A stretch of DNA of 64,000 bases, taken from NCBI GenBank assembly GCA_030648295.1, contig JAUSID010000217.1, positions 1 through 64,000 on the forward strand, in the 5' to 3' direction. The translations under genes were made by a program, and so were the position numbers. Every line of letters begins with the position of its first letter. The stretch's first letter is position 1. Of this stretch, positions 1-64,000 are shown piece after piece. This stretch comes from Opitutaceae bacterium (GTDB lineage: Bacteria > Verrucomicrobiota > Verrucomicrobiia > Opitutales > Opitutaceae). The notes under the pieces were generated by a model. It did not search any database. It had not been told where the DNA came from and saw nothing but the letters and a program-made list of their open reading frames with translations.

Positions 1-20
1 CCTCAATACCACCCCTGCGT

Positions 21-104
21 GTCATTCTGAGCGTAAGCGAATAATACACCAACGCGATGGCATGCGTGTATACTGCTGGATTATTCGCTGGCGCTCAGAA
101 TGAC
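21..104. repeat. Palindromic repeat, CATTCTGAG family, copy 1
   Basis: The two ends are inverted copies: GTCATTCTGAGCG at the left and CGCTCAGAATGAC at the right, with AGCGAATAAT facing ATTATTCGCT further in, so the element can fold into one long hairpin. A similar element lies at 25515-25598 and a half copy at 37414-37424. The DNA just downstream (about 120-150) also resembles 37238-37262, read in the opposite direction. No gene is needed to explain it. Confidence 0.75.
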
Positions 105-158
105 AGGCTTTTTCACAAAACCTGTCACGCTCGTAGCCACGAAAGCCACGGTTTTCCC

Positions 159-1634
<1,476 letters not shown>

Positions 1635-1688
1635 ACCGCCATACGTCGCTTCCAATTCACGCCGCGAACCTTTAATCCCTCACCCCCC

Positions 1689-3074
1689 ATGCGCATATTC
1701 GCCTCTGTCGCCGTCGTACTCCTGTTCGCCAGCGCACCGGTATCCGCGGCCGAGCGTTCGTCGACGCGGCCCAACATCGTGCTCATCATGTCAGACGACA
1801 TGGGCTGGCGCGATCTCGGCTGTTATGGCGTAAAGGACATCCGGACGCCACAGCTCGACCAGCTCGCCCGCGAGGGCGTGCGCTTCACGCGATTCTATTC
1901 CAACGGCACGGAGTGCTCGCCGACTCGCACGGCGTTGCTGACGGGCCGGTATCAACATCGCGTCGGTGGACTCGAGTGCGCAATCGGCACCGGCAATGTC
2001 GGGCGCTACGACGATGCCGCGCGGCTCGCGGCGCAGCACGAACTCGGGCTGCCGGTCACTGAAACGTCGGTCGCACAGCTGTTGAAGAAGGCGGGATATG
2101 CCACGGCGATCGTCGGTAAATGGCACCTTGGGTACGATGACAAGTTTGCGCCCGGCGGTCATGGCTTCGACCACGCGCTCTACTGTGCGGGGGGCGGCAT
2201 GGATTACTTCCACCACGTCGAGGATCCGCCGAAGTACGAACCGGTGCTTCGACTGGACGGCAAGCCGATCCAGCGCCGCGGCTATTTCACCGACATGATC
2301 GCCGACGACTCCATTAACTGGATGCGCGAGCAGGCAACGCGTGATGCCCGCCGTCCATTTTTCCTCTATGTGCCGTTCACCGCGCCCCACAGCCCGTTCC
2401 AGGCACCGGACGAGGAACAACCGCAGCCGCTGCCCGCGGACTCTCCGCGCTGGAACCAGGGCAAGGCGCCGCCGGCCGTCTACGCGGCGATGATCGAGAG
2501 CCTGGATCGGGCGATTGGCCGGATTCTGGCCGCGCTGAAGGAACAACAGCTGGACAAGAACACCGTGGTGATTTTCACGAACGACAATGGCGGCACCGCC
2601 AGCGCACGACCAACAGGGCTGCGTGGGCAGAAAGGCACGACGTTCGAGGGCGGCGTGCGCGTGCCGTGCATTGTCCGCTGGCCGTCGGTGCTGCGCGCCG
2701 GCACCGAGTTTTCGCATCCCGGCATGACGTTCGATCTCACCGCCTCGATTGTGCGGATCGCCGGCACCAAGGCGCCCGCCGGCCGGGCATTCGACGGGAT
2801 CGACATCCTCCGCTACGCTGAAACGGGTACGGCTCCTCCGGGGCGGGCGTTGTTCTGGCGCGGCCGCCGCGGCCAAGGAACGTGGCGGGCGGTGCGTGAC
2901 GACGCGTTCAAGTACGTTTCACGCCAGAATGGCAGCAACGTCGAGGAATGGCTGTTCGAAATCGAGCGCGACCAAGCCGAGGAGAAAGACCTGCTGGCGC
3001 AGCGGCCCGCCGACGTGAAACGACTGAAAGCGAAACTCGCCGCTTGGGAAACCGAAGTCCGGCCGACGAGATAA
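1689..3074 (+). CDS. Secreted arylsulfatase A-like sulfatase
   Basis: Second sulfatase of the pair, 461 aa, with a clear signal peptide (hydrophobic residues 4-20, cleavage near Ala20-Ala21). The Asp pair that holds calcium is at 36-37, and the cysteine for formylglycine conversion is Cys76 in CSPTR. GKWHLG, HSPF and the ND-NGG segment of the arylsulfatase core follow in the expected order. It differs strongly from its neighbour, so this is not a recent duplication; the two probably act on different sulfated positions of one glycan. No sulfatase-maturing enzyme lies in the window. Confidence 0.93.
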   Translation: MRIFASVAVVLLFASAPVSAAERSSTRPNIVLIMSDDMGWRDLGCYGVKDIRTPQLDQLAREGVRFTRFYSNGTECSPTRTALLTGRYQHRVGGLECAIGTGNVGRYDDAARLAAQHELGLPVTETSVAQLLKKAGYATAIVGKWHLGYDDKFAPGGHGFDHALYCAGGGMDYFHHVEDPPKYEPVLRLDGKPIQRRGYFTDMIADDSINWMREQATRDARRPFFLYVPFTAPHSPFQAPDEEQPQPLPADSPRWNQGKAPPAVYAAMIESLDRAIGRILAALKEQQLDKNTVVIFTNDNGGTASARPTGLRGQKGTTFEGGVRVPCIVRWPSVLRAGTEFSHPGMTFDLTASIVRIAGTKAPAGRAFDGIDILRYAETGTAPPGRALFWRGRRGQGTWRAVRDDAFKYVSRQNGSNVEEWLFEIERDQAEEKDLLAQRPADVKRLKAKLAAWETEVRPTR

Positions 3075-3272
3075 TGTCGCCGCGGATTCACGGGCGCCGC
3101 CGGGGTGGCGCGCCCGGTTTGGCGGCCAGCACCCCTGGCTGGCGCAATCCGACCGCGGAACCGGGCCGGTCCGCCGGTCAGCCAGTCTCCGCACGTCGGC
3201 TGCTATGCAGGCAAATCCGGCGGGCCCGAGCTTCGACCTCAGGCCCGATCCGAAATCCGCAGTCCGAAATCC

Positions 3273-5549
<2,277 letters not shown>

Positions 5550-5609
5550 CTAAGGACGACGGTAGAATAGCAGCCTGCCACCTTGGCGGGCCAGACGGCA
5601 CGGTCAATC

Positions 5610-5822
5610 GAAGACGCTCGAAGACATGGAAGACATTGGAAGACATGCGAAGACATGCGAAGACGTTGTAAGACGTGTAAGACATGTGAGACACGGAAGA
5701 CGCAGAAGATAGGTGACCGCCGTCGTGACGGGTCTTCCGAGTCTTACCCGTCTTCCGTGTCTTCTGCGTCTTCCCGCGTCTTCCGCGTCTTCTGAGTCTT
5801 CTGTGTCTTCTAGCGTCTTCTA
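5610..5822. repeat. Inverted array of 9-bp repeats (GAAGACNNN / GTCTTCNNN)
   Basis: The left arm (5610-5713) is about eleven imperfect copies of GAAGACNNN, and the right arm (5732-5822) about ten copies of GTCTTCNNN, its reverse complement, around a short spacer. The whole block could fold into a hairpin of about 200 nt. It fills the gap between the stop codon of the delta' gene and the start region of isocitrate dehydrogenase, both on the minus strand. Function unknown. Confidence 0.85.
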
Positions 5823-6806
5823 GCTGCGTCGTGTTGCCCAGAGCCGCAGTGAACCGAGCAGAAAGTCCTCGAGGGCGGCGGCCTCGTTCAGGTTGAGGCG
5901 GAGCAAACCAATATCGTGCTCGAGTTTGTCAATCGCCGCCGTGACGGCGCGACGCGCGCTCTCGTCGCCGGCATTCAGGCGCGGCAACGCGAACGCGCAC
6001 GTGGCGTGCTCAATCTCGGCGAAAAGTCGCGCCCGCAGCCCGTTCGCGATCCCCGTTTCAATTGCCTCGGCTTCGTCGTCGCTCAGTTCCTCGGGTAGCT
6101 TCGCCTTTTGTTCCTTCCACACTTCTGCCGTGGCGAAATCGAGGACGGCACTGAACCTCGCGACCAGTCCGTAGAGCGTGAACACATGATCCGCGATCGC
6201 GTGCTTGTCCGAACCTACGCCTTCCGAAAGTCGACCGAGCCACGCGCGGTAGTCCTCCAGCCATGGTTGCCAGCCATCAGTTGTGATCGGCGCGGCGGCC
6301 GAGGGAAATCGGAAGTGCAACGTGCGGCTGCGAATCGTCGGCAGCAGCGCGTACGGCCGGGTCGTCAGCAGCAGCAGCGTGGTGTGACCCGGCGGCTCCT
6401 CGAGCGTTTTCAAGAACGCGTTCGAGGACTCCGTGTTCATCCGATCCGCCTCGTAGATGATCGCGACCTTTTGCGGGGCAACAGCCGGCGTCACATAGAG
6501 CTTGGGCAGAAACTCCCGCATTGTGCCGGCCTCGGGGGAATCGGATTTCCCGATTGGGATGATCCGGGTTTTCCCTTTCGGTCGCAGCGCCAGGTAATCG
6601 GGATGATCCTTGACCGCAAAATGCGCCCGCGCATCGGGCGGATTGAGCAAGCGATCCGCGATGGAGTGGGCCACGCCGACGAGCGTCCCGAGATCATCCC
6701 CGTGCAGCAACAGGCTGTGCGACAATCGCTGACGCGCGATCGCCTGTTCGATCACGGCAATGGACGGAGTGCCGACCAACGCGGCAGGCCAGGGCAGGGC
6801 GGTCAT
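5820..6806 (-). CDS. holB: DNA polymerase III delta' subunit (clamp-loader)
   Basis: Clamp-loader ATPase-fold subunit that helps place the beta clamp on primed DNA. I start it at the ATG at 6806 (MTALPWPA); the frame extends 15 codons upstream without family similarity. The N-terminal part carries the family pattern (LSHSLLLHGDD) but lacks a proper Walker A lysine-threonine, as expected for delta'. The sensor-like segment EADRMNTESSNAFLKTLEEP and the arginine-finger region IRSRTLHF are typical. It has 328 aa. Its stop codon overlaps the edge of the 9-bp repeat array. The thymidylate kinase gene lies upstream, a common pairing for tmk and holB. Confidence 0.88.
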   Translation of the reverse strand: MTALPWPAALVGTPSIAVIEQAIARQRLSHSLLLHGDDLGTLVGVAHSIADRLLNPPDARAHFAVKDHPDYLALRPKGKTRIIPIGKSDSPEAGTMREFLPKLYVTPAVAPQKVAIIYEADRMNTESSNAFLKTLEEPPGHTTLLLLTTRPYALLPTIRSRTLHFRFPSAAAPITTDGWQPWLEDYRAWLGRLSEGVGSDKHAIADHVFTLYGLVARFSAVLDFATAEVWKEQKAKLPEELSDDEAEAIETGIANGLRARLFAEIEHATCAFALPRLNAGDESARRAVTAAIDKLEHDIGLLRLNLNEAAALEDFLLGSLRLWATRRS

Positions 6807-6989
6807 GGTACAGGAGGGAGAAGCGAGAAGGGAGAAGGGAGCAAGAAACAATCAGAGGTCCACACATTGCACGGAAAGAAAGAGGAAGGGAGAATATCCC
6901 GACCGGGTTCGTTCCGTTCCTTCTCCTTTCTCCCTGCTTCCTTCTCCACCACGCCTCGCGTGGCCCTTCTCCTGCCGCGCGGAGCGCGG

Positions 6990-7637
6990 CTATTTCATCC
7001 GCGTCTGCACCTCAGCCCAGATTTTCTTTTCAATCGCATCTTCGCTTTTCGTGCCGTCGACGACGATGAATCGCTCGGCCATACCTTTGGCGAGGACGAG
7101 GTAGCCCTCGCGCACCTTTTTGTAGAAGTCGATGTTCTCGCGCTCCATCCGGTCGGGGAGATCGCTGGCGCGCTGCTTCAGCCGGGCGAGGCTGACATCC
7201 GGCGGCACGTCGATGACGATGGTGACGTCCGGCATCACATTACCGACGGCGAAACGGTTAATCTGCGCGACCGGATCGGCGGCGAGGTTGCGACCAATCC
7301 CTTGATAGACGGTCGAGGAATCCAGGAAACGATCGCTCAACACGACGGCGCCGCGCAGCAGGGCAGGTGCGATTATCTCGCGCACGAGCTGGGCGCGGGC
7401 GGCGGTGAAGAGCAAGAGCTCGGTCTCGGCGCACATCTCGTCTCCGCGCGAGTTGTGAACGATGATATTCCGGATTTGTTCGCCGATTTCCGTGCCGCCG
7501 GGCTCCCGCGTGGTCACCACTTCGCGGTGCGACTTCTGGAGGTGCGCCGCCAGGCGGGCGATTTGCGTCGTCTTGCCCGAGCCTTCGGAGCCCTCGAAGG
7601 AGATCAGTTTGCCGGCAGGTTTTTGATTCAGAGGCAT
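6990..7637 (-). CDS. tmk: Thymidylate kinase
   Basis: Phosphorylates dTMP to dTDP for DNA synthesis. The P-loop EGSEGSGKTTQ is near residues 15-25, the DR motif lies in SDRFLDSSTVYQG, and the family TREPGGT signature is intact. Length (215 aa) is standard. It sits upstream of holB on the same strand with a 183-bp gap that holds purine-rich GGAGAAGGGA repeats and a short GC palindrome, so a shared transcript is likely but not certain. Confidence 0.95.
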   Translation of the reverse strand: MPLNQKPAGKLISFEGSEGSGKTTQIARLAAHLQKSHREVVTTREPGGTEIGEQIRNIIVHNSRGDEMCAETELLLFTAARAQLVREIIAPALLRGAVVLSDRFLDSSTVYQGIGRNLAADPVAQINRFAVGNVMPDVTIVIDVPPDVSLARLKQRASDLPDRMERENIDFYKKVREGYLVLAKGMAERFIVVDGTKSEDAIEKKIWAEVQTRMK

Positions 7638-7658
7638 ACAGTTAGCGTGGAGAATTGA

Positions 7659-8066
7659 ATCTCGATTGGCGAGGAAGGTTTAAACCGGAGCTTTGGTGGG
7701 AGTTTTTCCGGGAGCGAAACACGCATCGCTCCGCCGGCGACGCGGCCTCGTGGCGAAACGGGTGAGCGCTCGCAACGTGCGCTGCGAATTGGCGAAGAGC
7801 TTACGCTTTCGCTGCGCGACGGCCTGCGATTCATCCTTCGTTCTCTTTGTTCACCGTGCGGCAGGTCACGTGGGCGGCGACTCGCCGCGGAAGTTTCCAT
7901 TCTTCGCGAGAACGTCCCGCCCGGCATTTTCGTTGAAGCCATTCGACAAACTCGCCAACTCTTGCGTCATTGCGTGGATTCCGAGGCGAGGGGGCTGAGT
8001 CCAACCGGGGTGGAACACAACCGGTCTCCTCGAAGCGGTCCCCGCGATCCTATCCTTCATGCCTGA
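7659..8066 (+). other. Unassigned open frame between tmk and exbB, possibly a frameshifted small gene
   Basis: This gap of about 420 bp has no firm gene. One plus-strand frame stays open for 136 codons and ends at 8066, overlapping the exbB start by 8 bp, but it has no ATG, GTG or TTG near its beginning. A second frame starts at the TTG at 7655 (LNLDWRGRFKPELWWEFF) and stops near 7755. Joining the two by a single frameshift gives a protein-like sequence of about 130 residues. I do not recognise it; it may be a decayed gene, a real gene with an unusual start, or chance. Confidence 0.25.
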
Positions 8067-8760
8067 GTCGCTCCTTCCTCCGCTGGTCTTTGCCGCCAAC
8101 ATCATCGATGTTTTCGAACGCTGCGATCCCGTCGACAAGATCATCGTGCTGGGCCTGGCGGTTTTCAGCCTGGTCGCGTGGACGATCATGCTGGGAAAAC
8201 ATTTCGAGCTGAAACGGCTGCGGCTGCTCAACGAGAGCTTCGAAACGCACCTGCGGGATCAGCGCACGTTGCTCGATTTGCCGGAATCGTTTCGCAATCG
8301 TCGCGCGATCCCGTATGCGGACGTATTCGCTGATGCGGTCGAGAGTTATTGGCGGGCCGTTGCCATCGGCAAGGAACGCGGAACGGACAACAGTCGGGCG
8401 CGGCTGGAACATGCCGAGAATGCCATTCAGCGCGCGCTGGCGCGGCAGACGCTGCGGTACGAGTCGAGTATGATCTTCCTGGCGTCGATCGTATCGGGTG
8501 CGCCCTTCATCGGGTTGCTTGGCACCGTCTGGGGTGTGATGGAGGCATTCTCATCCGTGGCGATGCAGCAGACGGCGGGCATCCAGCAACTCGCGCCCGG
8601 TGTGTCGGGCGCGATGCTCGCCACGATCGCCGGCCTCGTCGTGGCAATTCCGTCGGTGTTCGGTTACAATCTCCTGCTCGGTCACACCCGGCGGATGATT
8701 ACGGAATTGGAAAACTACGGCAGTTCACTTGCCGATCGGATCGAACTGGAATCGAGCTGA
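8059..8760 (+). CDS. exbB: ExbB/TolQ-type proton channel subunit
   Basis: Inner-membrane MotA/TolQ/ExbB proton-channel protein, 233 aa, which uses the proton motive force to drive a TonB- or TolA-type transducer. Three hydrophobic segments are visible: about residues 27-45, 137-160 and 178-205, with the conserved pore stretch FIGLLGTVWGVMEAF in the second. It is the first gene of a three-gene unit with an ExbD-type protein and a TonB-type protein. It could equally be called TolQ; the absence of TolB and Pal nearby favours the TonB system. Confidence 0.9.
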   Translation: MPESLLPPLVFAANIIDVFERCDPVDKIIVLGLAVFSLVAWTIMLGKHFELKRLRLLNESFETHLRDQRTLLDLPESFRNRRAIPYADVFADAVESYWRAVAIGKERGTDNSRARLEHAENAIQRALARQTLRYESSMIFLASIVSGAPFIGLLGTVWGVMEAFSSVAMQQTAGIQQLAPGVSGAMLATIAGLVVAIPSVFGYNLLLGHTRRMITELENYGSSLADRIELESS

Positions 8761-8765
8761 GGAGG
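8761..8765 (+). promoter_or_regulatory. Ribosome binding site of exbD
   Basis: GGAGG begins directly after the exbB stop codon and lies 5 bp before the ATG at 8771, which decides the exbD start against the in-frame ATG at 8729 inside exbB. Confidence 0.7.
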
Positions 8766-8770
8766 CACTC

Positions 8771-9205
8771 ATGGCCCGCAAGTTTCATCGCCACCGGGGT
8801 TCGCACCCGATCGCCGATCTGAACGTCACCAACCTGATCGACCTCGGATTCATGCTGCTCGTCATCTTCATGGTGGCGACACCGCTGATTCAGCAGGAGC
8901 AGACCATCCCGGTGAAGCTGCCGCCGGAATCGAAGAGCACGCAGCAGAAGCCGGACAGCAAGTCGCGGTTTCACGCCGTCTCAATTGATGCCGCCGGCCG
9001 CTTCTACCTCGACAACGACAAGACGCCGCTGTCACTCGCGACGCTCAAGTCGCGGCTTCGGGCCTACGCCGCCGACAAGGAGAAACCCGTCATTCGGATC
9101 CGCGGAGACGATGCCGTGCCGTATGGCAAGGTCATCCAGGTAATGGACGAGTTGAAAAAACTCGATTTGATGAGCGTGACGTTCGACACGCAGGCGGCTC
9201 CGTAA
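8771..9205 (+). CDS. exbD: ExbD/TolR-type biopolymer transport protein
   Basis: Partner of ExbB, 144 aa. It has a short basic N-terminus, one transmembrane helix (about residues 18-40, containing the pattern NVTNLIDLGFMLLVIFM with the family aspartate in LID that carries protons) and a periplasmic domain ending in the typical VMDELKKLDLMSVTFDT segment. Ten bp separate it from exbB, so the two are translated together. Confidence 0.9.
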   Translation: MARKFHRHRGSHPIADLNVTNLIDLGFMLLVIFMVATPLIQQEQTIPVKLPPESKSTQQKPDSKSRFHAVSIDAAGRFYLDNDKTPLSLATLKSRLRAYAADKEKPVIRIRGDDAVPYGKVIQVMDELKKLDLMSVTFDTQAAP

Positions 9206-9221
9206 CGAATAAATCTTTGCT

Positions 9222-10151
9222 GTGACCGCGCGCTCACCCAGTGCCTTCATGCTTTCCGCGACGCTTCACGCCGTGGTAGCGGCATTGGCGCTGTTGCTCA
9301 GCTACTCGGCCAGCCAGCAAGACAACGAGGCGCCCAAAATCTTCGAGCTGGTGGCCGGCGAGGGCGACAACTACGCCGCGCGCGAAGCTCCGGCGCTCGG
9401 CACGCCCGGCGTAAAGCTGCAGGTGCCGACGGCGCCAAAGGCGGAATTCGCCCCGCCAAAGCCGGAGCCTTTGCCGCCCGCGCCGGTGCCGGTGAAATCG
9501 CCCCAGCCCGAGCCGACTCCGGTGAAGCCGGCGCCCGTGCAACCCACGCCCAAAGCGGCGGAGCAAACGGTGCCAAATTTTTCCAAGAAGATCAGGCGCG
9601 ACATCATTGTGGCGGACTCGAAAGCGAAACGCGAAATCGCAAAAGAGCGCGCGGCGGAAAAGAAACGACAGGACGAGGCGAAGAAGCAGCTCTCGAAGGA
9701 GGAGTTCGATCGGCTGAACAAGGCGAAATCGCAGCCGGCCTCGGGCACGAAGTCGTCGCCGACGAAAGTGGCGAAGATCGATGCCGAGGGAATTGCGAAG
9801 GGCGTCGTCGGAGGGTCCACGAAAAACAAGACTGGCGGCGCGGGCGGCAAGGCGTTGATCAGCAATAGCGATGACGTCCTCGGCCAGTATTTCGCTCTCT
9901 TCAAGCAACGACTGCTGCGGGAGTTCGAGCTCCCTACTGGTGTGAGTGAAATGCTCCGGGCGAGAGTAGGATTCATGAGCCGTCCCGACGGCTCGATTTC
10001 CAATGCGCGCATCGTCAAGTCCTCCGGAAACCGCGACTTCGATCGTGCCGTGCTCGATGCGATGAGTCGGGTGACAATGCCCGCGCGCCCGGATCGCAAA
10101 ACCGAAGAGACCGTGTTTTGGTTCGGTTTGGTCGAGCAGGACGAAAAATAA
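9222..10151 (+). CDS. TonB-family energy transducer with TolA-like middle region
   Basis: Third gene of the ExbB-ExbD unit, 309 aa. One N-terminal membrane helix (about residues 8-26), then a Pro/Lys/Glu-rich stretch (residues 70-120) that would span the periplasm, a charged helical segment rich in Lys, Glu and Ala (about 125-175), and a C-terminal TonB domain (about 220-305; ARVGFMSRPDGSISNARI and the SSGNRDFDRAVLDA helix). I take the GTG at 9222; an ATG at 9249 is the alternative. It probably contacts the TonB boxes of outer-membrane receptors such as those at 55382-58549 and 63020. TolA is the other possible reading. Confidence 0.85.
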   Translation: MTARSPSAFMLSATLHAVVAALALLLSYSASQQDNEAPKIFELVAGEGDNYAAREAPALGTPGVKLQVPTAPKAEFAPPKPEPLPPAPVPVKSPQPEPTPVKPAPVQPTPKAAEQTVPNFSKKIRRDIIVADSKAKREIAKERAAEKKRQDEAKKQLSKEEFDRLNKAKSQPASGTKSSPTKVAKIDAEGIAKGVVGGSTKNKTGGAGGKALISNSDDVLGQYFALFKQRLLREFELPTGVSEMLRARVGFMSRPDGSISNARIVKSSGNRDFDRAVLDAMSRVTMPARPDRKTEETVFWFGLVEQDEK

Positions 10152-10209
10152 AAAGTCCTTGCGTTCGGGCGGGGAAGACGGATTTTCCTCCACCTTCGGA
10201 AAGGTGAAT

Positions 10210-10285
10210 GGGCTCTTAGCTCAGTTGGTAGAGCGCCTCAATGGCATTGAGGAGGTCACCAGTTCGAACCTGGTAGGGTCCACCA
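10210..10285 (+). tRNA. tRNA-Ala (anticodon GGC)
   Basis: A complete cloverleaf can be drawn: acceptor GGGCTCT with AGGGTCC (one G-U and one U-G pair), D stem GCTC/GAGC, anticodon stem CCTCA/TGAGG with loop ATGGCAT, five-nucleotide variable loop, and T stem ACCAG/CTGGT with loop TTCGAAC. Discriminator A and an encoded CCA end the gene. Anticodon GGC reads GCC/GCU alanine codons. Confidence 0.97.
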
Positions 10286-10483
10286 CCTTTCGCTCATTCG
10301 CGCTTCCATCGGCAGGTTGTCCGACATGTGAAGTGCGCAGCGCGAAAGCACCGAAGCATTCGCCGCATGACGCAAGCAGATCCAGCGCCAGGCAGGACCG
10401 GGTTGTTATGCCACCATCGTGCCGCGAATGGCGTTGCGGCTCAAATCCGGCTTCCGAAAGGGAAACGCGCGACTGGTCGCGAC

Positions 10484-11263
10484 TCAGCGGGTCAGCACGG
10501 GCGGCTCTTCCGTAGGCGGCAGTGGATCGTACATTCGGGCTAGTACCGCGCGCCAATGCGCATCCTCGATTTCGCGGCGCTTGAGGGCGCGATACTCCAT
10601 TTCGCCGGCGAAAAAAATAAATACAAACAGCGCCGCGAGGAGCAGTTCCTGCCAGAACACAATCGCGAGCAATGCGCCAATCAGCGCGAGGACCTTGCCA
10701 ACTGTGGCGGCAATCAACGTGGCGCGGAGATAGGGAAGCCGCAGTGCCAGGACGGCGCGGAAAATTCTCCCTCCGTCCATCGGAAACACGGGCACCAAGT
10801 TGAACAACCCCATCAGCAAGTTCCAATGCAGGACCAGTTGCGCGAAGCCCGTGGCATTCGCCGGAAAATCGTAATCACCGCCCGGATATCCGGGCGGAAA
10901 CCCAACGATCAGCGCCAGGGCCGCGGCGATCGCGAAATTAACGGCCGGGCCGGCAAATGTGATCAAGAGTTCGCGGCTGGGCTGGCGCGGAATGCTGTCG
11001 AACTCCGCCATGCCGCCGATCGGCATGAGGAGGATTCGCCGCACACCGACGCCAAACTGCATCGCGGTGAACGAATGTCCCAGTTCGTGCAGGACAACGC
11101 AGGTGAAAAATACGAGCAGCGTGGCCACGTTCCAGAACAGCCCGGGCCAATCGCCGCGCATCCAGCCTTCCGCGGCGATTAGCGCCAGCAGCAGGAAGAA
11201 GGAAAAATGCACGGCGAGCTGGATGCCGCGGACGCGAAAAAGGTTCATTGACCAGCCAAGCAT
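10484..11263 (-). CDS. Site-2 protease family membrane metalloprotease (M50)
   Basis: Zinc metalloprotease that cleaves proteins inside the membrane. I start at the ATG at 11263 (MLGWSMNLF), since the about 44 residues upstream in frame do not look like the family. The zinc site HELGH lies in a hydrophobic helix (about residues 53-57) and the second metal ligand in the segment FNLVPVFPMDGGR. It has no PDZ or CBS domain, so it belongs to the short SpoIVFB-like group. Its substrate is unknown; the divergent NtrC-type regulator may share the 134-bp upstream region. Confidence 0.85.
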   Translation of the reverse strand: MLGWSMNLFRVRGIQLAVHFSFFLLLALIAAEGWMRGDWPGLFWNVATLLVFFTCVVLHELGHSFTAMQFGVGVRRILLMPIGGMAEFDSIPRQPSRELLITFAGPAVNFAIAAALALIVGFPPGYPGGDYDFPANATGFAQLVLHWNLLMGLFNLVPVFPMDGGRIFRAVLALRLPYLRATLIAATVGKVLALIGALLAIVFWQELLLAALFVFIFFAGEMEYRALKRREIEDAHWRAVLARMYDPLPPTEEPPVLTR

Positions 11264-11397
11264 ACGGAGCAACAAAAGCGCGCCGGTGGAATATGCCAGC
11301 GAACTCGCGTCAATTTGCGCGTGACGCACGCCACCGGGCATCCGCCGCCTGCCGAAGCGGTTGATGCTTGCACGCAACCTGCTATGCCGGCGCAAAC

Positions 11398-12897
11398 ATG
11401 ACGTCCGACGCCGTAAAAATTCCGACCATTCTCGTCATCGATGATGACGCGGAAATCCGCTACTCGCTGTCGCGGGTCCTTTCCTCGCGACAATATCAGG
11501 TGCTCGAGGCGGCGAGCGGCGAATTGGGCGTGGCGATGGTCAAGAAATCGCCGCCCGACCTGGTATTTCTCGATGTGCGGATGAGCGGCATGAGCGGGAT
11601 TGAGGCCTTGCAGCATATTCGATCCGCCAACCCGAAGCAGCTTGTCATCCTGATGACGGCGTTCGGCACGGCGCAGACCGCCATCGAGGCCATGAAGTAC
11701 GGTGCCTTCGATTACGTGATGAAGCCGTTCGATCCGGCAAAGGTGATCGCGCTGGCGGAAAACGCACTCAAGGCGCACGCGGATCTTCGGGCCGTCGGCG
11801 AATACAAGCCGATCATCAACATCGAGGATTACCGCGAAGGGATCGTTGGCAGCTCGGCCGTCATGCAGGACGTGTTCAAGATCATCGGGCAGGTGACGGC
11901 GAGCGATGTCACGGTGATGATCACGGGCGAGAGCGGGACCGGCAAGGAACTCGTTGCGCGGTCAATTTGGAAACACAGCCACCGCGCGGGCAAAGCGTTC
12001 ATCGCCGTAAACTGCGCCGCGATTCCCGACAATTTGATCGAAAGCGAACTCTTCGGGCATGAGAAAGGATCGTTCACCGGGGCGACGGGCCAGCGGATCG
12101 GGAAATTCGAACTCTGCGATGGCGGGACGATCTTTCTCGACGAAATCGGCGACATGGCGCTCGCCACGCAAACCAAGATTTTGCGCGTGCTCCAGCAAGG
12201 TGACATTCAACGCGTCGGCGGCACGGAAACGGTGAGGGTGGACGTGCGGATCATCGCCGCTACGAACAAGGACCTGGAGGAGATGGTGAAGGCGAAAACC
12301 TTTCGCGAGGATTTGTACTATCGGCTGAATGTCGTTCGAATCCGGATGCCGCCCTTGCGAGATCGAAAGGACGACATTCCACAGATCGTCGATTTTTGCC
12401 TGCAAAGCCTGGTCAAGCAGCGGAAGGCGCGCGTCGCGAAAGTTTCACCCGAGGCGATGGCGGTGCTCACACGGCATCACTGGCCCGGCAATGTGCGCGA
12501 ACTCGAGAACGTAATCTACCGCAGTGCCGTCATCGCACAGGGCGATGCCATCCTCGTGAAGGACATGCCCGGCGAAATCCGGGAACTTGCCGGGGCGAGT
12601 GCGGGCTCCGCTGGTGAATTGGCCGCGGTAACCGCGGTCGCGGAACCGACGCGCCATCCGGAGACTGCCGCGGTGGCGGAGACACGCGGAACGGTCGAGG
12701 CGCCACAGACACTGGAGGGGGCGCTGGATTTTGTATTCGAGCAGTTGAGCAGGGGCGAGACTTCCATGCTCGCGCGGGTGGAGCGCGAACTGATCACGCG
12801 GGCGCTGGCCGCGGAAGGTGGTGACGAGGGGAAGGCGGCGCACCGGCTGGGGGTAAGCCGCGCGATACTGCAGAAAAAAGTGAAGGCGAATTGCTGA
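11398..12897 (+). CDS. Sigma-54-dependent response regulator, NtrC family
   Basis: Two-component transcription activator of 499 aa. A receiver domain (about 9-120) has the phosphorylatable Asp59 in FLDVRMSG; the AAA+ domain (about 145-375) has Walker A GESGTGKE, the sigma-54 contact loop written GSFTGATG and the FLDEIGDMA segment; a Fis-type helix-turn-helix ([13 protein letters not shown]) closes the protein. The start at 11398 is preferred over an ATG ten codons earlier. No histidine kinase is adjacent, so its input partner must be elsewhere. The last codons overlap the next gene. Confidence 0.93.
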
Positions 12898-14528
12898 AGT
12901 TCGAATTTTCGGGCTCGAAGATCTTTCCCGGCACGAGCCGCGAGATCACGGTGTATGTGCCCAAACAATACGACGGCACGAAACCATCGTGCGTCTACAT
13001 CAACCAGGACGGCGTGCAGTGGAGCGCCCCGGTGGTGTTCGACAACCTCATCGCTCGGCGGGAACTGCCGGTTCTGATCGGCGTGTTTGTCCGGCCGGGG
13101 GTCGTGAAGGCACTTGCCGGCGACACGTCGCTTGATCGTTTCAACCGCAGCTTCGAGTACGACGGACTGGGGGACAGCTATGCGCGGTTCCTGCTCGAGG
13201 AATTGTTGCCCGCCGTGGAAATGAAGACGACGACCGATGGTCGCCGAATCCGGCTCTCCTCGAAGGGCAATGACCGCGCCATCGGCGGCTCGAGTAGCGG
13301 GGCCATTTGCGCGTTTACGGCTGCATGGGAACGGCCGGATGCATTCAGCCGGGTGTGGAGCAACGTGGGGACGTTCGTCGGCCTGCGCGGTGGCGATCGT
13401 TATCCAACGCTAATCCGCAAGAGTGAGCCGCGGCGTATTCGCGTGTTTCTCGTGGACGGGTCGAACGACAACAACAGCTACGGCGGCGACTGGTGGATGG
13501 CGAACCAGACGATGGAGCGCGCGCTCGCGTTCGCCGGCTACGAAGTCGAGCACGTCTGGGGCGAGGGTGGGCACAACGCACGCCACGGCACGACCGTGTT
13601 TCCCGATGCGATCCGCTGGCTGTGGAAGGGCTGGCCCGAACGCGTGAAGCCGGCCGCGCCAACGCGCAATCCCGTGCTCGCGGCCGTACTGGTCCCCGGC
13701 GAGGAGTGGCAACTCGTCGGTGAGGGCTACCGGCTTTCTGAGGGCGCGGCGACCAATGCGCGGGGTGAGGTGTTCTTCACGGACATCCCGAACAGCAAGG
13801 TGTATAAGGTCGGCTTGGACGGCACTGTCACGCTCGTGCGCGAGAATACGAATCGCGCCAACGGACAGGCGTTTGGGCCCGATGGCCGGCTGTATGCCGC
13901 CGCCAGCGGCGCGCAGCAGATTGTGGCGTATGGTGCTGACGGAAATGCCGCAATGATTGCAGATGGGATTGCCGCCAACGACCTCGTCGTGGCGCACAAC
14001 GGGAACATCTACGTCACGCAGCCGCCGCCGGGAAACAGCAACGAGCCGAGCAAGGTGTGGTTAATCAAACCCGATGGGACGAAGAGCGTGGTCGACACCG
14101 GCATTCGTTTTGCCAACGGCGTCACACTGTCACCCGACCAGTCGCTGCTCTATGTGGCGGACTATCGCTCGCACTGGGTATACAGCTTCCAAATACGGCC
14201 CGACGGCACGCTGGCGCACAAACAACGGTTTTTCTGGCTGCACGAGCCGGACGAGGGCGATCAGAGCTTCGCTGACGGCATGAAGGTCGACCGCGAGGGC
14301 CGGCTTTATGTGGCCACGCGACTGGGTCTCCAGATTTGCGATCAAGCGGGCCGGGTGAACGCGATCATTCCGACCCCCAACGGCCGAATCACGAACCTGT
14401 GCTTCGGCGGCCCGAAGTTCGACACGATCTTCGAGACCTGCAATGACAAGGTGTATAAACGGACAGTGAACGCGATCGGCGCGCACGCATGGGCGGCGCC
14501 GAACAAGCCCACGGCTCCGCGGCTGTGA
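12891..14528 (+). CDS. Esterase domain fused to SMP-30/gluconolactonase-like beta-propeller, N-terminus missing
   Basis: Two-domain protein: an esterase-D-like alpha/beta hydrolase (about residues 1-250; nucleophile region [11 protein letters not shown], and the histidine in EGGHNARHG) followed by a six-bladed SMP-30/gluconolactonase/LRE domain (about 270-540). Proteins of this layout are normally exported, but this copy starts at a TTG at 12891 inside the end of the NtrC-type gene and has no signal peptide. The frame stays open upstream to 12825 and reads GELLKFEF across the start, which resembles the family, so the 5' end may have been lost when the two genes were joined. It may be non-functional or cytoplasmic. 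Confidence 0.75.
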
Positions 14529-15354
14529 TGGCGCTCAGGCGGGAGCGCACTGTCGGCCCCCGACGGGCGCGCATGAACTTTCGTACGCGCCTCGGATCGA
14601 CGTCCGCTGCCCAGTTGCCATCCAACTTGAAATCGGATCCGACAATAAACCCGTCGGCTTCCGCCCAAAACCCGGCCACATTGGCAGCCGTTGCCCCCGA
14701 GCCGATGATCACCGGCAGCCTCGTTGCACGCTTCACTTCACGAACGTCATCTGGCTTCGGCGCGTCGCCGGTCACCATCCCCGTCACAATCACGGCGTCG
14801 CCGCGCATGAACTCCACCGCGTGGGCGGTCTCCGCGATACTCACATCCGAGGTGATCGCGTGAGCGCTATGCTTCTTCTTCACATCTGCCCAAACGCGCA
14901 CGTCATCAGCCCCAATCGCCCGTCGATACCGCAATAATTCCGCTGCCGACGACTCAATGAGACCTTCGTCCGCCACATGCGCGAACGCGAAACCTTCCGC
15001 GCGGATGAACTCCAACCCGGCGGCAAGCGCGACCGCGATCGCCTCTTTGTTCGCACCCGCCAGAATTTGGACACCGCACGGAATGCCCGCCGCTTCCTTC
15101 ACCGCGCGCGCGACAATTGTCATCGCCGCAACAATCTCCGGCCCCACCGTGCCGCGCAGGTACGGAGTGTCATGCATGTTCTCGATCATGACGCCATCCA
15201 CTCCGGCCGCCCGGTAGATCCTGGCCTCGCGAACGGCGATGCTTTCAATCTCTTTCAGTTTACGCGCTGCCGCCGGTGTACCCGGAAGCGCGCCAAGGTG
15301 AACCATTCCGATGACTGGCTTCGTTGCGTTGAACCATTTCGCAAACGCGGTCAT
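14389..15354 (-). CDS. BtpA/SgcQ-family TIM-barrel protein with C-terminal extension
   Basis: BtpA family proteins are TIM-barrel proteins of poorly defined function, often found beside sugar metabolism genes and, in cyanobacteria, needed for photosystem I stability. Family segments seen here are IGMVHLGALPG, GVDGVMIENMHDTPY, ADVKKKHSAH and the phosphate-binding-like GSGATAANV. The recognisable domain ends near residue 266; the last about 55 residues are Arg/Ser-rich and run antisense through the end of the esterase gene, as if the original stop codon had been lost. The start overlaps the sirtuin gene by 4 bp, so the two are translationally coupled. Confidence 0.85.
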   Translation of the reverse strand: MTAFAKWFNATKPVIGMVHLGALPGTPAAARKLKEIESIAVREARIYRAAGVDGVMIENMHDTPYLRGTVGPEIVAAMTIVARAVKEAAGIPCGVQILAGANKEAIAVALAAGLEFIRAEGFAFAHVADEGLIESSAAELLRYRRAIGADDVRVWADVKKKHSAHAITSDVSIAETAHAVEFMRGDAVIVTGMVTGDAPKPDDVREVKRATRLPVIIGSGATAANVAGFWAEADGFIVGSDFKLDGNWAADVDPRRVRKFMRARRGPTVRSRLSAITAAEPWACSAPPMRARRSRSLSVYTPCHCRSRRSCRTSGRRSTGS

Positions 15355-16139
15355 CCGCCCACGCTATGCCGCGATGGCGACGAACCAAGTCCCGAGTGTG
15401 ACCATTCGGCCACCAATCCCGGCAGCGCCGCAGCTGCGGCACCACGAATCGCCCGCGTCGCGTGCGGCGAAAGCGGCGTTTCTTCGGGGTTGATTTCGAC
15501 CAGTTCGCCGCCCGCTCGTCTTCCGCGCACGGCCCACTCGACGATGTAACCGAACAATGCCGTCGTTCCGATCACGATGGTCACATCCGCCCGGCCGCCG
15601 TCCAAGAACGCCTCAACGCGCTGGACTTCATTTGGCGGCAGCGATTCCCCAAACCATACCACTCCGGGCCGCAATGCGATTTCGCACCGCGGGCACACCG
15701 GCACCGATGCGGCGTCGTCAGCGTGCAGCCGCTTGGTCGTCCGATAGTCACATCGCGAACAACGTGTGACGAAAATGTCGCCGTGAATCTGCACGCACAG
15801 TTCTGGCGCCAGCGCACGACCATTCCATTTCGCCCGCAGGTGGAGGTCATCCACGTTCTGCGTCACGAGCAGGAAATCCCCGGCGGTGGCGGCGAGTTCG
15901 ACGACGGCGATGTGCGCGGCATTTGGGCAGGCGCCGCGGATTTGCTCGCGGCGTTCGCGGTACCATTCCCAGACCAACGCAGGATCGCTGCGGAATGCTG
16001 CCTCGGTCGCGAGCTTCGCCGGATCCATCTTCCGCCAGTAGCCGCCCGGCCCGCGGAACGTCGCGATTCCGCTCTCGGCCGAGATTCCTGCGCCGGTGAT
16101 GACCAGCACACGAGCGTCACTGAGTTTCGGATCCGCCAT
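15351..16139 (-). CDS. NAD-dependent protein deacylase, sirtuin (CobB type)
   Basis: Removes acyl groups from lysines using NAD+. The NAD-binding GAGISAESGIATFRG, the TQNVDDLH segment and catalytic His in QIHGD are all present. Two Cys pairs (CSRC and CPRC) would bind zinc. The motif WYRERR contains the Tyr and Arg that mark class III sirtuins able to remove succinyl and malonyl groups. I start it at the ATG at 16139 (MADPKLSDA). It ends 4 bp into the BtpA-family gene on the same strand. Confidence 0.92.
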   Translation of the reverse strand: MADPKLSDARVLVITGAGISAESGIATFRGPGGYWRKMDPAKLATEAAFRSDPALVWEWYRERREQIRGACPNAAHIAVVELAATAGDFLLVTQNVDDLHLRAKWNGRALAPELCVQIHGDIFVTRCSRCDYRTTKRLHADDAASVPVCPRCEIALRPGVVWFGESLPPNEVQRVEAFLDGGRADVTIVIGTTALFGYIVEWAVRGRRAGGELVEINPEETPLSPHATRAIRGAAAAALPGLVAEWSHSGLGSSPSRHSVGG

Positions 16140-16305
16140 GATTTGAAACGGGGAAGTGGACCTGAAGTGCCGATGTATGAAAGCTTCGTCGGGCGGCGCG
16201 AGAATCCCCCGCCTCGCCACTTTGGCTGGTACGATGCCGGCGGATCAAGATTCGGCGATAAATCGGACCAGAACCCGTTCGGCGGCCGGCCTGCGCGAAG
16301 AACAA

Positions 16306-17301
16306 CTACTTCCGATCCGCGTATCCATTCGGATGGGTCGAATGCCATTTCCAAGCGGTCGCGACGGTCGACTCGATATCCGGGAACTTCACCTTCCAGC
16401 CGAGTTCCCCCTGCGCCTTCTTCGAATCGGCAAACAGCGCAGGCGGATCGCCGGCGCGCCGCGGGCCCTCGACCACCTTCACCTTCCTGCCAGTCACTTT
16501 TTCCACCGCCCGGATGACCTCGCGATTGGAGGTAGGCGTGCCGGTGCCGAGATTGAAGAAAAGCTGCGCTCCGGGGTTGCCCAACCGGTCGAACACGGCG
16601 ATGTGTGCGCGACTGAGATCGTCAACGTGGATGTAGTCGCGCAGGCACGTGCCGTCGGGCGTCGGATAATCCGAGCCGAAGAGCTGCAGGTGAGGGCGCT
16701 TGCCCACGGCCACGTCGATCGCCACGGGAATCAGGTGCGTCTCGGGATCGTGGTCTTCGCCAATCGTGCCGTCTTCAGAGGCGCCAGCAGCGTTGAAGTA
16801 GCGAAACGCGGCAAAACTGAGTCCATTCGCATGGGCCAGCGCCTTGAGCGCGTTCTCGATGTCGAGTTTTGTCTGCCCGTACGGATTGATCGGCGCCTGC
16901 GGCAGGTTCTCGTGAATCGGGAGCGTCTCTGGAATCCCGAACGTCGCGCACGTCGACGAAAACACAAACTTCTTCACGCCGGCATCGAGCATCGCCTTCA
17001 GCAGGTGCAGCGTCGCGACGACGTTGTTGAAGTAATATTTGAGCGGATCGGTGACCGATTCGCCGACGTAGCAATACGCCGCGAAATGCATGACGACCTC
17101 GATTCGCTCGTCGCGCAGGGTTCTTACCACGAACGCCTCGTCGCCGAGGTTTCCATCGTAAACTTTCACCCTGCTCGCGACGGCGCCGCGATGGCCGTAC
17201 ACGAAGTTGTCGAGTACGACAGGTCGATGCCCCGCGGCGACGAGTTGGCGGACACAGTGACTGCCAATGTAACCGGCACCTCCGACGACGAGAACGTTCA
17301 T
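16306..17301 (-). CDS. galE: UDP-glucose 4-epimerase
   Basis: Interconverts UDP-glucose and UDP-galactose, 331 aa. The NAD-binding GGAGYIGSH is at the N-terminus, the catalytic Ser/Thr lies in SSTCATFG, and the Tyr and Lys in NPYGQTK. The substrate-binding segment NVSNREV is written PTSNREV here. It would supply galactosyl units for envelope polysaccharide or feed galactose into glycolysis. It is transcribed away from the ketosynthase gene that begins at 17542. Confidence 0.95.
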   Translation of the reverse strand: MNVLVVGGAGYIGSHCVRQLVAAGHRPVVLDNFVYGHRGAVASRVKVYDGNLGDEAFVVRTLRDERIEVVMHFAAYCYVGESVTDPLKYYFNNVVATLHLLKAMLDAGVKKFVFSSTCATFGIPETLPIHENLPQAPINPYGQTKLDIENALKALAHANGLSFAAFRYFNAAGASEDGTIGEDHDPETHLIPVAIDVAVGKRPHLQLFGSDYPTPDGTCLRDYIHVDDLSRAHIAVFDRLGNPGAQLFFNLGTGTPTSNREVIRAVEKVTGRKVKVVEGPRRAGDPPALFADSKKAQGELGWKVKFPDIESTVATAWKWHSTHPNGYADRK

Positions 17302-17541
17302 GATGGTTCGGGAATCAGATGCATTTCACCGCGACGTCAAACCGCTCACGCCGCTCAACGCGATGCAATCCATTTGGTTTCGCAGCTCACTGGTTCCAGC
17401 ACGAAAGAATTCAACGCGCACGGGACGTCGATGCCACCTTCAAGCCGCAGGAGCAACGATCGGCATGCCGTTTCGGCGATGTTCCGGGAAGCTGGTGTTG
17501 CATTCAGCGTGCGGGGCGCTAGCGATTTTCGTTTCACCTGA

Positions 17542-18780
17542 ATGAAGCCAGCGCGAATCGTCATCACCGGGGTTGGATTGACCGCACCCAACGGCAACTC
17601 GCTCCCGGAATTCCGGCAAAACCTGCTGAACGGGATCGCGGGCATCGAGCGGATCGAGGTTCGCTACATGGGGCAGCAACTCGCCGGTGTCTGCCACTAC
17701 GACGCGCTGAAGTACCAGAAGAAAAAGGAAATTCGGGTCGGCACGCGCGCGGGCAGCATTTCGATCTACTGCGCCCGCGAGGCGCTCGCCGACAGCGGCG
17801 TCCAATTCGAAGGGATGGCGAAGGATCGGATCGGGATTTACATCGGTTGCACCGAGCACGGGAACGTCGAGACTGAAAACGAAATCTACGGCATCTCGAA
17901 ATTTGGCTACGACACGAAGTTTTGGTCGCATTACCACAATCCGCGGACCGTCGCCAACAACCCGGCCGGCGAGGCCTCGTTGAACCTCGGCATCACCGGC
18001 CCGGCGTACACGATCGGGGCGGCGTGCGCAGCGGGGAACCTTGGGCTGATTCACGCCACACAAATGCTCCGACTCGGCGAGGTTGACTTCGCGATTTGCG
18101 GTGGCGTGAGCGAGAGCATCCACACGTTCGGGATTTTCGCCGGCTTCAAGTCGCAGAACGCGCTGGCGACGCACGAGGACCCGAAGAAGGCATCGCGCCC
18201 GTTCGACAAGGCGCGCAACGGCATCGTGATTTCCGAGGGCGGCTGCCTCTACACGCTCGAGCGGCTGGTGGACGCGCAGGCGCGAGGCGCGAAAATCTAT
18301 GCCGAGATTGCCGGGTACCACGTCAACAGCGACGCGAGCGATTACGTGTTGCCCAACCCGCAGCGGCAGAGCGAATGCATCCGCGCCGCGATTGGCCGCG
18401 CCGGGCTTCAGCCGCGAGACATCCATATTGTCAATACCCACGCCACGGCCACGCCGCTCGGCGACATTCAGGAATGCGAGGCTATTCGGGCTGTGTTCGG
18501 CGAGGGCTGTCCGGAGACGTCCATCAACAACACGAAAAGCTACATCGGGCATGCGATGGGGGCCGCCGGCGCGCTCGAACTGGCAGGAAATCTGCCGTCG
18601 TTCGACGATTTGACTGTGCACCCCAGCATCAACGTCGACGATCTCGATCCGCAATGCGCTCTGCCCGGGCTGGTTCTCAATCAGCCGCGGAAGGTTGCGA
18701 AAGTAGATACCATCCTGAATAACTCATTTGGCATGCTTGGGATAAATTCCACGTTGATTGTTAAGCGGTTTCTCCCCTAA
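17542..18780 (+). CDS. Beta-ketoacyl-ACP synthase, FabF/KAS II type
   Basis: Condenses malonyl-ACP with an acyl chain. Thiolase-fold protein of 412 aa with the catalytic Cys162 (GAACAAGN), first histidine in NTHATAT and second in SYIGHAMGAAG. Its core differs from a housekeeping FabF in the unusual GCTEHGNVETENE stretch near residues 101-114, and it sits beside its own ACP gene 18 bp downstream plus a CrtI-type oxidoreductase. I infer a dedicated ketosynthase for a special lipid or polyene and not the housekeeping enzyme. A related function set lies at 34944-40714. Confidence 0.92.
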   Translation: MKPARIVITGVGLTAPNGNSLPEFRQNLLNGIAGIERIEVRYMGQQLAGVCHYDALKYQKKKEIRVGTRAGSISIYCAREALADSGVQFEGMAKDRIGIYIGCTEHGNVETENEIYGISKFGYDTKFWSHYHNPRTVANNPAGEASLNLGITGPAYTIGAACAAGNLGLIHATQMLRLGEVDFAICGGVSESIHTFGIFAGFKSQNALATHEDPKKASRPFDKARNGIVISEGGCLYTLERLVDAQARGAKIYAEIAGYHVNSDASDYVLPNPQRQSECIRAAIGRAGLQPRDIHIVNTHATATPLGDIQECEAIRAVFGEGCPETSINNTKSYIGHAMGAAGALELAGNLPSFDDLTVHPSINVDDLDPQCALPGLVLNQPRKVAKVDTILNNSFGMLGINSTLIVKRFLP

Positions 18781-18797
18781 TTCCGCGCGAAGTGCCT

Positions 18798-19061
18798 ATG
18801 ACCAAAGACGAATGCAAGAAGGTGGTGCTCGATATCATCGCGGACATCGCGCCCGATGAGGATTTGAGCAACGTCAAGCCTGACGTCCGCCTCCGTGACC
18901 AGCTGCAGCTGGATAGCATGGACTTCCTGGATATCGTCATGGAACTGCGCAAGCGGCACGGCATCGAGGTGCCCGAGGCGGATTACATGCAGCTGGCATC
19001 ACTCGACAGCTCGGCCGAATACTTGACTCCGAAGTTCAACGCGCTGGCGGCCAAGCGTTAG
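18798..19061 (+). CDS. Acyl carrier protein
   Basis: Small carrier of 87 aa that would hold growing acyl chains on a phosphopantetheine arm attached to Ser40, in LDSMDFLD. The surrounding helix pattern is the usual four-helix ACP. I start at the ATG at 18798; a GTG two codons earlier is possible. The modification motif is DSMD in place of the DSLD of most housekeeping ACPs, and the gene follows the ketosynthase closely, so it is probably that enzyme's partner. Confidence 0.9.
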   Translation: MTKDECKKVVLDIIADIAPDEDLSNVKPDVRLRDQLQLDSMDFLDIVMELRKRHGIEVPEADYMQLASLDSSAEYLTPKFNALAAKR

Positions 19062-19388
19062 CCCGCGTTGGTATGCTGGCGATGCGCAAAGCCGCGACCC
19101 GGTTTTGCCGGTAGCCCGCATTTTTCATACTTGAAATGGTCTTCACCCGTGCCTGACCACCAACATCCTAACGTTCCGGCGAGTGCCCCGCGTCCATGCG
19201 GGCTAAATGCAAAATGCGCCGGAGGCGCACAAGCCGCCGTGGTTTACCCGCCTTCCGCGGGTTTTGCCCTTAGCCGGGAAATCGTGGAGCGTGCGCCGGC
19301 GCACGGCACCAGCGAACACACTGTGCGCTCGCAGCGGAGCAAAGTGTGAAATTTCCCGGCTAGCCGAGGAATTCTGTTCCGGAGTCGC
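19062..19388. other. Intergenic repeat block
   Basis: No gene seen in these 327 bp. They contain the palindrome-ended element at 19271-19362 and, before it, GC-rich inverted stretches such as TGCGCCGGAGGCGCA near 19212. Translation across the gap is low-complexity. Confidence 0.7.
19271..19362 (+). repeat. 92-bp element with terminal inverted repeats, copy 1
   Basis: Begins TAGCCGGGAAAT and ends ATTTCCCGGCTA. A second copy, inverted, lies at 48128-48221 and shares the interior including GTGCGCCGGCGC and GAACACACTGTG with few changes. It has the form of a small non-autonomous element (MITE-like) or a large REP-type palindrome. Confidence 0.8.
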
Positions 19389-20858
19389 ATGAATACCCGG
19401 GCCCATTACGACGTCGCGATCATCGGCGCCGGCATGTCGGGACTCGCGGCGGGCATCCGACTGGCTCATTTCGGCAAGAAGGTCTGTATCTTCGAGCGTC
19501 ACAACGCGCCAGGCGGGCTCAACAGCTTCTATTCGATCGCCGGCCGCAAGTTCGACGTCGGGCTGCATGCGATGACGAATTTCGTCCGACCCGGCGTGAA
19601 AGGCACGCCGCTGACGAAACTGCTCCGGCAGCTGCGCATCGACCGCGACGAGTTCGCCCTCTGCGAGCAGAAGCAGTCGCGGATCGCGTTCGGACCGCGC
19701 GGCGAGATTTCGCTCCGGTTCACGAATGACTTCGGCGTGCTCGAGAGCGAAGTCGCGGCGCGCTTTCCGGCGCACATCGACGGGTTTCGCCAGCTCGTCG
19801 AGATTATCCGCGGCTACGATGACGTTTCGCTCGATGCGGCGCCTGAGTCGGCGCGCGCGATCGTGCGGCGACACATCTCTGATCCGCTGTTCGAGGACAT
19901 GCTGTTCTGTCCCCTGATGTATTACGGCAGCGCGACGGAGCGGGACATGGAGTTCGGTCAGTTCGTGATCATGTTCAAGGCGCTCTTCTTCGAGGGCTTC
20001 GCCCGGCCCTTCGAAGGCGTGCGCACCGTCATTCGCGTGCTGCTCGAGAAATATCGCGCGGCCGGCGGCGAGCGTCGGATGAAATGCGGCGTACGTGAAA
20101 TTGTGGTACGCAACGTCCGCGCGGCCGCGCTCGTGCTCGACAACGGCGACGAGATCACCGCCGACCACATCATTTCCTCCATCGGGATTGCGGAGACTGA
20201 ACAGCTGCTGCGCGCGGAAACGCCGCCATCCGCAGTCCGCTATCCGAAATCCGAAATTCCGCCGGGTCGGCTCTCTTTCGTCGAAACCATCACGGTGCTG
20301 AAGGATCAACCGGCCGCCTTCGGCTGGGGCTCCGACACCATCATTTTCTTCAACGATTCGGAACGCTTCGACTACGCGCGACCCGCGGCGCCGGTCGACC
20401 CACGGAGCGGAGTCATCTGCATTCCGAACAATTTTGATTTTGGTCCCGGTCGGCTGCTGTCTGAGGGTTTCGTGCGCGTCACGTGCCTGGCGAATTACGA
20501 CCCGTGGGCTAACTGGCCCGAGGAAACCTACCGCGAAGAAAAGCAACGGTGGTTCGCGAAGGTGCAGCGCAGCGCGCGGCGATTCCTGCCCCCGCTCGCA
20601 GATGAAACCGCGTTTGAGCGCACGATTATCGCCACCGACATGTTCACGCCGCGCACGATCACGAAGTTCACCGGCCATCTCGGCGGCGCGATTTACGGCG
20701 CGCCAACGAAAAACCGGCAGGGGAGGACCGCGCTTTCAAACTTGTATCTGTGCGGAACGGATCAGGGGTTTCTGGGAATCGTCGGCGCGATGCTCAGCGG
20801 AATCTCGATGGCGAATTATCACATCCTGGTGGCGCGCCCGAGCGCTCCGCCAAAGTAA
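19389..20858 (+). CDS. CrtI-type FAD-dependent oxidoreductase (phytoene desaturase-like), lipid cluster copy 1
   Basis: FAD enzyme of the phytoene desaturase/amine oxidase fold, 489 aa. The dinucleotide-binding motif IIGAGMSGLAAGIRLA is near residue 11 and the second ERHNAPGGLNS segment near residue 38; the C-terminal FAD contact is NLYLCGTDQGFLGIVGAMLSG. It follows the ketosynthase and ACP genes on the same strand, so I infer that it desaturates, isomerises or saturates an acyl-ACP or polyene and is not a carotenoid enzyme; no carotenoid genes are near. Around residues 280-290 the sequence PSAVRYPKSEIP looks like an in-frame piece of an intergenic repeat. A second enzyme of this type is at 34944-36389. 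Confidence 0.82.
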   Translation: MNTRAHYDVAIIGAGMSGLAAGIRLAHFGKKVCIFERHNAPGGLNSFYSIAGRKFDVGLHAMTNFVRPGVKGTPLTKLLRQLRIDRDEFALCEQKQSRIAFGPRGEISLRFTNDFGVLESEVAARFPAHIDGFRQLVEIIRGYDDVSLDAAPESARAIVRRHISDPLFEDMLFCPLMYYGSATERDMEFGQFVIMFKALFFEGFARPFEGVRTVIRVLLEKYRAAGGERRMKCGVREIVVRNVRAAALVLDNGDEITADHIISSIGIAETEQLLRAETPPSAVRYPKSEIPPGRLSFVETITVLKDQPAAFGWGSDTIIFFNDSERFDYARPAAPVDPRSGVICIPNNFDFGPGRLLSEGFVRVTCLANYDPWANWPEETYREEKQRWFAKVQRSARRFLPPLADETAFERTIIATDMFTPRTITKFTGHLGGAIYGAPTKNRQGRTALSNLYLCGTDQGFLGIVGAMLSGISMANYHILVARPSAPPK

Positions 20859-21148
20859 ATCCATCTCGAGCTGGAAAGCTGCAGTCGAAACATCGCGTTT
20901 CGTAGCAGCCGAGGTGACGAGGCTGGATCATGTCGGTTCACGGTCCTGTGGATGGGCGCCGCGGCTCCATTGAATGAGTGGTAGAAATTCGTCTGCATCG
21001 TTCCTGATCAAGAGGGGGCGGGATGCGTTCGTGCATCAACCCCATGGCCTTGCCTCGCGCTTTGGCCCGACATTCACCACAGCGTCACAACGCTCCACCC
21101 ATGCTTGCAACCGGCCGATCGCCCGCAAGGCTGCCCGGGCTCTCTTCC
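20859..21148. other. Intergenic region with AGCAGCCGAGG repeat
   Basis: About 290 bp without a supported gene. The repeat CGTAGCAGCCGAGGTGACGA (20901-20926) is one of three copies in the window. An open frame continues into it from the isomerase-like gene but carries no recognisable protein. Confidence 0.6.
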
Positions 21149-22006
21149 ATGAAACCTCTCCTCAATATTTTCCTTTTGCTGGCGGTCGCCGGCTCCGCGT
21201 TCGCGGCGTCCGCCGTGAACTTCAAGGACCATCTCGGTCTCCAGCTCTACAGCCTTCGCGACAAGATGAAGGAGAGCCCGATTGCGGCGCTCGATCTCGC
21301 GAAGTCGTATGGCGTGAAGGAGGTCGAGCTCGCCGGCACCGGCAACCTGACGCCGGAGCAGTTTGCGTCCGAACTGAAGAAACGCGGACTCGTGCCGATC
21401 AGCGGCCATTTCGGCTACAACGTGTTCGACAAGGATGTCGCCGCCGTCATTCGCGATGCGAAGACCCTCGGGCTCAAGTATGTCAACGTTCCGTACCCGC
21501 CAGTCGGCAAGGACAAGATTTTCTCCGAGGAGCTGGCGCACCAGACCGCCGCGAAGTTCAACGAGTGGGGCGCCGCCTGCAAAGCGGCCGGCCTCACCTT
21601 TGGCTACCACCCGCACGGGCTCGAGTTCCGACCAACGGCGAGCGGCGGGACCGTATTCGATATCCTGGTGCGCGAAACGAAGCCGGAATTGGTTTCGTTC
21701 CAGATGGACGTGTACTGGGTCTACTACGCCGGACAGGATCCGGTGAAACTGCTCGAGAAGTATCCGAACCGCTGGTCCACGCTTCACATCAAGGACATGT
21801 TGAAGGGTCTCGCCACCGGCCTGCACACCGGCGGCACGCCGCCGACGGCGAAGGTCACGGTCGGCATGGGCCAGATCGACTACGCATCCGTGCTGCGCGC
21901 GGCACAGAAGATCGGCGTGAAGCATTACTTCCTGGAGGACGAGACCCCGACGCCGCTGCAGTGCATTCCGGATAGTTTCAAGTACCTCCGCGCGCTGAAG
22001 CTCTAA
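21149..22006 (+). CDS. Exported sugar phosphate isomerase/epimerase-like protein (xylose isomerase-like TIM barrel)
   Basis: TIM-barrel protein of 285 aa of the AP endonuclease 2/xylose isomerase-like family, preceded by a signal peptide (hydrophobic residues 4-18, AFA end). The start at 21149 is chosen because it places the signal peptide at the N-terminus. Characteristic segments are LGLQLYSLRD, GYHPHGLEF, QMDVYWVYYAG and TLHIKDM, with the His, Glu and Asp that would bind a metal. These periplasmic forms are common beside sugar catabolic genes in Verrucomicrobia and Planctomycetes; the real substrate is unknown. The fucosidase gene follows after a repeat-rich gap. Confidence 0.82.
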   Translation: MKPLLNIFLLLAVAGSAFAASAVNFKDHLGLQLYSLRDKMKESPIAALDLAKSYGVKEVELAGTGNLTPEQFASELKKRGLVPISGHFGYNVFDKDVAAVIRDAKTLGLKYVNVPYPPVGKDKIFSEELAHQTAAKFNEWGAACKAAGLTFGYHPHGLEFRPTASGGTVFDILVRETKPELVSFQMDVYWVYYAGQDPVKLLEKYPNRWSTLHIKDMLKGLATGLHTGGTPPTAKVTVGMGQIDYASVLRAAQKIGVKHYFLEDETPTPLQCIPDSFKYLRALKL

Positions 22007-22341
22007 CGCGATTTAACAGAGCGTTGCCTCGGAGCGCGTGCCTCACAGCTTCCCAAGCCGGTGCGGGTTGAAATTCCGTCGCAAGTGGAGCCGCGGTGCC
22101 CCGCCACGGCTGACGACAAAACGTTGTGATGATATCCACGGCGACGGCGCCGCGGCTCCATTACCGGCTAGTGAACTGAGTAATCCCAGCCTCGTTACCT
22201 CGGCTGCTACGAAATCCATGCGGGCGGGACGCCCGCGCTCCCGGGGGAAACGCGTCTCGCGGTTGGCCGGTCTGAAATCCGCGGTCGCCACACGGGCTGC
22301 GCGGGTACAGCTTCGATTCCGCTTCTGTCGCGTTTAATCCG
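22007..22341. other. Intergenic repeat block upstream of the fucosidase
   Basis: No gene seen. It holds one copy of the AGCAGCCGAGG family (22186-22211, inverted), directly followed by a GGCGGGACGCCCGCGCTCCC module (22217-22243) of the kind repeated at 42490-42723, and a GCCGCGGCTCCA motif also found near 20960. Confidence 0.7.
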
Positions 22342-24033
22342 ATGAAAACTCTGTGCCAGCTCCTCAGTGCTCTCATTTTGCCCGGCTGCTTTAGTGCGGC
22401 CGGTGCTGCACCCGCGCCGTCTGCCCCTTCGCCGACCGTTTCTCCCGCCGAGCGCGCGGAAAGCGAGGCGCGGATTGCCTGGTGGCGGGCGAATCGCTTT
22501 GGGCTGTTCGTCCACTGGGGCCCAGTATCGCTGAAGGGCACCGAGATTGGCTGGTCGCGCGCCGGGGAACGCCGGGGCTACCGCGGTCCGGGCACGCTGG
22601 TGCCGACGGAGGTGTACGACAACCTCTACCAGGAATTCAATCCGGTACGCTTCGATGCGCGCGAGTGGGTCGCACTGGCTCAGGCGGCCGGCATGAAGTA
22701 CATCGTCTTCACCAGCCGGCACCACGACGGGTTCAGCATGTTCGACACGGCGGCGAGCGACTACAAGATCACGAGTCCGCTCAGTCCGTTTCGGCGCGAT
22801 GTGGTCAGGGAACTCGCCGACGCCGCTCATGCCGCGGGCCTCAAGTTCGGGCTCTACTACTCGCAGCCCAACTGGCATCACCCCGACGCGTTCACGGCGG
22901 ATCGCCATGGACGTTATCTGGCGTATTTGAAAACCCAGGTACGCGAGCTGCTCACGAACTATGGACGCGTCGACATCCTTTGGTTCGATGGGCTGGGCAA
23001 GAAGGCCGAGGACTACGACGGCGTGGCGCTCAACCGGATGGCGCGTGATCTCCAGCCGCACCTGCTGATCAACAATCGCGACGGGCTGCCGGAGGACTTC
23101 GACACGCCCGAGCAGCGCGTCGGCAAATATCAGGACGATCGTCCGTGGGAAAGTTGCATCACGATCTGCAAGCAGTGGGCGTGGAAGCCGGAAGACACGA
23201 TGAAGTCGCTCGCCGAATGCGTGCAGACGCTCGTGCGCTGTGCCGGCGGCGACGGCAATCTGCTCTTCAACGTCGGCCCGATGCCCGATGGGCGAATCGA
23301 GCCGCGGCAGGTGGAGAGGCTGCGCGAAATGGGCGCGTGGCTGGCGCGAAATGGCGAAAGCATTTACGCGACCCGCGGCGGGCCGTGGCATCCGACCAAG
23401 ACGATCGCGAGCACGCGCAAGGGGAACACCGTTTACGTTCACGCGTTCGACTGGAAAAACGCGAAGCTCGAACTGCCCGCGCTGCCACGAGCGGTGAAAT
23501 CGGCCGCGCTGCTCGGCGGTGGCCGCGCCAGCGTGCGCCAGGAAAACGACAAGCTGATCGTCGAGGTCGATCCGGCGTCTCGCGATGAGATCGACACGGT
23601 GGTGAAACTCGAACTCTCCGGTTCCGCGATGGACATTCCGGCGATTCCGCTGACACCGACGATCAAAGCCACCGCGTCGAATGTGTTTCGCGCCAACATG
23701 GCGGACCATGGCCCGCAGGAGGCGTTCGATGGCAATCCGTCCACGCGTTGGGCCACCGACGCGGGAACGAAACACGCGTGGATCGCCCGTGACCTCGAGA
23801 AACCGACGGCCATCGGGCAGGTGCGGATCAACGAGGCGATCGCGGAGCGAGTGCGGAAATTCCAATTGCAATATCGCGAGGGCGATGCGTGGACGACGAT
23901 CTTCGCCGGCGAAAGGATTGGCCGATCCTTCACGAAAACGTTTCCTCCCGTGACCGCCCGCGAGTTCCGGCTGAATATCCTCGAGGCCACCGAGGGCCCC
24001 ACGATCGCGGAGATCGAGCTGAGCGAAAAGTGA
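22342..24033 (+). CDS. Alpha-L-fucosidase, GH29, with C-terminal discoidin-like domain
   Basis: Secreted glycosidase (563 aa) that releases L-fucose. After a signal peptide of about 22 residues, the GH29 barrel shows FGLFVHWGP, the HHDGFSMFD segment and the nucleophile aspartate in ILWFDG (about residue 218). The later part (about 440-560) looks like an F5/8 type C carbohydrate-binding domain (WATDAGTKHAW, FQLQYREGDAW). With the sulfatases at the left edge and the galE gene it points to use of sulfated, fucose-containing polysaccharide, though these genes do not form one operon. Confidence 0.92.
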   Translation: MKTLCQLLSALILPGCFSAAGAAPAPSAPSPTVSPAERAESEARIAWWRANRFGLFVHWGPVSLKGTEIGWSRAGERRGYRGPGTLVPTEVYDNLYQEFNPVRFDAREWVALAQAAGMKYIVFTSRHHDGFSMFDTAASDYKITSPLSPFRRDVVRELADAAHAAGLKFGLYYSQPNWHHPDAFTADRHGRYLAYLKTQVRELLTNYGRVDILWFDGLGKKAEDYDGVALNRMARDLQPHLLINNRDGLPEDFDTPEQRVGKYQDDRPWESCITICKQWAWKPEDTMKSLAECVQTLVRCAGGDGNLLFNVGPMPDGRIEPRQVERLREMGAWLARNGESIYATRGGPWHPTKTIASTRKGNTVYVHAFDWKNAKLELPALPRAVKSAALLGGGRASVRQENDKLIVEVDPASRDEIDTVVKLELSGSAMDIPAIPLTPTIKATASNVFRANMADHGPQEAFDGNPSTRWATDAGTKHAWIARDLEKPTAIGQVRINEAIAERVRKFQLQYREGDAWTTIFAGERIGRSFTKTFPPVTAREFRLNILEATEGPTIAEIELSEK

Positions 24034-24104
24034 TTGGCCTGAATTCCGTCGACTCGACTTTGAATTCGCGCGACAACACGCGCCGCCAACCATTTTACGG
24101 CTCG

Positions 24105-24794
24105 ATGAAGCTCAGCTGCAAAACGTGCGGGCTCCTCATTCCCCCGGCGAACGTGAATCTCGCCGAAGGGATCTGTTTCTGTCCGGGCTGCAACGAATCG
24201 TTCCGGCTGACCACGGCGAACGTCTCGGATGAAATGACTTCGGGCGTGGGCCGGCCGGCCGGCACCGGGATCGAGTTTGTCGCAGATGTCGAGACGCTCG
24301 GACTCATCATTCCGCCCGGCAACAACCGGCGGTTGAGAAATCTTTGGGTGGGGTGGGCGGCGGCGATCAATGTCCTCGCGGCCATCCTGGTCGTGTCGGC
24401 ATTATGGCCGCGCAGCAGTGTATCCGTTGGTGGAGCATGCTTCGTCGTCGTCCTCGGTGCACTCGTGGCGGCACTGGCGCTTTTCCTGGCGCGCGGCGAG
24501 TTCACGCTGGCAATCAACCGCCGCGAATGCACCGCCATCTGGGCATTGTTTCATTGGAGCCACCTGAAGCGGGTTCCCACGCCGCAGATCACCGACGTGG
24601 TCTTGCACGAAATCTACACCGTCAATGAACAGCCGCGTTACGCGATTCTGATCAAGCATCCCATGGGATCGATTCTGTTCGGCGCGACGCTGACCAACGA
24701 GGAGCGGCGCTGGCTGACGGATGAGATCCGGCGATTTCTGGGCAAGGACGATCCCAGCCGGATCCAAGCCGTCGAACACGAGTCCACTTCATAG
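24105..24794 (+). CDS. Zinc-ribbon membrane protein of unknown function
   Basis: 229 aa, not recognised. The N-terminus has CKTCGLLIPP and CFCPGCNESF, four cysteines in the spacing of a zinc ribbon. Two hydrophobic helices follow at about 93-112 and 117-138, then a soluble C-terminal domain of about 90 residues rich in charged groups. I start it at the ATG at 24105; the open frame before it is antisense to nothing known but overlaps the fucosidase end. It lies 71 bp after the fucosidase and may be cotranscribed. Confidence 0.65.
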   Translation: MKLSCKTCGLLIPPANVNLAEGICFCPGCNESFRLTTANVSDEMTSGVGRPAGTGIEFVADVETLGLIIPPGNNRRLRNLWVGWAAAINVLAAILVVSALWPRSSVSVGGACFVVVLGALVAALALFLARGEFTLAINRRECTAIWALFHWSHLKRVPTPQITDVVLHEIYTVNEQPRYAILIKHPMGSILFGATLTNEERRWLTDEIRRFLGKDDPSRIQAVEHESTS

Positions 24795-24841
24795 CAGCCG
24801 AAGCCACACCGAATTATCCAGCCTCGTTACCTCGGCTGCTA
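24792..24841. repeat. Palindrome of the AGCAGCCGAGG family, complete copy
   Basis: TAGCAGCCGAAG at the left faces CCTCGGCTGCTA at the right, making a 50-bp hairpin. Half copies lie at 20901-20926 and 22186-22211. Confidence 0.75.
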
Positions 24842-24911
24842 CGGCAGCGAGCGATCGATTTATTCAGTTGCGGCTTCGCCCAGAATAATTCGTCCGTCGC
24901 AGCACCATCCC

Positions 24912-25430
24912 ATGTCACTCGAACGATTCAGGACCGCACAGGATTCCCGTCACGGCGGGTTCGAAACCGCACTGGCTGAATTGAAGGCCGGGCGGAAACG
25001 AAGCCATTGGATCTGGTATGTGTTTCCGCAGCTCGCGGGACTCGGCAACTCGAGTCCGGCACGAACGTATGCGCTGCGCGATTTGAATGAAGCGGTCGAA
25101 TATCGGTGCGATCCAGTACTTGGTCCGCGACTGGCGGCGATCACGGACGTCGTCGCTCGCCAGCTCGCATCTGGCGTGGGGCTCGAACACCTGATGGGCT
25201 CGCACATCGACGCGCTAAAGCTCGTGTCGAGTCTCACCTTGTTCGAACTGGCGCTCCAGGGAACTGGCGCCGCTCCGCCGCCATATTCTGACGCGCTCGC
25301 GAAGAGCTGCGCGAGTGTCCTCGCCGCCGCCGAACGCGAAGGTTTCCCAAGGTGCCGGTTTTCACTCGAGCAAGCCCGACCGGCGGGAGAGACCAAGGAG
25401 GATGGAGGGACGAAGGGACTAAAGGACTAA
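24912..25430 (+). CDS. DUF1810 family protein with repeat-derived tail
   Basis: Small soluble protein of the DUF1810 family, whose function is unknown. Family hallmarks are LERFRTAQD at the start, the SHWIWYVFPQ segment near residues 32-41 and GLGNSSPAR, followed by MGSHIDALKLVSSLTLF. The conserved part ends near residue 153; the last residues (KEDGGTKGLKD) come from the short GGACTAAAGGACGAAGGG repeats that fill the following intergenic DNA, so the natural stop has probably been displaced. Confidence 0.88.
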   Translation: MSLERFRTAQDSRHGGFETALAELKAGRKRSHWIWYVFPQLAGLGNSSPARTYALRDLNEAVEYRCDPVLGPRLAAITDVVARQLASGVGLEHLMGSHIDALKLVSSLTLFELALQGTGAAPPPYSDALAKSCASVLAAAEREGFPRCRFSLEQARPAGETKEDGGTKGLKD

Positions 25431-25514
25431 AGGACGAAGGGACAAAACCAGAAGCCAGAGGCCAGATGCCAGGACAGCGAGGCGCAGCCTCAGATCCGAC
25501 ACAATTCCCGGTTT

Positions 25515-25598
25515 GTCATTCTGAGGCTTGGCGAAGAATCCAGCACGATGCTCGCAGCCGGACGCGCCACTGGATTCTTCGGCGGCCCTCAGAATGAC
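25515..25598. repeat. Palindromic repeat, CATTCTGAG family, copy 2
   Basis: GTCATTCTGAGG at the left and CCTCAGAATGAC at the right enclose inverted GCGAAGAATCCAG and CTGGATTCTTCGGC. Same ends as the element at 21-104. Confidence 0.8.
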
Positions 25599-25829
25599 AG
25601 TTTAGGAATTTTCGGAAACCCTGGTCGCCTTCGGCGCCGCCGGAGGCGGGCAAGCTTGACCTGTTCACAACGAGTTTGGGAGTTCAAGGAGTCTAGAGAC
25701 CAAAGACTGGAGACTAAAAACCGGCGGAAACCGATTGTAGACCGCGTAAGGACTTTCCGGATGCAGCGGCTGAAGTGGCTGCGGCTTCCAGCCGCAGTTT
25801 GAGTCGGAAGACCGTTGGCCCGCATCGTT

Positions 25830-25900
25830 CGCGGCTTCGCGTGAGGCCCTGGCTTGGTTGGGCCCAATCCGGGCTCACGCGAAGACGCGAAGTCGCGAAG
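25830..25900. repeat. Palindromic repeat, GCGGCTTCGCGTGAG family, copy 1
   Basis: CGCGGCTTCGCGTGAG faces CTCACGCGAAGACGCGAAG, with TTGGGCCCAA near the centre. Related copies are at 26629-26703 and, inverted, at 34577-34660. Confidence 0.8.
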
Positions 25901-26431
25901 TCATTCCGTTGGGCCACGGCGATCTGGCAGCGCGCGGGGCATTTGATCGAATGCCAGGTCGGGTGAAGACGCGTCACTGCGACGCCAAAGCATCGACATG
26001 GGTACCCTACTGAGCCGCTCCGTCACTTCGGCTGGCGCCAGTCCTCCTTCCACCAGATCCACCGTTGCGAGGAACACGAGTTCATTGATCGAACCCATGA
26101 TACGACGATCGGGGATCCGCGCGAAACGCACGGCGGCGGCGGCGGGCGCGATGAAAGTCTCGTACGCGAATGCCCGTCCCGACCGGTCCATATAGTCGCG
26201 AAGACCGGCGAGCGACGCGCGAATAAACGTGTCATCCGACGTGATACCACTCCCGTGCAGCACCACCGACAGGAGCGAGTAACTGTTCGTGAGAATGATG
26301 TAGCGGAATCGGTTCACGGTGAAGGTGTGAGCCGACCAGTCGGCATGCGGTGCCGTTACGGCCACGGTGTCGGCCGGCACGGTGAGGTGCAGTCGCTTCG
26401 CGAGCATGAGGGTAGGGCGAAAGGTGAGCAC
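25901..26431 (-). CDS. DUF6933-type protein of unknown function
   Basis: 176 aa, resembling the family now called DUF6933. Typical features are the N-terminal FRPTLMLAKRLHL, the DWSAHTFTVNRFRYIILTNS stretch, the SVVLHGSGI segment, a GLRDYM helix and the C-terminal SMLWRRSDA region where family members have MSYL. The function is not known; related genes are often mobile and surrounded by repeats, as here. Its last codons run into the first palindrome of the GCGGCTTCGCGTGAG type. Confidence 0.75.
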   Translation of the reverse strand: MLTFRPTLMLAKRLHLTVPADTVAVTAPHADWSAHTFTVNRFRYIILTNSYSLLSVVLHGSGITSDDTFIRASLAGLRDYMDRSGRAFAYETFIAPAAAAVRFARIPDRRIMGSINELVFLATVDLVEGGLAPAEVTERLSRVPMSMLWRRSDASSPDLAFDQMPRALPDRRGPTE

Positions 26432-26530
26432 GGCCGGATGCTCATCGTCCCGGTCGCAACCCGCAATCGATTCTTCGTCGTAGGGGACGGCGTGCCTTCG
26501 AGCGGACGTGTTTCAAGCAAAACCCCTGAA

Positions 26531-26602
26531 TTTTACAGGAGGAAACGGAGGCAACGGAGGAGGAAACAATTTCTCCGTTTCCTCCATTTCCTCCCGTGAA
26601 AA
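26531..26602. repeat. GGAGGAAACGGAGG hairpin, copy 1
   Basis: TTTTACAGGAGGAAACGG at the left is matched by an inverted CCGTTTCCTCCATTTCCTCC on the right, ending CCGTGAAAAG. A larger copy with a long loop is at 27064-27222. Confidence 0.75.
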
Positions 26603-26628
26603 GATTGGGTGTGGTATTCCCAGTGTCC

Positions 26629-26703
26629 TTCGCGTCTTCGCGTGAGACCCTGCCTTGATTGGGCCCAATCCTGGCTCGCGCGAAGCCGCGAAGACGCGAA
26701 GAG
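26629..26703. repeat. Palindromic repeat, GCGGCTTCGCGTGAG family, copy 2
   Basis: CTTCGCGTCTTCGCGTGAG faces a GCGCGAAGCCGCGAAGACG arm, again with TTGGGCCCAA in the centre as in copy 1. Confidence 0.8.
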
Positions 26704-26748
26704 ATTACGATCCGGCTACGAGGCAGTCGGCTGGACGCATCTGGTCCC

Positions 26749-26976
26749 TCAACGCTCCGCGAGATCGAGCCGGGGCCACAGTCGCCACCAAGGGAGCGGG
26801 ATGCGGTTTTGCCAGCGGTTGTAGTCGCGCAGATTCATGACGCGGCGGAGTGCGAGCCAGAACGGCAGCCCGTCGATGACATTGACCACGGCGAGAGCAG
26901 TCGCGAACAGCGCCAGCGTGATCACGCCGCCCAAGAACCAGCGGTAAACCCAATGGAAGAGCGACGGGCGACTCAT
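26749..26976 (-). CDS. Small membrane protein of unknown function
   Basis: About 75 aa from an ATG at 26976 (MSRPSLFHW). A single hydrophobic helix (about residues 12-37) is followed by a basic, tryptophan-rich tail containing NRWQNRIPLPWWRLW. Not recognised. It is isolated between repeat clusters, so I rely only on its protein-like composition; it may be a short conserved gene or a remnant. Confidence 0.45.
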   Translation of the reverse strand: MSRPSLFHWVYRWFLGGVITLALFATALAVVNVIDGLPFWLALRRVMNLRDYNRWQNRIPLPWWRLWPRLDLAER

Positions 26977-27298
26977 GCGGACAGAGGATATCAATCCGGA
27001 ATGGTGCAGCCCCGACCGCAAGACGCGTTTTGCCCCGGACGGGATCCGAGCCCCCAATCTTGAACAGGAGGCAACGGAGGAAACGGAGACCAGGCCAGAC
27101 GCAGACTGCCTTTATCCGGGATTGATCCGCGAAATCCGTGGTCAATTTGAACCCCAGAAATCGTGTAAAGCTACCGGCCGGTTCCGACCTCCGTTGCCTC
27201 CGTTTCCTCCTGTAAAAAGGTCTGGCTTGAAATTTTCGCCGCACTTCAAGTCGGCTTCGATCTCACCGACGAACGATCGAATCTTGCACTGTAGACGG
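26977..27298. other. Intergenic region downstream of hsdS
   Basis: No gene seen in about 320 bp. Most of it is the large hairpin repeat at 27064-27222. Confidence 0.65.
27064..27222. repeat. GGAGG/CCTCC hairpin, copy 2, with long loop
   Basis: ACAGGAGGCAACGGAGGAAA at the left is matched by an inverted TTTCCTCCTGT arm at the right, about 95 bp apart. The loop contains a module TTTATCCGGGATTGATCCGC and AAATCCGTGGTCAATTTGAA typical of dispersed repeats. Confidence 0.75.
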
Positions 27299-28996
27299 CT
27301 ATGCCGCGTGGAGCCGGGCGATGGTGGCGGCGAGCAGGGATTCGGCGGTCGTGCGCGCGGTGGTGAGCGAGGCTTCGAGCGCGTCGAGCACGGCCATGAG
27401 TTCGTCCACCTTGGCGACGATCCGGCGTTGTTCGGCGAGGGGTGGGAGCATGAAAGGGGTCTTTTTGATTTTCGCCTGATTCAACGACGATTGGTTCACA
27501 GCTCGCTGTGCTCTAAGAATAAAATACCGGGCGAATCTTAGGGCGGTGAGTTGATAGTGTGCGAAAGTTGGGTCTACGGACTCAGGGAAAAAACTAAGTC
27601 GAAGCAGATTCATCCCGTGAATCAGATTAGCCGGCGGCTTCTGGACGATGGCGGTCTTGCCGAGGTGAATTTCGCTATTGATGTGACTCAGCAGAATATC
27701 TCCGTCTTTCAACCTGAACCGTTCGAGTTGGTCATCGGTGAGGTCGTCGACAAAACCAACACGCGACATGTCTACAGTTCCATTCCAGATGGTTTCAATG
27801 CGGGTAACGGCAAACCGCTGAAGAACCTTTGAGGGGGTAACCGTAATTCCATTGGTTATCGTTCTGAGTAACTGCCCAAGCGGGCAAGCGACCCAAGAGG
27901 ACGGAAGCTCCCCAATGGGCCATTCGGTATCGATCTCTTGGGCCTTATCTGGCTGACGGAGCGCCGGCCTACTTTCATTTGCGACTTGAGGAACGATACG
28001 TCCTCCGATCGCGAGTTGGAGGATGGACTGCCGAATGTCGACGAGGTCTTTTGGTTCGGCGATGAGGCTGGGCAGATGCTGGCGGATGAAAGCGGCGGAC
28101 TTGGAATTCGAATCGGGCGAAGTGAGCTGGTGCAGCGCCGAGGTGCGCAGTCGGGTTCGCACCGCCTCCCGCTCCCGCTGCGCCGCTTCCAACGCGTCGC
28201 ACAGACCCATCAACGCCTCCACCTTCGCGACAATTCGCCGCTGCTCGGCGAGGGATGGGAGAGGCACCGGAGTGGAGATGATCTTAATTTTCGAAATGTT
28301 AGGCTGGGCTCCGCCTTCGCCTCGCCCGATGAAGTAGTCGCGGTAGCTACGAAGCAGATGGAAGAGATACCGATTGTAGACGCCATCGAAACAGGTGCAT
28401 CCGCACACAGCTTGGTTCGTCGTAGCCTCTTTCGCGAGGATCGCCAGTTTGCCGATGGTTGCGCCATACATCGCAATCAAAACGTCGCCCGGCTGATTGA
28501 GGCGCAATGAACACTTTTGAAGAGCAAAATCGGTGATTTTTTCTTCGGAATCATCGAGTGCCAGAAGATCGTTAAGCTCTCCGGATTTTAGCCAGAGAGT
28601 GGTTCCTCCGAAGAAGCGCGAGTCGCTTCGCGCTGGTGTTGAACCAGAGCCCCAATCGCCCAGATCACCAAGACGGCACCAGATCCAAGTGTTCGGTATC
28701 GAGAACAGCTGCTCGTCTTCAGTCACTTCCTCTTGGAATTTCTCGCGACTGATTTTGCCCGCTTTCATCAACCGGGTTCGCGCCGTGCGAAGCTCCATTA
28801 GCAGCGTTGATGCTGCCCCATCCGCAGGGTCTTGCGGCAAGAGTTTCCCCTGCACCGCCAATTGCATGAGCAGCGCGCGGAGTTTCGCGATGCCGCCGGG
28901 GGCTTCGGCGAGGCGGTCGAAATGGGTGAGCAGAAAATCTGCGGCGGCGGACGAATCGGACGGAGCGGACGCGGCGGGCGGGGATGTGGCCGACAT
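27299..28996 (-). CDS. hsdS: Type I restriction-modification specificity subunit
   Basis: DNA-recognition subunit (565 aa) that decides which bipartite site the type I enzyme reads. It contains two target-recognition domains (about 60-265 and 340-545), each followed by a conserved coiled-coil segment: LAEQRRIVAKVEALM and LAEQRRIVAKVDELM. The N-terminus begins with a low-complexity Ala/Ser stretch. It is the last gene of the hsdR-4HB-hsdM-hsdS unit; the stop of hsdM and this start are 19 bp apart. Confidence 0.92.
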   Translation of the reverse strand: MSATSPPAASAPSDSSAAADFLLTHFDRLAEAPGGIAKLRALLMQLAVQGKLLPQDPADGAASTLLMELRTARTRLMKAGKISREKFQEEVTEDEQLFSIPNTWIWCRLGDLGDWGSGSTPARSDSRFFGGTTLWLKSGELNDLLALDDSEEKITDFALQKCSLRLNQPGDVLIAMYGATIGKLAILAKEATTNQAVCGCTCFDGVYNRYLFHLLRSYRDYFIGRGEGGAQPNISKIKIISTPVPLPSLAEQRRIVAKVEALMGLCDALEAAQREREAVRTRLRTSALHQLTSPDSNSKSAAFIRQHLPSLIAEPKDLVDIRQSILQLAIGGRIVPQVANESRPALRQPDKAQEIDTEWPIGELPSSWVACPLGQLLRTITNGITVTPSKVLQRFAVTRIETIWNGTVDMSRVGFVDDLTDDQLERFRLKDGDILLSHINSEIHLGKTAIVQKPPANLIHGMNLLRLSFFPESVDPTFAHYQLTALRFARYFILRAQRAVNQSSLNQAKIKKTPFMLPPLAEQRRIVAKVDELMAVLDALEASLTTARTTAESLLAATIARLHAA

Positions 28997-29015
28997 GGCG
29001 GAGGACTGGGTGAGC

Positions 29016-30470
29016 TTACCGGAGCAGTGCCGCGGAGAGGATTTCCTTGAGCTGATTCCTCAGCACCGCGGCTTTGGCTTCGGCGGCGGTCAGCTCTTTC
29101 AGCAACTCCTCGGGATCACCGTGGTTGGCGTCGACGACGTGCGGGTTCTTCACGTCGAGGTTGTAGTTGCGGGCCACGATGTCGGCGGCGCTGACGCGCC
29201 AGGCGACTTCGGTTTCGCGCCGGTCGGCGCGCAAGCCTCCCGTTTCTCCCCACCACGCGATCTCGGGCGCGAATTCCTCGAACCGGATCGGGCGGGTCTT
29301 GTTATAGGCTTTCTGCGCGGCGGGGACCCGGTGCTCGTAGAACCACGTTTCCTTCGTGGCGCGGCCCTTCTCGAAAAACAAAAGGTTGGTGCCGATGCTG
29401 GCGTAGGGGCGGAAGACGCTGTTGGGCAGCCGGACGATCGTGTGAAGGTCGCACTCGGTGAGCAGCTTTTCCTTGATCCGCGTTTTTATGCCTTCGCCGA
29501 AGAGCGAGCCGTCGGGCAGGACCACGGCGGCGCGGCCACCGTCCTTGAGCAGGTGCATGATGAGCACGAGAAACAAATCCGCGGTCTCGCGCGTGCGAAA
29601 GGTGGCGGGGAAGTTGGACTCGATGCCGTCCTCCTCCATGCCGCCGAACGGCGGATTGGTGGCGACGATGTCGACGCGATCGGCGGGGCCGTAGGAGATG
29701 AGCGGGCGCGCGAGGGTGTTGTCGTGGCGGACGAATGACGGCTGGTCGATGTTGTGAAGCAGCATGTTCGTCACGCAGAGGAGATGCGGGAGCGGCTTCT
29801 TCTCCACGGCATTGAGCCCGGACTGCATTTTCTCCTCCTGCTTCACCGTCTTCACGTAGCGGGCACGCATGTGGTCCATGGCGCAGGTGAGGAATCCGCC
29901 GGTACCGCAGGCGGGGTCGAGGAGCCGCTCGCCCGGGTGCGGGTCGAGCCGGTCGATCATGAACTTCGTGACGGCGCGCGGCGTGTAGTATTCACCGGCG
30001 TTGCCGGCGGCCTGGAGATCGTTGAGGAGCTGCTCGTAGATGTCGCCGAAGTGCTGCTTCTCCTTGAGATTGTTGAAGTCGATTTCGTTGATCTTGTTGA
30101 TCACCTGCCGGACGAGGTGACCCGACTTCATGTAGTGGTAGGAGTCCTCGAAGACATCGCGGACGATCTTCGCGCGGGGATTCCCGGTCGGCAGATCCTT
30201 CAGCCGCGGGAAGAGCTCCTCGTTGATGAACCGGTTGAGCTCCTCGCCGGTGAGCCCCTCGTCGTCGCCGGCCCACGTGCGCCACTGGAACCGTTTTGGG
30301 AGCGGCGATTTGTAGGCAGAGTCGAGCAGCGCGAACTCGTGTTCCTTGTCGTCGAAGATTTTCAGGAAGAACATCCAGACGAGCTGCGTGAGCCGCTGGG
30401 CGTCGCCATCGACGCCGGTGTCTTTGCGCATGATGTCCTGGATGGACTTGATCGAAGTGGAGACGGACAT
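29016..30470 (-). CDS. hsdM: Type I restriction-modification DNA methyltransferase subunit
   Basis: Adenine-N6 methyltransferase subunit, 484 aa. SAM-binding motif DPACGTGGFL and catalytic motif NPPFGG are intact, and the N-terminal HsdM helical domain (MRKDTGVDGDAQRLTQLVW) is recognisable. With HsdS it methylates the host's own sites; with HsdR it restricts foreign DNA. A gene coding a four-helix protein separates it from hsdR. Confidence 0.95.
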   Translation of the reverse strand: MSVSTSIKSIQDIMRKDTGVDGDAQRLTQLVWMFFLKIFDDKEHEFALLDSAYKSPLPKRFQWRTWAGDDEGLTGEELNRFINEELFPRLKDLPTGNPRAKIVRDVFEDSYHYMKSGHLVRQVINKINEIDFNNLKEKQHFGDIYEQLLNDLQAAGNAGEYYTPRAVTKFMIDRLDPHPGERLLDPACGTGGFLTCAMDHMRARYVKTVKQEEKMQSGLNAVEKKPLPHLLCVTNMLLHNIDQPSFVRHDNTLARPLISYGPADRVDIVATNPPFGGMEEDGIESNFPATFRTRETADLFLVLIMHLLKDGGRAAVVLPDGSLFGEGIKTRIKEKLLTECDLHTIVRLPNSVFRPYASIGTNLLFFEKGRATKETWFYEHRVPAAQKAYNKTRPIRFEEFAPEIAWWGETGGLRADRRETEVAWRVSAADIVARNYNLDVKNPHVVDANHGDPEELLKELTAAEAKAAVLRNQLKEILSAALLR

Positions 30471-30515
30471 GAAAGGAGATCGGAGTGATCGAACGGATCA
30501 GACAGATCGGCCCGA

Positions 30516-31322
30516 TCACGCGAGCGGCCGGGTGCCCTTGCAATCGGGATATGCGGAGCAGCCCCAGAATTGCGAGCCGACGTGCGGTCCTTTGCGAGCG
30601 GTGCGGAACGCCATGGGCTTGGCGCAGAGCGGGCACACGGGAAGCGGTGATGGTTTTCGCTCTTCCGGGGCAGGCTGCGCATGCTTCTGCCGCTCGGCGA
30701 TCCGCGCTGCGGCCAGTTTCTCGCTGTATCCGCCTTCCTGGATGAAATCGCGCTCGAGGGCCGCGATCTGCTGGTCGAGCAGATAGTTGGCCTGGTGAAT
30801 CAGGCAGATGATGGTGTTGGCGACCACGGCGGAGTCTGGGTGGGTGAGCCAGCGCGCGTAGGCGGCGGTATTGGACTGATCGGACGGACCGGACCGATCG
30901 GATGGGTGGGCCTGCCCGATCCTGCGGACGGCCAGCGCCTCGGGATCATCCTTAGTCCACGCGTGCAGGCCGCGCTGGCGGAGGAAGTCTTCGTAATCGA
31001 GGAGTAGCTCGTCGAGGCTGGCGCGGGCAACGTTTACCAGCCGGAGCTCGGTCTGGCTCGAAGTGGCGGAAGCGCGGCTGCCCTCGGCGATATTCTGGCG
31101 GCCGCTGCGGGCGGCCTGCACCATCTGGTCCACGGTGCGCGAGCGCCGGTCGACGAACCGTTCGCAGAAGACGACCGTGGCGTCGTAGATGATCGTCGTG
31201 GTCTGGAAGCTCCGGAGCTCGCGATAACCGCCGCTGGGGCGGAGGCCCTTGGCAGGCACACGGCGGACGGATCGGTCGGATCCGACCGATCGCTGGGGTG
31301 CTGTATTTCCGGGATCACTCAT
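30516..31322 (-). CDS. Four-helix-bundle protein with C-terminal topoisomerase-type zinc finger, inside R-M operon
   Basis: 268 aa in two parts. The middle (about 45-185) resembles the four-helix family of small proteins related to the S23 rRNA-intervening-sequence protein (VDQMVQAARSGRQNIAEGSR near residues 64-83). The end (about 228-266) is a C4 zinc finger of the topoisomerase type: CPLCAKPM and FWGCSAYPDCKGTR. Proteins of this four-helix suffix layout are known from type I R-M loci but have no assigned role. The N-terminal and about residue 140 stretches with repeated SDRS are low-complexity and match GATCGGAC-type repeats. Start overlaps nothing: it is 2 bp after hsdR. Confidence 0.82.
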   Translation of the reverse strand: MSDPGNTAPQRSVGSDRSVRRVPAKGLRPSGGYRELRSFQTTTIIYDATVVFCERFVDRRSRTVDQMVQAARSGRQNIAEGSRASATSSQTELRLVNVARASLDELLLDYEDFLRQRGLHAWTKDDPEALAVRRIGQAHPSDRSGPSDQSNTAAYARWLTHPDSAVVANTIICLIHQANYLLDQQIAALERDFIQEGGYSEKLAAARIAERQKHAQPAPEERKPSPLPVCPLCAKPMAFRTARKGPHVGSQFWGCSAYPDCKGTRPLA

Positions 31323-31324
31323 GC

Positions 31325-33679
31325 TCAGGCGTAGAGCTGCGTTTCGAGTTCGCGCACGGCGGTGGCATAGCCTTCCGCGCCACCGAACGCCTTCACCAGC
31401 TGGATTGGCGTGCCCATCGCGGCGAAGGGATCGAGCTGAAGCACCTTGGGCGACTCGAGATCGGCGAGGCCGCTGTCGGCGTATTTCTTGAGCAAGGCCA
31501 GCAGGACATCGCGCGCCTCCGGACCATACTTCGTGAAGTAATTTCGCTTCCTCACGTTTTCCGCCCGCTCGCGGCGGGTGAGTGGCGGCTGATCGAAGGC
31601 GACGTGCGCCACCAAGTCGAACGGGTCGTAGTCGCGGCCGACCTCATCGGCGAGCGCGTCGAGGAAAATGCCGCGCGTCTGAAGTTCGGCGACAACGGCG
31701 GCCTTCTGCTCGGCCTTGGACCACGATTTAAGAAACGTATCGAGCGACGCGTATTCCTTGCGGATGCGTTTGCGCGTGTAATCGCGGAGCGACTCGGTGA
31801 CGAGCTTGCCGCCTTCGTCGTAATACTGGACCTGCTCCGCAATCACGGTGACAGGCACGGAATCGACGACGAATTTCTGACGGCGGTCGCCGGGACCGGG
31901 TCCGTCGGGTCCGTCGACGATTACATCGTCATGGGGCGGACCTTCCTCGACGGTGGGCGGCGGATCGATCTCATCGGGCGGCACGGGCGGTTCGTCGCCC
32001 TTCGGCTCGTAGATCACGACCGGATCGCCGTCGAAATCGGGCCGGGCAAACAGCTCGGTGACTTTCCGGAAATCCATGATCGTGAAGTAGAGCTTGCCGA
32101 AATCCTCCCGCAGCCGCGTGCCGCGGCCGATGATCTGCTTGAACTCGGCCACCGATTGCAGGTTTTGATCGATGACGATCAACTTGCACGTCTGCGCATC
32201 GACGCCGGTCGTGAGCAGCTTCGAGGTCGTGGCAATCACCGGGTGGCGGACCTCGGGGTTGATGAAGTTGTCGAGCTCGGCCTTGCCCTCGGGCTCGTCG
32301 CCGGTGATCCGCATCACGTAGCGGTGATTCTGCGCGACCAGATCGGCGTTCTCGTTGGCGAGCGCCTGGCGCATCCGCTCCGCGTGCTCGATGTCCTCGC
32401 AGAAGACGATCGTCTTCGCGAAACGATCGCCGCTGAGCTTGAGGAACTCCGTGATCTTCCTCGCCACGAGATCCGTGCGCCGGGTGAGGACGAGTTCACG
32501 GTCGAAGTCTTTCTGATTATAGATGCGATCGGCGATGACGGTACCGTGCTTGTCGACCTGGCCGGTCGTCGGCCGCCAACCGGTGAGATCCTTGTCGAGA
32601 TGGATCCGGACGACCTTGTAGGGCGCGAGAAAGCCATCCTCGATGCCCTGCTTCAGCGAGTAGGTGTAGATCGGCTCGCCGAAATAGGTGATGTTCGAAA
32701 CCTCCTTCGTTTCCTTCGGCGTGGCGGTGAGGCCGATGTGCGTCGCCGAGGTGAAGTAGTCGAGAATCCGGTGCCAGTTGGAATCGTCGGCCGCGGAGCC
32801 GCGGTGACATTCGTCGATGACGATGAGGTCGAAAAAGTCGGGCGAGAACTGCTTGAAGATGTCGTCGGCGTCCTCGACGCCGGAGACGGCCTGGTAGAGC
32901 GCGAGGTAGATCTCGTAGGATTTGTCGACCTTGCGGTTGGTGATCTTCGTCATCGCGCCGCCGAACGGCTTGAAGTCGTTCACGCGTGTCTGGTCGACGA
33001 GGATGTTGCGGTCGGCGAGGAAGAGGATCCGTTTTTTGAGACCGGCTTTCCAGAGCCGCCAGATGATCTGAAAGGCCACGTACGTCTTGCCCGTGCCGGT
33101 CGCCATCACGAGGAGGAGCCGATCCTGGCCGCGGGCGACCGCCTCGACGGCGCGATTGACGGCAATCTGTTGATAGTAGCGCGGGCGTTTGGCCGTGCCG
33201 TCGTCGTGAAACGGTTGCGCCACCGCGGCGAGCCGCGCGGTGGGGATATCCTTCGCGTCGGTGTAGCAGGCCCAGAGGTGAACCGGAGAAGGAAACGCGT
33301 TCAGCGAAATCGCCTCTTCAATCTGCCCTTCGGTGAGCGTTCGGTCGTGGAAGAGAAATCCGTCGCCGTTGGACGAGAAGGCGAACGGGATTTGCAGCGT
33401 CTCGGCGTAAGCCAGTGCCTGCTGCATGCCGGCACCGACGGTGTGGTTGTTGTCCTTCGCCTCGATGATGGCGAGCGCGACGCCGGATTGGTGGTAGAGA
33501 ATGTAATCGGCGCGTTTGGATTCGCCGCGAGTGGTCATCTTTCCGCGGACAATCACGCGGCCCTTGGTGAAATAGACTTCCTCGCGAATGTGAGTTTGCA
33601 CATCCCATCCGGCGGCCACGAGAGCCGGAGTGATGAACTTGGTGCAAATATCCCGCTCGCTCAGCGCCTTTTTGTTCAT
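31325..33679 (-). CDS. hsdR: Type I restriction enzyme R subunit
   Basis: Motor and nuclease subunit, 784 aa. N-terminal PD-(D/E)xK-like nuclease region (ADYILYHQ then IIEAKDN), then an SF2 helicase with Walker A MATGTGKTYVAF, Walker B DECHRGS and SAT-like TATPKE, and a C-terminal domain of the EcoEI type (near 680-780). It translocates DNA and cuts unmethylated invaders. First gene of the operon; the about 260 bp upstream (33680-33940) must hold its promoter. Confidence 0.95.
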   Translation of the reverse strand: MNKKALSERDICTKFITPALVAAGWDVQTHIREEVYFTKGRVIVRGKMTTRGESKRADYILYHQSGVALAIIEAKDNNHTVGAGMQQALAYAETLQIPFAFSSNGDGFLFHDRTLTEGQIEEAISLNAFPSPVHLWACYTDAKDIPTARLAAVAQPFHDDGTAKRPRYYQQIAVNRAVEAVARGQDRLLLVMATGTGKTYVAFQIIWRLWKAGLKKRILFLADRNILVDQTRVNDFKPFGGAMTKITNRKVDKSYEIYLALYQAVSGVEDADDIFKQFSPDFFDLIVIDECHRGSAADDSNWHRILDYFTSATHIGLTATPKETKEVSNITYFGEPIYTYSLKQGIEDGFLAPYKVVRIHLDKDLTGWRPTTGQVDKHGTVIADRIYNQKDFDRELVLTRRTDLVARKITEFLKLSGDRFAKTIVFCEDIEHAERMRQALANENADLVAQNHRYVMRITGDEPEGKAELDNFINPEVRHPVIATTSKLLTTGVDAQTCKLIVIDQNLQSVAEFKQIIGRGTRLREDFGKLYFTIMDFRKVTELFARPDFDGDPVVIYEPKGDEPPVPPDEIDPPPTVEEGPPHDDVIVDGPDGPGPGDRRQKFVVDSVPVTVIAEQVQYYDEGGKLVTESLRDYTRKRIRKEYASLDTFLKSWSKAEQKAAVVAELQTRGIFLDALADEVGRDYDPFDLVAHVAFDQPPLTRRERAENVRKRNYFTKYGPEARDVLLALLKKYADSGLADLESPKVLQLDPFAAMGTPIQLVKAFGGAEGYATAVRELETQLYA

Positions 33680-34015
33680 GCGGCGACGGCGGGATCAGCC
33701 AGCGGATCAATGCCAACGACGAGTTGGATGGGCGAGTTGGCAGAAGTGTTCGAGGCGCAGGGGCGGGCCATTGGGGCAGGGCGGAAGGGAGGACGAAGTG
33801 AAAGTGAAAGGGGACGAAGCGTGCGGACGTGCGGTAGCGCGGAAGCGAGCGGGCTGGAGGAAATGCCGCGTCTGGATACGCGGTGGCGTCAGTTCAAACC
33901 GGATGCGCGGGGGTGGGAAGGGTTAAAACTACCGGAAATCCGGTAGAACGGGGGCCGCGCATGGAAACCCGATGAGGGAGTGCACGAGCGGGGCAATCGG
34001 CAATGCGAGTTTACA

Positions 34016-34414
34016 ACATCCGCCGAGGAGACGGCCGCAGCCGCACGCGCGACGACAGGTGATGAGCGCGAGAGCACCGCAGGCGGCCGAGAGAGGACCG
34101 CAGATCACCGCGAGAGGACCGCAGGCGCCCGCGAGAGGACAACCGATCGCCGCGAGAGCACCGCAGATGCCCGCGAGAGCACAGCAGATGCCGAAAAGAA
34201 GGTCGCAGATGTCAGAAAGAGCACAGCAGATCCCGAATAGAAGACGGCAGATCACCGCGTGAGCACTGCAGATCTGCTCGTGAGAGCAGCAGATGCCGAA
34301 AAGAAGACGGCAGATCGCCGCGTGAGCACAGCAGGTCCCGAAAAGACGACTGCGGATCACCGCGAGAGCGCAGCAGATCGCCACGTGAAGACAGCAGATG
34401 GGCTTGTGACGACA
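34016..34414 (+). repeat. Array of about nineteen 21-bp tandem repeats
   Basis: Sixteen units of exactly 21 bp run without any length change from 34079 to 34414, and three weaker units precede them. The consensus is close to GCAGATCGCCGCGAGAGCAC plus one base. Because 21 bp is seven codons, every frame gives heptads: on the plus strand from a GTG at 33980 the units read TADxRES-like, broken only by a TAG at 34238-34240 where other units have AAG. On the minus strand a frame of 151 codons (34384-33929) crosses the whole array unbroken with Cys- and Leu-rich heptads. Confidence 0.9.
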
Positions 34415-34576
34415 TCAGGATAGCGCGATACACCAACAGGATCTAGCGGACGCAGAGTCAGGGATTGAGGGCGACAGAGTGAAAGTGATGGTGGGAATGG
34501 TCGAAGCCCGCGGCTGAGTTATGGGATGCGAGTTATTGGTTATGGGGATGGAAGGCAGGCATCCGCCTCTATCGGC

Positions 34577-34660
34577 TCTTCGCGGCTTCGCGGCTTCGCG
34601 TGAGCAAGGATTGGGTCTGACAAGGCAGGGCTCACGCGAAGGCGCGAGGACGCGAAGGGG
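34577..34660. repeat. Palindromic repeat, GCGGCTTCGCGTGAG family, copy 3
   Basis: CTTCGCGGCTTCGCGTGAG faces CTCACGCGAAGGCGCGAGG. Its centre is inverted with respect to copies 1 and 2, so it sits in the opposite orientation. Confidence 0.75.
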
Positions 34661-34776
34661 ATGATGGGCTTCTCGGCTAGCGTGGCAGTGCGTTCCAACC
34701 GGTGATCCGATTCGATCTGCGGCTGGGAAGCCGCAGCCACTTCAGACGCGGTCGTGACGTCGGATTGGGGCACGCG

Positions 34777-34822
34777 GCGTCTGCCGGTTCGACAAGCTCA
34801 CGGTCCCCGACAAGCAGACGCC
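34777..34822 (+). repeat. GGCGTCTGCCG element, copy 1
   Basis: GGCGTCTGCCG and GCAGACGCC ends enclose TTCGACAAGCTCACGG. The reverse complement of 48293-48338 matches it with few changes, and the match extends a few bases downstream (CTGCA). The core TTCGGCAGGCTCA also appears inside the FabZ-like gene. Confidence 0.8.
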
Positions 34823-34943
34823 CTGCAGTGTGGGTCCCTTGGTCCTTTAGTCCCTTAGACCCTTAGTCCGCACGGCGGCGCGTCGCGCCGCCGCGCTCGC
34901 GCTTGCGCTCGACGCCGGCGGCCCTACACAGTCCGCCCTTTGC

Positions 34944-36389
34944 ATGGCTTACGACTGGCTCAAAGGTGTCGCCGACGAGTATGACGTCATCGTCATCGGC
35001 AGCGGGTTGGGCGGGCTGACCGGGGCAAACGTGCTCGCGAAGGCCGGCCACCGCGTGCTGCTGCTCGAACACCATTATCAATACGGCGGGCTGGCGACGT
35101 GGTTCACGCGCAAGGGCGGGCACATCTTCGACATCTCGCTCCACGGATTCCCGATCGGGATGATCAAGTCGTGCCGCAAATACTGGACCCGGGAAATCGC
35201 CGACTCGATCGTCCAGCTGAAGGACATCCGGTTCGTGAACCCGCAGATGGACGTCTGGACGACGTTCACGCGCGAGGACTACACGCGCGTTCTCGTCGAG
35301 CAATTCGCGCTTGAGCGCACGCACGTGGAGAAGTTCTACGAGTATCTGCGCGGGATGAATTTTTACGACCACAACACCGAGACGACAGGCGAGATGCTCG
35401 AGCGGTTCTTCCCGGGCCGCGACGATGTGAAGCGGCTGCTGATGGAGCCGATCGCGTATGCCAACGGCTCCACGCTCGACGATCCCGCGATCACCTACGG
35501 CATCGTGTTCTCGAACTTCATGGGCGCGGGCGTGTTCACGTTTCGCGGCGGCTCGGATTTGCTCATCGGCAAGATGGTGGCGGAGCTCCAGCGCAACGGC
35601 GTCGAGCTGCGCAAGAAGGTGCTCGTCGAAAAGGTGCTGGTGGAGGAGCGCGACGGCCGGAAGGAGGCATGCGGAATCGTGGCGAAGAGCGGCCGCGTCG
35701 TCCGGGCCAGGGCCGTGCTGTCGAACGCGAACATCCACAACACGGTCTTCCGGCTCGCCGGAGAGGAGAACTTTCCGGCCGACTATGTCGCGGCGGCGCG
35801 CGCGGTGCGGATCAACTCGAGTTCGTGCCAGGTGTATCTTGGCATCCGGAAGGGCGAGAGCATCCCGCACATCGGCGACCTGGTGTTCACGTCGGAAAAC
35901 CCGAAGTTCAACAGCCGCGAGCTGACCGATTTCCACACCACAAGCCGGACGTTCTCGGTGTATTATCCGGACACGCGGCCGGGCTCGGACCGCTACACCG
36001 TCGTCGTGTCACTGAATGGCCAATACGGCGACTGGGCGGCGCTGTCGGAGGAGGAGTACGAGCGGGAAAAGGACCGGCTCGTCGAGGAGTCGATCACCGC
36101 GCTGGAGAAATACATCCCGGACGTGCGGGCGAAAATCGACTGGAAGGAAGCGGCGACACCGCGGACAATCGAGCGGTACACGACGCATGCGAGCGGGACG
36201 TCGTTCGGCACGAAGTTCGAGGGCCTCAAGGTGTCGATGGATCTGCCCGAGAAACTGCCCGGGTTGTACCATGCCGGCTCGGTGGGGATCATCATGTCCG
36301 GCTGGCTGGGCACGATTAACTATGGCGTGATCGTGGCGCACAAGATCGACAAAGCCTTGTTCGACGCGGCGAAAACGGCAGGGGGCTGA
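34944..36389 (+). CDS. CrtI-type FAD-dependent oxidoreductase, lipid cluster copy 2
   Basis: Second phytoene-desaturase-like enzyme, 481 aa. FAD-binding motif [18 protein letters not shown] near residues 15-32 and [12 protein letters not shown] near 42-53; the end has the flavin contact [17 protein letters not shown]. It is only distantly similar to copy 1. It precedes a FabZ-like dehydratase, a FabI-like reductase, OleA and OleB on the same strand, which argues for a role on an acyl chain. It may work as desaturase or isomerase; sequence alone does not say which. Confidence 0.82.
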
Positions 36390-36575
36390 AGGGCTGAGGG
36401 GCGGAGGGGCGGAGGGACGGAGGGGCGGGGCATTTGTAGGAGCGCGCTTGCGCGCGATTTAACGGTGAACCGTGCCGCCGACGTGGGGAGGCGCAGCCGT
36501 TCGGTCGATACGACATCGGGCGCGAATGCTTTTTCTACTCGCTACCCGCTTCCCGCTACCCGCTACTTTTGCGCC

Positions 36576-37052
36576 ATGTCTGCCGTCACCGATCTCATTC
36601 CCCACCGTCCGCCGTTTCTGTTCGTGGACGAAATCGTCAGTCAGACGCCGGACGGACTCGTTGCCAAACGAACGTGGCGCGCGGACGAGGATTTCTACAA
36701 AGGGCATTATCCCGGCGCGCCGATCACGCCGGGCGTACTGCTGTGCGAGGCCGTCTTCCAGGCCGCCGCGTGCTATATGGCGCTGAAGGCGCGCGCGGCC
36801 CATTCGGCAGGCTCAGGGCAGGCCGGCGCCAAGCCGGGCGAGGGCGTGCCGTTGATTGCCAAGATCAGCGACGTGCGGTTTCGGAATCCGGTGTATCCGG
36901 GTGACACCGTCCTGCTCGAGGTGAAAGAGAAGGACGCGATGGGAGGATTCACGATGCTCAGTGGCTCAATCAAGAAGGCCGACGGGACACGCGTGATGAA
37001 CGTGGATTTCTCGGTCGCGTGGAGAACGCCGGGTGGCGCGCCGGGCGCCTAG
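36576..37052 (+). CDS. 3-hydroxyacyl-ACP dehydratase, FabZ-like, with in-frame repeat insertion
   Basis: Hot-dog fold dehydratase, 158 aa. The catalytic histidine is in GHYPGAPITPG (His44) and the glutamate in LLCEAVFQAA (Glu58), spaced as in FabZ. Between the central helix and the VPLIAKISDVRF strand, residues about 72-88 (AHSAGSGQAGAKPG) are extra; their DNA holds TTCGGCAGGCTCAGGGCAGG, the core of the dispersed repeat at 34777. I start it at the ATG at 36576. Within the lipid cluster it would dehydrate 3-hydroxyacyl-ACP to the enoyl form. Confidence 0.85.
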   Translation: MSAVTDLIPHRPPFLFVDEIVSQTPDGLVAKRTWRADEDFYKGHYPGAPITPGVLLCEAVFQAAACYMALKARAAHSAGSGQAGAKPGEGVPLIAKISDVRFRNPVYPGDTVLLEVKEKDAMGGFTMLSGSIKKADGTRVMNVDFSVAWRTPGGAPGA

Positions 37053-37106
37053 TGCGGCGCGGGGGAACGGGAGTAATACTTGTCGCCATCTTGCGCGCCG
37101 CGGAGA

Positions 37107-37133
37107 AGGGGTTTTCGCTGCTGCGAAAACCCA
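37107..37133. repeat. GGTTTTCGC hairpin, copy 1
   Basis: GGGGTTTTCGCTGCTGCGAAAACCC: ten-bp perfect stem. Copies follow at 37456-37481 and 39642-39665. Confidence 0.8.
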
Positions 37134-37455
37134 GGGTGAGTATGATTTTAAGACGCAGCCCTCGCGCCATTGGGATGAGAGCAGGTTGCCGCTCCGTCGG
37201 CTCGCTGGTGCTCGCCGCTACGAGAGGGGAATCGTCATGTCCTTCGTGGCTACGAGCGTGAGCGACCGTGCAAAAACTCATCAAAACCACCCCTGCGTGC
37301 AGGCGATTGGTGTGGGCGGTCGCGCCGCGAATCGCCCGCAAGCGGGCTCCTACAATCGGCCCACGAAAAGTTCATTGGCGCGACCACCCCACGGCTCGGC
37401 GTTGGTCTTCCGTCTCAGAATGACAGGCTTTTCACAGTGTCGCGTGAGCGAGTGG

Positions 37456-37481
37456 AGGGTTTTCGCTGCAGCGAAAACCCC
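37456..37481. repeat. GGTTTTCGC hairpin, copy 2
   Basis: GAGGGTTTTCGCTGC then GCAGCGAAAACCCC, fully self-complementary in its core, 38 bp before the FabI-like start. Confidence 0.8.
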
Positions 37482-37518
37482 TTGACGAGGGGTGCAGGAT
37501 ATCGCGCGCTAGCTCGAC

Positions 37519-38496
37519 ATGGCTGATTTCCTCCAGCTCAGCGGGAAGACCTTCCTGGTATTCGGCGTGGCCAACCGGAAGAGTGTCGGCTGGTTCGTGG
37601 GAAAATCACTGGAGGGGCAGGGCGCACGCGTCCTCTACAGCGTGCGCTCCGAAGTCCGGCGGAAATCACTCGAGCCGCAGCTCGGCGCAAAGAACATCTT
37701 TGTGTGCGACGTCGAGCATGAGGGCGCGGTGGAGCGGCTCGCCGCCGAGATCGCCGCCGCGGGGCACGCACCGCTGCAAGGCATCGTGCACTCGATCGCG
37801 TTTGCGAACTACAGCGAGGGGCCGAAGCCATTTCACGAGACCCGGCGCCAGGATTTCCTCCAGTCGACGGCGGTGTCGGCGTTTTCCGTCGTGGAAATCG
37901 CGCGGGCGTTCAAGCCGCACCTCGCGCCCAACGCGTCCGTGGTCACCATTGGGATCTCGTCGCTGCTGGTGACGCCCGACAACTACGGCTACATGGGCCC
38001 GATCAAGGCTGCGCTCGAGTCGGCGATCCGGTTTCTCGCGAAATCGTTCAGCGCCGACACCGAGGTGCGGTTCAATGCCATCGGCGCGGGACCGTTGAAG
38101 ACCAGCGCATCGGCGGGGATCCCTGGCTACATCGAGAGTTATTTGTTCGCGGAGAAGTTGACGTTCCGGAAACGAAACGTGCAGACGCAGGAAGTGGCCA
38201 ACGCGGTTTTGTTCCTGCTCAGCGACCGCAGCAGCGGTATCAACGGAGCGACGCTGGTGGTCGATGCGGGTCTCGGTTCGAACTATTTCGATCAGGAAAT
38301 CATCCGTCTTTCCATGCGTCCGCCTGTGCCGCCTGCGTCGGCGGCGTCGGCGGCGAAGATGTCAGGTGTCAGACGTCAGAGGTCAGAGGCCGCTGTGGCG
38401 GAAGATCCAAGCTCGCAAGCTCCAAGCTCCGCCGGCCGATCAGGAGACAGGGGACAGGAGACAGGGGACAGCGCGGAATATCCAAGCTCCAAATGA
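37519..38496 (+). CDS. fabI: Enoyl-ACP reductase, FabI-like, with repeat-derived C-terminal tail
   Basis: SDR-type enoyl-ACP reductase. NAD contact region GVANRKSVGWFVGKSL near residues 16-31, and the catalytic pair in YGYMGPIK (Tyr and Lys six residues apart). The domain ends near residue 255 (VVDAGLGSNYFDQ); the remaining about 65 residues are low-complexity (SSQAPSSAGRSGDRGQETG) and are encoded by intergenic-type repeats, so a natural stop has been lost. It would saturate enoyl-ACP in fatty-acid synthesis. It may be the housekeeping enzyme or a special one for the cluster. OleA follows 121 bp later. Confidence 0.9.
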   Translation: MADFLQLSGKTFLVFGVANRKSVGWFVGKSLEGQGARVLYSVRSEVRRKSLEPQLGAKNIFVCDVEHEGAVERLAAEIAAAGHAPLQGIVHSIAFANYSEGPKPFHETRRQDFLQSTAVSAFSVVEIARAFKPHLAPNASVVTIGISSLLVTPDNYGYMGPIKAALESAIRFLAKSFSADTEVRFNAIGAGPLKTSASAGIPGYIESYLFAEKLTFRKRNVQTQEVANAVLFLLSDRSSGINGATLVVDAGLGSNYFDQEIIRLSMRPPVPPASAASAAKMSGVRRQRSEAAVAEDPSSQAPSSAGRSGDRGQETGDSAEYPSSK

Positions 38497-38617
38497 AGGC
38501 GGCGCCCTCGCATGTTGTTTATTGGCGATTGAAGGCTCTCTGGAGCTTGGAGCTTGGAGGCTTGGAGCTTCGACTACGTCGGTTGGGGCTTCGTTTACGG
38601 CGCCCGGAACCTCGCGG

Positions 38618-39643
38618 ATGAAATTCACCAACGTCTGCATCGAGTCGCTGGCGGTCGCGCTGCCGGAGGAAATCTGGACTTCCGCGCAGATCGAGGAACG
38701 GCTGCGTCCGCTCTACGATCGGCTGAAGTTGCCGGTCGGCCGGCTGGAGCTGATGACCGGCATTCGCGAACGGCGGATGTGGCCGGCGGGAACGAGACCG
38801 TCCGATGCGAGTGCAGCCGCCGGACGGGCAGTGCTGGCGAAGTCAGCGCTGACAGCCGGGCAGGTCGAGCTTTTCATCCACGCCGCGGTGAGCCGCGACA
38901 TGCTCGAGCCGGCGACCGCGTCGTTTGCGCACCGGAAGATCGGGCTTCCGGCAACCGCGCAAATCTTCGACGTGTCGAACGCGTGTCTCGGTTTTCTGAA
39001 TTCGCTGACCATCGCGGCGAGCATGATCGAGGCGGAACACATTGGTTGCGCGATGATCGTCGCGGGCGAAAACGGCCGGCCGCTGGTGGAGCAGACGCTG
39101 CGGACACTCAACGAGCGGCCACTGACGCGGAATGAGATCAAGCCGTACTTCGCGAACCTCACGATTGGATCGGGCGCCGTGGCCGCGATCGTCTGTCATA
39201 GTTCGCTCGTGTCGGGCCAGCCGCACCGGTTGCTCGGCGGCATGGCGCGGGCGGCGACGCAGCACAGTGAACTTTGCCAGGGCGACACGTATGGCGCGGA
39301 ATCGCTGGCGATGCAGACGGACTCCGAGGCGCTGTTGCTCGCGGGCGTGACGCTGGCGAAGGAAACGTGGCGCGACTTCACCGCCGAGCAGGGCGGCGAG
39401 TGCGCGCGTTTCATCTGTCACCAGGTCGGGAGTGCGCACCGGCGCAGACTCTACGAGACGCTCGGGCTGGATCTGGCGAAGGATTTTTCCACGTTTGAGA
39501 CGCTCGGCAACACGGGTTCGGTGGCGCTGCCGGCGACGCTCGCAGCCGCGGTGGATGCCGGTGCGGTGCGTCCGGGCGATCGCGTCGGGCTGCTCGGGAT
39601 CGGCAGCGGGTTGAACTGCCTGATGCTGGCGCTGGAATGGTAG
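38618..39643 (+). CDS. oleA: OleA-like ketoacyl thiolase (head-to-head condensation)
   Basis: OleA condenses two fatty acyl-CoA to a 2-alkyl-3-ketoacid, the first step to long-chain olefins or ketones. This 341-aa thiolase-fold protein matches the Xanthomonas enzyme in layout: catalytic Cys123 in NACLGF, the OleA-specific Glu97 in RDMLEPATAS (26 residues before Cys, as in Xanthomonas), His268 in ICHQVG and Asn298 in LGNTGS. The C-terminus LLGIGSGLNC also matches. I start at the ATG at 38618, which gives the known length; the open frame before it is repeat DNA. OleB follows. Confidence 0.88.
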   Translation: MKFTNVCIESLAVALPEEIWTSAQIEERLRPLYDRLKLPVGRLELMTGIRERRMWPAGTRPSDASAAAGRAVLAKSALTAGQVELFIHAAVSRDMLEPATASFAHRKIGLPATAQIFDVSNACLGFLNSLTIAASMIEAEHIGCAMIVAGENGRPLVEQTLRTLNERPLTRNEIKPYFANLTIGSGAVAAIVCHSSLVSGQPHRLLGGMARAATQHSELCQGDTYGAESLAMQTDSEALLLAGVTLAKETWRDFTAEQGGECARFICHQVGSAHRRRLYETLGLDLAKDFSTFETLGNTGSVALPATLAAAVDAGAVRPGDRVGLLGIGSGLNCLMLALEW

Positions 39644-39665
39644 GTTTTCGCTGCTGCGAAAACCT
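39642..39665. repeat. GGTTTTCGC hairpin, copy 3, overlapping the OleA stop codon
   Basis: AGGTTTTCGCTGCTGCGAAAAC and CT close a perfect stem; the TAG stop of OleA is 39641-39643, so the gene ends inside the repeat. It lacks a following T-run and so is not a classic terminator. Confidence 0.8.
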
Positions 39666-39811
39666 AGGTTTCAAGACATGTAGCTCCAGCTCGGAATCAA
39701 GATGAGACCAACAATTTGGATCGAAGTGCTACCGCTTGGCCCCAAGCGGTTGAAGCGCGTGGAGGTCACGGCGCTCCGCCACGAACCCACTCGGGTCGGG
39801 AGCAACTTGGA

Positions 39812-40714
39812 ATGAGCACGCTGGGAATTCCAGACTGGCTGGCGCGTCAATATCCATTCACGCCGCGGAGCTTCATCACGGCGCGTGGTGCGCGGATGAG
39901 CTATCTCGACGAAGGGCCTCGCACGGACGAGGCGGTGTTGATGGTGCACGGCAACCCCACGTGGTCGTTTTATTATCGCGAACTTATCCGCGAGCTGGCG
40001 CCGGGGATGCGGTGCGTCGTGCCCGATCATGTGGGCATGGGATTGTCGGAGAAGCCGGCGGAGTACGATTACACGCTCGCGACGCGGATCGCGGACCTCG
40101 AGGCGCTGGTTGCATCGCTGGGATTGAAGAAGGTGCACTTGGTCGTGCATGACTGGGGCGGTGCGATCGGAATGGGTTGGGCGGGGCGGCATTCCGGGCT
40201 GGTCGAGCGGATTGTAATTCTGAATACGGCGGCGTTCCGAGCGCCGTGGATCCCGGCGCGGATTGCAGTGTGCCGTGCGCCGATCATCGGGCCGCTGATC
40301 GTGCGCGGATTGAATGGATTCGCGCTGCCGGCGACGACGATGGCGATGCACAGGCGGGCGCTGACGGCGGAGGAAAAACGCGCGTATCTGTTTCCCTATG
40401 ACTCGTGGGCGAACCGGGTGGCGGTGAGCGCGTTCGTGCGCGACATCCCGCTGCGGCCGGCCGATCGCAGCTGGTCAACGCTGACGGCGGTCGAAGAGGG
40501 GCTGGCGCAGTTTCGGGAGCAACCGGCGCTGATCATCTGGGGCGGCCAGGATTTTTGTTTCAACGATCGGTTTCTCGGCCGCTGGCGTGAGATTTGGCCG
40601 AAGGCGCAGGTCGAGCGGATCGCGGATGCCGGTCACTACGTGCTGGAGGATGCGAAGGAAGAGGTGGTGCCGCGGGTGAGGGCGTTCTTGGAAGACGGCG
40701 TGGCGCGGCCGTAG
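39812..40714 (+). CDS. oleB: OleB-like alpha/beta hydrolase (haloalkane dehalogenase family)
   Basis: OleB decarboxylates the beta-lactone formed in olefin biosynthesis. This 300-aa protein has the alpha/beta hydrolase pattern MVHGNPTWSFYYR (oxyanion region, residues 44-56), the nucleophile aspartate Asp114 in VVHDWGG, and the histidine in DAGHYVLEDA near the end. It is transcribed after the OleA-like gene with a gap of 168 bp. The start at 39812 excludes repeat-like upstream codons. Without context one would call it haloalkane dehalogenase; the OleA neighbour makes OleB the better reading. Its 3' end overlaps the converging glucanotransferase gene by 79 bp. Confidence 0.85.
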   Translation: MSTLGIPDWLARQYPFTPRSFITARGARMSYLDEGPRTDEAVLMVHGNPTWSFYYRELIRELAPGMRCVVPDHVGMGLSEKPAEYDYTLATRIADLEALVASLGLKKVHLVVHDWGGAIGMGWAGRHSGLVERIVILNTAAFRAPWIPARIAVCRAPIIGPLIVRGLNGFALPATTMAMHRRALTAEEKRAYLFPYDSWANRVAVSAFVRDIPLRPADRSWSTLTAVEEGLAQFREQPALIIWGGQDFCFNDRFLGRWREIWPKAQVERIADAGHYVLEDAKEEVVPRVRAFLEDGVARP

Positions 40715-42258
40715 AGGGCGGCGAGGTCGCGCAGATACCCGGCGGAATTGTCGCGCAACGCGAGCAGTTGTTCGGGACGGTAGCGCCAGGACCAGTTGCC
40801 CTGTCCGATTCCCGGGGTGTTGAAACGCGCCTCGCTGCCGAGATTCAGCAGATCCTGGAGCGACACGACCGCGAGATTCGCCACCGAGGCATAGGCGGTC
40901 CGGATGAAATCCCACGCGACCTCCTGGCCACTGATTCGGAAATACCGGCGCACGTGATCGCGGATGGGCTCGCCGGCATGTGCATACCAGCCCTTGGTCG
41001 TGTCGTTATCGTGGGTTCCTGGATACACGACGCTGTTGGCCCGCTGGTTGTGGGGGAGGTAGAGGTTGTCGGCGGCGCCACCAAAGGCGAACTGGAGCAC
41101 GCTCATGCCCGGCAGCCCGGTGGCTTCGCGCAACGCGAACACCGCGGGAGTGAGATCGCCCAGGTCCTCGGCAATCAGCCTCGCGCCGGGCAGCGCGCGA
41201 CGGACGGTCTCGAAGAATTTCAGCCCGGGGCCGTGTTCCCATTTTCCGGTGCGAGCCGTGGGGGAACCGGCGGGAATCGACCAGTACGAATCGAAGCCGC
41301 GGAAATGATCGATCCGCACGACGTCGTAGAGCGCGAAGTTCGCGCGGAGCCGGCGCAGCCACCACGCGTAGCCCTCCGCCTCGTGCGCCGCCCAGTCGTA
41401 GAGCGGATTGCCCCAGAGCTGTCCGTCGGCGGAGAAATAATCCGGCGGCACGCCGGCGACGTGGGTTGGCCGGAGTGTCTGGCGATCCAGTTGAAACAGA
41501 CCGGGATTCGACCAGACATCCGCACTATCGAGCGCGGTAAAAATCGGTACATCGCCGATGATGGCGATGCCACGGCGCGACGCTTCCTTCCGCACCTGCG
41601 TCCACTGGCCGTAGAACAGATACTGGATGAACTCGTAGCCTTCGGCGCGCTGGGCCACGGCAGATCGGAGTGGCGATTTCTGGGCCGCCGAAAACGAGCG
41701 CGCGTCCGCCGGCCATTCCCACCAGGGCGCGCCCTTGAAATGATCCTTCAACGCGGAAAAAAAGCTGTAACGCGCGAGCCATTCCGCTTGCGAGGAGCGA
41801 AATGCCGCGAAGTCGCCGTAGGGCAACGGCCGCTTGGGATCACGGTGCCAGGCCGCGTGCGCCTTGAACAAGAGCGGAAGCTTCCGTTCGTAGAGCGCGC
41901 CGTAGTCGACGCGGTCGGCGCTGAGTGCGCGCAGCGGTGCGAGGTCGGCGTCGGTGAGCAACCCACTGCGAACGAGTGCCGCGGGATCAATCAGGTAGGG
42001 GTTGCCGGCGAACGACGAAAAGCATTGGTAGGGCGAATCGCCGTAGCCGGTGGGACCGAGCGGGCACAGTTGCCAGTAGCGAAGATCGGCCGCGGCGAGA
42101 AAGTCCAACAGCGCAATCGCGGACTCATCGAACGCACCGACGCCAAAAGGGCTGGGGAGGGCAGTCGGGTGCACCAACAGCCCCGCGGCGCGCTGGTTCA
42201 GCCAGTTGAAAAGAGTGCCGGAAGCGGGGCCGGATGCCGAAACGTTGGTGAGCTCCAT
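40636..42258 (-). CDS. malQ: 4-alpha-glucanotransferase (amylomaltase)
   Basis: GH77 enzyme that moves alpha-1,4-glucan segments in maltodextrin and glycogen metabolism, 540 aa. Family segments are LLVHPTALPSPFGVG, the GDVPIFTALDSADVW segment and the catalytic pair VRIDHFRGFDSYW (nucleophile Asp) and IAEDLG (acid/base Glu). The last about 20 residues (ALTRGTTSSFASSST) run antisense through the end of OleB and are not family sequence. Confidence 0.93.
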   Translation of the reverse strand: MELTNVSASGPASGTLFNWLNQRAAGLLVHPTALPSPFGVGAFDESAIALLDFLAAADLRYWQLCPLGPTGYGDSPYQCFSSFAGNPYLIDPAALVRSGLLTDADLAPLRALSADRVDYGALYERKLPLLFKAHAAWHRDPKRPLPYGDFAAFRSSQAEWLARYSFFSALKDHFKGAPWWEWPADARSFSAAQKSPLRSAVAQRAEGYEFIQYLFYGQWTQVRKEASRRGIAIIGDVPIFTALDSADVWSNPGLFQLDRQTLRPTHVAGVPPDYFSADGQLWGNPLYDWAAHEAEGYAWWLRRLRANFALYDVVRIDHFRGFDSYWSIPAGSPTARTGKWEHGPGLKFFETVRRALPGARLIAEDLGDLTPAVFALREATGLPGMSVLQFAFGGAADNLYLPHNQRANSVVYPGTHDNDTTKGWYAHAGEPIRDHVRRYFRISGQEVAWDFIRTAYASVANLAVVSLQDLLNLGSEARFNTPGIGQGNWSWRYRPEQLLALRDNSAGYLRDLAALYGRATPSSKNALTRGTTSSFASSST

Positions 42259-42730
42259 GATTCAGGCGACCCGATACGGTCGCACGGGCGAGACCATGGC
42301 ATCGTTTTGGCGCGAGTGGAAAGGAACATTCGCTCCTACGCCGGCCGCCGTGATTTTCTGGAGGGGCGGCGGGAGTTATTGCGGCGGGGAGAAGGAAAAA
42401 GAAATACGAGTTGGCTTTTGCAGCGCCGCGGAGCAAGGAGCAGGGAGAAGGGAGAAGGGAGCAGGAACAAACGGGCGCGAGGGTTTCCTGGGAGCGCGGG
42501 CGTCCCGCCCGCAATGATCCGATACCGGCAGGACGCCTGCGGCCGGAGAAAGGAGGATTCTACGGAGCGTCGTAACGCCGGGGCGGGCCAGCGGCCCGCG
42601 CTCCCGGGAGCAAACTTTATTGCGTCTCGTTATGCAGGGGCGGGCGAGGGCGCCCGCGCTCCCACGGAGGCAAATCCTATCGAAGTTCGTAACGCAGGGG
42701 CGGGCGAGGGCGCCCGCGCTCCCAGGGCGC
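42259..42730. other. Intergenic region with direct GGGCGGGCGAGGGCGCC repeats
   Basis: No gene seen in about 470 bp between malQ and the AraC-type gene. Holds an AAGGAGCAGGGAGAAGGGAG purine stretch (about 42431-42466) and four GC-rich repeat modules (42490-42723). Confidence 0.7.
42490..42723. repeat. GGGCGGGCGAGGGCGCCCGCGCTCCC direct repeats
   Basis: Three similar copies near 42579-42605, 42637-42663 and 42697-42723, spaced 58 and 60 bp, each a palindrome with CGCCCGCGCTCCC at its end and a GTAACGC or TATGCAG lead-in. An inverted related copy lies at 42490-42515 and another at 22217-22243. Confidence 0.8.
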
Positions 42731-43684
42731 CTACGCAGCGTGCGCGAGCGACGGATTCGTCGTCAGGCCGTGCAGTTTCTCGCGGTAGGCCGAAGGGGCC
42801 TCGCCGGCGATCCGGCGGAACACGCGGTTGAACTGCGACAGTGACTGGAAGCCGGCCTCGTAGGCCGCCTCGCTCACGCGCTTGTGGGGATTGAGCAGAA
42901 GTTGCTTCACGGCTTCGACCCGAACGCGGGCGACGTAATCCGTGAAGGTAAGTCCGGTGGATTTCCGGAAGAGCTTGCAGAAGTAGAATTCGCTCGTGTT
43001 GACCGCACGCGCGACCTGGACGAGCGAGAGTTCCTCGCCCATGTGCTCCGCGATATAGGCGCGGGCCTTGGCAATCACCGGCACCTCGGCGGTCGCTTCC
43101 TGGACCGCGAGCTGGTTGCTGCGCGCCGAAAGGTGCTGCGCAAAAATTGCGAGCAGCCGGACGATCGAGTCGTATTGTTTCTTCACGACAACGCGCGTGC
43201 TGAGATACGCGGTCTTGAGATCGGCGAGATCCACGCCGCTCTTGATGACTTCGGGCCGGCGGGAAGCCTGGGTGAATCGTTTCTCGGTCGGCGCGCGACC
43301 CATCACCTGGCCGGTGTGGAGGTAAGCCACGACGGTCTCGCCGACGCGGACCGGCACGACGGACTCCTGGAGGCCGGCGAAGCACTCGAGCGTCTGGGGC
43401 TCGACCGTGGCGGTGTCCTCGAGCTTGCGCTGGAGGGAGAGGCACGCGGCGCACGTCTTGTTGCGCGATGCCATCAGGGAGCAGAAGGGATTGGTATGCT
43501 TCGAGTCCTGCAACGCGGCCTGGAAAGTGCCGGCTGGCCGCATCTCGAGCGGCAGCCCGGTCGTTTCCTCGAAGGCCTTTTGATAATCGCGGAACAGTTC
43601 GGAGCGCTGCAGGTGCGAAACCATTTCGCGGGACCGTTGCGCGGTGTCTCCTTTGTGGGGAAGGTAGGACTCGGTGAGTTGCAT
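42731..43684 (-). CDS. AraC-family regulator with PocR sensory domain
   Basis: Transcription regulator, 317 aa. The N-terminal about 190 residues match the PocR ligand-binding domain: AALQDSKHTNPFCSLMA, then the C-rich CAACLS and the GLQESVVPVRVG segment. Two AraC helix-turn-helix motifs close it (SLVQVARAVNTSEFYFCKLF and VSEAAYEAGFQSLSQFNRVF). PocR domains sense small hydrocarbon derivatives such as propanediol in the known case. It diverges from the signalling operon; its target could be that operon or the neighbouring malQ. Confidence 0.9.
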   Translation of the reverse strand: MQLTESYLPHKGDTAQRSREMVSHLQRSELFRDYQKAFEETTGLPLEMRPAGTFQAALQDSKHTNPFCSLMASRNKTCAACLSLQRKLEDTATVEPQTLECFAGLQESVVPVRVGETVVAYLHTGQVMGRAPTEKRFTQASRRPEVIKSGVDLADLKTAYLSTRVVVKKQYDSIVRLLAIFAQHLSARSNQLAVQEATAEVPVIAKARAYIAEHMGEELSLVQVARAVNTSEFYFCKLFRKSTGLTFTDYVARVRVEAVKQLLLNPHKRVSEAAYEAGFQSLSQFNRVFRRIAGEAPSAYREKLHGLTTNPSLAHAA

Positions 43685-43792
43685 GACGCGCTGAAGATAA
43701 CAAGAAATGCGCAGCAGTGATATTGGAGCCGGCGCGCATTCTGGCTAAGGAAATTCCTTAGCGACGCCGGGGGCCGGCTTAGCCGCGAGGGG

Positions 43793-45508
43793 TTGGGCAA
43801 CGCGGAATCCGACATCCACCTTGCTCCTCTGGCAGGCCATGATACCAGTGCGCCAGCCGTGCCCACCACTGCTTATGAAACTCTGTCCCGGGAGGATCTG
43901 ATTGCCCGCCTCGCACAGCTCGAGCGCGCGGCCGAAGCCGCGACGCAGCCTTATCACGTCGCTCACAGTGAGCTGGGCCAACTCGATGCCATCCTTCGCA
44001 CGTCAAACGATGCCATCATCGGCCGGGACGTGGACGGCACGATTCGAACCTGGAATCGCGGCGCCGAGATGATGTTCGGCTACGCGGCGGACGAGGCGAT
44101 CGGCGAGCCGGCACGGATTCTGGTGCCGCCGGAGCGGGAGGGGGAGGAGGCCGCCATGATTCGTCGCGCCGCCAACGATGAAAACGTCGAACATGTCGAG
44201 ACCGTGCGCCGGCGGAAGGACGGGACGCTTATCGATGTGTCGGTGACCCTCGCGCCGATTCGCGACGCTGGCGGCCGGCTGACAGGCGTGTCCAAGGTCA
44301 TCCGCAACATCACCGCGCTGAAAAGCGCCGAGCGACGGTTCCAGGCGATGCTAAGCGAACTGCGCGACATCAAGGCGGCGCTCGATGAGCATTCGATCGT
44401 CGCCATCACGGACGGGCGCGGAAAAATCACGTACGTCAACGACAAGTTCTGCGCGATTTCGAAATACTCCCGCGAGGAGCTGCTCGGCCAGGATCACCGG
44501 ATCATCAACTCGGGGCACCATCCGAAGGAGTTCTTCCGCAACCTGTGGACGACGATTGCGAGCGGGCGGGTGTGGCACGGTGAAATTCTCAACCGGGCGA
44601 AGGACGGGTCCTTCTACTGGGTGGATACCACAATTTACCCACGGCTGAACGAATCCGGGCAGCCGGTGCAATACGTGGCCATCCGGACCGACATCACCAG
44701 GCGCAAGGCGGACGAGGAAAACCTGAAGGAGTTCGCGCACGAGGTGGCGGAGAAGAACAAGGAACTCGAGACGATCGTGTATTCAGTCTCCCACGACCTG
44801 CGATCGCCGCTCGTCAATGTGCAGGGATTCAGCAAGCAGCTGACGCGAGCCTGCGACAAAATCCGGACGGCAGCGGTCGCAGCGCCCAACGGACAGGTGG
44901 CGGTGACCGAGCTCAAGCAGCCGCTCGAGATCGCAATTCCGCAGGCACTGCGGTTCATCAACGCGGGCGTGGCCAAGATGGAAATGCTGCTTGCCGGGCT
45001 GCTGCGCTATTCACGGCTCGGCCGCGTGGCGTTGAACATCCGGCCACTGGATGCGAACGCGCTGCTGGCGGAAATCATCGCGGCGATGAAGTTCCAAATC
45101 GACGAGGCCAAGGCCGATGTTCGGATCGAGCGCCTGCCCGGCTGCCTCGGCGACAGCGCGCAGACGAACCAGGTTTTCGCCAACCTGCTGGACAACGCGT
45201 TGAAATACCGGGATGCGAAGCGGCCGCTGCGGGTGACCGTTAGCGGCCGGGTCGAAGCCCGGCAGTCGGTTTATGCCATTGCCGACAACGGAATTGGGAT
45301 CGCGGCGCACCACCAGGCGAAGGCGTTCGAGATTTTCCACCGGCTGAATCCGGAAGCGACGGCAGGCGAGGGGCTGGGTCTCACGATTGCGCAGCGCGTG
45401 CTCGAGCGGCAGAAAGGCCGGATATGGGTGGAAAGCGCGGAAAGCGTGGGCTCAACGTTTTTTGTTTCCCTGCCCACGACGGAATCGCAAGCTCGCGCTC
45501 CGGCATGA
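43793..45508 (+). CDS. Sensor histidine kinase with two PAS domains
   Basis: Soluble histidine kinase, 571 aa, no membrane segments. PAS 1 at about 62-180 ([23 protein letters not shown]), PAS 2 at about 190-310 ([16 protein letters not shown]), then the His box [17 protein letters not shown] box [13 protein letters not shown] and G boxes DNGIGI and GEGLGLTI. This HisKA type is that of phytochrome-like kinases that pass phosphate to small single-domain regulators, as encoded directly after. The start is a TTG at 43793; no ATG is in frame before the first PAS domain, so the real N-terminus is uncertain. Confidence 0.88.
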
Positions 45509-45957
45509 AGAAACAGGCTCCTGCGATCTTGATTGTGGATGACGACGAAGGGCACGCCATCCTCGTGCGCGAGAACCTCGAGGCCGCGGGGCTGAGCAAC
45601 GAAATTGCGCACTTTCGCGACGGGCAGGCCGTCCTGGATTTTTTCTTTCAACCGGACGGGGCGCGAACGCGGCACGCCGGCGAGGTTTATCTGATCCTGC
45701 TCGATATCCGGATGCCCAAGGTCGACGGCATCGAAGTGCTGCGCCGGCTGAAGGGCGATGCCGAGTTGCACAAGATTCCGATCATCATGCTGACGACCAC
45801 CGATGATCAGCGGGAAGTCGACCGTTGCCACCAGCTGGGGTGCAACGTGTACATCCAGAAGCCGGTCGACTACGAAAAATTCGCGGAAGCGATCCGGCGG
45901 CTGGGGTTGTTCGTGACCCTGTTGCTGGTGCCGCCGGTGAGTGACGGTCGCACGTGA
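45505..45957 (+). CDS. Single-domain response regulator, Rcp1/CheY type
   Basis: 150 aa with the ATG at 45505 overlapping the kinase stop codon. Acidic pair DDDEGH near residue 12, phosphorylatable Asp in [15 protein letters not shown] and Lys in [12 protein letters not shown]. It has the long insertion typical of Rcp1-type regulators used by bacteriophytochrome-like kinases. Probably receives phosphate from the upstream kinase and has no output domain of its own. Confidence 0.92.
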
Positions 45958-47387
45958 CGGAGCCGGGCCCAGCCGCGACGATCCTGGTCGTCGATGACGA
46001 CGAAGGACTGGTGGTCCTGATGGCGGAGTCCCTGCGGGCCGAGGGATTCAACGTGGAAACGGCGAATTCCGGCTCCGCGGCGCTGGCGGCGCTCGAGCGG
46101 CATACGCCCGACTTGATGCTGCTCGATCTGAAGATGCAGGACGTCGGTGGGCAGGCTTTGGTCGAGCGCTTGAAACGTCATCATACGCCGGTGCCGTTCC
46201 TGGTCGTGACCGGACAAGGCGACGAGAAGGTGGCGGTCGAAGTGATGAAGCAGGGCGCGCTCGACTACGTGATGAAGGACACCGCGCTGATCGACCTCCT
46301 GCCGGGGGTCGTGCGGCGCGCCTTGGAGGCCATCGCCCGCGATCGCGAATTGACGCTGACGCAGGAGAGCCTGCGGGAGAGCGAATCGCGGTTCGCCGCC
46401 GCCGTGCGCGCCACGAACGATGGCGTGTGGGAATGGCTGATACCGGAGCACCGGGTGTATTTTTCCGCGCGCTGGAAGGCGATTCTGGGGTTCGAGCCGG
46501 AGGAGGGTCCGGCCACGGTCGAACAATGGCGGGCACTCGTGCACCCCGAGGATCTGGAACGGCGCGACAACGCCTTCCGCGAATTCCTGGCGGGCAGCGG
46601 GACCATTTTCAGCCTCGAAAACCGGCTGCGGCACAAGAACGGTTCGTACCGCTGGCTGCATGCGCGCGCGGTGCTCGAGCGCGGCCGCAAGGGCGAGCCG
46701 CTGCGAATGACGGGCGCGGCCGCGGATGTCACGGAGCGCAAGCAGCTCGAGAAGGAAATCCTGAGCATCAGCGATCGCGAGCAACGTCGAATCGGGCAGG
46801 ACTTGCACGACGGACTCGGTCAGCAGCTCACCGCGACCGAGTTCATGGCGGAATCGCTCAAGGCGGACCTCGTCAACCTGAAGGACACGCGGCCGGACCT
46901 GCTGGCGCAAATCACGCGCATGGGCGGATTTCTTCGGGAAGCGATCACGCAGACACGGGCGCTCGCCCACGGGCTGACGGCTTTCATGCTCGATGCGTCG
47001 GGGCTGCACGCGGCGGTGGCGGAACTGGTGCAGCGGACCAACGCGCTCGGCCGGTTGCGCTGCCGGTTTGTGTGCCGCGAGCCGGTGCTGCTCCAGGACA
47101 GCGAGACCGCCGGCCACGTTTACCGGATCGCGCAGGAGGCGGTCGCGAACGCGGTCCGACATGCGGCGGCAACCGAGATCGTGGTCACGCTCACGGCGCG
47201 CGGGGGACACGTGGTGTTGAAGATCACCGACAACGGCAAAGGGATGCCGGAGGCGAAGAAGCACGGCAGCGGGATCGGGCTGCAAGTGATGCACCACCGT
47301 GCGAATGCGATTGGGGCGGAGTTGACGATCGAGTCGAAACGAGACAAGGGCGTGACCGTGATTTGCCGGCTGCGGCGCAACCCATGA
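45954..47387 (+). CDS. Receiver-PAS histidine kinase (hybrid, NarX-like kinase core)
   Basis: 477 aa: a receiver domain (about 9-122, DDDEG and LLDLKMQDVG), one PAS domain (about 140-265, ATNDGVWEWL), then a HisKA_3 dimerisation domain with the His box SDREQRRIGQDLHDGLGQQL and an ATPase domain ending DNGKGMPEAKKHGSGIGL. Starts at a GTG that overlaps the previous stop codon by 4 bp. It is thus a kinase that can also be controlled by phosphorylation, and it precedes the LuxR-type regulator it presumably phosphorylates. Confidence 0.9.
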   Translation: MTEPGPAATILVVDDDEGLVVLMAESLRAEGFNVETANSGSAALAALERHTPDLMLLDLKMQDVGGQALVERLKRHHTPVPFLVVTGQGDEKVAVEVMKQGALDYVMKDTALIDLLPGVVRRALEAIARDRELTLTQESLRESESRFAAAVRATNDGVWEWLIPEHRVYFSARWKAILGFEPEEGPATVEQWRALVHPEDLERRDNAFREFLAGSGTIFSLENRLRHKNGSYRWLHARAVLERGRKGEPLRMTGAAADVTERKQLEKEILSISDREQRRIGQDLHDGLGQQLTATEFMAESLKADLVNLKDTRPDLLAQITRMGGFLREAITQTRALAHGLTAFMLDASGLHAAVAELVQRTNALGRLRCRFVCREPVLLQDSETAGHVYRIAQEAVANAVRHAAATEIVVTLTARGGHVVLKITDNGKGMPEAKKHGSGIGLQVMHHRANAIGAELTIESKRDKGVTVICRLRRNP

Positions 47388-48124
47388 AATCCAAACCAGG
47401 AGCTTTGGCCGGCCAACAGCCGGCGACGGCGAAGGGCGCGACACCCGCCGCAGGGTCGGAACGCAAACGGGTCCTGATTGTCGACGACCATCCTTTCATG
47501 CGCGCGGGGATGGCGCAGCTGATCGACAAACAGCCGGACCTGCAGGTGGCGGGCGAGGCGGGCGACCCAGCGGAGGCGTTGCGGCATTTGTCGAAGTCGG
47601 CCGTCGATCTCGTGCTCACCGACATCACGATGCCGGGCCGCAGCGGGATTGAGTTCATCAAGGACGTGCAGGCGATTCACCCCGGGCTGGCGCTGCTGGT
47701 GGTGTCGATGCACGACGAGGTCATTTACGCCGAGCGGGTGCTCCGCGCGGGTGCGCGCGGTTATGTGATGAAGGAGGCCGGCGGCGAAGCCCTGCTGCTC
47801 GCGATCCGGCAGGTGCTGGGCGGGCAGGCGTACGTGAGCGCACGCGTCTCGGCGAAGATTCTCGACGACATGTCGGGCCGAAAGCCGCGTGGCTCGAGTT
47901 CGCCAATCGAGAAACTGAGCGACCGCGAGTTCGAGGTTTTCCAGCTGGTCGGGCACGGCAAGAGCACACGTGAGATCGCGAAGCAGCTGAGTCTGAGTCC
48001 AAAGACGGTCGACGTGCACCGGGCGAACATCAAGGAGAAGCTCGGATTGAGGGATGCGACCGCGCTCGTCCGCCACGCTGTGCGCTGGGTGGAAACGCAG
48101 GGCGGAACGGGGCAGGGGACGTGA
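47384..48124 (+). CDS. LuxR/NarL-family response regulator
   Basis: 246 aa. Receiver domain with DDHPF, Asp in VLTDITMPGRSGIEF and Lys in GYVMKEAGGEA, then a LuxR-type DNA-binding domain (LSDREFEVFQLVGHGKSTR, SPKTVDVHRANIKEKL). The start codon overlaps the kinase stop by 4 bp, so four genes are translated as a chain: kinase, Rcp1-type regulator, hybrid kinase, LuxR regulator. The probable output of the pathway. Confidence 0.93.
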   Translation: MKSKPGALAGQQPATAKGATPAAGSERKRVLIVDDHPFMRAGMAQLIDKQPDLQVAGEAGDPAEALRHLSKSAVDLVLTDITMPGRSGIEFIKDVQAIHPGLALLVVSMHDEVIYAERVLRAGARGYVMKEAGGEALLLAIRQVLGGQAYVSARVSAKILDDMSGRKPRGSSSPIEKLSDREFEVFQLVGHGKSTREIAKQLSLSPKTVDVHRANIKEKLGLRDATALVRHAVRWVETQGGTGQGT

Positions 48125-48127
48125 GCC

Positions 48128-48221
48128 TAGCCGGAAAATTTCACCCTCTGCTCCGCTGCGAACGCACAGAGTGTGTTCGCTTGTGCCGTGCGCCGGCGCG
48201 CGCTCCACGATTTCCCGGCTA
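48128..48221 (-). repeat. 92-bp element with terminal inverted repeats, copy 2
   Basis: Begins TAGCCGGAAAAT and ends GATTTCCCGGCTA, inverted relative to the copy at 19271-19362. Confidence 0.8.
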
Positions 48222-48292
48222 AGGGCGTGGTGTGCGCCGGCGATTGCCTGGGAGTGTGCCTCCCGTTCGCAAACACGATAGCCATATTGCAG

Positions 48293-48338
48293 GGCGTCTG
48301 CTTGTCGAAGACCGTGAGCCTGCCGAACGGCAGACGCC
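48293..48338 (-). repeat. GGCGTCTGC element, copy 2
   Basis: GGCGTCTGCTTGTCGAAG at the left and GGCAGACGCC at the right; reverse complement of the element at 34777-34822 with a few changes. Confidence 0.8.
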
Positions 48339-48423
48339 GTTGTGCAAATCGGACTTGATTCCGCGGCGTCCGCGAGCGGCCGCCCGATCAAAACGTCCGA
48401 CTCATATGTACCGCCGGCTCTGC

Positions 48424-49743
48424 TCACCGCGGGGCGGACTTCCCCGCGGCCGGCGTTCGCGGTGCCGGTGCCGGCTGCGCCGCAGTGAGCGGCGTACCCG
48501 GCGCATTGAGCTGCACGAAGTCGATCCGGCCGCCGGCGCCCACGACGTCGACCCCGAGTTCATCGCCAAATCCGATGTCGACATTGGGGATCACGTGTGA
48601 CGTCCAGCCCGCCGCGTCCGCCGCCGAGTTCCATGGGGCGCCGCGGGCGGTGCCCTTGAGGACAAACGTGAACCGTGCCGACTTACCTTTGTCGGCCATC
48701 GTGCGAACCTCCACGTCGTAACGGCCGGCCGATTTGGCAAAAGGCTCTTCGAAACGCGTGCGCATCCGGGCCGCCGTTCCGCGGTCGACGCGCACGCTCA
48801 GCCGGTGCGAGGCGGTGCGATCATTCTTGTCGTCGACCACGAGGCCCTCGAGCACGCGGAAGTTCTCCGCTTCGAGCCGCACGCTTGTGCGCACGGCAGT
48901 ACGCGAGAGCGGTTTTCGATCCGAGAGCAGCGACTTGAGCTTTTCCGGCGTACACGCCTCGTCGCCCGTGGCGAGAAACCAGGCCATGCCGGCGTCGGAC
49001 GGATCCGGCCGGGTCGAGACGACCATCCGATCCCAGAGGAACTTCACCTTGGGATCGCGCGAGTCGCGCATCCAGAAATAGGGGACAAACTCGTCCGGTT
49101 TGGCCGGGCTGCCGTATTTGCTGAAACTCAGCCGCCGGTTTTGATCCTGAATCTGCACCCAGTGCACGCCCTGCTCGATCACGCTGCGTTTGGTGAACGA
49201 AAACGTGTAGCCGGCCTGGTAGCCGTCATTCCAGCGGCTGTGCGAGATGCAGTACACGAACGGGAGTTTCGCCCGGTCGCATTTCTGCATTGCCCGATAC
49301 GGCACCTCCATCGGCCCTGCGATGATGAAGTAGAGCGGGTTTTCCGCGGACGACGCATTGATTTGTTCGACCAGGCTGGCGATCGCCCCGTCGAGATCGC
49401 GCCGGCAGTCGAAGAACCGCGAGGTGTTGAACCCATACTGTTCGGCTCCGCCGAGCACGCTGGCGGTGTGAATCTTTTCCCACTCGGCGTGCGTGGAGGG
49501 CAGGATCGAGTTGTAGTCGAAGTGCACCAGCCGATCGCGCAGCCCGGCTTCCGCGATGATCGCGAGGGCGACGGGCGAGGCGCTCCAATCATCGGGATCG
49601 TTGTGATTGCCATCGGCGCTGTAGGCGATTCGGCCCTGGAACTGGCCGTTCACGAAGGGTCGCGCCTCCGCGGCAACGCCGGCAAGCGCGCCAGGCTGGA
49701 GCACCGCGGCGATGAGAGTGGTGAGCAGAAGGGCTCTTTTCAT
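48424..49743 (-). CDS. Exported nucleoside-hydrolase-like protein
   Basis: 439 aa with a signal peptide (MKRALLLTTLIAAVL). The pattern ADGNHNDPDDWSASPVALAI near residues 40-60 places Asp residues as in the metal site of inosine-uridine nucleoside hydrolases, but the rest is too different to name a substrate. The C-terminal part (about 290-400) is beta-rich and ends with an Ala/Pro tail, possibly a carbohydrate-binding domain. I start at the ATG at 49743, whose first bases overlap the stop of the upstream nitrilase by 2 bp, so the two genes form one operon. Confidence 0.7.
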   Translation of the reverse strand: MKRALLLTTLIAAVLQPGALAGVAAEARPFVNGQFQGRIAYSADGNHNDPDDWSASPVALAIIAEAGLRDRLVHFDYNSILPSTHAEWEKIHTASVLGGAEQYGFNTSRFFDCRRDLDGAIASLVEQINASSAENPLYFIIAGPMEVPYRAMQKCDRAKLPFVYCISHSRWNDGYQAGYTFSFTKRSVIEQGVHWVQIQDQNRRLSFSKYGSPAKPDEFVPYFWMRDSRDPKVKFLWDRMVVSTRPDPSDAGMAWFLATGDEACTPEKLKSLLSDRKPLSRTAVRTSVRLEAENFRVLEGLVVDDKNDRTASHRLSVRVDRGTAARMRTRFEEPFAKSAGRYDVEVRTMADKGKSARFTFVLKGTARGAPWNSAADAAGWTSHVIPNVDIGFGDELGVDVVGAGGRIDFVQLNAPGTPLTAAQPAPAPRTPAAGKSAPR

Positions 49744-51533
49744 TTGGGCAGAATACTGGCAGCACCGGCGCGGTACCACGGTTCCATTTGTGGATTCTTC
49801 CGCGCGATGGTGCGCGTGTGATAGAGATTCGTGGCGTTCACCCGGCGGGTGACCACGAGGAGTTCGCCGGCCGATCGAGCCTGGGCCACGAGGTTGGCGG
49901 AATACTGCGAATAGACTTCCACCACGCCGCTCTCCGGCTGCTGCTGGCCGATCGGGGCGCGACGCTCCTCGAGTCCGCGGAGATCATCCCAGATCATGCT
50001 GTCCGCCACATTCACCGTCGCGGTCAGAGTGAGAAAGGAAGCGAGGTTCGCCCATACCTGCCGGCGCAACTTCGCGGATGGACCGCCGGAGCGCTCATGG
50101 TCGAGATGCACGTGAATCTGCGCCCCGGCCGCGGCGGCGAGCTCGGCCAGCTCGTTCCAAAGACCATCGCGCCCGATCGTCACGACGGCCGGCACACCTT
50201 TCACCCGAAACCACATCGAAGCGGCATTCGTGCCGGGTTCAAACGGACTCGCGGCCGAGAGTTGATCGTAACGGGTCAGGAGCGTGCCGTCCGGGCCGAT
50301 GACAAAGGCGGAGTTTCTGGGCGCGGCGGCGTCGCCGCGATATTCGGCACCGAAGACGACCGTGATCCGGTGTGCGCGCGCGGCGTCCTGGAGCGATCCG
50401 AGCGCAGCATACGGGATCGCGCGTGCTGGGAAAACCACCACGTCCGCGCGTCGGGCGCTTGCTTCGCCGATCTTCGCTTTTATGGCCGCGACGTCGCCTG
50501 TCACCTGGGCCACGGCGAGGGTCACCTCCGTGGGCTTGATGCTGATTGGCGCGACGCGCAGTGCGGTCACGGGTTCACCGGCGTGCAGCTTCAGGCCGGC
50601 GTTCCAAAACTCACGCAACGCCGGGTGCGTGGAACGCGCGAGCGCTTCTGCCCGTGTCGCTTCATTCACGTCGATCTCGGTCATCACGATGGTCGCGACA
50701 TCATCAGCCGAGCTCGCGACGAGCCGGCCATCCGGCGCGATGATCGCGCTATGGCCGTGTCGCAGCACGGCGCCCGGATAGGTCGGGACGCCCGACACGA
50801 AGTTGGCGGTGTTGGCAAACACGACCCAGACATTGTTGCGGACCGCGCGCGGCACATACCAATACCACCCGAACGGCGGCACCCATTCCACGGACGAATT
50901 GCACGAGAGCTCGAAGCTGATCTTCGCGCCCTGCTGCACCGGTATTTCCTCGACGCTGCGCAGCCAGCGGTCAGCGCAGATGATCGCGCCACATTGCACA
51001 CCGTCGATCGCGAACAAGCCGGGCATCGTGGCGTCGGGCTGATCGTAGAGCTTGTCGTAATGGAACAGCTGCCGGCCATCCGGTGCGATCACGCGCATCC
51101 AGTTGACGTTTTTCTTTTGCTTCGGCGTGTGCGTCGTCGCGCCGAACATCGTGTACACGTTGTGCACCTGCGTGGCGCGGGAAATCGCGTCAACGGCCTC
51201 GTCCACCGCGCCGAGATTGTCGCTGCCGTCTCCCATCAGCGCCGCCTCCGGCAGAACGATGACCCGCGCGCCGCGTCGGGCCCCGTCGGCGATCCCGGCG
51301 ATGATCCGATCGCGATTGCCGGCGAGGGTCGGCACCTGGGCCATCTGGACGATTGCGATTTTCAGGCGCTGCGCCGGCATGGCGCCGGCGCTCGCTGCCC
51401 AGGAAGTGTTGGCCGTCGTCAGGAGCAGCGCGCCGAGGACAATCAGCGCAGCGGTCGCCCCTGCGGCCGCCACCGCGCTGTGGAGGCGGCCCTGCACCAA
51501 TCGGTCGCGGGCGAACATGAATTTCGGCGGCAT
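49740..51533 (-). CDS. Membrane-anchored carbon-nitrogen hydrolase, two nitrilase domains, second one without catalytic residues
   Basis: 597 aa. An N-terminal hydrophobic anchor (about 22-42) is followed by two nitrilase-fold domains. The first (about 55-320) has the full triad: Glu in VLPEAALMG, Lys in YDKLYDQPD and Cys in AIICADRW. The second (about 340-560) has the same fold outline but PARAIPY for the glutamate segment, YDQLSA for the lysine and VTIGRDGLW for the cysteine, so it cannot be active in the usual way. The first domain would cleave an amide or nitrile outside the cytoplasm or on its surface. I start at the ATG at 51533. Confidence 0.85.
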   Translation of the reverse strand: MPPKFMFARDRLVQGRLHSAVAAAGATAALIVLGALLLTTANTSWAASAGAMPAQRLKIAIVQMAQVPTLAGNRDRIIAGIADGARRGARVIVLPEAALMGDGSDNLGAVDEAVDAISRATQVHNVYTMFGATTHTPKQKKNVNWMRVIAPDGRQLFHYDKLYDQPDATMPGLFAIDGVQCGAIICADRWLRSVEEIPVQQGAKISFELSCNSSVEWVPPFGWYWYVPRAVRNNVWVVFANTANFVSGVPTYPGAVLRHGHSAIIAPDGRLVASSADDVATIVMTEIDVNEATRAEALARSTHPALREFWNAGLKLHAGEPVTALRVAPISIKPTEVTLAVAQVTGDVAAIKAKIGEASARRADVVVFPARAIPYAALGSLQDAARAHRITVVFGAEYRGDAAAPRNSAFVIGPDGTLLTRYDQLSAASPFEPGTNAASMWFRVKGVPAVVTIGRDGLWNELAELAAAAGAQIHVHLDHERSGGPSAKLRRQVWANLASFLTLTATVNVADSMIWDDLRGLEERRAPIGQQQPESGVVEVYSQYSANLVAQARSAGELLVVTRRVNATNLYHTRTIARKNPQMEPWYRAGAASILPK

Positions 51534-51723
51534 GGCTTCGGTACGTATGGATAGCAATGGCGGTCGAAGTTTGCAGGCGGCGAGCCGAAAAGCGTCCACT
51601 ATCCATCGGCACGACACGTACGCCGAAACCAGCGGGTGCGACGGTCGCGGGTTGTAAACGGACCGATTCGTGCCCAGCTTCTCCGCGACCGTCGCTGACA
51701 CGACAACGCGTTCACGCCCTGCC

Positions 51724-53187
51724 ATGACCAACCTGAACCGGAGGGGATTCCTGAACGTCACGGCAGGCGGCGCGTTCGCCGCGATCGGGGTGCCGCTGGC
51801 CGGAGCCGCTGACGACCGCCAGTTGCCCAGACGCGCCGGCGCAACCGAGGAGGTTACGCGCAAGCTGGCGGATTATCTGGTGACCGCGCGGCCGGAGGCG
51901 ATTCCGGCAGCGGTGAGGAAGGAGGCGACGCGGACGTTGCTCAATTGGATCGGGGTCGCGGTGGGCGGCGCGCGCCATGAGTCGGTCGACCTGGCGCTGG
52001 CGGCGATCGCGCCATTTGCCGGATCGGCGCAGGCGCAGGTGCTCGGGCGCCGCGAACGGATGGATATCATGAGCACCACGCTGATCAACGGAATCAGCTC
52101 GCACGTACTGAATTTCGACGACACGCACCTCGCGACAATCATCCATGCATCGAGCGCGATCATCCCACCGGCGCTCGCGCTGGCGGAGCATCGGCCGGAC
52201 GTGACGGGGGCGGCGTTGCTCCACGCCATCGTGCTGGGGATGGAGACGGCGTTTCGTGTCGGCGGAGCCGTGTATCCGAATCATTTCGACGCCGGCTGGC
52301 ACATCACCGGGACGGCGGGAGCGATTGGCGCGGCGGCCGCGGCCGGCCGGCTGCTCGGGTTGACGGGGCCGCAGATGGTCTGGGCGCTCGGGCTCGCAGC
52401 CTCGCAACCGGTCGGATTCCGCGAGTCGTTCGGTTCGATGAACAAGAGTTTCAATCCCGGCCGGGCGGCGCAAAACGGGCTGCTATCCGCGTTGCTGGCG
52501 GCCCGTGGCTTCACCAGCTCGAACCGGATGCTCGAGGCGCCCGCTGGCTGGGCACACACGCTGAGCACGAAACAGGATTTCGCGGCGATCACGGACGGGC
52601 TGGGCGTCCGGTTCGAGACTGCGCGTAACACATATCTGCCGTTCGCTTGTGGCATCGTGATCCATCCTGCCATCGATGGCTGCATCCGGCTGCGGAAGGA
52701 GCACGGACTGAAGTCCGGAGACATCGCGAAGGTTGAGCTGCGGGTTCATCCCCGCGTGCTGCAGCTCTCAGGGAGGAAGGACCCGCGGCTGGGGTTGGAG
52801 GGAAAGTTCAGCGTGTATCACGCCGCCGCGATTGCGCTGCTCGCGGGCAGGGCAGGCCCGCGCGAATTCAGCGACGCAGCGGTGGGTGACGCGGCGACGG
52901 TCGAGTTGCGAGCGCGCGTGTCGGCCATCGTCGATCCGCAAGTCAAGGAAACCCAGGCCGCCGTCGCCGTCTGGTTGAAGGATGGCCGGGAGCTGCGCAC
53001 CTTTGTGGAACACGTGGTGGGCAGCGTGGAAAATCCGATGAGCGATGCGGCGCTGGCGGAGAAGGCGGCGAATCTAATGGAAGGCTTGTTGCCGGATAAG
53101 CGCATCCGTGAGCTGATCGACGCGTGTTGGGCGGTGGAACAGCTCGGGTTGGCGTCCAAGCTGGCCACGCTCGCGGCGGCGGAGTGA
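51724..53187 (+). CDS. MmgE/PrpD family protein
   Basis: 487 aa of the family that includes 2-methylcitrate dehydratase and cis-aconitate decarboxylase. The N-terminus NRRGFLNVTAGGAFAAI has the twin-arginine-like pattern of an exported protein, unusual for this family. Family segments are LNFDDTHLATIIHASS, AGWHITGTAGAIGAAAAA and KPFACGIVIHPAID-like (here YLPFACGIVIHPAID). Transcribed away from the nitrilase gene; a GntP-family permease converges on it, suggesting an organic acid catabolic locus. Confidence 0.88.
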   Translation: MTNLNRRGFLNVTAGGAFAAIGVPLAGAADDRQLPRRAGATEEVTRKLADYLVTARPEAIPAAVRKEATRTLLNWIGVAVGGARHESVDLALAAIAPFAGSAQAQVLGRRERMDIMSTTLINGISSHVLNFDDTHLATIIHASSAIIPPALALAEHRPDVTGAALLHAIVLGMETAFRVGGAVYPNHFDAGWHITGTAGAIGAAAAAGRLLGLTGPQMVWALGLAASQPVGFRESFGSMNKSFNPGRAAQNGLLSALLAARGFTSSNRMLEAPAGWAHTLSTKQDFAAITDGLGVRFETARNTYLPFACGIVIHPAIDGCIRLRKEHGLKSGDIAKVELRVHPRVLQLSGRKDPRLGLEGKFSVYHAAAIALLAGRAGPREFSDAAVGDAATVELRARVSAIVDPQVKETQAAVAVWLKDGRELRTFVEHVVGSVENPMSDAALAEKAANLMEGLLPDKRIRELIDACWAVEQLGLASKLATLAAAE

Positions 53188-53268
53188 GCGCGGCCACCGA
53201 TATTTCCCGGCGCGGCACCGCGGCGCACAAGAGATGGGGAATCTTTGAAATCGGTCATCTGAAATCTG

Positions 53269-54771
53269 TCACACCAGCGGTAGGAGCCACGATGCGAGCA
53301 GCGTGATGAGCAGCCCGATTCCCGAGGTCGCGGTCACGAGCACAGACCAGCTCTTCAGCGTTTCCTTTTCCGTGAGCCCGCCGAGCCTGCTCACCACCCA
53401 GAATCCGCTGTCGTTCATCCATGAGCCGCCGAACGAGCCGAACCCGATGGCAAGGAAGACATACATGGGGTGAAACGGCAGCGCGGCATTCGTCGCGCGA
53501 TCAATCATCGGCCAGATGATCGCGGACGTGGTGATCATCGAAACGGTCGCCGAGCCCTGGGCGATGCGCAGCACGATCGCCGTGAGCCAGGCGAGAAACA
53601 ACACATTGAGGTCATAACTTTGCGCGGCCGTCTTGATCGCGTCCCCGACGCCGGCGTGGCGGAGCATCCCGCCAAAGGCGCCGCCGGCCGCCGTGATGAG
53701 GATGATAATCGCCGCGGTGCCGAGCGGCGCGTCCATCAACTTCTCGAGTTCGCCCAACGACAATCCGCGCTGACGCGCCAGCAACCACATCGAGATCGCG
53801 GCGCCGATGGTGAGGGCAATGTTCTTGTTTCCGACAAACGACGCGACCTGCGAAAGCCGCGCAAATCCATCGGCGCCGCCGAAAAGCTCGACCGCCCCGG
53901 CATGGCCGTGCAGCAGCTTCAAAAACGAGGCGAACGCGATCAGCGCAATGGGGAGCAGCACCGGGGTGATGCTCCAGAAGAACGATGGAAGTTCGGTCTC
54001 GGGCTTGTTCGCGATCGCGGTCAGTTCCTCGAGCGTGGCGCCAGGGATTTCACGCACCGGGACATCGGTTCGACGATTGATTCGCACCGCCACGAGAAAG
54101 CCAAGCAGGCAGGGGATGATTCCAGAAGTGATGCCCCAGAACATCGACTGCCCCGGATCGACGCGCAGGTTGTCGACCATGGCGAGCGGGCCGGGGTGCG
54201 GCACGGTCAGGCTGTGCGTGAGAATCGCCGCACAACAAATCGCCATCAGATAAAGCAGATAATCCCGGCCGGTGCGCAGCCGCAGCGCCTTCGCGAGCGG
54301 GACCATCAGCATGAACATCGTGTCGAAAAAAATCGGGATCGACAAAATGTAGGTACTGGCGAGCAGCGCGAGCGCCGCGCGTTTTTCGCCAAACACGGCG
54401 AGAAACCGGCGGACGACCTTGTCCGCGCCGCCGCTCTCCATCAGGCAGAGGCCGATGATTGACGCGAGGCCGATCGAAATCGCGATGGTGCCGGCGGCGC
54501 CGCCAAACTCGAGCGCGGTCAGCTCGACCGCCGCGACCCAGTTGTTGGCCTTCGCGTCCTCCCGCAGCGCCGCAGGCAGCCGATCGATCGCGGCGGCCGG
54601 GAACCTGGTCGTCAGGAATCCGGCGAGAAATGCCGCGAGGATCAACGCGAGGAACGCGTGCAACCGCAGCCGCGTGATCGCCAGAATGATGAACCCGACC
54701 GAAATCGCGAGGATGGCGAACGGCCAGGCATTGAGTGGCGCGGCCGCCGCAGGAGGTGGCATGGTGGTCAT
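53269..54771 (-). CDS. GntP-family organic acid permease
   Basis: Inner-membrane transporter of about 500 aa with roughly 12 hydrophobic segments. The segment THSLTVPHPGPLAMVDNL and the C-terminal GSFGGSWMNDSGFW are characteristic of the GntP family (gluconate, D-serine, glycerate and similar acids). The start is taken at 54771 (MTTMPP); 54762 is an alternative and the frame upstream of both is not coding-like. Together with the MmgE/PrpD gene it hints at uptake and use of a sugar acid or tricarboxylate. Confidence 0.9.
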   Translation of the reverse strand: MTTMPPPAAAAPLNAWPFAILAISVGFIILAITRLRLHAFLALILAAFLAGFLTTRFPAAAIDRLPAALREDAKANNWVAAVELTALEFGGAAGTIAISIGLASIIGLCLMESGGADKVVRRFLAVFGEKRAALALLASTYILSIPIFFDTMFMLMVPLAKALRLRTGRDYLLYLMAICCAAILTHSLTVPHPGPLAMVDNLRVDPGQSMFWGITSGIIPCLLGFLVAVRINRRTDVPVREIPGATLEELTAIANKPETELPSFFWSITPVLLPIALIAFASFLKLLHGHAGAVELFGGADGFARLSQVASFVGNKNIALTIGAAISMWLLARQRGLSLGELEKLMDAPLGTAAIIILITAAGGAFGGMLRHAGVGDAIKTAAQSYDLNVLFLAWLTAIVLRIAQGSATVSMITTSAIIWPMIDRATNAALPFHPMYVFLAIGFGSFGGSWMNDSGFWVVSRLGGLTEKETLKSWSVLVTATSGIGLLITLLASWLLPLV

Positions 54772-54899
54772 CGTGACGGTTTCTGGATGTGGAGCGCGAG
54801 TTCCTGCCCGAAGCTGGAACCGAATTTCGCATTGGCGAGCATCCACCGCGTCGAGCCCGCGGCGAGATGGTCGTTGGATTTCATCGTATGAAACGCCCC

Positions 54900-55375
54900 T
54901 CAGCGGACGCGCGCATCGTTCGACGTGAACTTTGGGTCCTGGTGGATCGGCTTGCCGGTGACCGCGACGCGGACGTGCCGGGCTCTTTCGGGTGACACGA
55001 ATTCCTTCGCGTGAACCTCGCGCAACTCTTCGTTTTCGACGGGAGTCACCGTGACGTTCGATTGATCCGCGCCCGCCCGCCACACCGTTCCGTCAGATTT
55101 GGTGGCAGCCCCATGTCGCTCAGTGAAGGAAAACTGGCGTTGTTCTGCTCCCAGGCGACTGACCAGTCCGTTGATCCACTAATCTGTCGCTCGACGACGA
55201 AGGCCGATTCGTTGTCGCTGTCGTCAGTCCACGTGAGATCGACGCGCGTGGGAGAGACGGCCGAGGCGACGAGCCCGGTTGGCCGGGCCGGCGGAGCTGC
55301 GGCCCCGCCGACGGCACCGGCGCAGCCGATCGCCAGCGCCGCGCCGCGCACGAGTAGGATTTGTCGAACACCCAT
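54900..55375 (-). pseudogene. Remnant of a secreted fibronectin type III protein
   Basis: The frame beginning at 55375 has a signal peptide (LVRGAALAIGCAGAVGGAAA) and one fibronectin type III start (RPTGLVASAVSPTRVDLTWT, SDNESAFVVERQ) but ends after 109 residues in unrelated sequence. A second frame (55085-54900) ends HVRVAVTGKPIHQDPKF. Together they look like a longer protein broken by deletion or frameshift. It starts 7 bp after the receptor gene, on the same strand. Confidence 0.55.
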
Positions 55376-55381
55376 CCGGGG

Positions 55382-58300
55382 CTAGAACGATCCCTTCACG
55401 CCGAAGACCCACAACGAGCCGTAGTCGACCCGCTGGCTGAATTGCGCGTGGGGTGGCGTGCTGGGGCCGTGAATCTCGAAATCCTCCGGGGCGGCGCCGA
55501 TGTTCCGGAAGTTGGCGTAAACCGCAAATCGCTTCCGGAAATAGTATTCGCCGAGGACGTCAATATACATGCGCTTCGATCCCCAGTTGTAGGTAGCGGG
55601 CTCGATACTCGGACCGGTGGCGACGAGGGCTCGACGCTGCCGGCCGCGGTAATTCCAATTCACGCGGGCATTGTATTTCTCCCGGGTGAAGCTCACACCC
55701 CAGCTGCCCGAGCGCGGAATGTAACCGGCGAAATTGTTCGAGGCCTCGCCGGTCGCGCGCTGTGCGCTGGCGTTGGCAAAAACCTGCACGCCCCGCGCCC
55801 ACCGCGGCAGAAACGTCAGCGCCTGCTTGTAATTCATGTCGAGTCCCTGCATTCGCACGATGCCTTCGACATTTTGCTGGGTCGACACGTCGAACTGGTC
55901 GTAGTCCTCCGCCTCCAGTCCGTACAGAGCAAGAAACTCCGGCGTCACGCGCGTCACGATGCTGCCGAAGAAATTCTTGAACTCGCGGCGAAATCCGCCG
56001 ATCGAGATCTGGCCGATGCCCTCGAAGTAATACTCGAACCGCAGTTGCGCCGTATTCGCGCTCCACGCCTTGATGCCGGCATTGTTGACGGTGATCCGGT
56101 TGCTCGTGCTGGGGGGATTCTCGAGGTTGGGCAGCGTGATGCCGCCCGAGTATTGGTTGAGGTTCGGCCGGCCCACCGAGCGGTAGACCGCGGCGCGCAC
56201 GATGAGATTTTCCCGGAGATTGTAGCTCGCATTCAGGCTGGGGAAGAACCGGAGATACTCCTTGTCGACCTTCGTTCCGCGGTCGATGAACGTGAGCCGG
56301 CTGGTTTCAAGCGCATCCGTCGTGATCGGCAATGGCGCGCCGGTGGGACCGCGGAGCGGATTACCGCTCGCATCGCGCTGGATGTTGCGCGTCGGATCGG
56401 TCAGCGGACCCTCGGCTTTCACATTGGTCTGCTCGGCCCGCATGCCGCCGACGAGCTTAAGCCGGCGTTCGAAGAAGCTGACGTCACTGCGGAGATACGC
56501 GGCCGAAACCGTCTCGTCGGTATGCTTCGACCCGGCGACTTCCGAACGAAACGTGTTATTCACGTTCGTGGTGAATTGATTGGGATTGGGGTTGGCCTGC
56601 CAGAATTGAAAAACATGCGCGGGACCCTGCCGCGGAACGCCCGGAGGCGGCGCCCCCCAGGGTCCCGGCCGCTGCAGCAACGTGGGGTCGACGAAGGGCG
56701 CGGCGCTGTCGTCGCTGCCCACCGGCGTGGTGCTGCCCCGACCGTCGCGGCCGACGTAATTGTAAGCGGGAGTGATGCGGCGCAGATCGCGGATCCCATT
56801 GTGGAGGTTGAAGCCGCCTTTCAATGAAACCGGCACGCGCCCGTAGAAATCGCGCCGCAGGTTGCCATAGACACTGCGCTGGATGTCGATCGAATCCTGT
56901 TGCGTGCTGGTGCCGGAAATCAGCGCGTAGTTCGCCAGATCGTAGGGGTTGATCGGCTGGCCGGTGGCGCCGTCCGTGACGGTGATCTGCCGGGGACCGA
57001 GATAGAAGATGTCGTCGAACGACACCGTGACGCCCGTGCGGCGGACGTTGGTTTTGAAAAGGCCCTTGTCCATGTCGCGATCATGATTGGAGGCTCGCGA
57101 CATCCCCGCGCCTGCGTCCGCTTTCCAGACCGGGCCGTCGTGCCGCCACACCAGGGTCGGCATGTAATTCAGGTTGGGCTGAACGCGTGAAAACGATGCA
57201 CCCACGAGGTCGCCCGCGCCTACCGCACCATGCGTATGGGTCGGGCTGAAACTCCCCGGCAGCACCCGGTTGACGTTGAAGGTGATGCTATGGTTGGTCG
57301 TATAGAGGTGATTCCAATTGTATTGGAAGCCGAGCGACACGCGGTCGTAGGCCGAGAATTTGTAATCGACCGTGAACGCCGCCGAGCTGCGCGTGGTTTC
57401 CTTGCCGCCATCACGAATCCGAATGCTGGTGAGATACGGCTTGTCGGGCGTGGTGTCGGGAAAAGTCCCGGTCGGGCCATTGGTGGCCAGAGCGGCGCCG
57501 CGCCACGAGTTACTGATGAACGGTTCCTCGGAGTATTGTTTCGAGTGGCCACCGGAGAGCGTGAACCCAAAGCGCTTGTTCACCGGCACAACGTAGGTGA
57601 AGTCGAATCCGGGGAAAACCTTGCGCGACGGCTCGGGGTGCGGGCCGGGGGTCTTGTTGAAATCACGGTTGTTGTCCCGCATCATCATGAACACGGTGTA
57701 TTTGAATTCCGGACGCGAGCGCTCGAACGAGCTGCGCTGAACCATGTTCACCGAGCCGGCGAGGGCCGAGCCTTTCGATTCCGGAGTGGGCGAATACGTG
57801 ACCTCGATGCGCGACATGTTGTTGATCGAAACCATGTCGATCTCCACCGCGCGCCGCGTGCTGTTGCCGGTGCCGGCCCCCGCGAGGCTGAAGCCGTCGA
57901 CGGTGATGGGCACGTAGTCCGCCGGCACGCCATTGATCGAGATCTCGCTGGCGTTGCCGCCGGCCGTGTAGTCGACGGTGACGCCGGGGAGGAACTTCAG
58001 AAACTCGCCCGCATTACCCTCGGCCACGTTGCCGAACTCCTCGGTCGAGACGACATTCTTCCTGTTGGGCGCGAAGCGCTGCTCGTTGATGGCATACGCC
58101 GTGCCGGTCATTTCCCGCGCCACGTTGACCGCGAACGGATCGAGCTGCACGACGCCGGGGTCCGCCGTGCCGTCCGGTTTCTTTTGAAACGGGGATAGGC
58201 TGATGTCGTGCCGGACGGATTGTCCCGCCGCAACCTGGACCGCGTTCGTCTGCGCCGCAAAACCGGTGAAAAACGCGCGCACTTTTGCAGTGCCGACCGG

Positions 58301-58549
58301 GACATTCGTGAGGCGATAATTGCCGTCCGCGTCGGTGAACGTCTCAAGGGTGGTGCCCTCGACGGTGATCCGCGCCCGTTCGAGATATTCGCCGTTGGCA
58401 GGGTTGTAGACGCGACCCTCGACCGTGCCGGTGATTTGCGCGTAGGCGCTGGCGGTGATGAGAACGCAGCCCAATGCGGCGAGGCGCCGCAGCAAGGCCG
58501 GGAACGAATGCAGGCGAAGGATTGCGGGCGAGCTGGACCGTGGATTCAT
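55382..58549 (-). CDS. TonB-dependent receptor with carboxypeptidase-regulatory-like N-terminal domain
   Basis: Outer-membrane transporter, 1055 aa. After a signal peptide (residues about 15-40) comes a CarboxypepD_reg-like domain (VEGRVYNPANGEYLERARI), a plug domain (VVSTEEFGNVAEGNAGEFLKF, SINGVPADYVPITVDG) and a barrel ending in the terminal Phe of VFGVKGSF. I start at the ATG at 58549. Its substrate is unknown; ECF sigma and FecR genes diverge from it 262 bp away, and the nitrilase, MmgE/PrpD and permease genes lie beyond it. This arrangement of N-terminal domain, plug and barrel is common in Opitutaceae. Confidence 0.93.
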   Translation of the reverse strand: MNPRSSSPAILRLHSFPALLRRLAALGCVLITASAYAQITGTVEGRVYNPANGEYLERARITVEGTTLETFTDADGNYRLTNVPVGTAKVRAFFTGFAAQTNAVQVAAGQSVRHDISLSPFQKKPDGTADPGVVQLDPFAVNVAREMTGTAYAINEQRFAPNRKNVVSTEEFGNVAEGNAGEFLKFLPGVTVDYTAGGNASEISINGVPADYVPITVDGFSLAGAGTGNSTRRAVEIDMVSINNMSRIEVTYSPTPESKGSALAGSVNMVQRSSFERSRPEFKYTVFMMMRDNNRDFNKTPGPHPEPSRKVFPGFDFTYVVPVNKRFGFTLSGGHSKQYSEEPFISNSWRGAALATNGPTGTFPDTTPDKPYLTSIRIRDGGKETTRSSAAFTVDYKFSAYDRVSLGFQYNWNHLYTTNHSITFNVNRVLPGSFSPTHTHGAVGAGDLVGASFSRVQPNLNYMPTLVWRHDGPVWKADAGAGMSRASNHDRDMDKGLFKTNVRRTGVTVSFDDIFYLGPRQITVTDGATGQPINPYDLANYALISGTSTQQDSIDIQRSVYGNLRRDFYGRVPVSLKGGFNLHNGIRDLRRITPAYNYVGRDGRGSTTPVGSDDSAAPFVDPTLLQRPGPWGAPPPGVPRQGPAHVFQFWQANPNPNQFTTNVNNTFRSEVAGSKHTDETVSAAYLRSDVSFFERRLKLVGGMRAEQTNVKAEGPLTDPTRNIQRDASGNPLRGPTGAPLPITTDALETSRLTFIDRGTKVDKEYLRFFPSLNASYNLRENLIVRAAVYRSVGRPNLNQYSGGITLPNLENPPSTSNRITVNNAGIKAWSANTAQLRFEYYFEGIGQISIGGFRREFKNFFGSIVTRVTPEFLALYGLEAEDYDQFDVSTQQNVEGIVRMQGLDMNYKQALTFLPRWARGVQVFANASAQRATGEASNNFAGYIPRSGSWGVSFTREKYNARVNWNYRGRQRRALVATGPSIEPATYNWGSKRMYIDVLGEYYFRKRFAVYANFRNIGAAPEDFEIHGPSTPPHAQFSQRVDYGSLWVFGVKGSF

Positions 58550-58810
58550 GGTCGGGGGGGAGCTGGAAGGGGTGCAGTCAGCTGGGTAGCGCGGATTGTC
58601 ATCCGGTGATAGCGCGAATGCGCGCAAGTTTGCGCCGTCCGCCAAAGAAATGTGGGCCGGCCGGCAATTCGAGCCTGCGGCTGGCCGCGTCCGGTTTCAG
58701 ACGGCCGCGACGGGCGTTGCGAAGTGTGATCTCGTCAACAACGGGGCGCGGATTTATCCGTCCTGGCGCAATCTTTTACCGCTCCTGCTATGTGCAGGTG
58801 TCGACCTTCG
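58550..58810. promoter_or_regulatory. Shared divergent promoter region of receptor and ECF sigma genes
   Basis: 261 bp between two divergent genes; no gene or clear promoter boxes can be assigned by eye. Because the sigma factor and receptor diverge from it, its own recognition site may lie here. Confidence 0.4.
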
Positions 58811-59347
58811 ATGTCCCAGAACATTCGCCACGAGGAATTCATGCGGCTCTTCCTGAGCTGCGAACCGCGGATTTTCGCGTTCATCCGCTCGCTGGTGTTT
58901 TCGCGGGCGGATGCCGATGACGTGCTGCAGGAGACGGCGCTCGTGTTGTGGGAGAAGTTCGATCAGTTCGAGCACGGCACCCGGTTCGACCGCTGGGCGT
59001 TTCGGATCGCGCACTTCCAAGTGATGTATCACCGGCAGAAAAGGGCGCGCGACCGGCTGCGTTTCAGCGACACGCTGCTCGAGCAGCTCGGTGACGATAT
59101 CGTCGCGGAGTCGCAGCATCTCGAAGCCACGCAGGATGCGCTCGCGCATTGCCTGGGTGAGCTGCCGGCCGCGGATCACGAGCTGATTCGGCAGCGCTAC
59201 CGCGGCGACACGACGAACCGGGACATCGCGCGCGGGACGGGCCGGAGCGAATCCGCAATCAGCCGCGCGCTGAACCGGATCTACATGAAGCTGATGCTCT
59301 GCATCGAGGGCACGCTGGCGCGCGATGGAGCGCATTTCCGCGCATGA
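58811..59347 (+). CDS. ECF-type RNA polymerase sigma factor
   Basis: 178 aa. Region 2 is seen in FIRSLVFSRADADDVLQETALVLWEK (the DADDVLQET core) and region 4 helix-turn-helix in RDIARGTGRSESAISRALNRI. I start at the ATG at 58811. It overlaps the FecR-like gene by 4 bp, so both are made together; this sigma, FecR and divergent receptor is the known layout for receptor-linked control. Confidence 0.92.
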   Translation: MSQNIRHEEFMRLFLSCEPRIFAFIRSLVFSRADADDVLQETALVLWEKFDQFEHGTRFDRWAFRIAHFQVMYHRQKRARDRLRFSDTLLEQLGDDIVAESQHLEATQDALAHCLGELPAADHELIRQRYRGDTTNRDIARGTGRSESAISRALNRIYMKLMLCIEGTLARDGAHFRA

Positions 59348-60627
59348 ACGCGCCTTCGACCGAGTTGATCGAGCTTTGCGGACTGGTGCGCGATGAAGCC
59401 GCCACGGCAGGGCAGATCGAGCGATTGGAAAAGTTGCTGGTGAATGATCCGGACGCGCGCCGGTTTTATCGGCAGTTCATGCAAATCAGCGCGATGCTGG
59501 AGCGGTATGAGCAGCTCCCGGCCGAAATTCCACCCGCCACGCAGGAGCTGCCGCCGCGCGGCGCGACAACGTGGCGGCAACTGAGCCCGTGGTTCGCGCT
59601 GGCGGCGTGCGTCGCGCTCGTGAGCGCGTTGTATCTTGGGTGGCGGCGCGGACCAGCGGCTGGGTTGAACGGCAAAACCGCGCCGGCGAGGGCTGGCGCC
59701 GCGGTCGCCGGCTTTATCCAGGAAGCACACGCATGTGTGGTGATTCCGCGGGTGGGGCCGCCGGTTGAATGCAACGGCCGGTTTCAGCTGCGAGCCTGTG
59801 ACATCGTCACGACGGCTGCCAACGGCAGCGCGGTCATCCGGTTCCCGACCGAAAACACCTGCTTTATCCTGACTCCGGATACGCGGGCGTGGCTCTCGGG
59901 GGAAGGCCAGAAAATCGTGCACCTAGCGTCCGGCGAAATCCAAGGCGACGTCGCACCGCAGGTGGCGCCGCACCAATGGCGTATCATCACGGCCGACGGT
60001 GAGGCGAGAGTACTGGGCACGCGGCTGGCGGTCAGCGCGGGCGCTCAAGGCACGCGGGTCGCGGTCACATCCGGCCGCGTGCGGGTCATCGCGAGGGACA
60101 GTCGCGAAACAGTGGAAACGCCGGCGGGATTTGCCGCGCAACTGACGCCGACGACAGCGCGATTGACGCGGCTGCCGCCGACGCAACCAACGCGGGTGGC
60201 GAGTTTCACGGTGGTGAACGCCGACACGAATGTGGCGATTCCCGGGTTTGAGCAGTTAAAGGAGGGCGCGGTGCTGGATTTGGCGACGCTGTCGACGCGG
60301 CGCCTGAACATCCGCGCGAATTGCGAGCCGCAGCTGGTCGGCCGGGTGCGTTTAGCGTTGAGCGGGCAGGCGCCGGATGGAAGCGAGCTCGAACTCGCGC
60401 AACCGATCGCAAACGGATTCCCGAACCAGATTGAGATTTATTATCCCTACATGCTTTCGGGCGATCCGTCGTTTGAAGGTGAGACGCTGCCGTCATATTC
60501 GTATCCGTGGACGCCGCCGGTCGGCCGGTACTCGCTGACGGCGACACCGTATGCCGGTTCAAAGGAATCTGGTGCGCGCGGTGAGTCGCTGACAGTCCGG
60601 TTCGAAGTCATCGACCATGCGCGATGA
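59344..60627 (+). CDS. FecR-family anti-sigma/signal transduction membrane protein
   Basis: 427 aa. Cytoplasmic N-terminus (about 1-80) would bind the sigma factor; one transmembrane helix at about 84-102; the periplasmic part (about 140-260) has the FecR pattern (VIRFPTENTC, VLGTRLAVS, VAVTSGRVRVIA). The last about 150 residues (280-427) are an extra beta-rich domain not in typical FecR. It would transmit a receptor signal to the sigma factor and so regulate the divergent TonB receptor and perhaps others. Confidence 0.88.
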   Translation: MNAPSTELIELCGLVRDEAATAGQIERLEKLLVNDPDARRFYRQFMQISAMLERYEQLPAEIPPATQELPPRGATTWRQLSPWFALAACVALVSALYLGWRRGPAAGLNGKTAPARAGAAVAGFIQEAHACVVIPRVGPPVECNGRFQLRACDIVTTAANGSAVIRFPTENTCFILTPDTRAWLSGEGQKIVHLASGEIQGDVAPQVAPHQWRIITADGEARVLGTRLAVSAGAQGTRVAVTSGRVRVIARDSRETVETPAGFAAQLTPTTARLTRLPPTQPTRVASFTVVNADTNVAIPGFEQLKEGAVLDLATLSTRRLNIRANCEPQLVGRVRLALSGQAPDGSELELAQPIANGFPNQIEIYYPYMLSGDPSFEGETLPSYSYPWTPPVGRYSLTATPYAGSKESGARGESLTVRFEVIDHAR

Positions 60628-61026
60628 TTTGTCCCGGCCAGTTTTGGATTTCGAGATGGGGAACGTGAATCGGCGGACCAGCGGGAGCGGATCGTCACGG
60701 CAATTGAGTCGTCGGACCTGCGAATCTGCTGCCAGACCTTGAAGGCCTGATTTGACCCCAACGGGGTCCTTTGGCGCCGCCCCGGGCAGAGGGGGAAGAT
60801 GCACAATAGGCATTATGTTAAGTACCGAAAGTCCGCATTCTGCCCTCTTCGGTTCCAAGTCCTGATTTCCAGTGAGGTGAAACCGATCTGCGGCGAATGC
60901 CGAGGGACGCCCCACCCAACCGGCTCCCGAGATAATCGACTGACCGAGGCCACCTTTCCAACTCACCTTGAACGAGGGCGAGCAGGTCACGCTGAGCACA
61001 TCACCGCGATGGAGCCGCGACGTGAC
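60628..61026. other. Intergenic region with possible terminator and no gene
   Basis: About 400 bp; frames on both strands are open but composition is not coding-like. A hairpin GACCCC-AAC-GGGGTC lies at 60754-60768. Confidence 0.5.
60754..60768 (+). terminator. Hairpin, weak terminator candidate after fecR
   Basis: GACCCC pairs with GGGGTC around a three-base loop, 127 bp after the FecR stop, followed only by CTTT, so a factor-independent terminator is possible but weak. Confidence 0.35.
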
Positions 61027-61029
61027 TCA

Positions 61030-61240
61030 ACGAGTCCACAGCTGCACCGGTTCACCCATCCTACTGTCATCACGCGCTCGATGCGTCGCGCCAACCCGCC
61101 AGTCTGCTTGGATTAGCACCGTCTTGGGCCGCGCCGGCAGCCCGCGTTCGTTGCAGTTGAGGCCGGTCGCCACAAGATCCACGGCCCCCGCCGCCATCAC
61201 TTCGTGGTTTTGGTAGAACCCGCTCAGCTGCGGGCGATGC
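61030..61240 (-). pseudogene. C-terminal remnant of a LacI-family regulator
   Basis: The minus strand reads GFYQNHEVMAAGAVDLVATG and ARPKTVLIQADWRVGATHR, the C-terminal sugar-binding domain ending of LacI-type regulators. No helix-turn-helix part exists: further 5' the sequence loses similarity. This is a fragment of a once larger regulator gene. Confidence 0.6.
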
Positions 61241-61439
61241 TGCCGCCAGTTCTCCTCCAGCCCATCGCGACACTCGCGGGCAACAACACCCTGAACCAGC
61301 GCTTCCTCGCCTTGCGGGACGAACGACAGGCGATGTTCTCGGGCATCTGGCGGCTGCTGAACCACTTCTTCTTCCGCTGCTGGCCCTGGTATGTCTGTGG
61401 TCTCGCGTCGGTCGTGTTACTACCGGGCACGGTGGTGAC

Positions 61440-62155
61440 CACCGAAGCCGCCTATCCGCAACTGTGGAACAACTTCGTGATCACGCGCGGCCCCGACACG
61501 ATTCCGGCCGCACTGAATCCCTACAACACCTACGATCGCTTCACGTTCAGCGTCCGCAATGAAAGCCCTGTGCCGTTCGACACCAATCTCTTTGGCTTGA
61601 ACCAATTCGTGCGGATGAAGTCGGCCGACTGGCGCGTCTACCTCGAACAGCAACTGGCGAAGAATCTGTTTCAGCAACGGCTCGCGGCCATTCGAACAGT
61701 ATTTCAACGAGACGATCGTCGCGCAGAGCCTGAACCTCTTCAAAGCCTACGACGGCACCTCGGTCGACCAGGGTCGCGAGTTTCGAGGCAATTTGATTAC
61801 GCAATTCCGTTTTACTGAAGGCCGGCTCAAAGGCCTCTCAAGCAATCTGGCGTTTCGCTACCGCGCCGGCGCCACCCTTGGCTATGGCGTCAAGACGGAC
61901 GCGAACAACATCCTGCTGTTGGACCCCACGAACCCCATCCGCGGCCCCGCGACCGTCTACACGGACCTCGGCCTCACGTATAAAGGACGCTACGAGACCA
62001 ACCGCGCGTTCGGCTACCGCGTCCAGCTCAACGTCCGCAATCTCCTGAACGAGTGGACACTGATGCCCGTGAAGGCTCTCACCACCGGCCAATACGCCCG
62101 CTACAACCGCATCGCCCCCCGCACCTACGTCCTCAGCACCACGTTTGACTTCTGA
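61440..62155 (+). pseudogene. C-terminal remnant of a TonB-dependent receptor, frameshifted
   Basis: About 240 codons that match the end of an Opitutaceae-type TonB-dependent receptor. The first frame (to about 61685) holds LWNNFVITRGPDTIPAALNP and AYPQL; then a frameshift near 61690 moves into a second frame with EQYFNETIVAQSLNLFKAY and TQFRFTEGRLKGLS, ending RTYVLSTTFDF at 62155. No plug domain or signal peptide remains. It is directly followed by the truncated isomerase gene. Confidence 0.75.
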
Positions 62156-62174
62156 CCGCGACGCCCGGGCCGGG

Positions 62175-62852
62175 ATGGTAGTGTCCATCGATCTCGTCGG
62201 GCCCGAAGGCTGGCCCACGTTGAAAAAATACGGTCTCACCACCGCGATGGCGAACGGCGCCGACACCGGGATTGCCGACGGCTGGAACCGCCTTGAGAAC
62301 CACGACAAGCTCGTCGAACGCTACACCCGCCTCATCCCGCAGGCCGCCGACGCCGGCCTCACCAACTTGATTTGCCTCTCCGGCAACTGCAAGGGCATGG
62401 ACAAACAACAGGGCCTCGAAAACTGCGCCGTCGGCCTGAAGAAAATCATGGCCCTCGCCGAACAGAAGAAAGTCACCGTCGTGCTCGAGATGCTCAACAG
62501 CAAGGTCAACCACAAGGACTACATGGCCGACACCACCGCGTGGGCCGTGGAGCTCGTGAAGCGCGTCGGCTCCGAGCGCTTCAAGCTGCTCTACGACATC
62601 TATCACATGCAAATCATGGAGGGCGACGTGATCGCGACCATCAAGGCGAACCACCGGCACTTCGCGCACTACCACACCGGCGGCGTCCCAGGGCGCCACG
62701 AGATCGACGAGACGCAGGAATTGAACTATCCCGCCATCATGCGGGCGATCGTCGCCACCGGTTTCAAGGGCCATGTGGCGCAGGAATTCATTCCGGCCCG
62801 CCCCGATGTCCTGGGCTCGCTGCGCCAGGCCGTGCAGATTTGCGACGTGTAA
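62175..62852 (+). pseudogene. Truncated hydroxypyruvate isomerase-like gene
   Basis: 225 codons of a hydroxypyruvate isomerase/TIM-barrel protein, including GLTTAMANGADTGIADGWNR, LVKRVGSERFKLLYDIYHMQ and VAQEFIPARPD. Full-length members carry about 60-80 more residues at the N-terminus, usually with a signal sequence; here the match begins at DLVGPEGWPTL, 35 bp after the receptor remnant. A 5' deletion is the simple explanation. The ATG at 62175 might still give a protein, but it would lack the first barrel strand and residues. Confidence 0.7.
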
Positions 62853-63019
62853 CGTGGCGCCCTGCCGCGGTTGCAAGAGCCCCAACCGTTGCACCGCTTG
62901 ATCGATGACTTCACGCGTCCGAGGCAGCCACCACGGATTCCCGCAAGCTTCGCATGAGTTCACCGCCCTTCTGAAGCCACGCACTTACGGCCGGAAATGC
63001 CAAAATTAGAACACCCAAG

Positions 63020-64000
63020 ATGAAACCAGCCTACCTGATCACCCAATTATCCAGCGGATTCGCCCTGGCGTTGACTCCCGTCTGGGCTCAAAGCGTCGCG
63101 GCGCCCACTGACGCTGCACCGATCCAGCTGTCCGTCTTCGAAGTCACCGCCGACAAGGACCTCGGCTACGCCGCCTCCACGACGATGTCCGGCACGCGCA
63201 CGAACGAGAAACTCGAAAACCTGCCCAACGCCATCTCGGTGATGAGCGCCGATTTTCTCGCCGATCTTGGACTGCTGAATTTCCTCGACGCCGCCGATTT
63301 CGGCGTCGGCACCGAAAACATCTACAACGACAACGGCACGCGCGGCGCCGCCGTCGGCACGCGCTCCGGCAACCAGATCAGCTTTCGCGGACTCTCGTCC
63401 GCCCGCCAGCTCCGCGATGGGTTTCCGTGGTACATGCCGGAGGACGCCTTCAACATCGAGCGCATCGAATTCTCGCGCGGGCCGGGTGGTTTGTCGTACG
63501 GCGATGTCGATGCCGGCGGGACGGTCAACGTCTCGACCAAGCGCGCCACCTTCGGCCGCACGAGCACGACGCTGGCGACCCGCTGGGACAGCTTCGGCGG
63601 TCGCCGCGCCGCGCTCGACTACCAGCAGACGCTCCTGCCCCGGCGGTTCGCGTTCCGGGTCAACGGCGTCTACAACGATGGCGAGGGTGCACGGCAGCGC
63701 TCCGGCAGCGATCTCAAGGGCGGCGCCGCCGCGCTGCGCTGGCAGCTCGCGCCGCGCACCGTCATCGACGTGTCGTTCGAACGCGCCAACCAGCGCGACG
63801 GCCAGACGCACTCCATCCTCACCGACCAGACCGCCGCCTATGTGCGCGGCACCGGCACCAACGACCTCGATGCCATCCCGGCGCTGGCCGGCGTACAGAC
63901 CGACGGCGTCGGCCAGTTCCGTACCCAGGCCGCCGGCAACAAGCAGATTTGGACGCTCCTCGACGGCGGGATCTACAATCTCGAATCCACCGCGACCGCC
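63020..64000 (+). CDS. TonB-dependent receptor, N-terminal part (runs off the window)
   Basis: The frame is open from the ATG at 63020 to the edge, at least 327 codons. A signal peptide (residues 1-25, VWA end) and a TonB-box-like stretch near residues 38-46 (LSVFEVTAD) precede a plug domain: NAISVMSADFLADLGLLNFL, NQISFRGLSSARQLRDGFP, RIEFSRGPGGLSYGDVDAGG. The barrel begins near residue 180. No carboxypeptidase-regulatory domain precedes the plug. Preceding remnants of a receptor and regulator suggest a decayed neighbouring locus, this one being intact where visible. Confidence 0.9.
   Translation, partial: MKPAYLITQLSSGFALALTPVWAQSVAAPTDAAPIQLSVFEVTADKDLGYAASTTMSGTRTNEKLENLPNAISVMSADFLADLGLLNFLDAADFGVGTENIYNDNGTRGAAVGTRSGNQISFRGLSSARQLRDGFPWYMPEDAFNIERIEFSRGPGGLSYGDVDAGGTVNVSTKRATFGRTSTTLATRWDSFGGRRAALDYQQTLLPRRFAFRVNGVYNDGEGARQRSGSDLKGGAAALRWQLAPRTVIDVSFERANQRDGQTHSILTDQTAAYVRGTGTNDLDAIPALAGVQTDGVGQFRTQAAGNKQIWTLLDGGIYNLESTATA

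Follow-up and report, generated by a model that had tools for sequence, protein, structure and literature searches.

A conserved locus of discrete acyl-assembly enzymes, two CrtI-like flavoenzymes and OleA/OleB in Opitutaceae, probably for a long-chain olefin

What is made by a ketosynthase, an acyl carrier protein (ACP) and a CrtI-like flavoenzyme that are encoded consecutively, and does this block belong with a second one, some 13 kb away, that includes OleA? The question arises in a stretch of 64,000 nucleotides from an Opitutaceae bacterium (contig JAUSID010000217.1), referred to here as the window. An earlier note had read the blocks as halves of one locus for a special lipid with a polyunsaturated or otherwise modified long chain. 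A wider question stands behind it: the presence of C31:9 in Desulfotalea psychrophila led to asking, in a passage of Rattray et al, 2009 (PMC2649909), how bacteria that lack a PUFA synthase make polyunsaturated hydrocarbons. No answer for their origin without a PUFA polyketide synthase was found in the literature searched. The features are:

17542–18780, + strand: KS, dedicated FabF-like ketosynthase (Pfam ketoacyl-synt N and C; Cys162-His300-His337)
18792–19061, + strand: dedicated ACP (Pfam PP-binding; start GTG 18792 or ATG 18798)
19389–20858, + strand: CrtI1, CrtI/CRTISO-superfamily FAD oxidoreductase (FAD amine-oxidase), under all carotenoid cut-offs
21023–22006: TIM-barrel gene, preceding the intervening DNA
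22007–34943: intervening DNA of ~13 kb separating the halves, with a GH29 fucosidase, a DUF1810 protein and type I restriction-modification genes (27299–33679)
34944–36389, + strand: CrtI2, second CrtI/CRTISO-superfamily FAD oxidoreductase (24% identity to CrtI1)
36465–37052, + strand: FabZ-like hydroxyacyl-ACP dehydratase (likely start ATG 36576)
37519–38496, + strand: FabI-like enoyl-ACP reductase
38618–39643, + strand: OleA, head-to-head condensing thiolase (conserved start 38618; open frame from 38264)
39812–40714, + strand: OleB-like alpha/beta hydrolase (likely start 39812; open frame from 39716)

Both blocks contain what the earlier note had named in them: a FabF-type ketosynthase with Cys162, its own ACP with Ser40 and a CrtI-type FAD oxidoreductase in the first, and a second CrtI-type enzyme, FabZ-like and FabI-like proteins, OleA and OleB in the second. 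Cys162, His300 and His337 of the KS are invariant across all 164 aligned relative loci, a set in which some genomes are counted twice. Against the housekeeping-FabF model TIGR03150 the KS scores 314.6 bits, under the cut-off of 493.75, and the GFGG motif is absent, the KS having NSFGMLGIN where housekeeping FabF has NNLGFGGQN; the Phe of the GFGG site is replaced by Met in 161 of the 161 loci that cover it. The pantetheine-bearing serine of the ACP is residue 40 when counted from the ATG and residue 42 from the GTG two codons earlier, and is invariant in 153/153 aligned loci.

OleA matches NF006720 with 433 bits (cut-off 285) and aligns over its full length with Xanthomonas campestris OleA, with a Glu at the Glu117 position. 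Cys143, His285 and Asn315, which we take to be the catalytic numbering of OleA, are present together with Glu117 by alignment to 3row, and the Glu, Cys, His and Asn are invariant in 67/67 relatives. Glu117 itself is named in the title of a reference within PMC7064751. The OleB-like protein has alpha/beta hydrolases (8ooh/8ckp) as its best PDB matches, and its predicted catalytic Asp is found in 62/62 relatives and the predicted His in 61, with one gap. OleB, the beta-lactone decarboxylase, is presumably a haloalkane-dehalogenase-III-like hydrolase with an Asp nucleophile and a His.

Comparison of gene order in related genomes, as the earlier note had proposed, bears out the view that the blocks are halves of one locus, contiguous in many relatives though apart in others. 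The run KS-ACP-CrtI1-CrtI2-FabZ-FabI-OleA-OleB is complete in 19 of 40 same-family stretches, and 31 of the 80 named loci have all eight genes in a single stretch. Many stretches are truncated at a contig end. A KS orthologue is present in 142 of 150 same-family genomes (rows with a best E of 1e-79 or better), which together with the conserved order argues that the locus is more than chance. Of the 58 distinct loci with both CrtI1 and CrtI2 in one stretch, 37 have a gap of no more than 300 bp between the two genes, so the two blocks belong together. Near relatives such as L184 and L069 have only a short gap there and lack the intervening DNA of the window, while the TIM-barrel gene is also found between the CrtI genes in 11/58. 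In 19 of the 38 distinct loci whose stretch has no CrtI2 the blocks are apart, because at least 6.8 kb follows CrtI1 there without it, and in a genome of the same genus (G006) they are on two different long contigs. At locus L138, from a genome of another class, CrtI1-ACP-KS and OleA are head-to-head neighbours.

Other predicted parts of the pathway lie elsewhere in the genome. No copy of OleC or OleD was found in the window; OleC and an OleD-like gene adjoin each other on contig C17, and oleAB and oleCD thus form two separate loci. The OleC scores 634.7 bits against PRK09274, exceeding the cut-off of 478, and 507.8 and 432.2 bits under the Xanthomonas- and Shewanella-specific models, with cut-offs of 900 and 850. 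The OleD-like protein is the best hit for oxyalk_red_OleD, with 376.8 bits; because this is short of the cut-off of 580, it is taken, even beside OleC, only as a protein that would work like OleD. A dedicated ketoreductase is not seen in the window, with no FabG match at 1e-15. The genome has a second ketosynthase and a second ACP at least, since contig C252 carries another FabF (622.7 bits, NCBIfam cut-off 493.75) and another ACP that exceeds its model cut-offs. Taken with the carotenoid results below, this speaks against the ordinary module that the earlier note had set as its alternative.

It would seem likely that the locus encodes a type II acyl line, made of discrete enzymes and dedicated to the Ole pathway, in the place that the very large Pfa PUFA synthase takes in other bacteria. 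The KS would extend chains on the dedicated ACP, with ketoreduction by FabG, probably the housekeeping copy in Opitutaceae; FabZ would dehydrate and FabI saturate some of the enoyl steps, while CrtI1 and CrtI2 may work on the chain as it is carried by the ACP, where they would introduce double bonds or else move or isomerise them. We infer that OleA is fed by this line with (poly)unsaturated chains and would condense two of them head to head, after which OleD would reduce the keto acid, OleC close the beta-lactone and OleB remove CO2. The product would be a long olefin with an internal double bond, and a C31 polyene is plausible. The special lipid of the earlier note can thus be narrowed to a long-chain olefin, on the catalytic residues of OleA, the presence of OleC and the co-occurrence across the phylum described below; the product is probably polyunsaturated.

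Among 288 Verrucomicrobiota genomes, with thresholds chosen by the analyst query by query, KS was found in 78, OleA in 76, CrtI2 in 76 and OleC in 69, KS and OleA being jointly present in 74 and KS and CrtI2 in 75. At the thresholds used, OleA was missing from four KS-containing genomes and OleC from 13 of the 78, including the single-contig genome G004. In several distant genomes that were inspected the KS, OleA and CrtI genes are unlinked. PfaD was found in three of the 288, in none of the 74 genomes with both OleA and KS but in both of those with OleA and no KS; as these two belong to one family, the contrast counts as one event. In one of the two, G192, PfaD, PfaA (1695 bits, cut-off 1010), a KS/AT/FabA-like PKS and OleA follow each other on the same strand, the last two separated by 4 bp, so that in this genome of the phylum PUFA-synthase genes lead directly into OleA. 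In the known system of Pfa PUFA synthase and OleABCD that gives hentriacontanonaene (Shewanella, Photobacterium; Geobacter bemidjiensis), a dedicated acyl synthase is coupled to OleA, as would be the case for the locus here. The window differs in having discrete type II enzymes and two CrtI-superfamily flavoenzymes, and a Pfa route in its genome was rejected, PfaD giving no match at 1e-30.

An improbable alternative is that KS, ACP, the CrtI-like proteins, FabZ and FabI supply the membrane phospholipids with unsaturated fatty acids, in place of FabA/FabB, with OleA and OleB as bystanders. The run is near to a full FAS and the catalytic triad of the KS is complete; moreover, Nitrospina has KS-ACP-CrtI1-CrtI2-FabG-FabZ-FabI, the same order plus FabG, with no ole genes within the stretches examined around the block. 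That shared order counts for the Ole-dedicated line as well, and a passage of PMC10176705 reports oleC for Nitrospinaceae. OleA and KS, however, tightly co-occur even when unlinked, and none of the 78 KS-containing genomes comes from the same class outside the order, although bacteria there also need membrane lipids. For strain ASA1 (taken as G013, in which locus L049 is present) the fatty acids named in the part of PMC12193912 available to us include no polyunsaturated one.

Still less probable is a different polyketide-like product, such as a ladderane, an aryl polyene or another pigment, with OleA joining or releasing the chain and no olefin as end product. KS, ACP, CrtI-like and FabZ proteins are similar to candidate ladderane clusters, as far as parts of PMC2649909 and PMC4790861 describe them, and OleC is unmatched in some KS-containing genomes, but OleB is retained beside OleA and OleC is present in the genome of the window. 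A ladderane-type cluster was rejected, as none of the 30 window ORFs scanned with Pfam matched a radical SAM family. That CrtI1 and CrtI2 are carotenoid (squalene-route) enzymes in a coincidental neighbourhood is very improbable: although they share the fold and FAD-binding region of CrtI/CRTISO desaturases and isomerases, they lie far under every listed NCBIfam cut-off for CrtI, CrtISO and CrtD (70.6 and 116.2 bits with the carotenoid isomerase model, cut-off 586.9; 58.3 and 79.9 bits with crtI_fam, cut-off 238.1), the 96.6% complete genome has no phytoene/squalene synthase (SQS/PSY) match, and CrtI2 accompanies KS in the 75 genomes given above.

With the dedicated type II line as the preferred reading, a broader proposal can be made tentatively, its chances somewhat below even: that bacteria have a third way of making polyunsaturated chains, using neither a Pfa synthase nor an oxygen-dependent desaturase, in which the two flavoenzymes form or move double bonds while the chain is attached to the ACP. 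This type II route would be common to Nitrospina, Opitutales and other classes of Verrucomicrobiota, and would be the source of polyunsaturated hydrocarbons in bacteria lacking Pfa. Because the gene set is small and physically linked to OleA and OleB, in an order with cultured members, the question can be put to genetic test. The locus is relevant, too, to what CrtI-like enzymes do in the lipid clusters of anammox bacteria and to a possible hydrocarbon output of Nitrospina, the marine nitrite oxidisers.

By published gene content, as given in part of Rattray et al, 2009 (PMC2649909), the FASII/CrtI-like clusters of Kuenenia and D. psychrophila have an extra FabF, ACP, FabZ and phytoene-dehydrogenase-like enzymes in common with the window; they carry radical SAM enzymes, in contrast to the window locus, and no ole genes are described for them in that part. 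The same source states that D. psychrophila makes C31:8 and C31:9 hydrocarbons without a PUFA polyketide synthase and proposes a FASII extension for Desulfotalea and Kuenenia; no report linking such an extension to Ole was found in the literature searched. OleABCD of X. campestris shares with the Opitutaceae genome OleA, an OleB-type hydrolase, OleC and an OleD-like protein, and differs in gene arrangement, as oleAB and oleCD are at separate loci in the latter, and in its precursors, which a passage of PMC6463001 assigns to core FASII and which here would come from the dedicated line.

The gene content named in the earlier note is borne out by searches with Pfam and NCBIfam models, which place eight genes of the window in two blocks.

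17542-18780, forward strand, dedicated FabF-like ketosynthase (KS)
18792-19061, forward strand, ACP
19389-20858, forward strand, CrtI-like FAD oxidoreductase (CrtI1)
34944-36389, forward strand, second CrtI-like FAD oxidoreductase (CrtI2)
36465-37052, forward strand, FabZ-like
37519-38496, forward strand, FabI-like
ending at 39643, forward strand, OleA-like
ending at 40714, forward strand, OleB-like

Cys162 had been correctly assigned as the catalytic residue of KS; the ACP serine is Ser40, as proposed, if the later start codon is used and Ser42 from the earlier one. Upstream of KS, galE (16306-17301) lies on the opposite strand, as in 36 of 40 same-family stretches (in one, 7 kb off), and a GH77 amylomaltase gene (40636-42258) follows OleB, as in 7 of the 40. 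The genome (9.1 Mb in 294 contigs, completeness 96.6%, contamination 4.0%; the window spans 1-64000 on contig C7) is larger than six sampled from the same genus (3.8-6.6 Mb), and part of the bin may be foreign, given the contamination.

The reading of the KS-ACP-CrtI1 module as half of a split lipid locus, and the observation of blocks 14 kb apart beneath it, both hold. On comparison of gene order, the eight genes lie together in 19 of 40 same-family stretches and in 31 of 80 named loci (the best 80 of at least 580 confirmed relatives); the two sets overlap in some genomes and many stretches are cut off by contig ends. Of 150 genomes sampled from the family, 142 have a KS orthologue (best E 1e-79 or better), the other eight being incomplete or fragmented assemblies, and 141 have an OleA match. 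CrtI1 and CrtI2 are separated by no more than 300 bp in 37 of 58 distinct loci that have both (59 less L209, whose CrtI2 match was read as a cross-match on CrtI1), and in 11 the gap contains the TIM-barrel gene that also lies in the window's gap. In the window the gap measures 14,085 bp, of which some 13 kb, encoding a fucosidase, DUF1810 and type I restriction-modification, is lacking in close relatives with short gaps, L184 and L069 for example. Of 38 distinct loci whose stretch lacks CrtI2, 19 have at least 6.8 kb beyond CrtI1 and thus carry the two blocks separately, and several order-level relatives carry KS-ACP-CrtI1 and CrtI2-FabZ-FabI-OleA-OleB as separate loci (L157 and L158; L161 and L162).

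Restriction genes follow CrtI1 both in the window (27299-33679) and in L208 (about 14109-20450, HsdR/HsdM-like, 34-35% identical to the window's), so the gap may be a preferred site of insertion. The eight-gene locus is kept in the ascidian-associated Ca. Synoicihabitans palmerolidicus and Ca. Didemnitutus mandela (L226, L249) and so seems hard to lose. Just upstream of CrtI2 in the order-level genome G271 (L162:3137-3901) is a short-chain dehydrogenase that could be a dedicated ketoreductase.

KS and ACP are not the housekeeping pair, nor the sole copies in the genome. Among eight ketosynthase-domain matches, one of them weak, is a genuine FabF on contig C252 (622.7 bits against a cut-off of 493.75), adjoined by an ACP exceeding several cut-offs, whereas KS reaches 314.6 bits on the same model and its ACP falls under every cut-off listed. 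Two more divergent ketosynthases lie outside the FAS locus, on C100 and C221 (L107, L108), the latter scoring 310.5 on fabF (cut-off 493.75). In the KS motif NSFGMLGIN, set against GFGG of FabF, methionine occupies the phenylalanine position in all 161 loci covering the site. On our own reading of the alignment this is the residue listed as a guide of acyl-chain entry (PMC2649909), and its replacement suggests an unusual acyl substrate.

Nor do CrtI1 and CrtI2, which share 24% identity, appear to be carotenoid enzymes. Their best carotenoid-model scores are 70.6 and 116.2 bits against a cut-off of 586.9, and SQS_PSY was not detected in the genome by a search whose control was positive in 7 of 14 known genomes. 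The best structural match of both predicted folds (pLDDT 88.2 and 87.4) is the carotenoid desaturase 4rep at 17-19% identity, a likeness consistent with membership at the superfamily level. The anammox and Desulfotalea homologues were proposed to desaturate a chain that already has double bonds (PMC2649909), and two Kuenenia homologues put in place of CrtI gave no lycopene (PMC4790861). Double-bond isomerisation is an alternative to such desaturation for CrtI1 and CrtI2.

The window OleA aligns along its length with Xanthomonas campestris OleA (3row, 2e-63), with glutamate at the Glu117 position; its Glu, Cys, His and Asn are identical in 67 of 67 aligned relatives. OleB best matches the hydrolases 8ooh and 8ckp. 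OleC is encoded on contig C17 (634.7 bits, cut-off 478) beside an OleD-like reductase below its cut-off (376.8, cut-off 580). All eight genes are present in G004 (single contig, L047), where no OleC was found at 1e-120; this bacterium may produce ketones or rely on a different ligase. Verrucomicrobia reportedly yielded olefins in the work of Sukovich in 2010, C31:9 being the commonest product overall.

Among the genomes of PMC5673642, oleABCD was found only in those of Opitutae. For Deltaproteobacteria and Planctomycetes, PMC3098273 suggested that precursors come from a type I synthase resembling pfa. Within the synthase-plus-Ole hydrocarbon pathway, the locus is best placed as a type II variant. 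Strain ASA1, taken as G013, has six antiSMASH regions (PMC10927696); if coordinates agree, its CrtI1-to-OleB stretch lies between regions 2 and 3, so that the locus apparently went unflagged.

Across 288 genomes of the phylum, at thresholds chosen per query, positives numbered 78 for KS (1e-90), 76 for OleA (1e-50), 76 for CrtI2 (1e-60), 69 for OleC (1e-120) and 3 for PfaD (1e-30). KS coincided with OleA in 74 and with CrtI2 in 75; 59 had all four of KS, OleA, CrtI2 and OleC, and 82 had any, Fisher values on this co-occurrence ignoring kinship. The exceptions are KS without OleA (G247, G316, G343, G409) or CrtI2 (G300, G351, G391), CrtI2 without KS (G364) and OleC without KS (G192, G263, G301, G364); OleC was below threshold in 13 of the 78 KS-positive genomes. 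Apart from the window's genome, the KS-positive set consists of 24 from its family, 18 from its order and 35 from other classes; the remainder of the class contributes none, and same-class genomes open the unmatched list. Linkage between the genes is often missing in the other classes (G226, G253 and G294, for example); in G325, exceptionally, CrtI1-ACP-KS lies next to OleA in divergent orientation.

Two genomes from a single family, G192 and G263, have OleA without KS, and they alone among the OleA-positive genomes also have PfaD; G259, the remaining genome with PfaD, gave no OleA match. On a single strand G192 carries PfaD, PfaA, a KS/AT/FabA-like PKS and OleA; a prephenate dehydratase gene comes next. 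Within the phylum OleA is thus accompanied by either Pfa or the KS-CrtI block, a contrast that is one evolutionary event.

Three Nitrospina/Nitrospinaceae records are among the best 80 of at least 580 confirmed relatives (KS identity 70-72%), with the order KS-ACP-CrtI1-CrtI2-FabG-FabZ-FabI (two by ORF, the third by homology). The FabG falls short of the 3oxo_ACP_reduc cut-off (286.9 against 297.75) and passes that of a FabG subfamily model (254.3 against 222); the FabZ scores 130.7 (cut-off 113). In KS and CrtI2 trees they form a single clade between Opitutales and other-class rows, its exact placement moderately supported (84/92 and 83/71), so that transfer of the block between phyla seems likely. 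No ole genes were found in the three stretches; oleC is reported in Nitrospinaceae and a Nitrospina MAG (PMC10176705). In L251 and L252, both Nitrospina, an ispF-like gene immediately precedes the block and belongs to a run that includes uppS-, cdsA- and dxr-like genes, all named by eye from translations.
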